A stretch of DNA of 64,000 nt from Lenzites betulinus (lineage: Eukaryota > Basidiomycota > Agaricomycetes > Polyporales > Polyporaceae). The translations under genes and the position numbers were made by a program. Every line of letters starts with the position of its first letter. Position 1 is the stretch's first letter. The notes under the pieces were generated by a model that ran no database searches, had not been told where the DNA came from, and saw only the letters and a list, made by a program, of their open reading frames with translations. The stretch lies in the NCBI GenBank assembly GCA_022264855.1, contig JABYQU010000011.1, positions 372,001 to 436,000 on the forward strand. The letters run 5' to 3'. Positions 1 through 64,000 of the stretch are shown here, in pieces.

Positions 1-830
1 GACGAACTCGTGCAGCTCCCCTACCTCGACGCTGTATGTCGGGAGACTCTGCGCGTGTATGTCTAGCTTCTGTCTTCTCTAATTCATTCTGTGCTAGGAA
101 AGCTAACATTTGCGCACAGGTACTCACCGGTTGGTGGGCTCGGGCGGGTGTACGCTGCTCGCCATCTTCTCCGAGTCTCTCGTTGACTTAATCTCTGCTC
201 ATAGCGCCCGCAAGGACACGACCCTACCGCTCTCCACGCCCGTTCGCTGCTACGACGGGACTCTCATTGATTCTGTTCCTATCAAAAGGGGGACAGCGAT
301 ATTCGCAGATTTCCGGTCCTGCAACACCAACAAGGAGCTCTGGGGCCCGGATGCGCGCGAGTGGAAGCCGGAACGGTGGCTCAGTCCGCTCCCGAGCGCG
401 CTAGAGGACGCCCGCATCCCCGGGGTGTACTCTAACTTGTGAGTCCTTCTCGAAGCTGAATCTATTATATGTTGTGTCTGCTTGCTGACCGACAAGTCGA
501 ACAGGATGTCGTTCAGTGGCGGTAGCAGAGCGTGCATGTATGTCATGGTTTCCTTTCCTGTCGAACGGTTCCTGATAGAATACTTTACAGCGGCTTCAAG
601 TTCTCCGAACTCGAGATGAGTGCGTTGGGCAACATTATTCCTTACTGGATAGTGTCCACAACTAACCCGCTCATCTGTGCTCAGAGGTCGTGCTGTCGAT
701 ACTCATTCCCGCCTTCAGCTTCGAGCTGACGGACAAGCCTGTCACCTGGAATGCCTCCGCTGTTTCCTACCCGTCCGTGGAAGGTGCCAAGGCGTCGCTG
801 CCCCTTCTTGTTACCCGGATCAGGGCTTGA
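1..830 (+). CDS. Cytochrome P450, C-terminal part (cut by window edge)
   Basis: The last six exons of a P450 monooxygenase, read as 1-56, 120-149, 205-438, 505-537, 591-619 and 685-830, all joined at GT/AG introns of 53-76 bp. The visible part starts in the K helix with the ETLR motif (ExxR). It continues through the region before the heme (a PERW-type motif in WKPERWL) and the heme loop FSGGSRACIG, which matches FxxGxRxCxG with the cysteine heme ligand. It ends at a TGA at 828-830. P450s of this kind are ER-anchored, heme-thiolate enzymes that use NADPH-P450 reductase; the substrate cannot be read from this part. The N-terminal anchor and I helix lie outside the window. All key residues of the visible part are present, so the gene looks intact. 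The CYP family is not assigned. Confidence 0.93.
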
Positions 831-1962
831 GCAGTGCTGGGTCTTGAGACGGGATGAGGAGGTGGCGAACAGCGCTCACTCACCAAATTGCGAGGAACTT
901 TTCTGCTTGTGCTTTGTGGTCTCAAACTCGTCCCCCTTGTTGAGCTTAGTCCGTGTTGCGAGACTCTGTCGTTGATAGTACATATAGCGGGCCATAGACC
1001 AGGCTTCCGCAGAAAGTTACCCACACTCGGTGGTACCCAACATGAAGCAATAGCTGGCAATGGTGATAGTAACCCAGTCAAACAGAAGTCGGGGTCCTCG
1101 CTGGCAGGCTCTTGTTTTCGGCGGACCCTGGACACTTATCTGGCGTCTCTCTCTCTCACTCCCACCACCACCTCATGCTCCAAACTCGAGGCGGTCTTAT
1201 CTATAGGTTCTACCTTGTATGAATATACACTGGTCTCTGGCTGATGTCTCACCCATTGCAAAACCGAGGTTTGGACGATGTCAACTGGTTTAGCGGCAGG
1301 TCTCTCCCAAAATTTTGGTGTCCAAAAACTCCGGATGCTTTCCCTCGGTCAAAGCACCGCTTGAGAACACTACCGAAGCCGAAAGGCACTATCAAGCTCA
1401 CGGTGTGTTCATCATGTCCGCATCCGCACGCCACACCAAGCGCCGTCGCATGCCCGGTGTTACGCTGCGCTTGGAGTGGCCCACTGTGTTATATCGAATG
1501 CCTTCATAATAGTTGTTGTTTCAATACGAGATGCCATCTGACCTGGGGTAAGAAGCATGCGCAGGAGACTTCCCAGGTTCCACCACCTGCGCGCTCGCAA
1601 ACGTGGCGAGTTCCACCCTCGGAGATGCACCCTCGGAGCGACGGAACGGATGCTGTCGCCCACGGGATTTCATTTCGAGCTTCTCGCCCTCATATCGGCC
1701 TTCTCGAGCTTTCCTCGCGTTCGCATTTTCCGATTCCGGTGTGGCGCGAGGCACCAAGCCTCGAGGGTCCGGACGCTAATCCAGGCCTCATTGCAGACGC
1801 GTGTCGATCCGCGCGTTCCGCAACACTGCAGAGGCATGTTCTCCGCCCTCGCCATGTCCTGTTATAAGCTGCCTATCGCACAGATGGGCCCCGATCCCTT
1901 CCACCATCTGCGATACCATCCCCCCTTCTTTCCCCCGCCTTTTCTTCTTCGCCTTTTCAGCC
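831..1962. other. Intergenic stretch, nothing recognised
   Basis: No reading frame here has family-like sequence or a plausible intron chain. Short frames on both strands look like chance openings in GC-rich DNA. The last 100 bases are pyrimidine-rich and probably hold the promoter and leader of the gene starting at 1963. Confidence 0.5.
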
Positions 1963-3597
1963 ATGGGTGTCGGCGACCTTGAGAGCCCCCGCAGCCCCGC
2001 AGAGATGTCCGCGCAGGAGCGCAATGCTTTGCCGCAGTACGGCTTCGGAGCGGAGGTCGCCTTCGAGCAGCTCGTCGACAGTAACCCATTTCTTTTTCGA
2101 GTCCACACCCCGAAGGACCCATCCCCGTTTTACGACAACACCGAGCCTTACTTTGTCGGCGCGGTATTCGCTGACAATGTCTCTGGATCTGCCTTCCGGA
2201 GCGCAAGCCTGTCGCCCTACCGAACGCCGGCTAAATACACGTATGCGGACGTCTCCCGCCATATGGACTGGACTACGAGGGCCACATCGCCATTCGTCTC
2301 GACATCGTTCAGCTTCGCGTGGGCGGTCTGGGAAGCTACCCGCCGATACCACCACGGCATGAAGCACTCGGTCGAGATCGCCGTCATCGACGCAAAGGCG
2401 TTGGTAGGCCGCGCAGTGACAGCAGTCGAGCTCCTAAGAGAAGGTGCTCCTAAAGAGTAAGCAGATAATTCTCCCTCACTGCCCCCCATCACTCACCTGA
2501 GTCTCCCTAGTCGCCATGTTGACCACTGGAAGTGGTACAGGTACGGCCTAGAGGCGCAGGACGTCCTCGTATACGGCTACATCCCGGGCACCGCTGTGCT
2601 CTCCTCCGTCCCGCTTACCCAGATCCTCTCCAAGCTCCCGACGTACATGCTCAACCCCGAGCCGTCCATCCTCAAGGACACCGCGATCAGCCGCGTGGCG
2701 TGGCCTTACGACCACAAGAAGCACACCTACAAGGCTTTCTGCCAAGACATGTCCGACCGCTTCTTGCGACTCCCCCTGGACCGACGTACGCGCGACACCT
2801 CCGTCGGCGCAGTCCGTCTCGCCATCGCGCTCCTCCGCCCCTGGTTCCACCGGCTCGCAAGGGAGGATTTCACCGCGTGTACAGCGCTGGCAACGGAGCT
2901 CGCGCTCAGCGTCGCGCGCTGGCCGGGGCTGTGGTGGGTGCGCGAGCACCCCGAACTACGCGACCTCGTGCGCTGCCTCGTGCACATCGTCGGCGAGGAG
3001 GCGCGCGAAGCGAGCCGCACACAGGCGCTCGCGGACGCGACGCGCATGCAGGACATCGTCGGGGGCCTCGAGCACCTCGCGCGCTCGTACCACGTCCGCG
3101 GGAGCGCGCATCTCGTCCGGGATGACGGCGTGCTCTCGACGCCGCCGGTGTCGTCGACGGCGTCCGTCGCGGACGAGGAGGAGGCGAAGGCGGATCGCGA
3201 GCCGGTCTTCGGCGTCTACCCTGCGGATAGCGCGAAGGGGAAGACGAAGGTCACCGAGATTCTGCCCCCTGCTCCGACGGCGCTTCCCGAAGCTGAGGCG
3301 GCTTCTATCATTGCGGAGGATGCTGCCCCAGAAGCGATCATCGTGAAGCCCGCCGCAGACTCCCCGTCGCCCGCCTCATCCACATCCGAGAAGGACACCC
3401 CCGCGTCGACGTCCCCACCCTCCCTCAGCTCGACGGTGACGCGCATCCTGTTTGGCCCGCGCTTTGACGAAGAATCGTCGAACGAGTACTACGCGCGCAC
3501 GGCATCCGCGCTCCTCACCGGGTTCTTCACGGGCGCGTTTGTCGCGCTGTGTGTCGTCGCGCAACACCGGCGCGAGATCTCTAACCACTTCTCGTGA
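1963..3597 (+). CDS. DUF7587-like protein with C-terminal membrane anchor
   Basis: Two exons, 1963-2456 and 2511-3597, give 526 residues. The start is the ATG in a CCATGG context directly after a pyrimidine-rich stretch. The N-terminal half (about residues 40-210) resembles basidiomycete DUF7587-type domains: a strand with LFRVHTP (Arg46), a later SPFVSTSFSFAWA segment (STS at 113-115), then a strand-rich part ending near GYIPGTAVL. An Arg on one strand and an STS motif on a second is the pattern of the ADP-ribosyltransferase fold, but I see no clear catalytic glutamate, so enzymatic activity is only a guess. Residues 380-480 are low-complexity Ala/Pro/Ser/Glu. Near residues 497-514 a hydrophobic run (LLTGFFTGAFVALCVV) followed by a basic tail suggests a tail anchor. 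The function is unknown. Confidence 0.75.
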
Positions 3598-4507
3598 AGG
3601 GAGAGCGTGTGTCCGCGGCGGGCCCGCTTGCTCGCCCCCTTCCCCTTCCCCTCTCCATCGCTTCTCTCTGGTTCCTCTCCTCTGGTAGATTGGTAACACT
3701 GTATTGTCAGCGCCGGCCGGCGATCGTGCTAGTGTTGCAGGCGGAGCGCGCCGTCAGCAGTAGTGCGGGCGGTGGTTCTGCGGGTGCTTAGCATAACTTA
3801 TTCTCTTCGTGTTTGCCTTTCCTTATTCGCTGTTTTTGATGTTGTAGCACTAGTCTGAGACGCATTGCTGTTGTACTACTACCACCGCATCCTCCTATGC
3901 CTTATGGATGATATGCAATATATGCACCCTTCGCATCTCAGATATCTCCGTCTGCCAACCTGAGCCACTGCCAGTGACCGTGGCGTGAAGGTGTTGTGAG
4001 AATCAGCGATCCAAGAGAAACTGGGGCATCTATGCACGAACGGTCACCGTGTGGGTGCATGTCCATCTGGCCAAGCAGCTCGCACACTCCACCCACATAG
4101 CATTTGGAGTACAAGGAGGAACTTCGGCAAGTCCGGCCCCCGAGCTGGGTCCAGTTTTCCAACCCACCACAATTGGCCCCGAGGACGCAGTGCCTGAGCG
4201 CCCCTAGTGTAGTGCTCACCCTCGCCACGCCAAGCCAACTGTAGTGAGTCAATTCAGCCCATTCAGATCCAGCTAAAGCTATTTACATTGGGTACACATC
4301 CCCTGATCACAGACACATATGGACACACAACCTCGCTCGCGAGGCACACCGAAGGATACACAACCTGGAAAGAGGAAAAAAAGGGAAAAGCCGTTAAGGC
4401 TCGCGAAACGCATCTAAGGACTAAGCGATATTCGAGAACGCAAGCTCGAGCTTGCGCGAGACCGTGCCGTGTTTATGGTTACCTGAGTGAATCGGCGTCC
4501 CCCTTGC
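3598..4507. other. Region between convergent genes, nothing recognised
   Basis: This stretch separates the 3' ends of the DUF7587-like gene (plus) and the peroxidase gene (minus). It should hold both 3' untranslated regions. No coding exon, RNA gene or repeat could be supported. Confidence 0.5.
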
Positions 4508-5972
<1,465 letters not shown>

Positions 5973-6050
5973 AGCTAATTGACCGATGAGCGGTGAACAG
6001 GAGAGTGGAGGAGAGTTCTCTGAAGATTCTCCCGAGCAACCGCGCTGGCT

Positions 6051-6056
6051 TTTATA
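6051..6056 (-). promoter_or_regulatory. TATA box of the peroxidase gene
   Basis: TATAAA on the minus strand, 79 bases before the peroxidase ATG at 5972, in the context GAGTATAAAAGCC. Position and sequence suit a strongly inducible fungal gene. The assignment is by position only. Confidence 0.6.
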
Positions 6057-9021
6057 CTCGAAGAGACACCTGCAGCGAGTTCTTCTGGTCTTTGTCTTTG
6101 AGGTAGTGAGCATAATTGCCGCATAGGTTAGGGAGTAACATGTCGGGACCAGACCAATCGCAGCTCAAGGATATCGTCAACACTGCGAGTACGCCGTCGG
6201 CAGCAACCATACGCAACGCACTCGCGCGGGAGCGTCCGGCGCGTCGGCGTGTGGTTCTCCTCCTTGTATGCGTCCAATAACATCGCGACGTCGGGCGCGA
6301 GGACAGTATTTTCCATCGGTAGTAAACCCACTCGTGTGCTCCGGGATGCATCGTTGCCGTAACGCACTGAGAAAGGTGAAGCTTTAGAAGTTCGCAGTGT
6401 TAGCAGGAGCCGGAATTTTCTCAGTCATTTTCTCAGAATTAAAGTGACGGACCTTCTGGCCGACACGGCGACAGTCGCAAAAACTCTTGGCAATGCACCA
6501 AACGAGTGCATTCTGTCGCAGTGCCTCTCGATACGAGTCTTGCGGTGCTCGGACGACAGGGCTACCGCATGGATCCTAGCACGGTTCACATACGCCGCGA
6601 CTGTCAGCGTGGTGTCGAGTGCACCAGGGATGTGGGCACTATCGCTAAGAGACGTTGTGCAAGGATGTGTAAGCAGTGCACTGTGCAGTCCCAGCTGCCG
6701 GTTACCCACCAAAACATGACAGAAAACCCAGTATTTTGGTAGCACAAGGTAACCGAGTGATCCGTCTGTGAACTTAGAGTGACCGTGGTTAGCACGGGAT
6801 ACTGGTGTAAGTGGACGGACTGACAGACATACGGCCATTCTGTGGGTAAGAAAAGTGGTGGTGGTCATCCTTATATGATTGATTCGTGCTCTGTGCTCTG
6901 TGACAATAGTCAGGGGACAAGAGCCATTCTAAAGCCACTTGGCTTGCACATCGTCACAGGACCATAGACCAGGCATGAGACAGATAGGTTTGAGCGTTTG
7001 CAGACGATGCATACTTAGCCCTCTCGGCGGACACATGTCCTGCACGGCATAGGTGAAGGTGATCTGGACGATGACTTGAAGAGTCCACTGCGCCATGTCG
7101 AATACTCACAAAGCGTTTGGTCCGTCTTGGCATGGTGTCCGATAATGGGATGATTCCCACAAAGGGTGGACCGTGGATATTAGCGGCGCTCGACAGCATA
7201 CATTCGTGAGCAGAATTCGCTCTGAGGGAATGAGCTTCTGTGAATGAATCAGCCTATAGTCAGTGATGTTTATTCGACATCCATTCACTATAGACCGACA
7301 ATCGTCGTGAGTTCGCGCGTTCCACGGCCAAAATACTGTCCATTGAAACGTAACAACACAACAGAGTGCCATGCTGTAGTGGTAGAGTCTAACAGCCACG
7401 GATCTTAAGCTTGGTGGCACAGAAGGAGCCTGGAAAGCACAATACTCACCCTCCAACACAACCATCCCAAGCCCACATAACGGATATTTCAGGTCGTGTG
7501 TTTTCTTCGAGTCAGGGACGCACTGTGAGTACGGGACGTCAAGGACATGACCACAGCAACTCAGGCTCTCAGCCCGTCGACCCACAGAGTAAAACCACCA
7601 CTTCCCACACCATGCAGGAGGGCGAGCATGGCCCTGCCCGGGAGGCCGGTAAGCGGCCAGCATCGTGACGCTTGGAACAACCACAAATCAACCACATATT
7701 GCGGTGACGCTCCATACGCGATGATTTGGCGCACGCATATTTTTAGAGACATGCTGTGGGTCGGTTAGATGAGAATGCCATGGAGGAACATCGCTGAATA
7801 CTCGCGTTTCAAAGACTTATAGCTTGGGTCGTATATGTCCACCGAGTCCTTCATCTAAGGTCTTGGCGTTTCTCGCGGTACACCATTGCCGAAACGTCAG
7901 GAACTTCGAAGAGCCGTGACTATGGATCCGGATACACGTGCGGTATGCCATCTTGTGGCCTTACCTTTGTCGAGCCGTGGAACATTAATGCCGGCGCCGG
8001 GAGATTGTGGTGGCTCAGGCTGCTCAGCTAGCCATAGTCAACCCCGCCGGTAATCATCGGAGATTCAAAGACACCCACAACTGCTTACTCAAGATCAATC
8101 GGAGCTTCATCTATCAGCTTTCTCCGAAAGTACTAGTACTTGCAGTGGCTCTTTTGTCTCCCCTATAGGCAGACGATGTGTGATCTCTACATGTCCCTCT
8201 GCATTCGACATATACACCGATACATGCTACCAGCGGTTCCCTCCAAACTGTAAAGCCCCATGATATGAACAGATGCGTCTATGCGGTGGGTTGCGTACAA
8301 GTGCATGTTGGTATACCGCAGATGGTGTCAGCGGAATGCGCTCCTCCAAGACCATCCGGCTATCACCTGTGGTACCGTCCGGTTTAGCTGTCTGATGTAT
8401 ACTGCTGAAACAACAGCTATAATCAAGTCATCCTCAAGGCCATGCCAGCGCAAAAACCACCAAGGGGAGGCATCATATCGTCCTGTACCTCCTCGAAGTG
8501 CTAGCGGGCGTATTTCGTTTATGCCGTCCGCACATCTCTTCAGCTTCAAGCACCGAGCACCAATTCCCACCGCTCACACTTCCTCATGGCACGAAGGATC
8601 AGCCCCGCGGCATCGTCTGGTATCGCTCAGGCGCTTCAAAGTCTATGCGCAAGATCCTGTGTCTGCCTACCAAACGCAAGCTCATTCGCGCCGCCTGTCC
8701 TGATTTATACACTAGGCACAACCTCTTTACATTATAGATTAGCAGTGCTGGTCGTGAACCTGTCGCCGAGGCTGCGCGATCAGGGCCACACTAGTAAAGT
8801 GATCTGGATCATGCGGTCCGCGGATGCGCCTTCCCCGGCCCCGGCGAGGTTCGTCAGCCTGTCTTTAAATACCTCCCCTGCTCCGAGTTGACACCCTTGC
8901 CATCTTCAGACCGACAGAAGCATCGACGCGCCAGCGCAAGCCTTGTCATCAGACCACCGGGTGCATCAGTTATAAACGGTCGTAGGGGACCGACGCAGCC
9001 TACGCACCTAACGGCGCTACC
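6057..9021. other. 3 kb intergenic stretch, nothing recognised
   Basis: Upstream DNA of the divergent peroxidase and alpha/beta-hydrolase genes. Frames on both strands are short, have no family-like sequence and cannot be joined into a gene. I saw no terminal repeats or tRNA-like structures. Confidence 0.5.
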
Positions 9022-11285
9022 ATGTTACGCACGAACATGTACACGGCTCTCCTCACTTCGGCTCTGTTACTCGGGCGCGTCTATGCAGCCTTCACGCCAG
9101 TGAACTCCACACTGTACACGGTTGGCCAGATTCAATGGTCGAACTGCACTGGCGACGGCATCGTTCCCGGTGCAGAGTGTGGGTTTGTCATGTAAGTAAC
9201 TCACTTGTTACGACGGTACACAGACTAACAGAGCACAATCAGCGTTCCCTTGGACTACTTCAATGCCAGCGCGGGGGTGGCGAAGGTTGCCTTGGGACGA
9301 TACAACGCGACGAGCCCCAACAGGAAGGGCATTGTCCTGTTGAACCCCGGTGGACCAGGCGCGCCCGGCGTAAGTCTGGCAACAGAATCTGGACCAGACT
9401 TCCAACAATTGGTGAGTGCTACCACGACGCGCGTGTACGTTGATACCATAAGCCCCTTACACGTCGGGGCGGATGTAGGTCGGAGAAGAATATGACATCA
9501 TCGGCTTCGACCCGCGCGGAATTGGCCAAACCGAGTAGGTCTACTTCCGCGTTATCGCGTTCCTGACGACGAACTGACAAAAGGATCTAGGCCATCCACG
9601 CAGTGTTACTCAAGTGCCGACGCCCGCCAGGCGTTCATTGCCAATACTGTGCTCGACCGTGGCTACGACGTAGCTCCGGACGTGGAGGACCCCTTCAACC
9701 GTTATCATCTCATCCAAACCCAGCGCGATGCGGACGGGCTGTACAAATCCCAGTTTGAAATCTGTGGTGCGACGATGGGCGACGGCCTCCGTTACATGGG
9801 GACAAGCACTGTCGTGCGCGACATTGACTTCATCACGAAGTTGCTTGAAGGCGAAGAGACGTTGATGTAAGATTTGTTCTGCGGGGTGTGTGCTCTGAAG
9901 ACTCACACAGCACGCAGCAACTTCTACGGCCTTTCCTATGGCTCGGCCATTGGCCAATACCTCGTCAATATGTAAGCAGCGGGAGCAGGGTCTGTATGAG
10001 CCAATCTAATTCATTCCAGGATGCCAGACCGTGTTGGACATGTCGTTATCGACGGTATACTCGACGCTGTGGAGTGGTCTTGTGAGTACATGGTTGACAC
10101 CTGTGCCTGAACGGTAGGCTTAACGCATGATTCATCAGCTGTACCATCCTACAAGTGGGAGCGTCAATGGCAGGTTGATACGGATGACGTGTACAAACTG
10201 TTCATGTCCGAGTGCGCCAAGGTCAGCGTAACGACACCTGATATCTTCCTCAGCTAATGATGTCTATGGTGCAGGCGGGTCCCTCGCAATGTGCACTGGC
10301 TAAGTACGCCAATGATACTGGCGAAACGGTTTTAGCACGCGTAGAACAGTTTGTGAACGATTTGTACTACGAGCCACTGGCTGTTCCGAACGCCACGCTG
10401 TCTGGAATTTTGACCAATGGCCGTGCCCGTCGTACGTCGTCCTCTGTGCTCTTCCATGTCATCGATTCATCTCTCACTCCCGTGTTCAGTGTACCTCCTA
10501 GGCGCTCTCATATCTCCTACGTCATGGCCGGACGCCGCACAGGCGGTCGCACAGGCCATCGACGGCGACGGCACAGCGATCCTGAATGCGGTGAACGAAA
10601 AGGACAACACCGACCTCCAGCGTTCCGCCGTGTCATGCAATGACCAGAATCCTTTCGCACCCCCCACGGCGCAGCAGGTCATCGACGAGCAGCTGTACGA
10701 CCTCGCGCACGTCACGCGCTTCTCACTGTCGGTTGTGACATCAGAGCCGGACGCGGGGTGCCAGTTTTGGCCCGTGACGCCCCCCGAACGGTTCCTAGGG
10801 CCGTGGAATAACACGCTGAAGAACCCTATGCTCGTGATCAGCAACAGCGTGAGCATTTCCTGGTAAACGTATCGAAAAGGACTGATACGTACTCTATCGG
10901 TACGCAGCTGGACCCCGCCACTCCTCTGAAGAGCGGGCAGCTCGCACAGGAAAGACAAGGCAACGCATCCGCGCGCTTGCTTGTACAGAACGGCCCAGGG
11001 GTGAGTAGTCGATTGGCCATCTGAAAGGACATTTTGGTCATGAACGGCTAATGCTCGAACCTTCTACAGCACACGTCGCTCGCGCTCCCCTCGCTTTGCA
11101 AAGCCCAAGTCCTGCAAGCATACTTCGCAAATGACACGCTTCCCGCCGTGGGTACAGTCTGCCAGGTGGACGCATCACCGTTCCCGGACCCTGCCAACGC
11201 CACCAGCATCTCGCGGAGAGAGTCACCAGAGGAGCAGAAGGCGTTGGATAGCCTACAGCGTCTGACCAAGGTTCTCTATGGCTGA
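9022..11285 (+). CDS. Secreted TAP-type alpha/beta hydrolase (peptidase family S33-like)
   Basis: Eleven exons: 9022-9191, 9243-9411, 9479-9534, 9591-9866, 9918-9971, 10020-10081, 10139-10221, 10275-10431, 10490-10848, 10908-11000 and 11070-11285. They give 564 residues. A hydrophobic signal peptide covers about residues 1-22. The oxyanion segment NPGGPGAPG and the strand IIGFDPRGIG are typical of the proline iminopeptidase / tripeptidyl aminopeptidase group. The nucleophile is Ser230 in GLSYG, followed by Asp464 in LDPATP and His494 in GPGHTS of the C-terminal TAP-like domain, so the triad is complete. Several NxT/S sites suit a secreted glycoprotein. Likely role: release of short peptides from the N-terminus of extracellular substrates. 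An esterase role cannot be excluded from sequence. Confidence 0.9.
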
Positions 11286-11394
11286 GATGGGTGGTCGTTA
11301 GTAAAGCCTTGGGTCTGGCGTTGGCTTCATCCCATATACCTTTTCTGTACGTTGCATATAGCATTTATTGACACATCCCGCCGCTATCGCGCCT

Positions 11395-11543
11395 CGAATT
11401 CTCAGTCCTTGGCACGCGAAGACTCGTCAGAGTCTCCTGGGATTAGGCATACTCGGGAGCCGCCCCGGCACGCGCGCGTTCGAGAACACGTGCGCGTCTG
11501 GGGGGCGACGCCCAACGATGCATTTCCGGGCCGAAACGCTACA
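11395..11543. repeat. 149-bp direct repeat, copy 1
   Basis: Runs from CGAATTCTCAGTCC to GAAACGCTACA and is matched almost base for base by 11961-12109 (one visible change, CTCGTC versus TTGTC near the start). The copies lie 417 bp apart, just downstream of a tyrosine recombinase gene. They may be the split direct repeats of a tyrosine-recombinase element. Confidence 0.85.
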
Positions 11544-11960
11544 CCGGAAACGAGTGTGTACTACATGTAAATGTTCTCTAAATATTTGTAAAAAGGGAAG
11601 GGATGGTGGGTGACAAAAAATGCTCTGGCAGCGACGAGGAGTGCGTCAGGATATGCCCGACGACTCGAGAAAGGATGGTTGACCCGCGCGGGGTACGAAG
11701 CCACTTACCTGGCAGCGACGAGGAGATGGTGCGGTAAAGGGAACCGTTTCCGCGGCTGCCGGGTAGTGAGTCCTCTGCGCGGCACACAAACGCCGGGACG
11801 GCGCCCAGCAAGGCAACTGGGCGCGGCTCGCTGCCGGGGCGCGAGACGATTGGTAAGGACCGGCGCCTGGGTAGGGCGTCCAGGTGCGGCTCGCTGCCTA
11901 GTGCGGCGCGAGACGGGCGTCCTTCCAATTCGACTTGTGTAAACATTATTTTAAACTCGA

Positions 11961-12109
11961 CGAATTCTCAGTCCTTGGCACGCGAAGACTTGTCAGAGTC
12001 TCCTGGGATTAGGCATACTCGGGAGCCGCCCCGGCACGCGCGCGTTCGAGAACACGTGCGCGTCTGGGGGGCGACGCCCAACGATGCATTTCCGGGCCGA
12101 AACGCTACA
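11961..12109. repeat. 149-bp direct repeat, copy 2
   Basis: Same orientation and same length as 11395-11543, and 80 bp beyond the stop codon of the recombinase gene. The spacer between copies contains further short duplications, for example TGGCAGCGACGAGGAG at about 11624 and 11709. Confidence 0.85.
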
Positions 12110-12188
12110 AGTCTAAATAGAAATAAGATAGATTGAGTCACAAGATGGTGAAGAACGGAAAGGAATAGCGCTGTTGCGCGTGGTAGTT

Positions 12189-12969
12189 TTATGGTGCCTG
12201 CGGAGGCGCCGCGCCGTCGTGGAGGGAACGGCCGTCGCAGAGCATGGCGCTGAGCAACGCGGGGTGTTTGCGAATGTAGACCATCCACGCTTCGGAAGAC
12301 CAACGTCCGAGGGCTTGGATAGTGGTCGGCGCGACGCCAGCTGCGGCGAGGGACGTAGCGCCTCCGGCTCGCATGGAGTGGCCGGCGATGTCGCGGGGGA
12401 AGATGGCGCGGAGACGACGCATGAACCACGCGCGCGTGGGCACGGTTCCGGCGGAGCGCAGCCAAAGCTCGGGCCGGAGAGGGAACGCGTCGTCGCGTAG
12501 TTTGAGGTAGGCGCAGAAAAGATGATGCGGGTTGGGTTCGAGGGCAGAGCGTTTGATGAGTACGCGATTGCCCTCGAAGAAGGCGTCGGCCTTGTGCGCG
12601 GGGAGTAGATATTCGAAATGATGGGGTCCGACGCGGACTGTGCCTCGCATGCTGAGTTTGCGATACGATTGGAGGTCGCGGTTGTCAGGCCAGACGAGCT
12701 CGCCCAGTCGAAGGAGAGCATGGAACCCGGTGATGAGCAGTGTGAGGAACAGAGTGTCGTCGTGGGAGGGGTTCGCGCCAAACGAGGCGACCGCGCGAAG
12801 CAGTTCGTCTCTGGATAGGGCGCGCTTGCGGACCACGGCTTTGCTGCGCAAACGCTTGAAGCCTTTGATGGTACGTGAGACTAGAGGGGACGCGCGCGCG
12901 GCGCGGACGGCGGGATAGAATGTCTCCAACTCGCTGCAGATGCCGGATAGGTACGAGTCGACCGACCGT
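12189..12969 (-). pseudogene. Tyrosine recombinase remnant (Crypton/DIRS type), 5' truncated
   Basis: An open minus-strand frame of about 260 codons ends at 12189. It carries the catalytic set of tyrosine recombinases: the first Arg in ALLRLGEL, the HxxR box in GHSMRAGGAT, then GRWSSEAW and the nucleophile Tyr in VYIRKHP. Sequences of this type belong to fungal Crypton and DIRS/Ngaro-like elements and cut and rejoin DNA through a 3'-phosphotyrosine. The 5' end is lost: the frame runs straight into an LTR whose first base is 12970, so the N-terminal core-binding region and start codon are missing. The catalytic part itself has no stop. No reverse transcriptase that would mark a DIRS element is next to it, so Crypton is slightly favoured. 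Confidence 0.8.
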
Positions 12970-13555
12970 TGATGCACTGGAACCTGCTATAACAGCAGGA
13001 TAGAGGGCGCGGCCGAGAGCCTAGGGGGCGAGGCCGGACGTAGTGCGGGGAGGGAAGGATAATGCCTACGAGTAAGGGCCGGTTTCCCTTCACTGGGCTT
13101 CCACGAAGCGTCGCAGGTCGCGGCCGTCCTGCTATCACAGAGGGAAGGTGGGTACGCGGTCCGCCGGTTCTATCGCAACCGGTCGCAGTGCCAGCAAATT
13201 GGTAAGGAGGCGTGGACGGGGCAGTCGCGATGGTCAGAGGAAGCCGTGATCGCAGTCACAAGTTCACGTCGCAGCTCGCGGTCGCAGTTCGCAGTTCGCA
13301 GTCGCAGTCGCAGTCGCAGTCGATACCAGGGCCGGTCTATGAGATCTGAGGGGTGGGGATTGCTTGCCTTCTGAAAACTACGAACTACGGAATATATACA
13401 TGGACGATACCGGGTCGCTCTCCCAAAGTCCGAGATCAGCCGGTTGCACGGCCAGACTCCTGCTGCGACCACGATCCTCAGGCGCCCGCGACTCAGCCTG
13501 TTACACCCGTGCCCAGCTGCACCGTCCCGGCCTCAGCGGACCGCAGGTCGCATCA
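12970..13555 (-). repeat. 3' LTR of left element (586 bp)
   Basis: Begins TGATGCACTGG and ends GGTCGCATCA on the plus strand, giving TG...CA ends. The right boundary is fixed by the adjoining polypurine tract, which matches the one next to 35476. The left boundary is where the recombinase frame is interrupted. Inside are short GTTCGCAGTTCGCAG and GTCGCA repeats like those, inverted, in the other LTRs. No partner LTR is present in the window. Confidence 0.75.
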
Positions 13556-13603
13556 TCTCCCCCTCACTGAGATCCCGACCGCCCTCGGTCGGCCATCGAT
13601 GCG
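13556..13603 (-). promoter_or_regulatory. 3' polypurine tract with hairpin, left element
   Basis: On the minus strand a hairpin (CGACCG / CGGTCG type, interrupted once) is followed by GATCTCAGTGAGGGGGAGA directly before the LTR. This is the expected plus-strand primer site. The same block stands before the LTR at 35476 and again inside pol at 19621. Confidence 0.7.
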
Positions 13604-13696
13604 ATCGCGTGATAGACCCTGCGATAAAGGTTACCATTTGCCTGCGGAGGCCCACCTATCCTTTTCGCTCTCTCTCCTATGCGCGGTATTGCCACC

Positions 13697-14358
13697 ATGG
13701 ATAACTTGGTCGAAATCGAGGCCGCATCGGCTCGCCTGCGACAGACTACTATCTCCTTGGCCCGCGCACAGGTCGAAGAGCAGGCGGCCATGATGGAGGA
13801 GATGGTCGAGACCGGCTATAGCGTCGCAGATTGGGAGGACGCCATCGACCGCTTCCTGTACCGCACGGTACGTCCTATCGGCCATTCTCCTACTCTGCGA
13901 GCGATGCGATACTGAGTTTGCCTTCCTAGGAGTCGTACTTCTTGATTTCCCTCGGCGATACCGTGATGACGCCCCTCCTTACTCGCGCCCGAGTGGCCTT
14001 GCGCGCCCTGGAACGACACAGCGAGTACCGCGGCGCGGTCGCAGACTTCGACCGACGACTCTTTACCATGTCGCGCGACCTGGAAGGTGTCTTCTTAGCT
14101 GCCGCCCGCCAGCGCCTGGTCCTTCTACGCTCTCGCTCCTCTGCGATCCACAACGTTCTTGCGATCGCGGGCGCCGACCGGTCCGTGGACATGGCCCAGT
14201 CGCAGGATATCGCGGGCGCGATCGCCCGCCTTCAGCGCGACGTCGCGGCCGCCCAAGACGCCTACCGTGGTGGAGAGCGCACGGTACTGGTCGACCGCCC
14301 TGAGGAGGCCGGATGGGTTGCAGCCATGGAGGAGGTTGCGACTAATCGTTCGGGTTAG
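13697..14358 (+). CDS. Cassette gene 1 (left copy): helical protein of unknown function
   Basis: Two exons, 13697-13867 and 13930-14358, give 199 residues. The start is the ATG in a perfect GCCACCATGG context, and GATAAAG lies about 70 bp before it. The product is predicted to be almost all helix: exon 1 carries QVEEQAAMMEEM and DWEDAIDRFL, exon 2 carries FDRRLFTMSRDLE, RQRLVLLRSRSSA and NVLAIAGADRS. No known domain is recognised. The minus-strand gene at 34664-35352 is a clear divergent homologue with the intron at the same place and phase, and it shares RRLFxM, an RL-LR-R run and VL-AG. The gene lies inside an LTR retroelement, antisense to pol, next to the 3' LTR. Both copies are open, which suggests a made protein. 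Confidence 0.75.
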
Positions 14359-14478
14359 GAAGGAGGGAAGACACCTGAAGGCAGGAGACGAATTGCGATG
14401 CGTGTAGTCTAGCCCATCGATGGATTAGATGTCTTGCGATCGGTTCCCGATTGCGACCTCGTGTGGCCCGCGCCTTTC

Positions 14479-14484
14479 TATAAG
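14479..14484 (+). promoter_or_regulatory. TATA-like box of cassette gene 2 (left)
   Basis: TATAAG 60 bp before the ATG at 14539. The homologous gene at 34451 has TATAAG at almost the same distance, so the cassette genes seem to have their own promoters. Confidence 0.5.
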
Positions 14485-14538
14485 TCTGCGACCTGCGATG
14501 CGACCAGCCTGGTATCGCACGCCCCAGTACTCCGCGCC

Positions 14539-15142
14539 ATGGATCCCCTTCCTGACCTTGTCCGCGCTATAGACTCTCTCTGCGGCGAACTTGTCGACCC
14601 CGCCCTCTACCAGTTAGAGTCGCAGGTTGCGACCATCGAGGGCGCCCCTTCTTCCGTGGACCCGCCTGATATCCGCCACTGGCACGTCCTTGCGACGCGT
14701 GTCCTGGTCGCCATAGTGCGTATGCTAGCTGCTTCCCAGCGCAGTCATTGACCCGTAGTCGCAGGAAGCCTGTATTGCGATGGGCTGCGACCAAGCTCTT
14801 GTGGATTCCGCGACCGCCCGCGCCCTCTCGGTCCTGCGATCGCAGACTGCGTACCCCGACCTCGGCCCCTGGTTCCTGCGAGAGAGACTTCGGTACACAG
14901 CCGCTCAAGAATGCCTTACTCTCGAAGTGACTCGCGCCCAGCTACGTTTGTTGGTGTCACGGGCCGACGCGGCTCGCGGAGTGGCCAGTCGCGCGGGCGG
15001 AGCCGGGCATACATTGTCTTCTGCTCTTTCCAGCATCCGAGGGGCTTCGGCGCGCGCCTTGCGGGGAACTGAGCGCGCGCTTACCGAATTAGGGGAGATG
15101 GAGGTCGTCGGCCTCGGTGCCGCGGGGGCGGGACTGGACTAG
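14539..15142 (+). CDS. Cassette gene 2 (left copy): helical protein of unknown function
   Basis: Two exons, 14539-14715 and 14765-15142, give 184 residues. The ATG is in a GCCATGG context. Exon 1 contains YQLESQVATIEG, reminiscent of the QLEGQAANLE segment of cassette gene 1, and ends at a phase-0 intron after 59 codons, as gene 1 does after 57. Genes 1 and 2 may therefore be tandem duplicates. Exon 2 is helical and Ala/Arg/Leu-rich (LRERLRYTAAQECLTLEVTRAQLRLL). The divergent copy at 33749-34451 keeps the same layout. No catalytic motif or membrane segment is visible and no function is assigned. Confidence 0.7.
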
Positions 15143-15572
15143 TCAGGGGAGGCGGGCCGCCCGAAACGGAGGAGCAGGGAAGCCCGGCGCGGCCGCCGCT
15201 TGGCGTCTATGGTGTATTTCTGGCGCGCCAATCCTAGCTCTGGCATTTGCGACCCGTTGCGATCGGGGCACGATCTGGTGGGAACGCGTCGCGCGCTCCG
15301 CTGCGCTCTGAATGTACCCGCGTAGCGCCTGTTCGACTGGGTCGCGGCGCGTCAGCGCTAAGTCTCCGTGCGCTGGAAATTTGCTTCCGCGATGCTTCGG
15401 CGCTTGACGTGCCGCGTGCTTGCGACTGTTAGCGCTTCCCGACCCTGCGCTGCTGCCGTCCGCGGGGAGGGGACTGCGAACAGCTAAGTACTCGTCGCAT
15501 CGGTCGCTGGACTCTTGCTCTCTTCGACCTCTCTCCGCTTACTCCCCCGCTTGCTTCATCATCCCGCACGCC

Positions 15573-17776
15573 ATGGCCAGCTCCTCTACGCCCGCCGCCA
15601 AGAAAGGCAAAGGTCGCGCCGACCCCGCGACCGTCTGCGCCGAGACCGTAGAGTACCTCGAGGACTTGTTCAAGGCCGCTCCCGAGGGCGTCGCAGGCCC
15701 TTCCGACTACGCCGCCTTCGCCTTCTCCGCCTTGGGATGGATCGTACGTCCCTTGCGACTGCGACCGCTCCCTTTTGCTGACTTGCCTCCCAGCACCGCC
15801 TAGAACGTTACGACGCCGAGCCCGCGCTAGTCGCTCAGTGGGGCGACCGCGTGTTCGCGGCTGTCGACGCGGGGCTCGGCGGCTACTCGGGCGCGGACGA
15901 CCCCTCTCGCGACGACCTATACGTCGCAGCGCGCGAGCGCGCCGCCGCCGCCCTGGTCGCGCGACGCGAGGAAGAAGCCCGGAGTGAGATCGAGGCTCGT
16001 CGCAAGGTTTGGGCAGACGCGCGCGCCGCGGCCACGGACTCGGACGACGAAGACGACGTTCCCCTTGCGACCGCCGCCCCAGCTCGCCCTGCTCCGCCCG
16101 CTCCTCCCGCTGCTCCCCGGACCCGTGCGATGATGCGAGCGTCCAACGCTCCCCCGATCGCGGTGAAGACTCCGGCCGCGACCAAGCCTGCGCCCGCGAC
16201 CAAGCCTGCGCCCCCTGCCAAGCTCGCGCCTGCGATCCAGCTCGCGCCCGCGACCAAGCCTGCGCCCGACCAAGCCTGCGCCCGCGACCAAGCCTGCGCC
16301 CACGCTGAAGGTCACTCCCGTGGCCAAGTCCGCGCCCGCGCCTGCCCCCGCGACGCCCCAGAAGTCCGCCGCACCGGCCGCGACCGTTCCCACGACCTCG
16401 CCCACCTCTCCGGCTGGCCCCTCGCGCAAGCGCACCCGCGAAGGCGAGGACTTCGTGCTGGTCACGAAGCGACCGCGGACTGGCGAGGGCTTCGAGCCTG
16501 CGACCTACCCGCCGGGTGCGCGTCTGCCCTCGGGCAAGGAGGCGGTAAGTTCTCGTCTTGTCCGTCTGCGACCACGCTAACCCGCCCCTTCTATAGTGTG
16601 CACAGTGCCAAACACTTGCGCGCCCCCGATGCGTCCTGCGTCGCGGGGTGCGCAAGTGCGATCGCTGCGTGTACTCGCAGAAGGGGTGCTACGCGGCGGG
16701 CCATATCGACTACGGGGAATGGTACGATAGCAACGGCTTCGACCGCGGTACGTCGCTAGCTCCGTGTCCTCTGTCTCCGCTGCGATATTGACTGCTTTCC
16801 TTGTCCTAGCGAACCCGCCCATCGGGCACATCTGGCGCGCGGTCTTGACCGCGAAAGGTCGTCCCTCCGACATCCCGGAGTGCTGCCGCTTGCCCGAAGG
16901 AGTCACGGAAGAGCAGGCGACTGCCCAGGAGATCGTCGACATCACAGCCGGTGTCGTCGCGCAGCACGCCGCCCTCGCGATCGCGACCGACCCCACGCCT
17001 GCGACCGCGGCGGCAGCCGCTCCCGCGACCCCGCCTGCGACCGCGCCTGCGACCGCGCCTGCGACCGCGCCTGCGACCGCGCCGGGGCCACGCCGAAGAC
17101 TCCCTCCAAGGCCGCGCCGGCGACCTCGATTACGCCCAAAGGGACGGGCTCCTTCCTCCTCCGGCCCTTCCCTCCTCGCGCATCGACGCCTCCGCCCGCT
17201 CCTCGCGCCCCGACGCCTCCTTCTGCGATCGCGGCCGCTCGCGAAGAAGACATCACCATGGCTCCCTCAAGCGCGGCCCAGGACGCGGAGCGCCTCCCAT
17301 CGGTTTTGGTGAGCCAGCTATTCCCTCCGGTAGAGTACACCCGGCTGATCGTGACCTACCCCGGCCAGGAGGACCTCCTCCACATCCAGGCTCGACCCAC
17401 GCGCACATATGGGGCCTCGCGTACCATCGCGGGCGTGCCGAGCCCATCGACTTCCCGGTCGCGCGCCCCTGACTCCGCCGCCAATCGCTCTGCGATCGCA
17501 CCGGTCGCAGGTCCTTCCCGTCTCGCGCCGACTGCGACGCGGACTGCCTCCCTCCTGCCGGCGGAGCCACCGCGCGACGAGGAGGTAGACGACTTGGAGA
17601 ACGTCCCCGGCATGACCGAGGACCGCCGCCTGCTCATCCTCGCCTACCGCCAGGAGCGCGCCTTCCTACGGGCCCGCATCTCCGCGCTAACCCATCAGGT
17701 CGCGGACCTCCAGGAGCGCGAGAGGCTACTGCTCGGACTTGAGTGGAGTGCGGCGGACTTGGAGCCTGAGGATTAG
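15573..17776 (+). pseudogene. Cassette gene 3 (left copy): zinc-cluster protein, frameshifted
   Basis: Exons 15573-15743, 15794-16544, 16597-16747 and 16810-17776. The order is a short N-terminal domain, a tryptophan-containing helical region, long Ala/Pro/Lys low-complexity tracts, a six-cysteine cluster, more low complexity, and a C-terminal leucine-rich helix ending LEPED. The cluster is C-x2-C-x7-C-x8-C-x2-C-x6-C (CAQC, RC, KCDRC, GC), close to fungal Zn2Cys6 binuclear clusters, so nucleic-acid binding is likely. The reading frame shifts twice, both times in short tandem coding repeats. Near 16267 one repeat unit lacks two bases. Near 17085 the PATA repeats change frame. The gene is therefore broken or mis-sequenced there. 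A homologue is at 28323-33014. Confidence 0.7.
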
Positions 17777-18025
17777 GCTTGCGATCGCGGACCTTAGGTA
17801 GCTTCTTGGGACCCTTATGTATCTAGTCGCGCGCCGCCAGTGTCGCAGATAGGGGAGGGCCTCGGACTTGTATATATCATCTTGGCCATGCGCTTATGCT
17901 GTCGTCGCATGCGATCGTGTCCGCCTGTCTTCTCGATGTACTTGTAGCACCTGGTTCCGAGCTGTCGCAGTAGACGTCGCAGGTGGGTCGCAATACACGT
18001 CGCCTTTCCTTTGTCCGTTCTCGTC

Positions 18026-21000
18026 CTAAAGAGTGTGAATGGAGAGGTCGCAAGTGCGACCGCTCTGAGAAACATAAATAGGGGTATAGAGTCGCCCTTG
18101 CGACGGTGGTACGCTTGCGACCGCGACCTCAGTCTGATTGTCGCCTTCGCTGCCCCCTGGCCCTGCGAATACTGGCGGCTCGTCTAAGACTTCTGGTTCC
18201 GGGTCTTCTATACCGTCGTCCTCGGATGCGACTAGTTCGTGTAGCCTTTTTCCTGAGATGTCTGCGAACCCTTCAGGTAGGGGTATAGCCTTGCGGGCTA
18301 GATACGGGATGACTCGAAAGGCTGCGACCGGTCGGTGGAGCACTGAACCGTCCAGTTCGCAGAGCACGTATGCGCCCCCGCGATTACGGGACACTACCAC
18401 TAGCGGGCCTGTATACCGCGGTCGCATCTTGCGATTCAGCGACTTCTCGATCTGCGTATGTCGCATAAGGACCAGGGCCCCGGGTTTGAAGTCGAAGTCG
18501 CGTATGGTCGCAGCGTGATCGCGCTCGAACTTTTGGGCGGCCTCCACTCTCGCTCGGTAGACCCTTGAGTGTAGTGTAGCTAGCTGCCCTTGCCGCTTTT
18601 GGAGTTCGATGCACGTCGCGCGATGAGGTCTTCGGTTGACAGAAGCTTTTCTGGCGCGGGCATGAGGTAGGTCGCCTCTGCGATATCCATAGGGAGGATA
18701 GGGTGGCACCCTGTGACCGCGAAGTAGGGCGAGCAGCCCATACGTTTGCGGACCGTGATGCGATCCGCCCAGAATACGTAGGGTGCGACCTGCGACCACT
18801 TGGTCTGGTCGCCGTCCGCCGCCTTGAATAGCAGTTGTCGCAGATCGAAATGCGACCTCTCGACGATCCCGTTGGCCTTGGAATTGTACGCGCTGATACG
18901 AATATGGGGGAGGCCATATTTGCGCTGTAGTCTTCCGGCTGCACTGACGAAGGCCGACCCATTGTCGGTCACGATCTCCGAGGGTGCACCCCATCGGCAG
19001 TACAAGTCTTGGAGGAGGAAGTCGGTGATGACCTTGTCCGTTTCTACTCGCAACATGCGCCATTCCGTCCATGCTGATACGGAGCATCGCGCTGCGACGA
19101 TATTGCGGAACCCGCCGGACGCCGGCATCTTCATGGTGTCCACGTACCATCGTACAAAGAGCGCGCCTGGTCGCGCGACCGTGGGTGGGATCAGGATCTT
19201 GCGATGCGATCGCACCTGACACAGGTGACACGTCTTGATGTACCAGGACACGTCCTCTCGTAGGGAGGGCCACCAGAAGCGTTCTGCGACCATCTGGAGC
19301 GTCGCATAGTTGCCTCGGTGTCCTAGCTCATCGTGCGCTCCCCGTAGTATGCTGAAGCGTCGCTCGGGTCGCACTACTATCTTGTGTGCGCCTTGTGCGT
19401 CCTTCTTCCACAACCGTTGGTCGTCGCAGAAGAATCCTTGCGCGTACTTGATCAGAGACGCGTACTGGCTATCCGTGAGGCCCAGTGGTCGCTGGAGCGT
19501 TCGGAGCCAGTCCGCAACTAGTCGCAGCCGCGCGTCGGCTTTGGTCGAGTGCTCGTTAGACGGTAGCTCGGTCTCTTGGTCTATCGCGGTCGCCTCTGCT
19601 CCCGTGTCGCTGCTCGCGCGATCCTCCCCCTCACTGAAATTTCGACCGTCCTCGGTCGCTTCGGATAACTCCAACATTGCGATCGCGGGCGTCTTGCGTC
19701 GCAGACGCGATGGGGGGGCTAGGATATGGTGCATGAAGCCGTGGACCTTGTCTATCCAGTCCTCGAATTCGTCTGGGTCTTCCGCGGGTCATCGTCGGGT
19801 TGTGGGTTGCGACGCGACAGGCCGTCTGGGCCGTGCGACGTGCCCGGCACATGTACCAGGTGGAAGTGGAAGGTGAGGATACCAAGATCCAGCGGTTGAT
19901 GCTTGCACTGGGCGCGAGGTCCGGATTCTGTAGCATTCCGCGGATATACCGCGCGTCGACCTCGACTATGAGGTTGCGAACTCCTACTAGGTAGATCTTG
20001 GTCGCTTGTAGTGCGCGGAACAGACCGTAGAGCTCTAGTTTTGGTTGCGAGAAGCGCGCTTCGCGCTCGTTGAGGGTGATGGACCCGAAGCGGCTGTAAT
20101 AGCGCTTGCGAAGGTCGTCTGGGTCGCATTGGCAGAGGTGGTAGCCTACTGCGATGTAGGATGTGTCGACTGCGAGCACCACTGGCGCTCCATTGTCGTA
20201 GTCGATCGCCCGTAGCGCGGGGAGGCCAGGAGCGCCTCTCGCAAATCGTCCATTGCTGCGATCTGCGCCTCTCCGAATTCGAATGGGGCGTCTTTCCTTG
20301 TGAGTGCGACCAGCGCGTGAGCCCGTCGCGCGAAGTTGCGAATGAAGATCCTTGCGACGCCTACGGTCCCCAAGAAGGCGCGTACCTCAGAGAGGTCCTT
20401 GCATGTGCGCCACTTCTTGATTGCTGCGACGCGCGATTCGTCTGGCTTGCGACCTTCGGGGGTGCACCGGTGCCCTACCACCAGTATCTCGCGGGCGCAG
20501 AGGATGGACTTCTTCCCAGAGAACGTCCCGCCTGCGTACTTCATGCGCTGGACGATGCGATTGTTGTTCTGGAAGTGTTCCCACACAAAACGCCGGATCC
20601 CTGGGTTCTCTGGGATGGTCGCGTAGGTCCCTCCTTCGTCGCGATAGTCTGACGCAGGCCCTTTACAGGGTACATCGTCGATGTAGGGGACCGTGATCTC
20701 GGGTATTTCCGGTCGCAGGATGTAGGTGACGTCGTCGTGGAAAATTGGTACGGAATTCGACCATCCCATAGGGAGGGTACAGTGTCGCAGCGCTCCGTAG
20801 GGCGTCTGGAAGGTCGTGAGGTCGCGCGATGACTCTGCGATCAGTCTCTCGTCGTACCCCACGTAGAGATCGAAGATCGCGCCGCAGGCGCGACCTCCGA
20901 ACTGTTCGGCTAGGTAGTCGGGCGTAGGTGTTACTCCAGAGTGTTGGATGGTAACCTTGTTGAGTGGCTCTAAACTGTGTACGATTCGCAGCGACTTCGC

Positions 21001-21966
21001 GTCCTTTTTGAGGACGCAGAACCATCGCGACCGATAGGAGGAGTTGGATGGCTCATAGACGCCGGCTGCGATCTTCTTCTTGAGCATGTCGCAGACTTCG
21101 CGGTAGAGGCCTGGGGGTATAGGGATATTGCGCTCCACCCAGGGTGTGTGTGGTAGCACGGGAAACTCGACGGGAGGGAAGAATTCTGGCTTGAAGCAGC
21201 CGCGCTCTGTGTCGTCCCACGCGAACGCCTCGTTGTGTTGTCGCATGAAGTCGTGTAGCAGTTTGCGCTCTTCTGCCCATAGGAAGTCGCCTCCATGCGC
21301 CTCGTCCATGGCTTGCTTGCGCTCCTCGGTGTAGCGCCCAGTCGGTACGAACGGGGGCGGTCGCGGATTCAGTCTAGGCATCCCCGCTAAAGGGTCGCCA
21401 GTGATGTTGCGCTCTATGCGGAACTGGCCCGGTACGGTGCCTAGCACCGGTCGCACCTTCTGCGCCACGGGCTTGTACTTCTTTTTGGACTGTATGAAGA
21501 TCCCGGCTGGGGATGCCTGCGTCGCGGTTTGCGACCGGGTGCGACCACAAAGGAACCGGCGTCAGTTTTGTACGCGAATGCGAACGGCCTTTGCTGGCGC
21601 CCAGAGGCTAGGGGGGTATCGGGGACCGCAGGTTGCGCCGCGGTCGCAGAGGCTTTGCCTGGCCCGCGGGCGGTCGCAGGCTGGGCCCTCAGGGGAGTCG
21701 CAGGAGAGAAGAAAGACGAGAAATCACGGGTCGCAGACGGGATACTGGGTTCGCTTTGTGGTTCTTTGATAATAATGGCTTCCATAAGGCCGAGAGACAG
21801 TCGCACGCAGATAGTAGATAGCAGGATAGAGAGAAACGTCCGTAACTGGTATATGCGCAGATCTGCGGTATGCCGACTCTTCGTAATGACCACCGCGATC
21901 GCATCGCCGTCGCAACTAGTCAGATCCTCTAGTCGCGGCTGGGGCTGGTTGGCCCGAAGCGAGCGC
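18026..21966 (-). pseudogene. pol of left element (RT, RNase H, integrase), multiply frameshifted
   Basis: Read from right to left: a Pro-rich N-terminal part, then reverse transcriptase (21468-20146) with LPMGWSNSV and the catalytic YIDD in PYIDDVPCKG. RNase H follows (about 20200-19800, SQPKLELYGLFRAL, VEVDARYIRG). The integrase (19734-18200) has the HHCC finger (HDELGHRG...CHLCQ) and the DDE residues in WYVDTMK, VTDNGSAF and ANGIVERSH. A C-terminal domain contains PRYTGPLVVVSRNRGGAY. The frame changes at about 20220, 19900, 19770 and 18590, and perhaps near 21500, where family conservation passes from one frame to another, so the polyprotein is dead. Domain order RT-RH-INT is that of Ty3/gypsy elements. 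The gene ends tail to tail with cassette gene 3. Confidence 0.85.
19621..19658 (-). promoter_or_regulatory. Candidate central polypurine tract with hairpin
   Basis: On the minus strand a 6-bp-stem, 4-base-loop hairpin (CGACCG AGGA CGGTCG) followed by AAATTTCAGTGAGGGGGAGG. It is almost the same as the 3' PPT blocks at 13556 and 35440. It lies in the coding region between RNase H and integrase, where it encodes TEDGRNFSEGED. A second internal plus-strand primer is the simplest reading. Confidence 0.5.
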
Positions 21967-22735
21967 TGATACGCCCCGTGCCGAGCCAACGCCCGCGACC
22001 TACTCTTTTCGCGGTTTCCGCGAGTCCGAGGGCTTCGTGGTGCGGAGGACTCATCGCAGCGCAGGGGGCCTTGCCCGTATGCGGACGGCTTATCGCGCGG
22101 TATCGCGAGGGCATGGGCCGATCCGCGCGCGAGGGCTTGCGTTCCGTGGCGCCGGTCCGTACGGAGCGCGATGGTACGTTCCGCGTTCCGCGTTACGCGT
22201 TAGCGTCCGGCGCATCGTGGCCTCGATCCCCTTCGCGATGGGCCTTCCGTAGAGACTTTCTGATGACATCGGACGTGCGGACTCTCCCTGTAAATACCTA
22301 CGCCCTCGGGCCGTGACAATCAGACCCCCCCTTGGCTCAGAATCTCACTTTCCCTCGAAGAACCCAGCGACGACCCTGCGAACAGCGAACTGCGAACTGC
22401 GAACCCTGCGAACTCTGCGAACTGCGAACCCCTGCGATTTAGCGTTTAGCGTTGCGATTGCGTTACGAGTTTTCTGCGACGCCGACACCGGCTACGAAGC
22501 GACCCTCCTGCGTACTGCGGAAACGCCAGCTTAGCTGAGTCGTTGCGCACCTTCCGCCTTACCGCTACCCCTCCCCTCCCTCCGCGCTTCTCTGCGTACT
22601 GCGCCGCCGTAAGGGCACCCGACGCGAACCTTGCATCTCCTCGCGCTCCGCGAGACGTCTTCGCAGCCCGGTCTCGACCTTCTGGGCTCTCGACCGTCTC
22701 TTTCATCCGTCCTTACCGGTCGGTTGAGTGCATCA
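21967..22735 (+). repeat. 5' LTR of right element (769 bp)
   Basis: Starts TGATACGCCCC and ends GTGCATCA. It differs from 35476-36243 by about eight substitutions and one single-base gap, roughly 1 percent. TAAATACC near 22291 may be its TATA signal. A GCGAACTGCGAACCCTGCGA-type short repeat lies at 22376-22432. Confidence 0.93.
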
Positions 22736-22755
22736 TTCTGGTGACCACCGCAGGG
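22736..22755 (+). promoter_or_regulatory. Primer-binding site candidate
   Basis: TTC followed by TGGTGACCACCGCAG directly after the 5' LTR. TGG at this place can pair with the CCA end of a tRNA. The tRNA species was not identified. Confidence 0.5.
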
Positions 22756-25513
22756 GGTGTGTGTACAAGTTTCACTTGTCGGCTTCCTCCTTCGACGGCG
22801 ATAGCGCCGTCTCACCCGCAATTCACCGCGTATCGCGTTCCGCGTCTCGGCAAAACGATACACTCTCAAGCGCCCTCCTACCCGACCAGATCCGCGCCTT
22901 CGCAAAAAGGCTTCCGCGCTCCCTCAGTGAAGATCAGATCGACGCGCTCCTCCGTGCGGCACTGGCTGTTCTCGATACGGGCACCGCGATACTTCTGAAC
23001 AAACCTGCTCCGCTCCGCGCCTCCACTGCAGCTAGAATCCGCTCGGACGCCCTCGCAGTCATCGCAACCGCCCCCCTACCTGAGTGGGCCTCAAACGCGA
23101 CGCTCGCGAACGACGACGAGTCAAACCTCACTGCTCCTCAACAACAAGACTTCGTGGATCAGCTCCTACGAGGTGTCTCGCGACTTCGGAATCAACTGGT
23201 ACTGGACTTGGTACCGGCGCTAGTAGACCCACTCTTTTCGCTACTCGCGAAAAGCATCCAGGCGCTTGAAACCGATCCGTCCGCGACCCAGTGGCTACAG
23301 GACACGGCAGACGCTATCGTACACCGCGCGATTCTCTCGTCGCCGCCTCTCTTTCCCGAATCGCTCCCAGAAGGCGCCGAAGAGTCCTTCGTCAACTACG
23401 CGACGCCATACGGTAGCCCGCAATCCGCAGTCTCGAACCTCACTCCTTTAGAGCCATCGTCTTCAGACAGCAACGCGACGCGTAAAACCCCCAGCGTATC
23501 CTCTCACTCGCGCGAGCCATCTATAGTCTCTTCGATGGCGGAACAGAACAACTTCGCGATGCGCCGTGCTATGCCGGCACGCGGTCATGCGACCGCGCCC
23601 ACCTTTGACTCTAGCGAGCCGCGGAACCTTCGCAGGTTCTTCCAGGACCTCGAGACCCTCTTCGAGATCGCGGGAATCACGGACCCCAACGTACAGAAGA
23701 AGTGGGTCACGCGCTACGTGCCGATCAGCGAGTCGGAATTCTACGAGGAGATGGAGGAGTACAAGGACCAAACGAAGACCTTCGAGGAGTTCCGCGCGGC
23801 GATCTACGCTTCGCACCCCGGCGCTAGCGAGACGCGGAAGTTCTCCAATGCCGAAGTGGACAAGCTGGTCGAGTCGCGCCGTAAGGCTCCAATCACCACC
23901 AGTAGCGAACTCGGCGACTTCTATCGGCCGTTCTATGCCATGACGTCCTACCTGATTCAGCACAACAAGATGTCCACCTTCGAGCAGTCGAGACTATTCT
24001 TCAGCGGTCTCTGCAACCCCCTTCACGACCAGGTCGCGCAGCGCCTTCAGCTCAAAGACCCAGACCATCATCCAGACGAGGCCTACGAGCTGGCCAAAGT
24101 CTACGAGGCCGCGAAATTCATCCTGCACGGAACGACGACGGCGTCGTACCAAGTGGCCCCGGCGGCCCCTACGACTACGACGCCCGCGGACTCTTCGACC
24201 ATCAAAGTGGAGGATCTCGCGCCGCTCTTCCGGCTCCTCGCGCAAGGTGGCAACAATGCGAATGCTTCCGCGACCGCGAATCGCTTTCTAGGACCCCGAA
24301 CGCCGGAGCGCGCCCCGCGCCTAACTACCAGGGCATGATGCAGGGAGCGCAAGGTTTCCAGCAGGGAGGGAACGGTTTCGCGGCGAACGCGCTACCAAAC
24401 GGCTTCTGCCACTACTGCGGCGATGCGAACCATATGCTGCGGAACTGCCCGGCAGCGGAGACTGACATCCGCAAGGGAAGTGCTCGCGTAACCCGGAAGG
24501 GCTGATTGTGCTCCCTACTGGTCAGTTCCTCCCGCGACAGCTCCCTGGGTTCGACGGTTTGACTATGCGCGACCGACTCTACGAATGGCACCGACGGGAA
24601 CGTGTTCGCCAAGGTCAGAACCCCGCGCAGGCAGCCCCAGCGGCCCAAATGGTATTTGCGATCGCGGAGGACGTCGAACCGTGGATTAGTAGCTTCCAGT
24701 TCACCGCGGAGGACCGCATCCAACAGTTAGAGCACGAGCTGTACATGCTCAAGAAGGGGAAGGAACGCTTCGATGGCGTGGAGGTACCCTCGTTCCCAAA
24801 ACCGCGCTCGCGACCGGTATCGCGACCTGCGTCGCCAGGCCCTCAAAACCGCGAACGCTCCGCGGACTCGCGCCCGGGACCCTCGCGCTCGCCAGCGGCC
24901 TTCGCGCCCCCTAAGGCGAACGCCACTGGGCAACCCGCGCGACTGGTCCCTCCGCATCTCGAACCCGCTCTGCGTTTCCGCGAAACGGTAGCGACCGGGG
25001 ACCGCGAGCGACCCGTACACGACGCAACCATCCGGACGACGGAGAACCAGGTGCCCGAGCCGCCGCGACAACAGGAACGCCCAGCGACGCCGTATCGCGC
25101 ACCGGCGGACCAAGGCCAACCACCGCTACCAGAACACCCTTTCGCGAAGGCGCGCGATGCGACTTACGCGCCCCCGAACGTACGCAACTTTGGAGCGCCG
25201 CCCGCGAAGCCGAAGGAACAGGAGCGCGACGGCGCCTTTCGCACGATTGCACCAGTCTACCAGCCAGGGCTCGCAGCCGCAGTCTTCGAGCGTATGATGA
25301 AGACTCCCGTGATCAATGTCTCAACGGAGGAGCTCCTCTCACTGGCGCCGGAGGTCCGCGCGAAGTTCCGCGAAGCGGTCACTCCGCGACGAGTCCCACC
25401 CACCGGCCAAAGGACCGTTGCCTTCGCTGGCGTCGAAGGATCCTCGACCGCGGACGGAGCAGAACCGGAAGAGCTCTCGTGCTTCGGAACACCTTTGGAG
25501 CCTGGCGGTACGT
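22736..25513 (+). pseudogene. gag of right element, frameshifted and cut off
   Basis: The frame opening at the LTR end runs to 24338 and has the Ty3-type capsid region (RRFFQDLETLFEIAGI, KWVTRYVPISESEFYEEM, FYRPFYAMTSYLIQHNKM). The first ATG of the frame is only at 23535 (MAEQNNFAM), a usual gag start. The 270 codons before it are open and protein-like but have no ATG. Conservation then passes to a second frame near 24305 for the zinc knuckle CHYCGDANHMLRNC (24407-24448). It passes to a third near 24475 for the Pro-rich tail with LTMRDRLYEWHRRERVRQG and FREAVTPRRV. The tail is cut at 25513 by the palindromic insertion, before any protease. Two frameshifts and the truncation make it non-functional. 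Confidence 0.85.
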
Positions 25514-28322
25514 CACCTGTGGCTTCCACTGTTGTATTACAATAGCCCACCAAGGTGGTACCAGCAGTGTGTATTCTGTGGCCACCATAGTTTATTGTTA
25601 ATCTGGCCCCCAGGTGTTGTACAAACCCATTAATGGTTGTTAATCTGTACAGTGTTGTTATTGATTGTAAAATAGAGCGCATTTATACAATGGACCCTAG
25701 CATTGTCAAATGATGTTAATCATTGTTAAAAGCTGCTTTAGATGTTGTTAATGGTTGTAAAATAAGCCCTGAGGTTGTTTAACATTGTTAAAAGCTGCTT
25801 GGGATGTTGTTAATGATTGTAAAATCAGTGCCTGCTTGTAGGTCCCTGTTTACCGCTTAATGGGCGCTTTTTTGGCTTCCCAATAGGGTAGGTATACCAA
25901 ATGACCGCATTTGGGCGCTTTTTTGGCTTCCAAATGGGGCAGTGGCCTACCACCACCCCCTGGGGGCTCCCTTTTGGCCCCCCTGGGCGCATTATTGCCC
26001 TATTTTGTGCCCTATGTATATGTGGTGATCATGATCATGATACATATCAGGGTATTCTGTGGGGGCCAAAAACAGACCAAAAGCGGTCAAAAAAGCGAAC
26101 CCAGGGCAGGGGTCAGCAGGTCCTGGTAGGTGCATGCAGCACATAATTGGTTCCTCTGGGCCCATTACATTGATCAATATATCATTTGAAAGCTATAGTT
26201 CAGGGCTTTCTGGGACATCTATTTGCATAGCCCACGGTGCTATATTGATGAAGATATGGCCTTTCGCATTTTCGCAAAAAGCAGCCATTTTGTTTGCTCC
26301 ATAGCTCCTGATCCAGGGCACATATAAATTCACCCTATACATCGTTAGAATTGTATTTAGCATACCTTTAAAACGGGCCTACTCTCAGGATATTCCATCC
26401 ACATGTATTCTGCCCCTCCTCCTGCCTCCCTGCTAATAGATCGCCCTCCAGGGCCCTCAGTTCCTGATAGATTCCCTTGAAAGTCTTTGCAGTTTGTACT
26501 GGCAATATATCCAAACATATTTCCAGCTTTGCATGATTTAAAATGGCCTACCCCTTACGTGCCCTCTTGCTGTACATTTTGTGCACTCCCAGCTTGTTTG
26601 CTCCATAATTTTATACCCTGTACAGATATGGTCCTGCTCTATTTTGCATGCTGTCTGTGTATACTATAGCTACCAATAGATTTGCTCAAAAGTGTTATCG
26701 GACATCTGGATCTCTTATAGGCTCCTTATCAGTAGCCCACAGAGTAGCCCAATCTGTCGCTTTCTGGGGGAATATTATATAGATCAGACAGCATAGCTGT
26801 ACTGGCATAGTGCTCAGAATCATGTTGCAAAAACATCATGAGATTTGGTGGAGAAGTGACGGAGGTATGGGCAGAATATCCCAAATGGTGGTCTACATGC
26901 TCAAACACAGCTTACAGCAGTGCATTCATGTATTCTTCACCAACTGCATCAAAGGGTCATTCTGAGGTGTTTCCTCCATACCTCCGTCACTTCTCCACCA
27001 AATCTCATGATGTTTTTTGCAACATGATTCTGAGCACTATGCCAGTACAGCTATGCTGTCTGATCTATATAATATTCCCCAGAAAGCGACAGATTGGGCT
27101 ACTCTGTGGGGCTACTGATAAGGAGCCTATAAGAGATCCAGATGTCCGATAACACTTTTGAGCAAATCTATTGGTAGCTATAGCATTACAACAGCATGCA
27201 AAAGAGAGCAGGGCCATATCTGTACAGGATATAAATTATGGAGCAAACAAGCTGGAAGTGCACCAAATGTACAGCAAGGGGGCACGGAAGGGGTAGGCCA
27301 TTTTAAATCATGCAAAGCTGGAAATATGTTTGGATATATTGCCAGTACAAACTGCAAAGACTTTCAAGGGAATCTATCAGGAACTGAGGGCCCTGGAGGG
27401 CGATCTATTAGCAGGGAGGCAGGAGGAGGGGCAGAATACATGTGGATGGAATATCCTGAGAGTAGGCCCGTTTTAAAGGTATGCTAAATACAATTCTAAC
27501 GATGTATAGGGTGAATTTATATGTGCCCTGGATCAGGAGCTATGGAGCAAACAAAATGGCTGCTTTTTGCGAAAATGCGAAAGGCCATATCTTCATCAAT
27601 ATAGCACCGTGGGCTATGCAAATAGATGTCCCAGAAAGCCCTGAACTATAGCTTTCAAATGATATATTGATCAATGTAATGGGCCCAGAGGAACCAATTA
27701 TGTGCTGCATGCACCTACCAGGACCTGCTGACCCCTGCCCTGGGTTCGCTTTTTTGACCGCTTTTGGTCTGTTTTTGGCCCCCACAGAATACCCTGATAT
27801 GTATCATGACACCACATATACATAAGGCACAAAGTAGGGCAATAATGCGCCCAGGGGGGCCAAAAGGGAGCCCCAGGGGGTGGTGGTAGGCCACTGCCCC
27901 ATTTGGAAGCCAAAAAAGCGCCCAAATGCGGTCATTTGGTATACCTACCCTATTAGGAAGCCAAAAAAGCGCCCATTAAGCGGTAAACAGGGACCTACAA
28001 GCAGGCACTGATTTTACAATCATTAACAACATCCCAAGCAGCTTTTAACAATGTTAAACAACCTCAGAGCTCATTTTACAACCATTAACAACATCTAAAG
28101 CAGCTTTTAACAATGATTAACATCATTTGACAATGCTAGGGTCCATTGTATAAATGTGCTCTATTTTACAATCAATAACAACACTGTACAGATTAACAAC
28201 CATTAATGGGTTTGTACAACACCTGGGGGCCAGATTAACAATAAACTATGGTGGCCACAGAATACACACTGCTGGTACCACCTTGGTGGGTTATTGTAAT
28301 ACAACAGTGGAAGCCACAGGTG
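25514..28322. repeat. Palindromic element 1 (1.35-kb arms, 105-bp loop)
   Basis: Left arm 25514-26870 and right arm 26976-28322 are near-perfect reverse complements, ends CACCTGTGGC / GCCACAGGTG. An 81-codon frame at 26059-26304 recurs unchanged at 27540-27785 on the other strand. The arms are AT-rich compared with the neighbourhood and contain no recognisable protein. The element sits exactly between broken gag (left) and the end of cassette gene 3 (right). No clear target duplication is seen. Confidence 0.93.
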
Positions 28323-31300
28323 GCGAGCTGGGCGTCGACGTGTTGGAAGGCCTTGTCCAGGAACTTGCTCGACTGCTCCAAGTAGTCGGCCATGCCGCGA
28401 GAAGCCCCGGCCATCAGGGTGCCGAAGGCGTCGGACCGCGCCTTGAACAAGGCCTGTTGCTGGGCCAAGATGCGGAAGGCGACGACGTCGTCGAGCGGGA
28501 GACCGGGGAGCTCGTTGGGTGGGTTGGCTCGCTGCTTGGACAGGGACTGGCGGAACTCGCGGGTGAACTCGCGGCGGAACCACTCGACCTCACCTACTGC
28601 TGTAACAATGATGCATCAAAGTCCGTACGCGCCCAGGGCAGGCGTTACATCATAGTCCGTACGTTGCGCGTATAATTAAGCGCTTACTAAGCGCCCATCT
28701 GAGTTACAATATAGCCTTCCCAATAAGGCAGTTGACCCCGGCAAGCCCAGCAGGCCCTATTATCACTACTGATAACAGGCGCTTTTTGGTGCACCTTCCC
28801 AAAATGGTATGTACTGATGTATCTTATCTCCCCAGCGCTTTTCTAATCACTTTCCTTGTGCTATCTTATCTTATGGGCGCTTTTTTGGCCCCATTTGGCC
28901 CCCTCGGGTAATTGGACTATTGGTGAGCCCCCCCCCCTATTGCTCTGGCTCACTCAATTCTTATCCGATTGAGTTGGTTCTTTTGCATAGTGTAACGTTT
29001 ATAAATGCGAACCAAACGCGCCCATTACGACGGCATAAGGTGTGCTACAAAGATATCTGCAAAATATGTGAAACATGGGTGCTTCAAATACAGAATGGGC
29101 CATAGCACCACCAGTTCCGGGTGGATCTGAGTTGCGCTGGGCTTGTTGGAAAGTGGTAATATATCGCTTTCCAATGAGCCTCTTTCAAAGCGATTCCGTG
29201 CAGGACCCACTGAGACGTTTTTGTTACAAGGTGCAGGGAGTCACCTTGAAATACCTCTGCCAATACTTGGCCGTTTCACTGTGTGTCTTTTGATAATGAG
29301 ATGTGCTAGCATGTACTAGATATGCATATCATTTGTTCTGGATACATCCCACATGCAACCATCTGGGGAGGCATCCAGTGGCTGCTCACTGGGCGCTTCT
29401 TTCGCTACTTGTACAGCCGATCCACCTCCGATTCCTACGCAAATAATTTGTTGGAAAGCGACAGGGAATAGAGTTCTAGTGGTATTTTTTGCATGGAGCC
29501 AGGACCAGTGTGCATGCCAGAATGGCCTATTTACCTCTCTGCTATCTTCTTACAGTGAAGCTGACCACCCATCCTCCCCAAAACATGTGGAATGATATGA
29601 GAACACTGAATGAGGGTATCACATATTACACCATAGAATGTGAGAGTACTTAGGTATGATGTACTGTATGTAGAACACTATAAATGCTGCATACATTGCC
29701 CAGAAAGCCTGAAAATGCGAATACTTCACACTTCTAGCACTGTTATAACACCCTGTGCATGTATATATAGTCCATACTGTACACATTCACACTGGCATAG
29801 TATGTAGCTTTCAAATGAGCCCAAGATCATGTTTATTGGTGGAGTAGATGTTGAGATACATGTTGCAACACATAGTTACAGTATGGACCTTCATCTTGGG
29901 CATGCTGTGCTTGCAAAGTGCTTATGACCGTCTTAAGACGCTTATGGGCGCTTATTTGACCCCCTGGGTCGCAACTCAAATAGCCAGAGCACATCTATGT
30001 CAATTTGTTTGTAACTTTGTACATACATTGATAGGGATGATCTGTAACCATGTGCAAAGTCTTGCATCTTCTGGTGAGGTCTGTGGTAAGTAGTACAAGG
30101 ATAAAGACCTATAAAGAGTCATACCTATAGTGAGGCGACCACTGCACGCACCATGACGCAAAATATGTCGTTGGAACGCCATGTTCAGCCGCTTTCCAAC
30201 GCTATACTTTGCGCCAGAAACGGGCGCGAACTGGTGGGGTGATAGCCCAATGAAGCACCCAGTGTGCCAGTACTGGATGCTTTTTTGGGCACTTGGGTGG
30301 TGTTTGTGCCCAGAGCAAGTACTATGACTGTATACTACACGTTAGTGCGTACAATCGTCAAGAGGAAAGAAGGGAATCGGTGGGATATTGAGAGAGATAT
30401 GTGAGTATTCCTCCCTGCACCCTGTAATGGAAACACCTCAACGGGTTCTGCACCGAATCGGGTCGCGCGGGATGCGTTCGAAAGCAGTGGATTAACGCTT
30501 TCCAACGAGCTCTGCGCGACCCTGTTCCGCGCAGAACTGGTGGTGCTATGGCCCATTCTGTATTTGAAGCACCCATGTTTCGCATATTTTGCAGATATCT
30601 TTGTAGCACACCTTATGCCGTCGTAATGGGCGCGTTTGGTTCGCATTTATAAACGTTACACTATGCAAAAAGAACCAACTCAATCGGATAAGAATTGAGT
30701 GAGCCAGAGCAATAGGGGGGGGCTCACCAATAGTCCAATTACCCGAGGGGGCCAAATGGGGCCAAAAAAGCGCCCATAAGATAAGATAGCACAAGGAAAG
30801 TGATTAGAAAAGCGCTGGGGAGATAAGATACATCAGTACATACCATTTTGGGAAGGTGCACCAAAAAGCGCCTGTTATCAGTAGTGATAATAGGGCCTGC
30901 TGGGCTTGCCGGGGTCAACTGCCTTATTGGGAAGGCTATATTGTAACTCAGATGGGCGCTTAGTAAGCGCTTAATTATACGCGCAACGTACGGACTATGA
31001 TGTAACGCCTGCCCTGGGCGCGTACGGAATTTGATGCATCATCCTTACAACAGCAGCTGTCGACCTCGGTGTCGACGCAGTCGCGGAAGCTAGCCTCGCT
31101 GACGGGCCAGTAGGCGGGAGGATCTTCGGCCGAGGCCGAGGGCACGAAGGGTCCGTCGGCGTCGCCGTCGTCCGACGCCTCTTGGTGGAGTTCGAGGTCC
31201 TATGGAAACAAAGAGCAAGAGAAGTTAGCAAGTTGCAGCTGAAGGATCGCGAAACTACGCGTACCTCTCGCGGACGCACCTGCGCATCGGCAGTCTGGCC

Positions 31301-33014
31301 ACTGGTCGCGCCGACGGACGCGAGCGAGGTCGAAGCGGCGCCGGGCGTAGCGCCGCTACCGAGAGGGGCTATCGCGACATCAGCACTAGTTTCGCGTCTT
31401 GCGCGACGGCGTGAGGAGGAGGGCGGACCTTGCTTTGAGAGCGGCGGAGCCCCTTGGACCCCGACGGTGAAGCCGTGAGCCCCGAACGCCCTCTCGACCG
31501 CGCCGGAGGATCTCGCGGTAGCTACGGAGGTCGAGGCAGCGGCAGACACCGGCCGAGGACGAGGGCGAGGACGGGGCTCTGCGACCGGAGCGTCGACAGG
31601 GGGTTCTACCGGTTCCGCGTCGCTGGCTTCTTCTTCGGCGGACTGGGCGGAACCCTGGTCGGAATCGTCGCCGCTCGCGGATTCGGTACCGGAAGCGACG
31701 GGGTCTTGCGGAGGGAGCGGGTAGACGGGCGGCGACCCAGTTCCTGCGTAAGCTCCTCGACGACCCAGGGCGGGATGAGGTGCTTGGAGCCGCGGATGTG
31801 GCAGACGTTGAAGACCTCGCGGGCGATAGGCGGGGCCGCTACGCGAAGTAGGAAGTCAGCGTTCGGAGCTCGAGCAGAGCGCGGAGAAGAATAGAAGGGG
31901 AGGGCGCACCGTACGAGTATCCCTTCGAGCGGTACCAGTCCGCGTAGCCCCGACCCTGGATCGCGGCCATCTTCCCGGAGGCCTTGACCGGGTTGATTAG
32001 ATGGCAAGACTGCCGGCCGTACCAGCAGCGGTCGCACCGGTCGAGCCCTTCGCGCATAATACAGCGCATTTCGCTACCGTCAGGCTCGCGGCCCCGGCAA
32101 CCAGTGCACTGCGAAAAGGAGGGGGCCAAGGGGATTGTTAGCCCTACGAACGGAGAACGAGGCTGAGGGGACTTACGCGCTTCATGCGATCATTTGGCAG
32201 CCGCGCCTTACGCGGGTAGACCGGCGGCGAGAGCTGGGGAAGGCCGGTACGACGCTTCCGCGGAGCAGGAGCCTCGATCCGGACCGTCTTCTTCTTTGGT
32301 GCGCGGCGGTACCCCGCCTTCTTCTCCACGGGGAGGAGCTTGGACGTCGACGCGCGTGTGGGGATCGACGCGATGGGGTCGTCGGTCTCGGACGCGGAAG
32401 CAGCCGGCGGATCCTCCTGCGGCAGGGCCCTACCCTTACCTTTATCGCGTTTCGGCTGCTTCGCAGGCGGGGCCGTGGGTTCGGGGAGGAGGAAGGGCGC
32501 GGACGCTTGCTGGAGGCGGCGCCGGCGGTGGAAGGACTGCGCGCGCGGAGGCGCCCGGAAGTGCGAACGGGGACGGGCGCGGGCGACGAAGGGGGCTGCG
32601 CCGAGGCAGCTGGAGTAGCCCGCGCGGAAACGACAGACTCCGGGAGCGGCGCACCGGTCGCGCGAGCCCACGCGCGGACGAAAAGAGGGTGGACCCAGGG
32701 GTAGTCGTCGGGGTGGTCCGCCGGCGGATCTCCCATGCCCGTCGCGAAGTCCGCGAAGTGGGTATAGAGTTCGTCGGCGAAGCGACGGACCGTGCCTGGC
32801 CGTTCGGTCAGGAGCACGAGCTCGTCCTGTGGGTAGGGAGGCGTCAGCGATCGCGGAGTCCGCCAGGCAAGAGGGGGGGGGAGCGCACCAGTTGGGCCAG
32901 AGCCCCGCGCGCCCTCTCCTCGACATCTTCGTCGGCGGCATCCGGCAGGACGGCAATGCGGAGCTCCTCTTCGAGCGCGTGGCGCGACTGTTCGCGGCGT
33001 TGGTCGTTCGACAT
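28323..33014 (-). pseudogene. Cassette gene 3 (right copy): zinc-cluster protein, interrupted
   Basis: Exons on the minus strand: 33014-32889, 32826-32177, 32108-31910, 31838-31265 and 31199-31043, then, beyond the second palindrome, 28607-28323. The six-cysteine cluster in exon 3 is C-x2-C-x11-C-x8-C-x2-C-x6-C (CTGC, RC, RCDRC, SC), the same type as in 15573-17776 and flanked by introns at equal places. The segment after the cluster (APPIAREVF) matches NPPIGHIW of the left copy. The C-terminal piece is a helical coiled-coil-like region (FRREFTREFRQSL, FKARSDAFGTLMAG). The frame shifts near 32500 and 31720, a 2.4-kb palindrome splits the last exons, and palindrome 1 removes the 3' end. It cannot make a full protein. 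Confidence 0.75.
28608..31042. repeat. Palindromic element 2 (0.5-kb perfect arms, diverged core)
   Basis: Outer arms 28608-29117 and 30534-31042 are almost perfect reverse complements, ends ATGATGCATCAAA / TTTGATGCATCAT. Inside, about 150-180 bp on each side are still related but strongly diverged, and the centre (about 29300-30380) is not palindromic. No coding capacity is recognised. It is inserted in the last exons of cassette gene 3 and is unrelated in sequence to palindrome 1. Confidence 0.9.
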
Positions 33015-33748
33015 TACGGGGTGGCGGCAGTGGACGACTTAGCTAGAGGAGCCGGGAGGAGGACAGAGGCAAGGAGCGAGAGGGGACCGCGAGGTGGAGG
33101 GAGGAGAAGACGGCACTATTTAGAGGATTGCCCCGGAGCCTTGGACGTCAGCGGAAGACGCGATCAAGTCCGCTCAGGGCCGCGGAAGCAGACTGGCAAT
33201 CCTGCGCGCCGGCGCTACGGTTCGCGAGACCGCGAGCAACAGCCGGACGCAGCCGGGCAGCTCGCGCGGTCGGATCTCTCCTTCGGGGATACGCGAGGAA
33301 GGTTAGAGAGGCATACGCGGGCTGGCGGGGTGAAATGCCAGGCAATGCGGCGGAGGCGCAACGGCGCACCCCTGCGAGGTTCGCGCCCCGAGGCTCTACG
33401 GCGATACACGCGGCAGGCGCTGGCCGAACACGAGGACTTAGGGTCGCGAAGACACGCCCGGCGTACCCGTACTCGGTCAAATGAACGGGACACTGCGGAC
33501 GCGCGCGCGCCTGTGTCAGTCACGGCCGGCTACTACGCCTACGGTGCGATCGGTGAGGCCTTTACGACGGGAGTTTAGAGTCATCGGCGGGGATACGCGC
33601 AGCGTCAAACCATTCGTCCTCCTGGTGGAACGCTATCATTTATCGCGCCCGGATAGCGTCAATACAGCTCCTCCTCCGACCCCTCCCCTTGGCACGGTGG
33701 CTAGCGAACTCCCGTGGGGTCATTGCCGACAGAGTGGCTGTGCGGAGC

Positions 33749-34451
33749 CTACAAGAAGACATCGTCTACATAGGATCCCACGGAAGAGTTCCCAAGCGCG
33801 CGCGCGGCCGTAGGCGGCGTCGACAGGCCCGGAAGGCTGATGTATTCCTCGATACGCTCTTGCGCTCTGCGGGCCGCCTCGATAGCCCCCTGGTTCGCGG
33901 CATGGCAATCCTGGAGTTCGCGTACACGCGTAAGCAGGGTCCTCGCGGCGAGTAGTAGCGGCGCCGTTCCGGATGCGCGGGAAGCTGGCGTGAGAGTACC
34001 GAGGAGGCTGATAAGGCTAACGCGGCAGGTCTCGAGACGGAGCCATTCGATCTGGAGCTCGCGCTCCTGCGCAAATAGGAGACTGTCGAGGACGAATCCA
34101 CGAAGGCGCCATTGGAAGCCTGTGGGGACTGTCGGGGCACCGAGGGCGCGATCCCCGCGGTCGCAGAGGGCATCGAGCGCGGAGGAGGTAGGCGCTATCG
34201 CCTGGGCGTGAGCCTGCGGTGGCCGGTCAGCGAAGGGCGGGTGGCGGCGCGCTCAGGAAGAAGACACGCACCCAGGTAGTCTGAAAGCGACTCAGGGCTT
34301 CCTCCCACCGCGCGGACTCGTCGCAGCCGGCATCCCGGAGGGCCTCCAGAGCGAGGACCGCCGTTAGCACTTCGCGGATCGCGGCCGTCTCCGCGCGATA
34401 GCATAAGGCGCCGATTTCGCGTTCCACGGAGGGGAGAGTGTGAGCGGACAT
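33749..34451 (-). CDS. Cassette gene 2 (right copy): helical protein of unknown function
   Basis: Exons 34451-34272 and 34213-33749 give 214 residues. The first exon is exactly 60 codons with a phase-0 GTGCGT intron, as in the left copy (59 codons). Exon 2 has the run FAQERELQIEWLRLETCRVSLISLL, which corresponds to the TAAQECLTLEVTRAQLRLLVS part of the left gene, and a second helix VRELQDCHAANQGAIEAARR. Identity to the left copy is low but layout and helix pattern agree. The frame is intact. TATAAG lies 58-63 bp before the ATG (34514-34509). Function unknown. Confidence 0.72.
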
Positions 34452-34508
34452 GTTTCGCGGGCGAAAGGCAGCGGGTGTCGGTCCCTCCTCAATCGTCGCC
34501 ATCTCTCT

Positions 34509-34514
34509 CTTATA
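34509..34514 (-). promoter_or_regulatory. TATA-like box of cassette gene 2 (right)
   Basis: TATAAG on the minus strand, 58 bp before the ATG at 34451, matching the spacing found before 14539. Confidence 0.5.
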
Positions 34515-34663
34515 GCCCTTCGGGCGCGCGTCCAATCAGGCCTGCATCGGTCGATAAAAGGTGTTCGAGGTGTACAGGGGATCTATCTACCAGGCCGACT
34601 ACCCTTCCTTCGCCGCCTCATCTGTCGCGCCGACTTCTAGCGACGCTCCCCTTTCTTGCAGTC

Positions 34664-35352
34664 TCATTCGTCCTCAGCCATCGCGTCGTCATAGATGGCG
34701 AGGTCGGGCATCCCGTACCATGTATGCTCATCGGGGGGCGCGACAAGGCTGATCGGGAGGGACTGCAGATCCATATCGGCCGCGACCGCGGCGTTCAAGG
34801 CGGCGAGCTCGCGTCGGGAGTCGCGAACAAGACGATCGACGCCCGCGGAAGCCTCTTCCAATTGCGAGAGGAGCAGTACTTGGGTCGGCCCGGCGCGCGT
34901 CAGCACGTAACGGGTGGCCTCCGCGCGCGCACGAAGGACATCGAGGCGGTACTGTGCGGCCTGCACCAGGCGTTCCTCGTGTTCGCGTTTCATCGCGAAC
35001 AGGCGGCGGTGGAAGTACGGGAGTAGGGTCGGGTCCGCGTCCTCGGAATCCAGGAGGCGGGCGACACGGCGGATGAGCGGCGGAAGGAGCTCGTCGCCTT
35101 TGGCGACGATGACACAGGCCTCCTTCAGCCACGATCCGTCAGGACAGCCTCTGGCGACTCTACGAGGGTACTCACCGCGGCGAAGACCGTCTCCTTGAGC
35201 GCGTCGCGCCAATCCTGGAGGTTATAGGCCCCGCTCTCCTTCATCACTTCAAGGTTCGCGGCTTGCCCTTCGAGCTGGCGAATTGCCAAACGGCGGGTTT
35301 CCGCGCGAAGCGCGTTCAAGGCGAGCTCGACGTCGGCAAGGTAGTGGAGCAT
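34664..35352 (-). CDS. Cassette gene 1 (right copy): helical protein of unknown function
   Basis: Exons 35352-35176 and 35122-34664 give 211 residues. The first exon ends at a phase-0 GTGAGT intron after 59 codons (57 in the left copy). It aligns with the left gene throughout: QLEGQAANLEVMKESG versus QVEEQAAMMEEMVETG, FHRRLFAMKREHE versus FDRRLFTMSRDLE, and LDVLRARAEATRYVLTRAG versus LVLLRSRSSAIHNVLAIAG. It is acidic at the C-terminus and predicted all helix. The frame is intact although the element has lost pol. A TATAAAG box lies about 50 bp upstream (35407-35401), just inside the polypurine tract. No known domain. Confidence 0.77.
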
Positions 35353-35400
35353 GGTGTACGAGGTCAGGATGGGGTCACAGGCAAGGACTACCCGCGGAGA

Positions 35401-35407
35401 CTTTATA
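35401..35407 (-). promoter_or_regulatory. TATA box of cassette gene 1 (right)
   Basis: TATAAAG on the minus strand about 50 bp before the ATG at 35352. Transcription would start inside the element next to the LTR and run antisense to the element's own genome. Confidence 0.5.
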
Positions 35408-35439
35408 TCGCCGGCAAGGATCGCGGACCGCGGCGAAGT

Positions 35440-35475
35440 CGACCGGGGACGGTCGAGATCTCAGTGGGGGGGAGG
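35440..35475 (+). promoter_or_regulatory. 3' polypurine tract with hairpin, right element
   Basis: CGACCGGGGACGGTCG hairpin followed by AGATCTCAGTGGGGGGGAGG directly before the 3' LTR at 35476. This is the plus-strand priming site by position. The block is repeated at 13556 and 19621. Confidence 0.75.
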
Positions 35476-36243
35476 TGATACGCCCCGTGCCGAGCCAACG
35501 CCCGCGACCTACTCTTTTCGCGGTTTCCGCGAGTCCGAGGGCTTCGTGGTGCGGAGGACTCATCGCAGCGCAGGGGGCCTTGCCCGTATGCGGACGGCTT
35601 ATCGCGCGGTATCGCGAGGGCATGGGCCGATCCGCGCGCGAGGGCTTGCGTTCCGTGGCGTCGGTCCGTACGGAGCGCGATGGTACGTTCCGCGTTCCGC
35701 GTTACGCGTTAGCGGCCGGCGCATCGTGGCCTCGATCCCCTTCGCGATGGACCTTCCGTAGAGACTTTCTGATGACATCGGACGTGCGGACTCTCCCTGT
35801 AAATACCTACGCCCTCGGGCCGTGACAATCAGACCCCCCCTTGGCTCAGAATCTCACTTTCCCTCGAAGAACCCAGCGACGACCCTGCGAACAGCGAACT
35901 GCGAACTGCGAACCCTGCGAACTCTGCGAACTGCGAACCCCTGCGATTTAGCGTTTAGTGTTGCGATTGCGTTACGAGTTTCTGCGACGCCGACACCGGC
36001 TACGAAGCGTCCCTCCTGCGTACTGCGGAAACGCCAGCTCAGCTGAGTCGTTGCACACCTTCCGCCTTACCGCTACCCCTCCCCTCCCTCCGCGCTTCTC
36101 TGCGTACTGCGCCGCCGTAAGGGCACCCGACGCGAACCTTGCATCTCCTCGCGCTCCGCGAGACGTCTTCGCAGCCCGGTCTCGACCTTCTGGGCTCTCA
36201 ACCGTCTCTTTCATCCGTCCTTACCGGTCGGTTGAGTGCATCA
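35476..36243 (+). repeat. 3' LTR of right element (768 bp)
   Basis: Same ends as 21967-22735 (TGATACGCC...GTGCATCA) and about 99 percent identical. It joins directly to a truncated Plavaka-type transposase at 36244. Confidence 0.93.
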
Positions 36244-37225
36244 ACGTCGCGGTAGAATATCTCGTAGACCCCCCCGGCCACCACAATCTTGCGATGCGTG
36301 AACTTCGGACGACCTGACGCGATCTTCTTGTCAATGATGGCATTGAGCTCACGCGAGTTCTTGTATGACAAACCCAGCTGAGAGACGAGCTAGAGAGGTA
36401 CAGAGGGTTAGGTATTGGCTTCAATCACAGTACTGTGGGTATGGCAGGACTCACATTCTCGATTGCAAGCAGCTCTGACACCGCAGTGGACCCTGGGCCC
36501 CGCATCTTGGCCCACTTGGCTACTTCCCAGTCCAAACGTGACGTGAACGGGGCAAACGGGTTCACGTTTGCAGAGTCGATGTGAGCCTGAAAACTCTTGT
36601 ATGCAGTTCGCTCCTGGCGGCGTGAGATGGGGGTTCCGGCGCGCTTGCTTGGAAAGGGGACGACGAATGTTGCAGTCGATAGATGCTTGTGTACGCGGGA
36701 TTTCGTAGCGCCATCCGGAAGCCCTGGTTCGCCGTCCAAGTCCATAGGCTCGTCAAGTCCGCCCTCGGGCTCAGGGGATCTTGAAGGACTAGCTGGGGCC
36801 GGCTCCCAACTGGCCTCTGCCTCGAGGTTGTTGGCATCTTCATTGTCAGTCTCGTCATCGTCGCCATCGTCGTCACCTGAATGGCCAACATCGGCGTTGA
36901 TGCCCTCGGAATTGTTGCCAGAGTACTCGTTGTAGTCGTCGAATTCGAGCGGTGAATAGCGTCCAAAATAATCGCCCTCGAATGGGACAGGGGAATCGTT
37001 TGTGTCATGCTGAGACTCCGCATCCAAATGGTCCTGGGTCGGTGAGCCGGGGCGCGATGTGTTGCTAGCTACATCGGACTTGTCAGCGAGCTCAGCATTT
37101 GACTCAGAGTCCTCAGTAGCAATGCAGGCAGTGCGCGTAGTCTGCCTAAGATGTGAATTGTAGCCAGATATTGTGAAGCAAGTCCGGCAGCCTGCACACC
37201 ACTTAACCAGTCGACGAGAGGACAT
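36244..37225 (-). pseudogene. Plavaka-type (CACTA) transposase, N-terminal fragment
   Basis: Exons 37225-36455 and 36389-36244 on the minus strand. The N-terminus has a finger-like motif WCAGCRTCFTISGYNSHL, then a long acidic linker, then the conserved region found in basidiomycete Plavaka transposases: DSANVNPFAPFTSRLDWEVAKWAKMRGPGST in two pieces, NSRELNAIID and the end VYEIFYRDV. The frame is cut at 36244 by the LTR, so the catalytic DDE domain is missing and was not found elsewhere in the window. The visible part has no stop or frameshift. Assignment rests on remembered family motifs. Confidence 0.75.
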
Positions 37226-37553
37226 TTTGCCGTAGACAGATATATTCGGTGGAAGAACAAGACTCTACAGATTGTCGGGAGAGCGGCAAAAGGTGGAAGG
37301 AGGAAGTGGTGTGACTCTACCATGTGACGGAGCGTGCCGGGATGGATCACCCTGAGTGGCCCAGGTCTCCTGTTGGACTAGACCTCGGGGATGTGACACG
37401 TACTTACCAACTCTCTCTCTCTCCTTACCTTAACTTCCACGTGTTGACACTCTTTCACTCGATAGCCTCGGAGGCCCACCATCATCGGGCCTTTCTATTA
37501 CTACGCACTCACTCTTAGTACACTCTTTGGTAATATTTCTGTTACTCACCTAT
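37226..37553. other. Spacer between divergent genes
   Basis: Holds the upstream DNA of the transposase remnant (minus) and the DUF6532 gene (plus). No separate feature could be supported. Confidence 0.4.
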
Positions 37554-40500
37554 ATGGGTCGCAAACGACCTGTGATACTCTCAGACGACAACGACGCCTT
37601 CATCAGCGGCGCTGCTGATGACGAGGCAACACAGGCCCCTACTGCTGTGCCTCCTACCCGAGGTATGTGGTTTCCTCCTTGTCTCATATTCACGACGTGT
37701 TTATTTGGAGAACTGCAGCATCACGCAAGACAAAGGACGGAGCAAAGGAGAGTGAGTTACAACCTTTGCACAGTCTAACATAACTGCCTTACCGTCTACT
37801 GATATGGTTATTAGAATGGAAGTCGTTGGTGCCGGGGCAATCCCGAAAGAAGAAACTCTCATCGCAAGCCCGGCAAGGACAAGGCGACGATGCGGGTCAC
37901 TTGGAGCCATCTTCAAAGAAGCACCAAGGTAAGTGTGATCAAATGACTGTGCCGGGAGCTTATACACTCACCTGTGTATCACAGCCAAGTGTAGCAGATT
38001 GTCTCGCACACCCCGGATCGACCCCAACGAATCCCCGGCGGAGGACGATGGACTGTTCGAGGAGCTCGAAGATGAGAGTGAGGTCTTAGACCCCGTGCGT
38101 ATCTGATCTCTTCGTATTGTGCCTCACTGTGTACTCACGTACAGCCTAATTGCGAAGACCCACTTACTCGTTGACTTACATATACTAACATAGGTTTGTG
38201 GCCACAAGCAGAGGTCACCCAAGGGTCAAATCTCGAAGCGAAAGAGCCCTGTTACAGTCCCAGCCCAGCAAGACATCATCGAAGATACTGAAGAGGAGGT
38301 AGCGGCTGACGATGACAATGAAGCCCCAGGTTCAGATGCTGAGAGTGGGTCCGGAGATGCTGAGAACACCGACGACGAGGACGAAGGTCTGAAGCGGATG
38401 GAGAAGAGCAGCGCACGGGCGCTCGAAGAGATGTTTGCGCATGAGGTAAGTACAGTTGACGCAGACGGCTCACAATTGCCTTCTTCAGGCGCTCTCCCGA
38501 GTATATCCCTTTGATGTACTTCATCACGCCTTTGCAGACATACTGTCTGAGCATGATGTGTATCAATATGCTAACACTGGTGCGATTCAAACCTTACAGG
38601 CTGCCCAGTGGGTTGAGGAAGATAACAACATGGACATACCACCTTTGAGCGTGCGATCACGCTCAAAGTCTCGATCATCCAGCGCCCGGTCCCAACATAG
38701 CTCATCGCGCCCACCTCCATCATCGCGCTCACCATCCATCGAATCAGACAGTCCTGATCTACCGGAGAAGGACCTCCCTCACAAGAAGTTCCACCCGAGT
38801 ACAGCTCCTCCGCGCTCTGTAAGTTTCAGTGGTAAGAAGCGCGCTATGAATGATTCCGAGAGCGACAACAACCCGGCACCGGTAAGCTACCTATAACAAA
38901 TCATTGTCGTGTTCATAAGCCCAGCTAATGTCCATAATAACTCGTGTCCACAGCCCCCTAAGAAGCAAGTCAAGAAGTCCCATGCACATTCGAAGATTAA
39001 CCGTACGTCCTCAGTTACTAAATTGTTGAAATAATCTCTGTACCGGCACTCTACTAATCATTGGATGTAGATCAGTCAACTCAGAGTGTTACAGAAGCTC
39101 GTGCTGGCAGGTCGAAGTCTGACCGCCCGGATCGCGAACGTGTTCCATCTGGCAAGATACCTGGAACAAAGCGCGCTCGAACGAAGCGTGAAGAAGAAGT
39201 ATGCCGCCGCATCTTTCCTAACTTTCCAGAACTGCAATGACAATGTCGAGGACACTGATGACATGTTTACAGATTCCGCAGATCAGAATTCCTGATGCGG
39301 ACAAGGGCGCCGTCTCTTCGGCCATCGCCAGGAAGACGCACATGAAAGATGCCGGCGTGTCAAAGTGTACTGACAAGAATATGAAGGTTCAGTCAATCCA
39401 CCATCAGTTGTTTGTATACTCTGACACTGGGACGTCCAGGTCGAGCACATTGACCTCGATAGCGATGATGCTGCATCATCGGATTCCGACTCACAGGACT
39501 ACAGCATCGAGCTTGTCCTTCCGAAGCGCGGGAAGTTGAAATTGAATGAACAGCCTCGCCGTGTCCGTCGAGTGCTACACCGTGGTATCCATATCTTACA
39601 GACTCACCTCGTCTGCAAGAATGCATTCCCCGACGGACCACAGAAGCACGGCAAGATCGTTCACCGGGCGCTACTCAAGTCCGCTGAAGAGTATGCGTAC
39701 ACTGACATTGTCAAGCGTCTCAAGAGAGAAGACAAGTATGCATACGATCTGTGCAAGATAGTACGTATCTCCGATGGTTCAAAATGAACGTACTTATTAG
39801 GCTAACCCCCATGCAGCCTGCCCAGCGTATTGCGCCATTCCGCGGGTCTGTGCGAAAGCTGGTCGACGGTCACGCTGGTACCACCTTCGGGATGACTTTC
39901 GGAGATAAGACTAAGGGCGACTGGCTACAGGAAGGCTTGCGATACATCTACCCATTCAACTACGAGGTGGGCGATCATTCCCGGTTCTGCATATCTGATA
40001 CTGATCTTGTCGTGACAGAATGGAAGTATCGAGGCCGACAAGCCCTACAGCCGCCCCGTTTTTGTTGAGATACTCTGTGCCGCATTCTTCAAGCATTCGG
40101 GCAGCTTTGGCTTTGAGATTATGGACAATTTCAGGTCGACGCTTGACGAGAAGCCTGATGAGAAGGAGATCCCCGCGCCTATGCTTGCCTTGGTTGCCAC
40201 GACGGTACGTATCGGTGATAGAATCTGACCGCATCACGCTGATTGTATAGTATCAGATACATGCCGCTATTGAAGACTGCAAGTTTGGGTATACTCAGCC
40301 ACGCAGTTTCACCACAAACGACTACTACAGCGTCTACCAGGACCATATACAAGAGCTCTCGGCCATCCGCTCGGGCGGGCCGGTGCAATATCATGTTCTA
40401 ATGCATGGATTATGGCGGCAGATCAGGTAAGGTTTATCCTTACGTTGCGTGTAGTATTACTTACATGATATATAGGAATCCTATCGCAGGCAGCCAACCT

Positions 40501-40554
40501 ACCGGCATTCCGCGCAAGAGCTTCGTCAATGTTGCAGCTATGGCGCGCGAATGA
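37554..40554 (+). CDS. DUF6532-domain protein
   Basis: Fifteen exons by eye: 37554-37662, 37719-37751, 37815-37928, 37985-38094, 38194-38445, 38489-38500, 38600-38881, 38954-39002, 39071-39198, 39273-39386, 39440-39760, 39817-39966, 40019-40203, 40250-40426 and 40476-40554. The 12-base exon 6 is the least sure. The N-terminal two thirds are charged and Ser/Arg-rich (RSRSKSRSSSARS, several KK/RK clusters), which suggests a nuclear location. From about 39500 the fungal DUF6532 domain follows, with HILQTHLVCKNAFPDG, AFFKHSGSFGFEIMDNF, APMLALVATT and ending KSFVNVAAMARE. This domain is expanded in Agaricomycetes, often near transposons, and its function is unknown. The gene appears intact. Confidence 0.82.
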
Positions 40555-40599
40555 TCGGCGGCTCCGCCCTCCCACTCGCTCTTAATACCCCCGGGTGTT

Positions 40600-41100
40600 C
40601 GTCGTCAATACCTCAGCCCCAGGGCTACATCGCGCGAACAATTACTCCACTCTCCGAATCCCACCCGCTTTCTGCCGCCCGCTTTCTCCCGCTCGCTTTC
40701 GCACCGCCTGCTTTCACCCCACCCGCTTTCGCCCCGCGTGACACCACTCTCCGAATCGTGCCCGCTCTCGCCCCGCACGCTTCCTCCCCGCCCGCTTCCT
40801 CCCTGCCCACTCTCACCTCGCCTTCTGTCGCCCCGCCCTCTTTCGCCGCGCTTTGCTCACCATCGCCCTGCCTTCGGAATACAGTGCACCCGCTTTTGCC
40901 CTACCCTCCGAGTCTTGCTCAAGGCTTGTGTTCCGCCGGCTGTGTTCGCCCCGCGCGCTGTTCCCCTGCCTATTGAGTTTTGATCCCCTTCGCCCTGCCC
41001 TCCGAATGCCTCTTTTGCCCTACCATTCGAGTCCAGCTTGCTTTCACACCACCCTTTAATACTCCCAGACGCCTGTTCGCTCTCGATACTCCCAGACGCC
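40600..41100. repeat. Degenerate C/T-rich minisatellite
   Basis: Irregular units of about 15-16 bp related to CCCGCTTTCGCCCCG are repeated on the plus strand from the end of the DUF6532 gene to about 41050. The array is imperfect and strand-biased (pyrimidines on the plus strand). Frames inside it are simple-sequence artefacts. Confidence 0.6.
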
Positions 41101-41459
41101 CGTTGTTTGTATACGTTAATTCAGACAGTACTTATAATATTCGTGTTGCACTCGTTGAGACTGCAGTAGTGGTACCATTTGCTTCCATCCCTTCTGAGTC
41201 TGACATGGGCCCGACCAGTATCGTACGGTTGCGTGAGCCGCTGTAATGGGACATCTATAGTAATCTAATGCACTGTTTAATGATCTTCGAATGCATGAAA
41301 TGGCGTGATCTTAGGTTGTAATATGATATCAGAAACTGCTTCGAAGCACAGTTACTGCTATTGAGCGCTCACAGGTGCTAAGAGAGCAGGGTAACCTGTC
41401 GAATTAGAACTCAGTGGCTATGGGTACTACTTTATACATTATGAGCAGTAAAGTATGCT

Positions 41460-41775
41460 ACATAGCACCTATTTGCGCGGGGGGGTTTTGCAGATGCTGG
41501 CATTCCTTATCCTGCGGATGTGGGGGGTGAGCAAGGAACAGAAGGACAGAAGGATGGAGGAGTGGAAGGGCGTACGCAGTAAGTGGCGATTCTGCACCGG
41601 CTGCAGCGCAGGAGCTTCATGTTGCTGTTCGGGCCTTGGGTTACCCTCATCTGGAAGCAGTTCATGCAGTGGGGGTGCGTGTGGATAGGCTCGACGTCGT
41701 GGAAGATCACCATCTCTGCTGCGCCCAGTGCTGGGGAGGCAAATATGTTGTGTAGTACGGTGCTTGAACTAGTAT
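41460..41775 (-). pseudogene. MYND zinc-finger gene remnant
   Basis: On the minus strand HCMNCFQMRV, LRCSRCRIATYC and, after a candidate GTACGC...GCAG intron (41571-41507), KECQHLQ give the cysteine pattern of a MYND finger (CxxC, CxxC, YCxxxC). The expected final His/Cys part is not seen. A helical protein body was not found: the sequence runs out downstream, and upstream fragments to about 42190 contain stops. MYND fingers bind proline-rich protein partners. This copy looks decayed, probably by the insertions around it. Confidence 0.5.
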
Positions 41776-42192
41776 GACCCGAACGTTCCTATGCCTCGAG
41801 GGTCAGCGATGCGAAGGTGAGGGCTCAGGCGAACGAAGTGAGAGACCTTAGATGCTGGAAGTTGGGTCCAAGCTTTGAGTTTGAGGACGAGGGGAGGAGC
41901 GTTAGGCTTTTATACCATGATGGCCACCCTCCGAATAGTTACCAAACCAGTAACTATGGTGGACTGTACTAGGGTGCACTCAAACCAGCACCGCGGCCGC
42001 CCGGAACTTCATGTTGTGGCAGGACACCCTGGGTTCGAGGGAATAGCACTACAGCTGCTGGTAAACGGCAGTCTTCATGTGGGTGGCAAACGGAACATCG
42101 ACAATGTTCTGAAGCTTGGGCTGGTCACGGTGAGACGAGAGACTTCGTTTCGTAGTAGGTTTCCAATTGCAGTCTAGCCAGGTACGTATGCT

Positions 42193-42197
42193 AGGAC
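42193..42197. repeat. Target-site duplication AGGAC, left
   Basis: Five bases directly outside the LTR at 42198, matched by 54823-54827. Confidence 0.9.
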
Positions 42198-42559
42198 TGT
42201 AACGGTCGGCGGGCTGAGGCGGGCGGTAGCGCAAGCGCAAGCGGGCGGACGTGAGGCTGAGGGAGACGGTTACTGGTGTTGGTCAGACGGAGAGTACAGG
42301 AGTAGCTACCGAGACATAAAAGGACGGGCGCGGGCCGAGAGCGTGCCTGACGCGATAGTGGCTGCGGGTAAACGAGAGGCGTACAGTAGAGCTACCGTAG
42401 ATAGAAGGTATAGTAATCTAATCTAATCGGAGACCGTTAACTCGAGAACTAATGTCCGAGGCGAGCGAAAGTAAGTAAGTGTGTCCGTAACAAAACAAAG
42501 ACCGTGGCTCGCGAACGAGCCGGAACCCGAGGACTCGTGTAGCGGCTCGTGCCGTTACA
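42198..42559 (-). repeat. 3' LTR of chromovirus (362 bp)
   Basis: Identical to 54461-54822 except for one base. Directly inside it (42560-42580) the minus strand reads TTGAGGAGGAGGTAG, the expected polypurine tract. Confidence 0.95.
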
Positions 42560-42751
42560 CTACCTCCTCCTCAAGGGAGGGCGCGACGCATGCGAGCGCG
42601 ATCCCCAGCTAGTGACTGGCGGCCTCGAGACTCGACGCGCGCGGCGCGACTCATACGCTCCGGACACCCGGCTGAAGACCGGCGACATCCAAGGCGCAGA
42701 GCGCGACCTCATCACGACGCATCGGTCAACCCCGGTCTCAACACCTGGGCG

Positions 42752-45700
42752 TCACGCGTCGGGACGAGGCGGCGGACGAGACACACGCCCTGAGCGGAGC
42801 GTGGTCTGCGTCGGCGGCGTGTACAACACGCGAGGGTCGTCGCGGACGGGCGGCGGTGAGCGCGGGCGAGGCGCGGCTGAAGGGATGGCAGGTGCGGAGG
42901 CGGATGCGGGTGCGGAGGCGGATGCGGGTGCGGGTGCGGAGCGAGGCGCGGATGGGGCATGGTCGAGTGTCGGAGACGGCGGGTTAGGGATAAGCGGAGG
43001 AACCTGTAAAGTAGACGAGGATGAAGAATAATCAGTAGATTCAAAGGCAGAACGAGCGGAGTGGTTGAATAGAGCGGAAGGTGGTCGAGGGGCACGAGGG
43101 TGACGACGATGGAATCGCTCGAGGAGCTCATTGGATGTGGTGGGGAAATCGGATAGCGGCAGCCAAGAGTTCTCGTCCTCGGAGAGACCCTGCCAGCTGA
43201 CGAGATATTCGTAGCGTTGGCCGAGCTTCCGAGAATCGAGGATGGCTTTGATGATGAGCGGGGTTGAGTCCTCGGCGAGGCCAAAGGGGAATGGGTCGGA
43301 GGGGGCGTGGAATTCGGGATCGGAGTTGTACGGCTCAAGGAGAGAGACGTGGAAGACGGGATGGAGTCGAGAGAGGTAGGAAGGGAGGCGAAGCTTGTAG
43401 ACGAGAGGAGAGAGACGAGTTTCGATCGGGAAAGGCCCGAGTCGGCGGTGATCAAGTTTGTCGGATGGGCGAGTGGTTTTAATGTGGCGACGGTGGAGCC
43501 AGACGAGAGTGCCTGGTGTGTACGAGGGGGCGTCGGAGACGCGGCGGTTGTAGTGGCGAGCTTGGCGTTCTTGCGCGATCTTAAGCTCCGCGCGAAGCTC
43601 GTCGTGTAGACGAGCGAGTCGCGTAGCTAAGTCGGCGGCGCCTGGGACAGAGACGGGATCAGCGAGGCGGGGTTCGAAGGAAGGGTGGAAGCCGTAGTTG
43701 GCGTAGAAGGGGGTCTGGTTGGTCGAGAGGTTGACGGTGTTGTTGAACGCGAACTCGGCGAGCGGGAGGTAGTCGACCCAGTCGTCCTGCTGGTATGATA
43801 CATACGCACGCAGGTAGGTCTCGAGTGTCTGGTTGGTGCGCTCGGTGAGGCCGTCGGTCTGAGGGTGGTACGCAGTCGAGTGCTTGAGCTTGGTCTGCAG
43901 ATGACGAGTGAGTTCACGCCAGAACTGAGAGACAAAGGTTGAGCCGCGGTCGGAGATGATGGAGTTGGGAACTCCGTGGTAGCGAACGATGCGGTCGAGG
44001 AAGAGCCAGGCAAGGCCTGGAGCATCGAGCGTCTCGTTGCACGGTATAAAATGCGCGTATCGCGTCAAGCGATCGCACACGACCCAGATAGAGTCGTAAC
44101 CGTGCGAACGGGGTAGCTTCACGATGAAGTCCATGGTGAGGCCTTGCCATGGCCGAAGAGGGATGTCGAGTGGTTGGAGGAGCCCGAAGGGCTTGTGGCG
44201 AGGCGTCTTGATCCTACCGCAGACGTCGCACGCGGCGACGTACTTGTGTACGTAGGTTGTGATGCCAGGCCACGAGTAGTCGCGCTTGACGGACGTGAGT
44301 GTACGTCGGCGACCGGGATGACCTGAGAGTGGGGCGTCGTGACGAGAGCGAAGGATGTCAGTGCGCATGGAGAGAGGGATGTAGAGCAAACCGTCATGGA
44401 AGACGAGGTCATCTTGGACCGAGAACGATGTGTCCTCGCGCTGAATTGCTTCGCGCCATTCTTGATCGGCACGCAGCGCGGTCTTGTAGCGCTCTTGGAA
44501 ATCCGCATGGTCGGCGGAGAGCGCCGTGATTGCAGAGATCCGCACGGTGATAGAGGGCGAGGACGAAGCGTTGGGATGTGATGCGGAAAGACGCTGTGTG
44601 TGATACGGAGTCAGCAGCACTTTTTGGTTGGTACGGAGGACGTCATCCCCCTCTCGAGGCGCGAAGTCCGAGCGCCGTGAGGGGGCGTCAGCGGGATTCT
44701 TGAGACCCGGAGAATAAGACAAAACGAAATTAAACTCCGAGAGGAACATAGACCACCGAGCTTGTCGGCGGTTCAAGACGCGTGAAGACATAAAGTACTC
44801 AAGATTTTTATGGTCGGAGACGACCGAGACGGGCGTGTCGGTGCCAATGAGCCAGGCGCGCATGTCGCGAAATGACTCGACGACGGCGAGGAGCTCCTTG
44901 TCGTACACCTCGTAGTTGATCTCCGCTGGCGACAGCTTGCGAGAGAAAAACGCTACAGGGTGTAGGAGGCCGTCAGGGTCGGGCTGGTGGAGGACGCCAG
45001 CGATGGCGAAGTCGGACGCGTCCGTAGCGAGCGTGCATGGAAGCGACGGGTCGAAATGTCGAAGTACGGGCTGGGAAAGAAACGCACGCTTGAGGGACTC
45101 GAAGGCGTCAATGGCGTCCGGCGGGAACGCGAATGGCGCGTCCCGCGCGGATTTCTTGGTGAGCCGATTGAGAGGCACGACGATCCGTGCGTAGTTGTCT
45201 ATGAAACGACGATAAAAATTAGTAAAGCCTAGAAACGATTGAACGTCCCGCATAGTGGACGGGCGGGGCCAGTCGGCGATGGTTTCCAGCTTGCGAGAGT
45301 GCATCTTGACGCCGTCCGCTCCGATGACATAGCCGAGATATTCGACTTTGGAGCGGTCGAACTCGCACTTCTTCGCATTGGCGAAGAGCCCCGCAGCACA
45401 GAGGCGGTCGAGCACGAGCTTGACGTGTGTGTCGTGTTCGTCCTGTGTACGAGAGAAGATTAATATATCATCAATGTACACCACGCATACGATGTCGAGC
45501 AGGTCGCGCAGCGTGTCCTGAATATATGCCTGAAAGGTTCCGGGAGCGTTAGTAAGACCGAAAGGCATGACGGTGTACTCAAAGAGTCACAGGTGGGTGC
45601 GGAATGCGGTCTTCCACTCGTCGCCCTCGCGAATGCGAATCAGATTGAACGCATTTTTGAGGTCGATTACGGAGAAGACCTTGCAGCCTTGGACGCGGTC

Positions 45701-47323
45701 GAGTAGATCGTCGAGAAGGGGAAGGGGGTAGCGGTTCTTCTTCGAGATTGCATTCAGACCGCGGTAGTCTACGCATAAGCGCAACTCGCCAGTCTTCTTG
45801 CGCACGAAAAGGACGGGGGAAGCGGCCGGGGAGGTCGAGCGACGGATAAAACCCTTGCGCAGGTTCTCCTCGACGTAGTCGAAGAGCGTCTGGCGCTCAA
45901 GGGCCGAAAGGTGGTAGAGTGGACCGAACGGGGGCTTCTTGTCGTCCTCAAGTTCGATGGACATGTCGAAATCAGCGCGATGTGGCGGAAGTCGCTCGAC
46001 TTCGACGGGAGAGAAGACAGTGGCATAGCCATGGTACTTCTCCGGCACGTGCTGGAGAAAGTCGTCCGAGGACGGCGGTGGTTCGGGAGGTGGAGAGGAC
46101 GAAGGAGAGGGGTTCGATGGCGGCGATGGGATAGTGGGCGCGGAAGCATCGGCGTCGAGCCGGGCGGTGGCAATGGTGTAGCCGCGAGTACCGTAGGGAT
46201 GATACGAGAGTGCGCCGCTTGGGTTGTTGCGAGCGAGCTTGCGGAAGCGACGCGAGCTGACCATGGCAATGTTAAGCGGGGCAGAGGATACCGAAGGTGC
46301 TTGTGGGCTCGCGGGGAAGGGAAACGAAGGCGAGCGAGACGAAACGAATGACTGAGCGGGATTGCGAGGACCGAAGCCCAAGCTTGCTACAGTAACAGGA
46401 GGGCTAGCGTTGCGAAGACCGGAGCCCAGGGCAGACGAAGCAGGAGCGTGACCTGGAGACGAGACAGACGGGGGCGGAGACGCGTGTCGAAGACCGTGGC
46501 CCAAGACGGCGGCAAACGGAGGGGACGAGGGTCGAGTGGCCAGCGAAGGGACTGTCGTAGCAGACAGGTACGAGGAGCCTCGAGCGAGAGGCGGATGCGC
46601 GGCTTGATCAGAGCGCGCGACGGAGTCAGGGTGCGAAGTCGTAAGGACGTGGCCACGAAGACCGAGGCCCAGGCCAACCGACGTCGTGGACGAGGCTTGT
46701 AGGGACGAAACAAAAGCGGGGGGAGTGACGAGGCCTGCGCCCCGCCCGAGGACGGACACCGAGTGGACAGGGCTAGTCCCGCAGCAGTTGAGTGCCAGGG
46801 AGCGACGAACCCAGTCGATAGACGGGTTGTGGCGTTGAAGCCAGTCGAGACCTAGAATGACAGGGTAGGGGACGGAGACGATGCCCAAGGCAATCGTCTC
46901 CGAGTGAGATTGCACGCGAAGCGAGGCGACCACGTCGTGAGTGACGTAGCCTGAGGCGATAGGACGGTCATCGACTGCAGTGATTGGTATAGGCACGTCC
47001 TTGAGACGGCGAGGGAGACCATGACGATTAGCAAATGCCAGAGATATGCATGACGCCGTTGCGCCTGAGTCGACGAGGGCGTACGTGCGGACGGGTTTTT
47101 TGTTAGGGAAGGAGAGGGAGACCGAAACGAAAAAATGATCGGGGGAAAACGGGGATGCATGGACATGAGACGAAAGTCGGAAACGAGGGGCACCAGCAGG
47201 CCTGGGTATCCACACGCCGTCCTTGAGACGGACATGTTTTGGAGCCCCGGCAGCGGGCGCCTGAGTCCCTAGTGTCGCCGGGAGCTCCGGGACTGTTGGC
47301 TTACTCCCGGCTACGCTTTTCCC
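42752..47323 (-). pseudogene. Chromovirus pol with one in-frame stop
   Basis: One long -1 frame relative to gag. The aspartic protease site LVDSGATAS is near 47070. RT carries LCVDYRGLNAIS and the catalytic VYIDDILIF near 45470. RNase H follows (ATDASDFAIAGVL). Integrase has an HHCC finger (DAPLSGHPG...CDVCGRI) and DDE parts (MDFIVKLP, SDRGSTFVSQFW, DGLTERTNQTLE). A chromodomain is at about 43320-43130 (YEYLVSWQGLSEDENSWLP), and a Pro/Ser-rich tail ends at 42752. The only lesion is a TGA at 45589-45587 in the RT, where the family has Gly (THLGLFEY). Frame is kept on both sides, so GGA to TGA is the likely change. The chromodomain normally guides integration to marked chromatin. One base change separates it from an open polyprotein, so it is young. 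Confidence 0.93.
47311..47323 (-). promoter_or_regulatory. -1 ribosomal frameshift site GGGAAAA at gag/pol junction
   Basis: Minus strand 47323-47317 reads G GGA AAA in the gag frame, one codon before the gag stop TAG (47313-47311). Slipping back one base gives GGG AAA and enters the pol frame GKSVAGSKP. The heptamer fits X XXY YYZ exactly. A downstream pseudoknot was not worked out. Confidence 0.8.
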
Positions 47324-47945
47324 TTGGACTTGGAGTCCTTGGCGGCGCGTAGCGGACAGTTGGCGAGGCGGTGTGAGCCCTCGCCACAGTATAGACAAAG
47401 ATTGTTGTCGAAACGACGCTGCCGTTCCTGAGAGGTGAGCTTACCGTGGCGAATGGCGTCGACCTCCATTGGGACGACGTCAGAGGAGCCTCCCGCACCG
47501 GCGGGAGCATGCGGGGCTGGGCGGAAGACAGGAGCGGCGGCAGTGGTGTTCTGAGTGCGCGAGGGCTGCGACGACCGAGTCGTGCTCGTGTTGGACGTCG
47601 TGATCTTGACGCCCTGTTGGCGAGATTCGACCCGCAGGTTGTGTAATTCATTGTCGAGCTCGATGATGAGTGGTATCCATTCCGAAAGAGTGCCGGGACG
47701 GGGCTTGCCGAGAAGCTGCATACGCAGGTCGTGCTTGAGACTGCGTTCGAAGCGTTTGATGGCGTAGGCCTCCGTCCAGTCGATATACCTGAGATATTCT
47801 TCGAACTGGTTAGCATACACAGCGGCCGAGGACTCCTGCTTGAGGGCCTCGATCTTGTGAATCATTTTGTTTTCTATGTCCGAGTCCTCGAAGCGTTTGC
47901 GAAACTCAAACACAAGCGACACGTAGTCGTCGAGGAAAAACTGGT

Positions 47946-47950
47946 CTCGG
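47946..47950. repeat. Target-site duplication CTCGG, left of copia
   Basis: Matches 53735-53739. Both copies are gag sequence of the chromovirus. Confidence 0.93.
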
Positions 47951-48455
47951 TTTTAAGGTTACTCGGGTGGGCGGCAGTCTAATAGCGCGGGGCGTCAGAT
48001 CTCACACGTTCGGGATAGAAAGTGTCTGTGTTCCTAAGCTAACCTAATAGCGCAGGGCGTCAGATCTAAGGTACGGGTTAGCTACCCGCGCGTACGACTC
48101 GTAAGTAGGAATAAAATGCTCACCTCACACGTTCGGGATAGAAAGTGTGAGGAGCAGACCTGGCCGCGCAGCGACCAAGTCCCGACGAAAATACGGAACG
48201 CAAACAACTGTAAATAGCGAAGTGGCTCGCCTCGCTCCCCTCCGGGCACGCGAGCGAGCCCACACCCCGCGCGACTCGGAATCGGTGAAAACATATCTAT
48301 GTCGGCGCGCATCGCCCGATGCGGAAACTCTCCGCGCTCCAGCGCCCCCTCGGCGCCTACGCGCGCTTTGCCGCGACGCGCCCACGGGACCGCGCTATAC
48401 GCGTCCTCTCCCCGCCGCGTCGCTCGTCCCGGTGTGCGCGCGTGCACCCTCAACA
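47951..48455 (-). repeat. 3' LTR of copia element (505 bp)
   Basis: Minus strand TGTTGAGGG...CCTTAAAA. Differs from the other copy at two places seen (GGGTGGGCGG/GGGCGGGCGG near 47967 and CGTCGC/CGACGC near 48421). The purine tract TTTGAGGGGGCG (48467-48456) stands directly before it and overlaps the stop codon of the polyprotein. Confidence 0.95.
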
Positions 48456-48462
48456 CGCCCCC

Positions 48463-51400
48463 TCAAAGTGCGCGTAGTCCGTACATGACGCGCAAGTGGT
48501 CGAGGCGTCCGCGCGAGAGGGGCTTGGTGAATCCGTCGGCGGGCATGTCCTCGGTCCGCCTGTAGAGTAGATCGACGTCCCCGCGTTCAACGGCTTCGCA
48601 AATAAAATGGTATCGAATGCCGATATGCTTCGTTCGCGCGTGGAACGCGTTGTTGCGCGCCAGGTCCATGGCACTCTTGTTGTCGCTGTACAACCGCACC
48701 GAGTGTCCGGCCACGTCCGGGTGAACGAGATCTCCCAGAAGCGACTTGAGCCAAATCGCTTCCTTCGCGGCGTGCGTGATGCCGATGTACTCCGCCTCGG
48801 TGGAGGACAGCGCGACCACCGCTTGCTTCTTGGCTGACCACGAAACCGCGCCTCCGTCGAAGGTGTAGACATACCCGCAGACCGAGTGTCTGGCGTCGTC
48901 GCTTGTCCCCCAATCCGCGTCGGTGAAGCCCATCAACCCGTCCGAGGTGTGCCCGTACGACAGCCACAGCTCTCGCGTCCCGATGAGGTACCGTACGAGA
49001 CGCTTCAACGCCTCCCAATGCGGTCGCCCGGGGTTACTCATATACTGCGCCAGTCGATGAACTGAGTACGCGATGTCCGGCCGCGTGGTGACCGCGATAT
49101 ACATGCACATTCCGACCCCCTCTCGGTAGGGCACGTCGGCCATGTCTGCAATCGCCTCGGCCGTAGTGGGGCACTGAGTCTTGTCCAACACGCCTCCGAC
49201 GGCGATCGGAGTGTTCGCGGTTTTCGCCCCCTCCAGGTGCATGGACCGCGCCAGGGTGTCGATCGCCGACCGTTGCGCGAGCCTGAGGGTTCCGGCCTTC
49301 CGGTCGCGCGCGACTTCAATGCCCAGGAGCCAAGCGACTTCTCCGGCGTCCGTCATGGAGAACTGTTGTTTGATCCCTGCACGAAACTGCTCGACGAGAT
49401 CCGGGGTTCCGGTGACCAACATGTCATCGACGATGGTGCCCACCATCACGAGAGATTCGCCTTCGTGTCGATAGAAACACGCGTGGTCCGCTTCGCACCG
49501 TGTCATTCCCAGCTTCTCCATCGCAGCTCGATACGTCTTGTACCACGCGCGTCCGGCTTGCTTCAACCCGTAGAGAGACTTCTTCAGCTCGCAAACGAGG
49601 TGTTCTTCGCCGGGCTCGGCTGTTCCCGGTGGCTGCCTCATGTAGATGCGTTCGTCGAGATCTCCGTTGAGGTACGCGCTTTTCACGTCGAGCTGTATGA
49701 GAGGCCAATCGTACCGAGTGGCGAGAGCGAGCATTGCGCGAAGCGAGCTGGACTTAGCCACCGGCGCGAAGGTTTCATTGAAGTCTATCCCCGGGACTTG
49801 GGCGCATCCCAGAGCTACTGCGCGGACCTTGCATTGAATGACGTTCCCAGCCGCGTTGCGCTTCCGGCGGTAGATCAGCTTGCAGCCTATGACGTGCACG
49901 CCTTGCGGTCGCCTGACTAGAATGTAAGTCTTGTGCGCTCTGAGGTTTTTCTTTTCGACTTGAATCGCCTTCTCCCACTCCGGCCAGTCCGGGGCCTCCT
50001 GCGCCTCGCGTAGCGTGGTCGGGTCTCCGCTCAAGGGGTCGCCTCCGGCTAGTGCGACTAGGGAGTGTGCGGTGGCGTTCCAATCGTGTATCCCTGTCAA
50101 GAGGAAGAGGTCCGCGTGCTCCTCCGGTTCTTCCGCAGGTGTCGCCGTCAGCGCGCCCATAACTTCGCCTGCGATGAGGGCTCGGTGTTGTCTTCCGTCC
50201 GCTGAGCCTTCGCCGTGCTGTATGCGGCGCGCGTACTCCGACGGGATCTTGACGCGATGCCCTCGACCTAGTAGTTCTTGCGCGGGTGCTTCCTCGATCA
50301 CCTCTCCCTGGTCCTCCGCTTCCTCTCCTTCTTCTTCCCTTGTCTCTTCTCCGTCCGCGTCGGTCCGAGCGTCGACTTCCGCTTCTATGGCGGCCTCGCC
50401 ACCGGATGCTGCTCCCTCCGCTTCCTCTGCTCCCTCGTCCGCCTTGCCTTCGTCCTTCGGTTCGTCTCCCTCACCACTCGCCCCCTCGCTCGGAACCGTC
50501 GCGGAGTCGCTTGCCCATACGAAGTTCCGCACGACAGTTACATTCCGGCGTTCTGGCCAGTAGACGATGATAGCATCGCGGTGATGTTCGCTGTAGCCGA
50601 CGAAGCGACCAGGGATGCCCCGGGGATCGAGTTTCTTGGTCTGTTCCGGCTTCACCCACACGTCGCCCCCCCAGGGCCGTAGGTGTCTGATGTCAGGCGG
50701 TGCGCCAAAGCGAGCTTCATACGGCGTCTTCCCGGACAGCGCAGAGTGGCCCGTACGGTTGTGTAGGTAGATGGAATGTTTGTACGCGTGGGGCCACAAC
50801 AATTTGGGTAGGTTCGCGTCAAGTAACATTGCGCTGACCCGTTCGCGATGCATGCGATGCGCGCGTTCTGCAACACCGTTTTGCTCGGGTGTGTGAGGCG
50901 TCGAGGCGCTCCAGTGAGTTCCGCGCGCCGCTAGATGGTCCTTCAGGCCGACGTACTCGCCCCCGTTGTCGCTGTGTAGCCATTTGATTTGAACGCCTGT
51001 CTGGGTGAGCACGGCGGCCTCGAGTTCCTTGTACGCGTTCCCCGCTTCCGCGATCGACTTGATAGGATATCCGTGATGCATGCGCGTGTGCTCGTCGACG
51101 AATAGCGCCGTCTTCGTGTTCCCGCCTAGCGACGTCGCGTCTGCATCCCAAGTGTCCGAGTGAAACTTCTCGCCGTAGCGCGTGATTGGTATGTCGTGTG
51201 GGGATGTATGCGTGGAGTCTGGGATGGCCTTGCGCGTAAGTTTCGCGCGTACGCACGTTTCGCAAGCCTCGATCGCGCTCGCGTTCACCAGCTTGACGCC
51301 TGTGACTTGTCCGTCGTTGACGAGTTTTGTAGCAGCTCGGATTGAGACATGTCCAAGGTATTTGTGCAGTTCGCCTGGTGTGACGCGAAGCTCGCGCTTT

Positions 51401-52902
51401 CCTCCGGGCTTGGACGTCGCGTGCTGAACCGCGGCTGCCGTATCGATTCGCGGTTCGGTCGCGACTTGGTACAGTCCGTTGACGAGAGGAATGTGCGCGA
51501 TTGCCGTTCCTGATGCTCGTTCGACCAGCTTGCATGCTCCGCCCTCGAAGACTGCTGTGTAGCCACCTTCGTCCGCTTTGCGAATTGAAATGAGCGCGAA
51601 CGCTACCGAGGGCGCGTACAGGACATTGCGCAGAGTGAGCGCCTGAGTTGCTGCTCCGTTCCCGTTTGGTACTTGGATCTCAACCGTCCCTTGGCCAATC
51701 GCGGCGAACTCCTCGCCGTTGGCGGCTGCGATTGTCCGCGGGGGCACAAGCTCCTGGTAGTCCCGGAAACGCTCGCGATACGGGGAAATGTGCACGCTAG
51801 CTCCGCTGTCGAAGACATCGACGTAGAGGTTCTCCTTCGCGGCCAGGGTACGCGCACACGTGACCGTGTTGCCCAGCGCGAAGAACCCATGGTGCTTCTC
51901 GGTCGCGTTCGCCGCGCCATCTCCCTCGCCGCCCTGTGTCCCGGCCCCAGGCTTCGGCCATTGGCCTTCCTTCCCGCCGCCTTTCCGACGACAGTTCCGC
52001 GCGATGTGTCCGCGGCCGTGGCAATTGTAGCATTCAACCATTTGGCGCCCGCCTGCGGGAATAGCTGCTGCCGCCGAGGCGGTCGTGCCTGAGGATGCGG
52101 CTAGCGCTGTGTCGTTCGCTTTGAGAATAGCGCGCCGGTCGTATTCCTCGCTGAGTTTCCCCAAGAGGAACTCTATCGGGATGACGTGCCCCGACAGGCT
52201 CGATAGGTCGAGGATTGACTGGATACGTCCATAGTAGGACTCCGGCATGCTGTTCGTGATGATGGCCGCGAATTCCGGGTCGCCGAGGCGCGAGCCTACG
52301 GCGGCTAAGTTCTGCCGTTCGCGTTGGAGCAACGCGAGATGGGCGCGGACGTCTCCCCCTTCGGCACACCTGATGTTTTGGATCCGCGTTCGGATCGCGT
52401 TCGCGTACATGAGCGACTTGTTCTCGCAGGATCCAACTACGGCTTCCCACAGCAATTTCGCAGATGGCTGGGATTGTACTTCGATGAACAGGTCATCGCT
52501 GAGGGTTTCGTAGATCAACGCGCGCGCGCTGGCTTCCTTCGACTCCCATAGTGTGAACTTGGTGTCGAGCTTCTCTACCAACTCGGCATACTCGTCGTCG
52601 GTGAGATGCGAGTAGATGTCCTCGATGGGATCGGGATGGGCTTCATCACCCTGCGGAAGGGGCGTCTCTGTTTCTCCGGTGCCTCGTGGCTCCGATGTCG
52701 GTTGGCGCGGGATGTGGGGGTTCTCGCGGTCTATAGGAGGCGGTAGAGGCGGCTTACGAGTGGTTCCCCGTATGTGTGGCATATGCCCCTTCGCCGCTTG
52801 TACCACCTTCATTCTCTCTCGGTAGGTTACCCAGTTCGATCCATCGGAAGCGAGCTTTGGTACGCTGTACTTGCTCGAGTTTACTGAGGTCTCGTATGAC
52901 AT
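48463..52902 (-). CDS. Copia gag-pol polyprotein (1479 aa)
   Basis: A single uninterrupted frame from ATG at 52902 to a stop at 48465-48463. Domains in order: an N-terminal UBN2/gag part (SDGSNWVTYRERM), zinc knuckle CYNCHGRGHIARNC (about 52030-51990), protease DSGASVHIS (near 51800), and a gag-pre-integrase segment GELHKYLGHVS. Integrase has SDTWDAD, LHSDNGGEY and EQNGVAERAH (about 51160-50850) as DDE. RT runs from SAYLNGDLDERIYMRQP to the catalytic IVDDMLV (near 49430; IVDD replaces the usual YVDD). RNase H has GFTDADWG, SSTEAEYI and SDNKSAMDL. The integrase-before-RT order is diagnostic of Ty1/copia. With intact frame, LTRs and target duplication it is probably competent or was until very recently. 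Confidence 0.96.
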   Translation of the reverse strand: MSYETSVNSSKYSVPKLASDGSNWVTYRERMKVVQAAKGHMPHIRGTTRKPPLPPPIDRENPHIPRQPTSEPRGTGETETPLPQGDEAHPDPIEDIYSHLTDDEYAELVEKLDTKFTLWESKEASARALIYETLSDDLFIEVQSQPSAKLLWEAVVGSCENKSLMYANAIRTRIQNIRCAEGGDVRAHLALLQRERQNLAAVGSRLGDPEFAAIITNSMPESYYGRIQSILDLSSLSGHVIPIEFLLGKLSEEYDRRAILKANDTALAASSGTTASAAAAIPAGGRQMVECYNCHGRGHIARNCRRKGGGKEGQWPKPGAGTQGGEGDGAANATEKHHGFFALGNTVTCARTLAAKENLYVDVFDSGASVHISPYRERFRDYQELVPPRTIAAANGEEFAAIGQGTVEIQVPNGNGAATQALTLRNVLYAPSVAFALISIRKADEGGYTAVFEGGACKLVERASGTAIAHIPLVNGLYQVATEPRIDTAAAVQHATSKPGGKRELRVTPGELHKYLGHVSIRAATKLVNDGQVTGVKLVNASAIEACETCVRAKLTRKAIPDSTHTSPHDIPITRYGEKFHSDTWDADATSLGGNTKTALFVDEHTRMHHGYPIKSIAEAGNAYKELEAAVLTQTGVQIKWLHSDNGGEYVGLKDHLAARGTHWSASTPHTPEQNGVAERAHRMHRERVSAMLLDANLPKLLWPHAYKHSIYLHNRTGHSALSGKTPYEARFGAPPDIRHLRPWGGDVWVKPEQTKKLDPRGIPGRFVGYSEHHRDAIIVYWPERRNVTVVRNFVWASDSATVPSEGASGEGDEPKDEGKADEGAEEAEGAASGGEAAIEAEVDARTDADGEETREEEGEEAEDQGEVIEEAPAQELLGRGHRVKIPSEYARRIQHGEGSADGRQHRALIAGEVMGALTATPAEEPEEHADLFLLTGIHDWNATAHSLVALAGGDPLSGDPTTLREAQEAPDWPEWEKAIQVEKKNLRAHKTYILVRRPQGVHVIGCKLIYRRKRNAAGNVIQCKVRAVALGCAQVPGIDFNETFAPVAKSSSLRAMLALATRYDWPLIQLDVKSAYLNGDLDERIYMRQPPGTAEPGEEHLVCELKKSLYGLKQAGRAWYKTYRAAMEKLGMTRCEADHACFYRHEGESLVMVGTIVDDMLVTGTPDLVEQFRAGIKQQFSMTDAGEVAWLLGIEVARDRKAGTLRLAQRSAIDTLARSMHLEGAKTANTPIAVGGVLDKTQCPTTAEAIADMADVPYREGVGMCMYIAVTTRPDIAYSVHRLAQYMSNPGRPHWEALKRLVRYLIGTRELWLSYGHTSDGLMGFTDADWGTSDDARHSVCGYVYTFDGGAVSWSAKKQAVVALSSTEAEYIGITHAAKEAIWLKSLLGDLVHPDVAGHSVRLYSDNKSAMDLARNNAFHARTKHIGIRYHFICEAVERGDVDLLYRRTEDMPADGFTKPLSRGRLDHLRVMYGLRAL

Positions 52903-52937
52903 TTTTCTGATGCTTTGATGGTGCCTATCGCGGGAGG

Positions 52938-52952
52938 GCAGGGCTCATAACC
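52938..52952 (-). promoter_or_regulatory. Primer-binding site 2 (half-tRNA type)
   Basis: Minus strand GGTTATGAGCCCTGC, flush with the end of the small LTR at 52953. Its complement GCAGGGCTCATAACC equals the anticodon arm of fungal initiator tRNA-Met as I remember the yeast sequence. Drosophila copia uses a half-tRNA primer of this kind. Confidence 0.7.
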
Positions 52953-53071
52953 TGTTGAACATGGAAAATACTGGTTAGACCGGGGATTGAACCCGGGTCA
53001 TCCCATATGCGCTGGGAGGTGTTACCACTACACCATCCAACCGGTACTAGGGTGTGAATTCACTTTCAACA
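52953..53071 (-). repeat. 119-bp small LTR-like unit carrying a tRNA-like gene
   Basis: Minus strand starts TGTTGAAAG and ends GTTCAACA, so TG...CA with 7-bp inverted ends (TGTTGAA/TTCAACA). On its 5' side is a purine tract (GACTTCAGGGGGGG, 53085-53072), and on its 3' side a primer site. It thus has the exact surroundings of a 3' LTR on one side and a 5' LTR on the other. The flanking bases show no target duplication, so it is not a plain solo-LTR insertion. Confidence 0.75.
52973..53042 (-). tRNA. tRNA-like gene inside the small LTR (anticodon loop aberrant)
   Basis: Seventy bases fold into a full cloverleaf: acceptor GGTTGGA/TCTAACC (one G-T pair), D stem GTGT/ACAC, anticodon stem TCCCA/TGGGA, T stem CCGGG/CCCGG with loop TTCAATC. 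The A box TGGTGTAGTGG and B box GGTTCAATCC fit Pol III promoter consensus. The 7-base anticodon loop GCGCATA would give anticodon GCA (Cys) but has C instead of U at position 33 and T at 37, so it is unlikely to decode. It is better read as a tRNA-derived Pol III promoter than as a working tRNA. Confidence 0.8.
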
Positions 53072-53229
53072 CCCCCCCTGAAGTCACACACTAGTAAAGA
53101 CTAGCACAGTAATACTCCAGTTAAGGAACCAGTACTTCCGGAAGGACAAATGGCTGATTACCCATGAAAGGAGAGGGCTAAATAACCCACAACTCAAGCC
53201 ATGTCAAGCGTCAAGCAGGGCTCATAACC
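53072..53229 (-). other. Leader segment resembling the interior of a mini LTR element
   Basis: 158 bases between the end of the copia LTR (with primer site 1 at its start) and the small LTR (with a purine tract at its end). PBS at one end and PPT at the other with nothing coding between is the build of a TRIM-type element. Confidence 0.6.
53215..53229 (-). promoter_or_regulatory. Primer-binding site 1 (half-tRNA type)
   Basis: The same 15 bases (GGTTATGAGCCCTGC) as at 52938, flush with the end of the 505-bp LTR at 53230. It is the primer site in the normal position for the present element. Confidence 0.75.
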
Positions 53230-53734
53230 TTTTAAGGTTACTCGGGCGGGCGGCAGTCTAATAGCGCGGGGCGTCAGATCTCACACGTTCGGGATAGAAA
53301 GTGTCTGTGTTCCTAAGCTAACCTAATAGCGCAGGGCGTCAGATCTAAGGTACGGGTTAGCTACCCGCGCGTACGACTCGTAAGTAGGAATAAAATGCTC
53401 ACCTCACACGTTCGGGATAGAAAGTGTGAGGAGCAGACCTGGCCGCGCAGCGACCAAGTCCCGACGAAAATACGGAACGCAAACAACTGTAAATAGCGAA
53501 GTGGCTCGCCTCGCTCCCCTCCGGGCACGCGAGCGAGCCCACACCCCGCGCGACTCGGAATCGGTGAAAACATATCTATGTCGGCGCGCATCGCCCGATG
53601 CGGAAACTCTCCGCGCTCCAGCGCCCCCTCGGCGCCTACGCGCGCTTTGCCGCGACGCGCCCACGGGACCGCGCTATACGCGTCCTCTCCCCGCCGCGAC
53701 GCTCGTCCCGGTGTGCGCGCGTGCACCCTCAACA
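53230..53734 (-). repeat. 5' LTR of copia element (505 bp)
   Basis: Minus strand TGTTGAGGGTGC...ACCTTAAAA. The 3' end is AAAA rather than the usual CA, in both copies, while the small LTR next to it has the canonical CAACA end. Confidence 0.95.
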
Positions 53735-53739
53735 CTCGG
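53735..53739. repeat. Target-site duplication CTCGG, right of copia
   Basis: Matches 47946-47950. Confidence 0.93.
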
Positions 53740-54460
53740 TTCTTCATGGCCTTCAGCCAAGAACGCGGACCTCCGTCGCCAAGCCAAGAGACAAAATAGT
53801 GGCACTTAACAGTTTCGTCTGCATCACGGAGGGCGGGCTGCAGCAGGATGGCGGCGTCGACCTCCTCGAGGAAGGCGTCGACCTCCGTAGCCTTGCCGTT
53901 GAAGACGCGAGGGTCGCGGACGCGGACGTTTCCGCGTGGTGGACCTGATGATCCTCCGGCTGTAGTGGGTGCGCCGGCTGAGAGGGTCTCGAGGCGATGG
54001 ACGAGGGCCTCGAGCGCCTGGCGCGTGATGACCTGTTCCTGGTGAGCGTTGCCAGCGGCATGTCCAATGTGGACGACACTCTCCAGTAGGAGGTTCATGC
54101 GGTCTAGAGGGTCGTTAGAAGCGGCTGGAGGCGGTGGAGGGTTGTTGGGTGTGGTAGCGCCCTCAGGAGGGGGTTGTTGAGCTGGCATGCCGTTGGGAGC
54201 GGCTTGAGGGGCTTGAAACACATTCTCGCCCCACGCTTCCATGCCGGGGGTGCCAACGTCGCCCATGTCGCGATTCCAGAGGGGTCCAGGCAGGAGAGAA
54301 GGGCAAGGGCTGTTTCGTGCGACGGGCGCCTAATCTGCGAACGACGACGACCAGAGGTCTAGCGGTGACGGGGCCGTCGGGACACCGTCGTTAGGTCGTC
54401 GGCAGATAACGGAAGCTAGACAGGCGAGGAAGAAAGCGAGTTTGGTTGGTCTGACCAAAC

Positions 54461-54822
54461 TGTAACGGTCGGCGGGCTGAGGCGGGCGGTAGCGCAAGCG
54501 CAAGCGGGCGGACGTGAGGCTGAGGGAGACGGTTACTGGTGTTGGTCAGACGGAGAGTACAGGAGTAGCTACCGAGACATAAAAGGACGGGCGCGGGCCG
54601 AGAGCGTGCCTGACGCGATAGTGGCTGCGGGTAAACGAGAGGCGTACAGTAGAGCTACCGTAGATAGAAGGTATAGTAATCTAATCTAATCGGAGACCGT
54701 TAACTCGAGAACTAATGTCCGAGGCGAGCGAAAGTAAGTAAGTGTGTCCGTAACGAAACAAAGACCGTGGCTCGCGAACGAGCCGGAACCCGAGGACTCG
54801 TGTAGCGGCTCGTGCCGTTACA
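54461..54822 (-). repeat. 5' LTR of chromovirus (362 bp)
   Basis: Minus-strand 5' LTR. Just inside it (54460 downwards) comes GTTTGGTCAGACCAACC, where TGGTCAGACC could be the primer site; TTTGGT and ACCAAA around it can also pair with each other. Confidence 0.95.
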
Positions 54823-54827
54823 AGGAC
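54823..54827. repeat. Target-site duplication AGGAC, right
   Basis: Matches 42193-42197. Confidence 0.9.
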
Positions 54828-55575
54828 CCCGGACGAGCGCCTAAATGTCCTATATGGATGCGGGTGGAAACGGCCCCAAAATGGGGTCAAGGTCCGAGGC
54901 CTATGCGGGAGAAAATGGGGCTTGGAGGGCCCGAAGTCCGAGTTTACGATGCGGTAGGAAAGGTGCTGAAGTCGGTCGAGGTAGGTCGAGGTCCGATCGT
55001 CTATGCGGTAGTAAGCGGTCGAGGGACCGAGCGGATCCCGGGCAGGCGCTGATGCAGACGCTCTACACTGCAGCTTTTGGCGGTCTCGTTCCTTCTCTCA
55101 TCGCGCTGACCGCCTTCAGTGGTCCTTTCCACGTCTGAAACTGTCCAGCTATGAGGATCTCTGCTTTATTTAACAATTATAAGCGTGTTCGGTATGTGAA
55201 TATACCCAAACGTTATTGACTGAACTACGCGTTCGGTAACTCATGTTCTCGATGCCAGTGTACGGTCATTCCACTGACACCGATGAATCTGAGATACCTG
55301 GATATTGACTCACAGTGTTTGTGTTTCTGTAACAGCTTTAGTAGCATTGCAAGACTCTTGTGTGCGCTGTAGCGATTTTTGGGATTTTTCCCGATTTATT
55401 TGGACTTTTTGGAGGTTCGATCGCTTATGCTGTGGTTTTGGGCCCGAAAATGGCAACCCCGAGTCCCAATATTAGCTGTAGGAAACGTCCCAAATCCATG
55501 CGGGTGTAAACCACAAAATCTGGCATTTTGGTATAGGACATTTAGGGGCTTTGTCCGGGGTCCTCGTACGCTTCC
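54823..55575. mobile_element. Small terminal-inverted-repeat DNA element (MITE-like), split by the chromovirus
   Basis: AGGACCCCGGAC...CCTAAATGTCCTATA at 54823-54855 is mirrored by the reverse complement at 55532-55568 with about three mismatches. The outermost few bases of the left end (TACGTATGCT) lie before 42198, because the chromovirus inserted inside this terminal repeat. The interior has no protein-like frame. Confidence 0.6.
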
Positions 55576-55899
55576 AACCGAATGTTCTCGGGATCAAGCG
55601 CTCAAGCGCTCATCCCTCCGACACGAAAAAGGTTGGCCGACTCGGACGTCTGAGCAAAGTCCTATGTTCGAGCACAAACCGATGCGTACGCCCTCAGTAC
55701 CACAGTAAATAAGCGGCGTGTATACGTCGAGAATGCGCAATATTATTGATACAGATGACAGACTAGGCCGTACCGCCGAGAGGGTCTAAGTGTAGCTATT
55801 ATACCGTGTGCGATGTGTTAAGAATGCCAGTTCCTCCCCCAGATGTTTGCGCCCCGCGCGAGCTCGAGCCATAACATGGTTGCATAGCTACCGCTAATA
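55576..55899. other. Intergenic stretch downstream of TAM41
   Basis: Contains the presumed TAM41 3' untranslated region. Nothing else is supported. Confidence 0.4.
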
Positions 55900-57317
55900 T
55901 CATGGCTTCTCGCCCGCGTCCGCCGGGGAGCCTTTCCACCACTTTCGGACCTTCTCGGACGAGTAGCGGAGGCTCTTGACCGGCCCCGCGCTGACGAGGC
56001 CCTTGAGCGTCTGTACGGCCGACGGGTACCGCACGATCTTGTGCAGCTCTGTCACACATGCCCAGGCGTCAGTCAGTCACTCATAGCGTGTGCAGGGAGA
56101 ACGCGGAGACGCACCCTGCTCTATGACGGTCGGAAGCCCGGCGTCGCCCGCGAGCTTCGTCCAGTACACAGCCTCGTCCGCCTCGCGCGGGGGAATCGTC
56201 GGGCGCGCGGCATACTGCGCCGTGACACCCTGGAGGAGGTTCGAGGGCAGCTTGCGGAGGTGCGCGGCGCGCGCGTGCGGGGAGGTGTCCTGCTCGATCG
56301 TGTCGGCGTGCGCGGGCCAGTGCACGCCAGGGAGCGCGACGACGAGGCGGTGGTAGAGCTCCTTGAACTGCGGCGCCTGCTTGCGCACGATGTTCCCGAC
56401 CTTGCCGCGGTTCTCCGCGGGGAGGAGCATGCGCACGTCGCCGCCGTACGAGAACCCGGCGATGCGCGCGAAGAGCTCGCGCTCGGAGAAGGACGCGGGC
56501 AGCGTGAGCAGCGCGGTGCGCACGGCGGAGGTGAGGTTCACTTGCTGCGTGAGGCGCACGCGCGCGTCGTCCTTTATGATGCGGATCGGCTTGTGCATGC
56601 GCCCGGAGAGGTAGAGCGACTTCCAGTTCAGCAGGTCCGAGCAGAGGTTGTCTACTGTTGTTACGCCATACTTGATGGACTACACGCCGGAGGGTATGAG
56701 CACGTCTTCCCTAGAAGCCATGCACCCAGAGGTACAAAGGGAGGGGTGGGACGTACCACGCCGTCCATTCTGACCATGGAGTTGAACCATACGCCAGGTG
56801 CAATCTCCTCCACCTTTGCGACAAACGAAGAACCCAGCATACGCGCGCCGAGGGGGTAGTGCCCCGGGAACTGATGCATATTGATCGAATGCCAGTGATC
56901 CGCGTGCGTGACGGCGAACATGAAGTCGAGCATTGGGCCGTCCGCGGAGCCGGGGTTGCTCGCAGAGTAGCCGTCCTGCTCAAACACCCCCGAGCCATAC
57001 GCAAACGCATACCGGATAGGGGCGTCGAACTTGGCAACAATGCTTTCGAGCAATGCACGCGTCGAGTCGGCGACCGGCAGGAACTGGTTGCGGCCGAACG
57101 AGGGCGGGAGGTGGGTGAGTACTTGGTGCCGATGAGGCACCGCAGGCCGCGGTGCTGGGTTCAGACGAGTGCGGGCGAGCGGTTTGTTGGACGGGTGCTT
57201 GGACTGTGAGGGCGGGGGAGGAGGCGGGGGTTGTATGCCGGACGATGCTGCAGGCTCTGTGGAGAGCGAGCGAGCGACGAGGGTAGGGATTCTGCGAGCA
57301 TGCGTGCGGGCAATCAT
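55900..57317 (-). CDS. TAM41: Mitochondrial CDP-diacylglycerol synthase TAM41
   Basis: Three exons, 57317-56757, 56679-56115 and 56048-55900, give 424 residues. TAM41 (Mmp37) makes CDP-diacylglycerol from phosphatidate and CTP on the matrix side of the inner mitochondrial membrane, the first step of cardiolipin synthesis. The N-terminus is Arg/Ser-rich without acidic residues (MIARTHARRIPTLVARSLS), as expected for a mitochondrial presequence, followed by a Pro-rich linker. Family blocks seen: FAYGSGVFEQ and PMLDFMFAV of the nucleotidyltransferase core, DHWHSINMHQ, YGVTTVDNLCSDLLNWKSLY, LTSAVRTALLTLPASFSE, AGFSYGGDVRM, and a C-terminal basic amphipathic stretch. It is intact and single-copy in the window, so an ordinary housekeeping gene. 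Confidence 0.93.
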
Positions 57318-58806
57318 CGTGGTCGAGACCGGTGTGTAAAGAGGAGGTGTGCAGTACGAGTGAGAAAAGCTAGAGACGAACTAATGCAAATGGAGGATGG
57401 GATGGTAGTGGTCGGCGGTGAGTAGCATCCTGGACCTTTCTCCAGACGCTCACCAGAACATACCCCAGCCCCAGTCACGGGACCCTGCTCCCCGCCTGCG
57501 CCATTCTGCCCCGCATTCACCCCAATGGGCCCGGGGACCTGCCTATACCGCTGTTAACCTGTTCTGACAGGCAAGCGTAGGCTTGTGGCGCAAGGGATGG
57601 CTTCATTGACACCGCTACTCATTTTGCCTCGGAGTCGAAGCGTATGAATTGTGCGTATAACATGATTTTCTTGACTTTGTTCTCTCAGTGAATTGATGTG
57701 CTACTTGCCCTCTGAACGATGCTGCAAGGTGCGGTCGGACGGTCCCCAAAAATATACGACTGCGGACTAATTACGGTAGACACTTCAAACGGTCTACGCA
57801 GTACGCGTACACTGGTGGCGCTGGTCTCCAAAGCTCAAAATGAGCACCAAAAGGCCTCAGACATCCCAGCGTATATACTAGCACTTGTGCGATCCGAGAA
57901 ACGTTTAGATGGGTCGGATCGTCCCCTTAGCCATGCGTAGGAAAATAGCCTTCAATGGGAACCCATCGCGATCGTCGATGTAGCCAGAGTCTGAGTTGTG
58001 GAAAGCCCAGTCGCCATGATCTTGAGAACTGTTCGCAAAATCGTCTATCAGACCTCTGGTTCTCTCTTCAGCTTGTAAGCGTTGCATGATCAACGTCATC
58101 TTCGTTGGTGCACGTTCCTGAGCTACCAAGGCCATCGCCACAGGTAGTAGTTATAGCCTCCGAGAATCTTCAAACATCCCGTGCGTCAAAGACTGCTTTT
58201 CCAGGCGATCGACGGGCTGGTAGATACCACATTGCAGCTTCAGCAAGTCGGAATAAAAGATAGCATGCGAAGTTTCAAGCACGAGAAGAAGTCGGAGCCG
58301 CGTTGCAGATCAAGAGACGTCGAGGAGGCGCCGATGTTGTCAAGGTACGGCGTGACCGTGTTACGGATCGCGTTTGAACGCGTCGGTCACAGGTCCATTC
58401 TACGCTCAGGGGGACACGGAGAGCAGCTTCACGGGACAGAGGTGGTACGGGGCGAGCAGAGGATCAAGTTCTGTAGCACGATCCACAGGCGGTGGTGGTT
58501 GAGAGCAATGGGACCGAGGGGGAGAGTGGGCAGGCGTTACGGACATGAGGGCGGTGTGCGGGGTCCGAGCAGGCACGAGGGCGAGTGGGATTCGGGAGAG
58601 GCTGGCTCGGCGGGAGAGGCATCTCCATCTCAAACGCCGACCAACTTGAACATACGCTCGCGCGCGGACCTCCTCGGGACTCTGGCCTGCACAGTTCACC
58701 TTGCTTTCTTTTATCCCTTCTCCTGGCGCACCTCTTGATCTCCCTTATTTCTGTCAATAGTATACTCGCTGTCGAGCCTTCCGTTCCTTCTCGCCTTCTG
58801 CCAGAC
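57318..58806. other. Intergenic stretch between divergent genes, nothing recognised
   Basis: Upstream DNA of TAM41 (minus) and of the NDK-like gene (plus). Several open frames of 70-185 codons occur but look like GC-rich chance openings. No RNA gene or repeat is seen. Confidence 0.5.
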
Positions 58807-60556
58807 ATGTCCGCCCCTTCTTCCCCTACCCAGACTCCCGGAGAGATTCTTGCTAGCCCTTCCTCTCCTCCTACGCGCACCGTCGCCATTATCAAGAACC
58901 ATGCGCTCAACCATAGATTCGATATCGAGCTGCGCATATCCGACGCAGGCTTCGAGGTGCGCCCACAGTCCCCCCGCGCGGGTGGCATGCTCATCGCGTC
59001 CCGAAATGCAGATCGTCAAGGAGCGACAGATGGAGTTTGACATAGACACTGACCCAGAGACGCTCTTCGAGTTGTTCGGGGCCGACTACGAGTCCTTCGC
59101 CGAGTGAGTCTCCGCTCCACTCCTCGCTTGTGTCCCGAGTCCCTAATCCGCACCTTCTCATCCTTTCCCGTCCGCTGCAGAGGCCCAGTGTGGGTATATG
59201 TACTCGAGCGCAGACGCGCCGTCGAGGTCTGGCACTCCCTCATGGGCGACCCCGACCCCGAGGTCGCGCGCAAAGATACCCCCCACGCCCTCCGCGCCGT
59301 CTACGGCCTCTCCGCCGCTCAGAACGCCGTCATGGGCTCAACTGACGTCCAGGCCGCCGAAATGCAGATCCAAGCGATATTCGCGTCCTCGCCCCCTTTT
59401 CCCACAACAGAGCTCCCCGACGTCGGTCGGTCCGGGTACGACGACGTGCCCGCTGGCTCGCTCCGCTCCGTGTCTTCCTCCGTCCTTTCCGCACTGCGCA
59501 ATGGCCAGTCCGATAATGGTTATGCCGCATCCTCAACTGCGGGTACTTCTGCCCATGGATTTGGCAAGCCCGGCTTCAAAGCGCGCAATCTGCCCTCAAC
59601 GCATGCCGCGCCTGATATTGTCCCCCGTATGTCTAAGGCCGCAGCGCTGCGCGCGGGTATCGCGTATGAGACTCCAGCGCGCGCGCCCCCGACCAAGGAA
59701 CGCCTCGCACAGACATTCGCGAATGTGCCCGGGCACAAGCGTTCCGAGACGATTTCCGTGGCGTCCACCGCGCCCCCTACGGTCGCCCCGCGCATGACGC
59801 GCGCAGCGTCCCTGAGATTGGGCATCAAGCCCGCAGAGAAACCCAAGCGACCGACGACCGCCAGCGACGAGGCCCCCAAGGACCCCAAGGCGACGTTCGA
59901 GGGCGTCCCCGGGCACAAGAGGCGAGAGAGCATCGCAGTGGCGAGCACCCGTCCGCCCACCGTCGCGCCCCGCACGAACAGGAGCGCAGCGCTCCGACAG
60001 CAAAAAGAGGCCGCGCCACCATCTTCCTTCGCCTGTACGTATATTTCCCCACTATACCCACCGCATACACATCGCTCACAAACTGTGCACAGTCCGCCAG
60101 CCGTCCCAGAGCAGCGCCCCGCGCTCGTCCTCGCGCCAGTCATTCAGCGGCCTGAGCTCCACGCGTCCCCAGCTCTCCCGCCCGCCCTCCGCGCAGTCCG
60201 TGCAGGCCGCAAACCGCCTCGCGCTCACGCGCACCACGTCCCTATCGTCCGCCAAGCCCCCCGCCCCGCGCCCGTCCATCGCCCGCCCGATCCTCGCCGC
60301 CGTGTCGCGCGCCACCACCAGCGCGGTGCCCAAGGCCAAGCCCGCGGCCCCCAGCGCGAAGGACGCGAAGGAGGCGGAGGCAGCGGCGCCCGCGGCGAAA
60401 CCGCGCCCGCGCCCGAGCAGCCTGCAGGCGCCGACCGTCGCGCCGCGCACGAACAAGAGCGCGCTGCTGCGTGCGGCGAAGATGGCGAGCGCGGCGCTGG
60501 GCGCGACCCCGGCGAAGGGGAAGCCTGCGCCTGTGCCGCGCGCTGTCAGGGCTTGA
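58807..60556 (+). CDS. NDK-like pseudoenzyme with basic repeat tail
   Basis: Exons 58807-58956, 59012-59103, 59181-60034 and 60093-60556 give 519 residues. Residues about 22-160 follow the nucleoside diphosphate kinase fold: RTVAIIKNHALNH, ISDAGFEIVKERQMEF, GPVWVYVLERRRAVEVWHSLMG and LRAVYGLSAAQNAVMGS. In active kinases the last motif reads N-x-x-H-G-S, the His being phosphorylated. Here Met132 replaces it, so phosphotransfer by the normal route is not expected. The tail is Ser/Pro/Ala-rich and basic. It repeats a motif of the form PTVAPRxNRSAxLR about four times, twice preceded by VPGHKRxExIxVAS. A binding or scaffolding role is more likely than catalysis. The start ATG is the first in frame before the conserved domain. 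Confidence 0.83.
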
Positions 60557-61954
60557 AGCTCGAGCCATCGTTTTGAATGGATTGTTGGAGGGGAGTTCCG
60601 CCCCGCCTTGGATGCGGACGAGGGTTGCTGCTCGTCTGTTGTCGTCTCTTGATAGACTTGGATCGTCTATGCGCCCCGTCTCGTTCTGTGCTCCCGCCCC
60701 CGCCTCGATATCTGAACACGAATATCCCGGATGATCATATGGTACCCCTTGGTTGTTTATGCCCTCACTCTATATCCCCGTCTGGTTCTCCATCCCCATC
60801 CCCTCGAACTTAAACTTGCACTCCCAGCACAGGTAGCCGGCGTCGCTGCACATAGTGTCATTCTCCCGCTCTGCTACCCCAGGGCTCTCCGTACATGTTC
60901 AATGCTGCCCGCTTTTTGCTCCGACTCGCACCAGTGCCCCGTATCCCAAGCTTCCCTTCCGAATTCCCTTCCCTTGCTGGTTCGCGTTTTGCCCTTGCGT
61001 TTCTGGAACCTTACCGTGCTGTCCTCGTGCTCGTCTCTCCATACGTCCGTACCCCACCCATGCGCACCGCTCCCGCTCCCGCTCCCGTTCTCGCAGTCTC
61101 CCACTCCCAGACCGAAAACTTAGTACTTAAAGCGGGTGCCCCGCGCGTTCTGATTCTGATTCCGCCGTGGCCGCGGCCGCTGCTGTCGGCGACTTACATA
61201 CCACGTCCGGTGTTGTACGAGTATCGATATCGTGCTGGATCCGTTAATGCCACCGCTCCCTTGCAGACGGATCTCCGAGTCCGCGTCGACGACTCCCGAC
61301 CGAAGAGGGCTGTGTATAGCTATAGAGTGTGAGCACTGAGTATTGAGTACTGAGTCTCGACCGTTCGACCGGATGGCACGCCGCTCGCTCCGAGGGCATC
61401 TTATGGCGAGAGCCCAGACCGCGTTGACGTCGACGGCGCAACACAAGGCAGCGGTCCTGGTCGTGGTATGCCGTATACCACGCGTGTGCCCCAGTCTGCG
61501 AGGGCGGTCGGACCGAGAGTGTATTGGTGCCCCGGGACGGCACTATCATAGCACACACACATGCGCACAGAATCCAGACGCGAGAACCGACTAGAATCGC
61601 GGATTGGGAATCGAGAATGGAGAATGCAGATTGACAACACACAACACGGTGCAGTTCCGCCCGCCCGTTCGTCTTTGCCCGCATGCCGCACGGGCATCTC
61701 TCTTCTCTCAGACTCTGACTGCATCATGACGTGCCCCCCTGCCCTCCCTGTGCCCCCTGAAGCTAATATTGCGCCTTCTAGTTTGAAGTTCTCCCGCTCG
61801 CTTCCATGCACCTCCCGCCTTCCAGCCTTCCAGCCTTCTAGCCCGCCCGCCAGGCTTCGCGCCGCAAGCTCCAACCGCGGGCGAGGCCTCGCCCCGCCGC
61901 TATTGTGATCCTGAAACCCGAGTCCGTCTGGCAAGCTGGGGCACGACGCGGCTC
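60557..61954. other. Region between convergent genes, nothing recognised
   Basis: Lies between the 3' ends of the NDK-like gene and THI4. Pyrimidine-rich stretches and short near-repeats (GAGTATTGAGTACTGAG near 61335) occur. No gene or mobile element is supported. Confidence 0.5.
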
Positions 61955-63145
<1,191 letters not shown>

Positions 63146-63222
63146 GCTGGATTTTCAGAAGCTGTCGAACGTCGATGATAGCGGCGAGCCTGTTCCTCCC
63201 GTCCCTCCTCCCCCTTGTCGCA

Positions 63223-63228
63223 TTTATA
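63223..63228 (-). promoter_or_regulatory. TATA box of THI4
   Basis: TATAAA on the minus strand 78 bp before the THI4 ATG, in CCTATAAATG. Position agrees with an inducible promoter; thiamine control is known for the family but not visible here. Confidence 0.55.
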
Positions 63229-64000
63229 GGACCAAGCGATGTCTTGGATGACCAATGGCCTCCTCCTCTGCTATCACCCGGAGCTCAGTGAATCCGCACA
63301 ACGGTCCTGGAGGCGGCCCGCGCGCGCCCCGCTCCACGAACGCGGTCACTCGACAGCCGTGCGCAATCGTGCCGAGACTTCTCGACGGATCGGGCGGGGT
63401 GCGTTCACACAGCGTCCCGGCGGGCGCGCTCGATAGCCTCTCCTTGACCCGGGCGGCGCGCTGGCACGCGGCGCGGATTGGCTGCCTGCGCGTGGGGACG
63501 CACACACAGGTCAGAGTTCGGGGGCGCAGGGCCCCACGGGGCACTTCTCGCGCGGCGAACCTTGTGCTGGTGGGTACGGGATTTGCTCCGTGAGTGAGCG
63601 GCGGAAGGGCGGCGCTGCATCTTTGTTCCTCGGTGGGTGCGGCGGAAATCCCGCTGTGCCTGTGCTGGTGCCGATGGACACGCCTCGGGACGGAGACGCT
63701 TCGAGGCGGCGTGGCGCTGTGCGGAGAGCGTGGGCGAAGGAGGGCAAGTCGAGTAAGCTAGCTCCGGTGCCCACGCGGGACTCCGAACGTGCTCTATACA
63801 GTCGATAATGAATGGGTGTCTCATGAGCGGGACGCCGAGCGATTACGCACCTCGACATGAAATGCGACTGGAAACTGGCGAACACCATGATGATGTTGGG
63901 TGTGGGTCCATTTACCTCAGCATGATGTACCATGAGGATGCCATTGCCGAGTTGTAGAACCGCATAGTGAGCACTGCCACTAATATCCTCTCGATTGACG
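63229..64000. other. Upstream region at window end, nothing recognised
   Basis: Upstream DNA of THI4. Frames of 60-140 codons on both strands lack family-like sequence. The window ends before any further gene can be recognised. Confidence 0.4.

What the first reader, a model, noticed from the sequence alone, without database searches (positions are those of the whole stretch)
13697..17776. Three-gene spliced cassette carried antisense inside a gypsy-type retroelement
Between pol and the 3' LTR of the left element lie three intron-containing genes on the strand opposite to pol. A diverged copy of the same three genes, in the same order and relative orientation, lies in the right element (28323-35352). 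Intron places are conserved in all three, and genes 1 and 2 stay open in both copies although sequence identity is low. That argues for selection, so the cassette may serve the element, for example as RNA-binding, export, silencing-defence or chromatin factors. I know of no described name for it; novelty is inferred from memory only.
Basis: partly seen in the sequence, partly recalled or inferred. Interest (0 to 1): 0.92.

Follow-up and report, generated by a model that had tools for sequence, protein, structure and literature searches.

The report
Backward spliced genes inside fungal retrotransposons
Some fungal jumping genes carry extra intron-containing genes written backwards in their genome; these are kept by selection and may help the element recognise or control its own DNA.

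Summary
Three intron-containing genes lie antisense between pol and the 3' LTR of the left Ty3/gypsy element; a diverged cassette of the same layout lies in the right one. Gene 1 (35% identity, E 4e-23) and the gene 3 Cys cluster are homologous; gene 2 corresponds only by place and introns, but is a paralogue of gene 1. The genome holds at least 15 left-family and 11 right-family gene 1 loci; 24 of 26 start 125-141 bp from an LTR. A third family has gene 3 plus one similar-sized gene. Selection is purifying: dN/dS 0.04-0.15 (gene 1), 0.06-0.24 (gene 3 pieces), weaker in gene 2. Gene 3 has two alleles swapped between otherwise near-identical elements. Extra finding: cassette families carry dispersed family-specific CG-containing hexamers, even in pol codons; an unrelated gypsy family with an antisense Zn2Cys6 ORF has its own; in seven control retroelements no hexamer held up in held-out sequence. 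I propose that gene 3 recognises its own element's DNA, working like plant VANC proteins; binding is untested, and for two families the motif evidence is mixed. Antisense extra ORFs are known (plants, Botrytis Boty); this is a new variant.

The parts
12970..13555 (-). 3' LTR of left (L) element, TGATGCG...GTGCATCA read on the - strand
   Evidence: Similarity of the window copy to 14 other L copies stops at 12963-12967; 69 matching pieces in the genome, LTR pairs for six L elements by coordinates
13557..13568 (-). 3' polypurine tract AGTGAGGGGGAG of L with adjacent palindrome GACCGAGGGCGGTC
13697..13867 (+). L gene 1 exon 1
13930..14358 (+). L gene 1 exon 2 (199 aa in all)
14479..14483 (+). TATAA 60 bp upstream of L gene 2 start
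14539..14715 (+). L gene 2 exon 1
14759..15142 (+). L gene 2 exon 2 (186 aa in all; paralogue of gene 1)
15573..15743 (+). L gene 3 exon 1 (type A allele)
15794..16544 (+). L gene 3 exon 2; frame broken in the repeat region of this copy
16597..16747 (+). L gene 3 exon 3, six-cysteine cluster C-x2-C-x7-C-x8-C-x2-C-x6-C
16810..17776 (+). L gene 3 exon 4; frame broken in repeats in this copy
18026..21966 (-). L pol, frame broken in this copy, ends where the R 5' LTR begins
19624..19635 (-). Second polypurine tract inside pol, preceded by nearly the same palindrome as the 3' tract
21968..22735 (+). 5' LTR of right (R) element
22736..25510 (+). R gag region
   Evidence: 23811-25513 matches gag of the R copy on contig C43 at 99.8%; protease Pfam match in that copy
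25511..28325 (.). Insertion: 2.8-kb palindrome (96% self-complementary), where pol would be
28591..31059 (.). Second insertion with inverted ends, inside R gene 3 (absent at that place in C43)
31265..31838 (-). R gene 3 exon 4 (limits from the C43 copy)
31910..32108 (-). R gene 3 exon 3, six-cysteine cluster
32177..32826 (-). R gene 3 exon 2; frameshifted in this copy
32889..33014 (-). R gene 3 exon 1
33749..34213 (-). R gene 2 exon 2
34272..34451 (-). R gene 2 exon 1; TATAA 63 bp upstream
34664..35122 (-). R gene 1 exon 2
35176..35352 (-). R gene 1 exon 1; TATAA 55 bp upstream
35476..36243 (+). 3' LTR of R element, 98.8% identical to the 5' LTR; gene 1 starts about 125 bp from it

Best explanation
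It is an element-encoded accessory gene cassette of a Ty3/gypsy lineage in this fungus. Two paralogous ~200-aa proteins (genes 1 and 2) and one larger protein with a six-cysteine cluster (gene 3) are read antisense to gag-pol, next to the 3' LTR, probably from their own promoters. Introns can persist because they are antisense in the genomic RNA and so are not spliced out before reverse transcription. The proteins are kept by selection for the element's own spread. Most likely mechanism (inferred): gene 3 is a DNA-binding factor that recognises a CG-containing hexamer strewn along its own element (about 85 TGCGAC in 9 kb of L), with the other proteins as partners, and so marks its own copies for expression or shields them from silencing, in the way plant VANC proteins act on VANDAL transposons. 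Shown: architecture, multi-copy element linkage, elements with paired LTRs, purifying selection, allele swapping of gene 3, family-specific motifs (strong in L and L001, weaker in R, by density only in M). Inferred: antisense promoters and splicing, DNA binding, partner complex, anti-silencing.
For: 15 of 15 L-family gene 1 loci start 140-141 bp from an L LTR, and 9 of 11 R-family loci 125-126 bp from an R LTR. R elements of 14.0 kb on C43 and C19 are bounded by paired LTRs with 4-bp target duplications CCGC and CCGG; C43 has a 1365-aa pol whose best solved relative by sequence is Ty3 Gag-Pol, E 1e-26. Gene 1 dN/dS 0.04-0.15 in 20 of 21 pairs of seven representatives (the other: 0 against 4 changes), p 0.013 to 8.5e-13; variable sites by codon position 12/9/40. 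Gene 3 allele A-B dN/dS 0.06-0.24 over five exon pieces, p 5e-5 to 7e-22. TATAA lies 48-63 bp before R1, R2, L2 and M1, which are 4 of the 6 TATAA in the three stretches counted. Motif: TGCGAC/GTCGCA 21 in L pol RT-RH against 4.8 expected under synonymous shuffling; about 28 against 5 in the held-out ORFs (0/300). In the same discovery and held-out test L001 replicates both ways (CTCCGA, ACTCCG; 0/300) and R one way of two (CGCGGA, 0/300); none of 7 control elements does (best 18/300). The L001 family has an antisense ORF passing Pfam Zn_clus.
Against: No RNA, protein or binding data. Gene 3 of L, R and M does not pass Pfam Zn_clus. Motif limits: the top hexamer found in R pol (AAAGGC) failed in R gag-PR (194/300); the window copia also shows CGCGAA (16 against 8.1, 2/300) and control L005 shows CGCGCG (10 against 2.7, z 4.9), so the R and M motifs are not exclusive; M was judged by density, with only 8 against 3.8 (7/300) in gene 1 codons. 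CpG observed/expected is no higher than in other retroelements, so there is no footprint of methylation protection. Three M-like copies (C78, C47, C97) have gene 1 but no detected Cys-cluster exon and 1.1 kb instead of 2.5 kb before pol, so gene 3 is not needed in cis by all. A relative of the L001 Zn protein on C6 gave no clear enrichment. Structure models were too poor to use.
Confidence: 0.48

Rival explanations
1. Selected accessory proteins with another job: for example RNA export or packaging, integration targeting, or a partner of Gag; the motifs are a separate matter.
For: Genes 1 and 2 have no known domain, and a gene 1 homologue is predicted all-helical at low confidence; three M-like copies keep gene 1 without a detected gene 3; for plant antisense ORFs the retrieved passages report nuclear location but no function (PMC7264820).
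Against: Does not explain why the elements with an antisense Cys-cluster gene have their own dispersed hexamer that holds up in held-out sequence while seven controls do not.
Confidence: 0.32
2. Captured host genes carried as passengers, without use to the element.
For: Introns are unusual in retroelement genes (recalled); captured genes are known in retrotransposons (PMC7264820).
Against: For L and R, 24 of 26 gene 1 loci found lie at a fixed 125-141 bp from an LTR and the other two are diverged or broken; low dN/dS between copies of the L family; two diverged families share the layout. The genome searches for L and R gene 1 listed no other homologue.
Confidence: 0.04
3. The antisense transcription itself is the function (dsRNA or interference) and the proteins are incidental.
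For: Antisense retroelement RNAs may regulate transposition (discussed in PMC7264820).
Against: Third-codon-position bias in genes 1 and 2 and dN/dS well below 1 in genes 1 and 3.
Confidence: 0.04
4. The dispersed hexamers are neutral: a mutation, repair or copying bias of each element family, or sites of a host factor, with no link to gene 3.
For: Hexamers lie in coding as well as noncoding sequence, unlike VANC targets; CpG statistics are unremarkable; R- and M-type hexamers are also raised in one control each; the seven controls come from about five families (L003/L005 and L007/L008 look like sister copies), and absence of a Cys-cluster ORF was checked only for the two in the window.
Against: Different hexamers in related families whose pol proteins are 69-73% identical; codons under the L motif are less conserved towards R, 52/88 against 861/1188, p 0.01 (RT-RH p 0.007, integrase alone p 0.56); motif sites in L noncoding DNA vary less, 7/115 against 142/903, p 0.005, though four-fold, third-position and CpG-only comparisons were not significant.
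Confidence: 0.38
5. Remnant of a different transposon that once inserted between pol and the LTR.
For: Nested insertions are common in these elements.
Against: The repeat search lists no repeats of 60 bp or more at the cassette edges; the cassette is kept at one position in two or three families; no transposase domain was found in the parts scanned.
Confidence: 0.03

Closest known systems
Antisense additional ORFs (aORF-3R) of plant Ty3/gypsy elements: Grande gene23, RIRE2, Retand, PvRetro13
   Same: Between pol and 3' LTR, antisense to gag-pol, in most copies, conserved, few or no known relatives, own upstream promoter in Grande (PMC7264820, PMC11963269; passages)
   Different: Here two or three separate intron-containing genes, in a fungus; two are paralogues and one has a cysteine cluster. 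The word intron does not occur in the main text of either paper
brtn of Boty-like elements in Botrytis cinerea (Zhao 2011, not read; known through PMC7264820 and PMC8365987)
   Same: Antisense extra gene between pol and 3' LTR of a fungal Ty3/gypsy element
   Different: Described there as one gene; no sequence was at hand, so homology was not tested
VANC proteins of Arabidopsis VANDAL transposons
   Same: Proposed: element-encoded factor matched to a short family-specific motif that is dense in its own element; fast-evolving protein
   Different: VANDAL are DNA transposons; VANC motifs sit mainly in noncoding tandem repeats (PMC5735166, passages); here motifs are dispersed, also in coding sequence; no sequence relation shown; binding untested
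Fungal Zn(2)-Cys(6) binuclear cluster proteins (PF00172)
   Same: Six-Cys spacing C-x2-C-x6-11-C-x8-C-x2-C-x6-C in L, R and M gene 3; the antisense ORF of the unrelated L001 gypsy passes the Pfam cut-off
   Different: Gene 3 itself does not pass (M: E 1.7; L and R: no match), and the cluster is internal, on its own exon
TET/JBP dioxygenases of fungal DNA transposons
   Same: Transposon-carried counter-measure against methylation in fungi
   Different: Said to be found in no retrotransposon (PMC12730594, passages); no such domain was found here

Membership tests
Ty3/gypsy LTR retrotransposon | Protease, RT, RNase H, then integrase in pol; LTRs TG..CA; short target duplication | tested here: met
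   Copy C43: RNase H and integrase H2C2 over the Pfam cut-off, rve just under it, protease in gag-PR; RT-RNase H aligns to Ty3, E 1e-26; LTR pair and 4-bp duplication. RVT_1 itself is not reached by this pol
aORF-3R class of LTR retrotransposons | ORF between pol and 3' LTR, antisense to gag-pol | tested here: met
   Window coordinates and copy C43
aORF-3R class of LTR retrotransposons | Present in many copies and conserved like a protein-coding gene | tested here: met
   At least 15 L and 11 R loci; low dN/dS in L
aORF-3R class of LTR retrotransposons | Antisense transcript | not testable with these tools
   No RNA data; only TATAA placement
brtn of Boty | Sequence homology to brtn | not tested
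   brtn sequence not at hand
PF00172 Zn(2)-Cys(6) cluster (gene 3) | Score over Pfam gathering cut-off | tested here: not met
PF00172 Zn(2)-Cys(6) cluster (L001-family antisense ORF) | Score over Pfam gathering cut-off | tested here: met
   21.9 bits against 21, E 1.9e-4
VANC/VANDAL anti-silencing system | Encoded by a VANDAL (MULE) DNA transposon | tested here: not met
   Carrier is Ty3/gypsy
VANC/VANDAL anti-silencing system | Family-specific short motif dense in the cognate element and rare elsewhere | tested here: inconclusive
   Clear for L and L001; R one way only and CGCGAA also raised in copia; M by density only
VANC/VANDAL anti-silencing system | Motif mainly in noncoding tandem repeats | tested here: not met
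   Motif is dispersed over coding and noncoding parts
VANC/VANDAL anti-silencing system | Protein binds the motif and causes loss of DNA methylation | not testable with these tools
   needs bench work

The most novel reading that the evidence does not exclude
Fungal Ty3/gypsy elements run a self-recognition or anti-silencing system: each family encodes, antisense, a cysteine-cluster DNA-binding protein (with partner proteins in the L/R/M clade) that reads a family-specific CG-containing hexamer which the element has spread over its whole length, coding sequence included. Protein and motif diverge together between families, and gene 3 alleles are swapped between copies by recombination.
Probability: 0.25. 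Interest if true: 0.93.

Novelty: new variant of a known kind. Interest (0 to 1): 0.78.

Why it matters
Why many LTR retrotransposons carry antisense genes between pol and the 3' LTR is an open question; the plant cases have no known function. Here selection on the proteins is measured, introns give a reason for the antisense orientation, copy families provide natural alleles, and a concrete binding target is predicted per family. That turns 'function unknown' into a DNA-binding test with up to four protein-motif pairs from one genome. If right, an anti-silencing principle known from plant DNA transposons would have arisen separately in fungal retrotransposons.

Tried and rejected
Homologues outside this genome: the search for homologous proteins with gene 1 gave 4 unnamed proteins (P0001 is 90-91% identical to the R gene 1 exons) and none for gene 3; distribution across species is therefore unknown.

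Structure: AlphaFold models of a gene 1 homologue (pLDDT 50, all helical) and of the Cys-cluster exon (pLDDT 52) were too weak for a fold search, so none was run. Profile searches of solved structures gave nothing of use.

Idea that pol and cassette were swapped between families: dS is near saturation (0.84-2.45 in the comparisons made), so not decidable; swapping is shown only for gene 3 inside the L family.

Idea of a methylation footprint: CpG observed/expected does not set cassette elements apart. Test on C6: inconclusive. Clusters of three ACTCCGA: 3 forward and 1 reverse against 6 and 0 for the reversed-pattern control, so no signal. Two stretches fetched as further controls (L088, L089) proved unusable: neither shows the end of the pol in question.

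Codon-position test on gene 3 exon 1 was uninformative (44/44/49 of 57; it included copies with no readable exon there).

Homology of the M gene 1 to L/R gene 1 could not be shown (BLASTP against R1 E 5.3, hhalign E 0.02). Gene 2 R against the gene 1 profile is weak (hhalign probability 16%).

Full report
WHAT IS THERE. The left element (L) runs from its 3' LTR (12970-13555) to a pol on the - strand that ends at 21966, where the 5' LTR of the right element begins. Between LTR and pol, on the + strand, lie three genes with GT..AG introns. The right element (R) has LTRs at 21968-22735 and 35476-36243 (98.8% identical), gag on the + strand, no pol, two insertions (25511-28325 and 28591-31059) and the same three-gene layout on the - strand. 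R in the window lacks a target duplication (flanks GCGC and ACGT); its right flank looks to me, from memory, like a KDZ-type transposase, so it is probably a recombinant.

HOMOLOGY. Gene 1 of L and R are homologous (35% over 159 aa, E 4e-23). Gene 2 of L and R are not significantly similar by themselves, but L gene 2 matches the gene 1 profile (hhalign probability 96%, E 5e-9), and R gene 1 finds L gene 2 copies at E about 2e-4: L gene 2 is a paralogue of gene 1, with the intron at the same place; for R gene 2 the profile match is weak. The Cys-cluster exon of gene 3 is 35-38% identical between L and R (BLASTP E 8e-8 among ORFs of this stretch).

COPIES (lower bounds, since only best candidates are scored). 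L gene 1: 15 loci; R gene 1: 11 loci, some split. 15 of 15 L copies start 140-141 bp from an L LTR and 9 of 11 R copies 125-126 bp from an R LTR; the exceptions, C40 and C52, are diverged or broken. Compared with the window copy and with C98, the other L copies leave the shared sequence at the LTR edge, as separate insertions would. By coordinates, LTR pairs flank six L elements (12.4-22.1 kb) and two R elements of 14.0 kb, the latter with duplications CCGC and CCGG. C43 was read from 1007603 to 1020400: 3' LTR, antisense cassette, 1365-aa pol, gag-PR; its 5' LTR is placed by search. Its gene 2 was not translated. C19 was not read through. A third family (M) has its Cys-cluster exon at 12 loci, 41-43% identical to L; for 7 of the 12 a pol C-terminus match lies nearby on the opposite strand. 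In the one M copy read (L082) a gene of about 200 aa with an intron after codon 59 precedes gene 3. That gene has 26 exon-2 matches of E below 1e-34; its homology to L/R gene 1 is not shown, and its LTRs were not searched. Three M-like copies (C78, C47, C97) have it only 1.1 kb from pol and no detected gene 3.

SELECTION. Of 15 L copies, gene 1 is open in 13 and gene 2 in 11. Nei-Gojobori dN/dS among seven representatives (of 15): gene 1 0.04-0.15 in 20 of 21 pairs, the remaining pair having 4 synonymous and 0 other changes; all p at most 0.013. Gene 2 is weaker: without the broken C20b copy, 0.18-0.42 in the 12 pairs with at least 15 changes (11 of 12 with p below 0.05), and 0.29, 0.65 and 1.12 in the three pairs with 9, 11 and 4 changes. 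In 14 copies (C20b left out) variable sites by codon position are 12/9/40 in gene 1 and 14/11/29 in gene 2; introns vary more (21/62, 10/43), the gene 1-2 spacer (24/180) and LTR (79/587) about as much as the genes over all positions. Gene 3, allele A (window) against B (C60): exon 1 0.21, exon 2 N-part 0.13, Cys cluster 0.06, exon 4 N-part 0.24 and C-part 0.07; of the window copy only parts in frame were used. Selection was measured in L only, not in R or M.

ALLELE SWAPPING. In the alignment gene 3 exon 1 is type A in C12 (window), C26, C61, C20a, C51b and C51a, type B in C60, C98, C81, C72, C37 and C31, and unreadable in C18, C87 and C20b. C98 is nearly identical to the window copy in genes 1-2 yet has type B. 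Identity in 200-bp steps, window against C98 and C60: 96-100% over genes 1-2, 68-82% from about 15400 through exon 2, 84-86% around the Cys cluster, 59-77% just after it, 88-93% at the C-terminus, 93-99% at the end of pol. Recombination between element copies is the simplest explanation.

PROMOTERS AND INTRONS. TATAA lies 48-63 bp upstream of R1, R2, L2 and M1 (L1 has ATAAA); these four are among six TATAA on both strands of the three stretches counted; gene 3 has none. That introns survive because they are antisense in the genomic RNA is inference from the retrotransposition cycle.

FAMILY MOTIFS. TGCGA occurs 141 times in the 9.0-kb L element (3-14 per 500 bp throughout) against about 2.5 per kb in the left flank. 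In coding sequence, against shuffles that keep protein and codon use, TGCGAC/GTCGCA is 21 against 4.8 in RT-RH, 13 against 3.0 in integrase and 15 against 2.8 in gag-PR, each 0/300; R pol, 69-73% identical in protein, has 6 against 3.1 (14/300). R shows CGCGAA and CGCGGA (18 against about 8 each in pol, 0/300), but the window copia also shows CGCGAA (16 against 8.1, 2/300). M shows CGCGCG at 17.7 per kb against 0.5-3.3 in five other stretches of the window, but control L005 has CGCGCG at z 4.9. In a discovery and held-out test of ten elements L replicates both ways (z about 11), L001 both ways (0/300), R one way (CGCGGA from gag-PR holds in pol, 0/300; AAAGGC from pol fails in gag-PR); the seven others (window gypsy, window copia, L003, L004, L005, L007, L008; about five families by the look of their proteins) do not (best 18/300). 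M could not be entered. L001 was at first a control; its downstream DNA then turned out to hold an antisense ORF (C18:29922-30626) with a Pfam Zn_clus match, also present beside the other copy on C27. Its hexamer ACTCCG has 9.2 per kb in L001, 8.2 in the first 1.1 kb of L087 and 0 in the next 2.1 kb; that the ORF lies inside the element is inferred from this, as its LTRs were not mapped. Of the seven controls, only for the two in the window was a six-Cys ORF looked for, and none was found. Genome-wide, clusters of three TGCGAC number 252 against 20 for the reversed pattern; of the 100 places listed, 75 lie within 13 kb of an L LTR, at most 2.6% of the genome, and 15 of the other 25 in one tandem repeat on C1.

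READING. The cassette is a selected accessory gene set of the element. The pairing of an antisense Cys-cluster gene with a family-specific, CG-containing hexamer suggests sequence-specific recognition of the element's own DNA. That working principle is known from VANC proteins on Arabidopsis VANDAL transposons (PMC5735166, passages; PMC10398659, abstract and outline). It is not membership: the carrier is a retrotransposon, motifs are dispersed rather than in noncoding tandem repeats, and binding is untested.

LITERATURE. [quoted passage not shown] PMC11963269 and PMC8365987, passages; Zhao 2011 not read). Searches listed no title or abstract on a spliced antisense multi-gene cassette in a fungal gypsy element; one search matched 463 papers and listed 10, and the library lacks most subscription journals. 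PMC2864245 (passages) and PMC12730594 (passages) were looked at for fungal elements.

SCORES. That this is a real, selected, element-encoded antisense gene set I hold at about 0.9; the specific role at about 0.25-0.3.

Noticed in passing
window 19624-19635 (- strand) and 13557-13568; L079:5626-5660; L081:3381-3415; R 35463-35475: A second polypurine tract with nearly the same flanking palindrome (GACCGAGGNCGGTC) as the 3' one sits inside pol between RNase H and integrase in both families, like a central polypurine tract.
   Followed up: partly
window 15400-17776 against C98 and C60 copies: Gene 3 has two strongly diverged alleles swapped between elements 96-100% identical in genes 1-2.
   Followed up: yes
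window 25511-28325; L079:416-3227: A 2.8-kb near-perfect palindrome with low CpG (observed/expected 0.27) sits next to R gene 3 and, about 91% identical, inside gene 3 of the L copy on C98.
   Followed up: partly
G000 C18:29922-30626 (-), C27:461303-461971 (-): An unrelated gypsy family with a recognisable RVT_1 also has an antisense Zn2Cys6 ORF after pol and its own dispersed motif ACTCCGA.
   Followed up: partly
G000 C78:136013, C47:336127, C97:53474: M-like elements keep the first gene but the space before pol is 1.1 kb instead of 2.5 kb and no Cys-cluster exon is detected.
   Followed up: no
window 36244-39500 (- strand): Sequence resembling a KDZ-type DNA transposon (recalled, no call) flanks the R element, which has no target duplication.
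   Followed up: no
window 11395-11543 and 11961-12109: 149-bp direct repeat, 99% identical, 566 bp apart, left of the L element, beside - strand ORFs.
   Followed up: no
window 47951-48456 / 53230-53735 within 42196-42559 / 54459-54822: A copia element with near-identical LTRs nested in a gypsy element with a chromodomain, also with near-identical LTRs.
   Followed up: no
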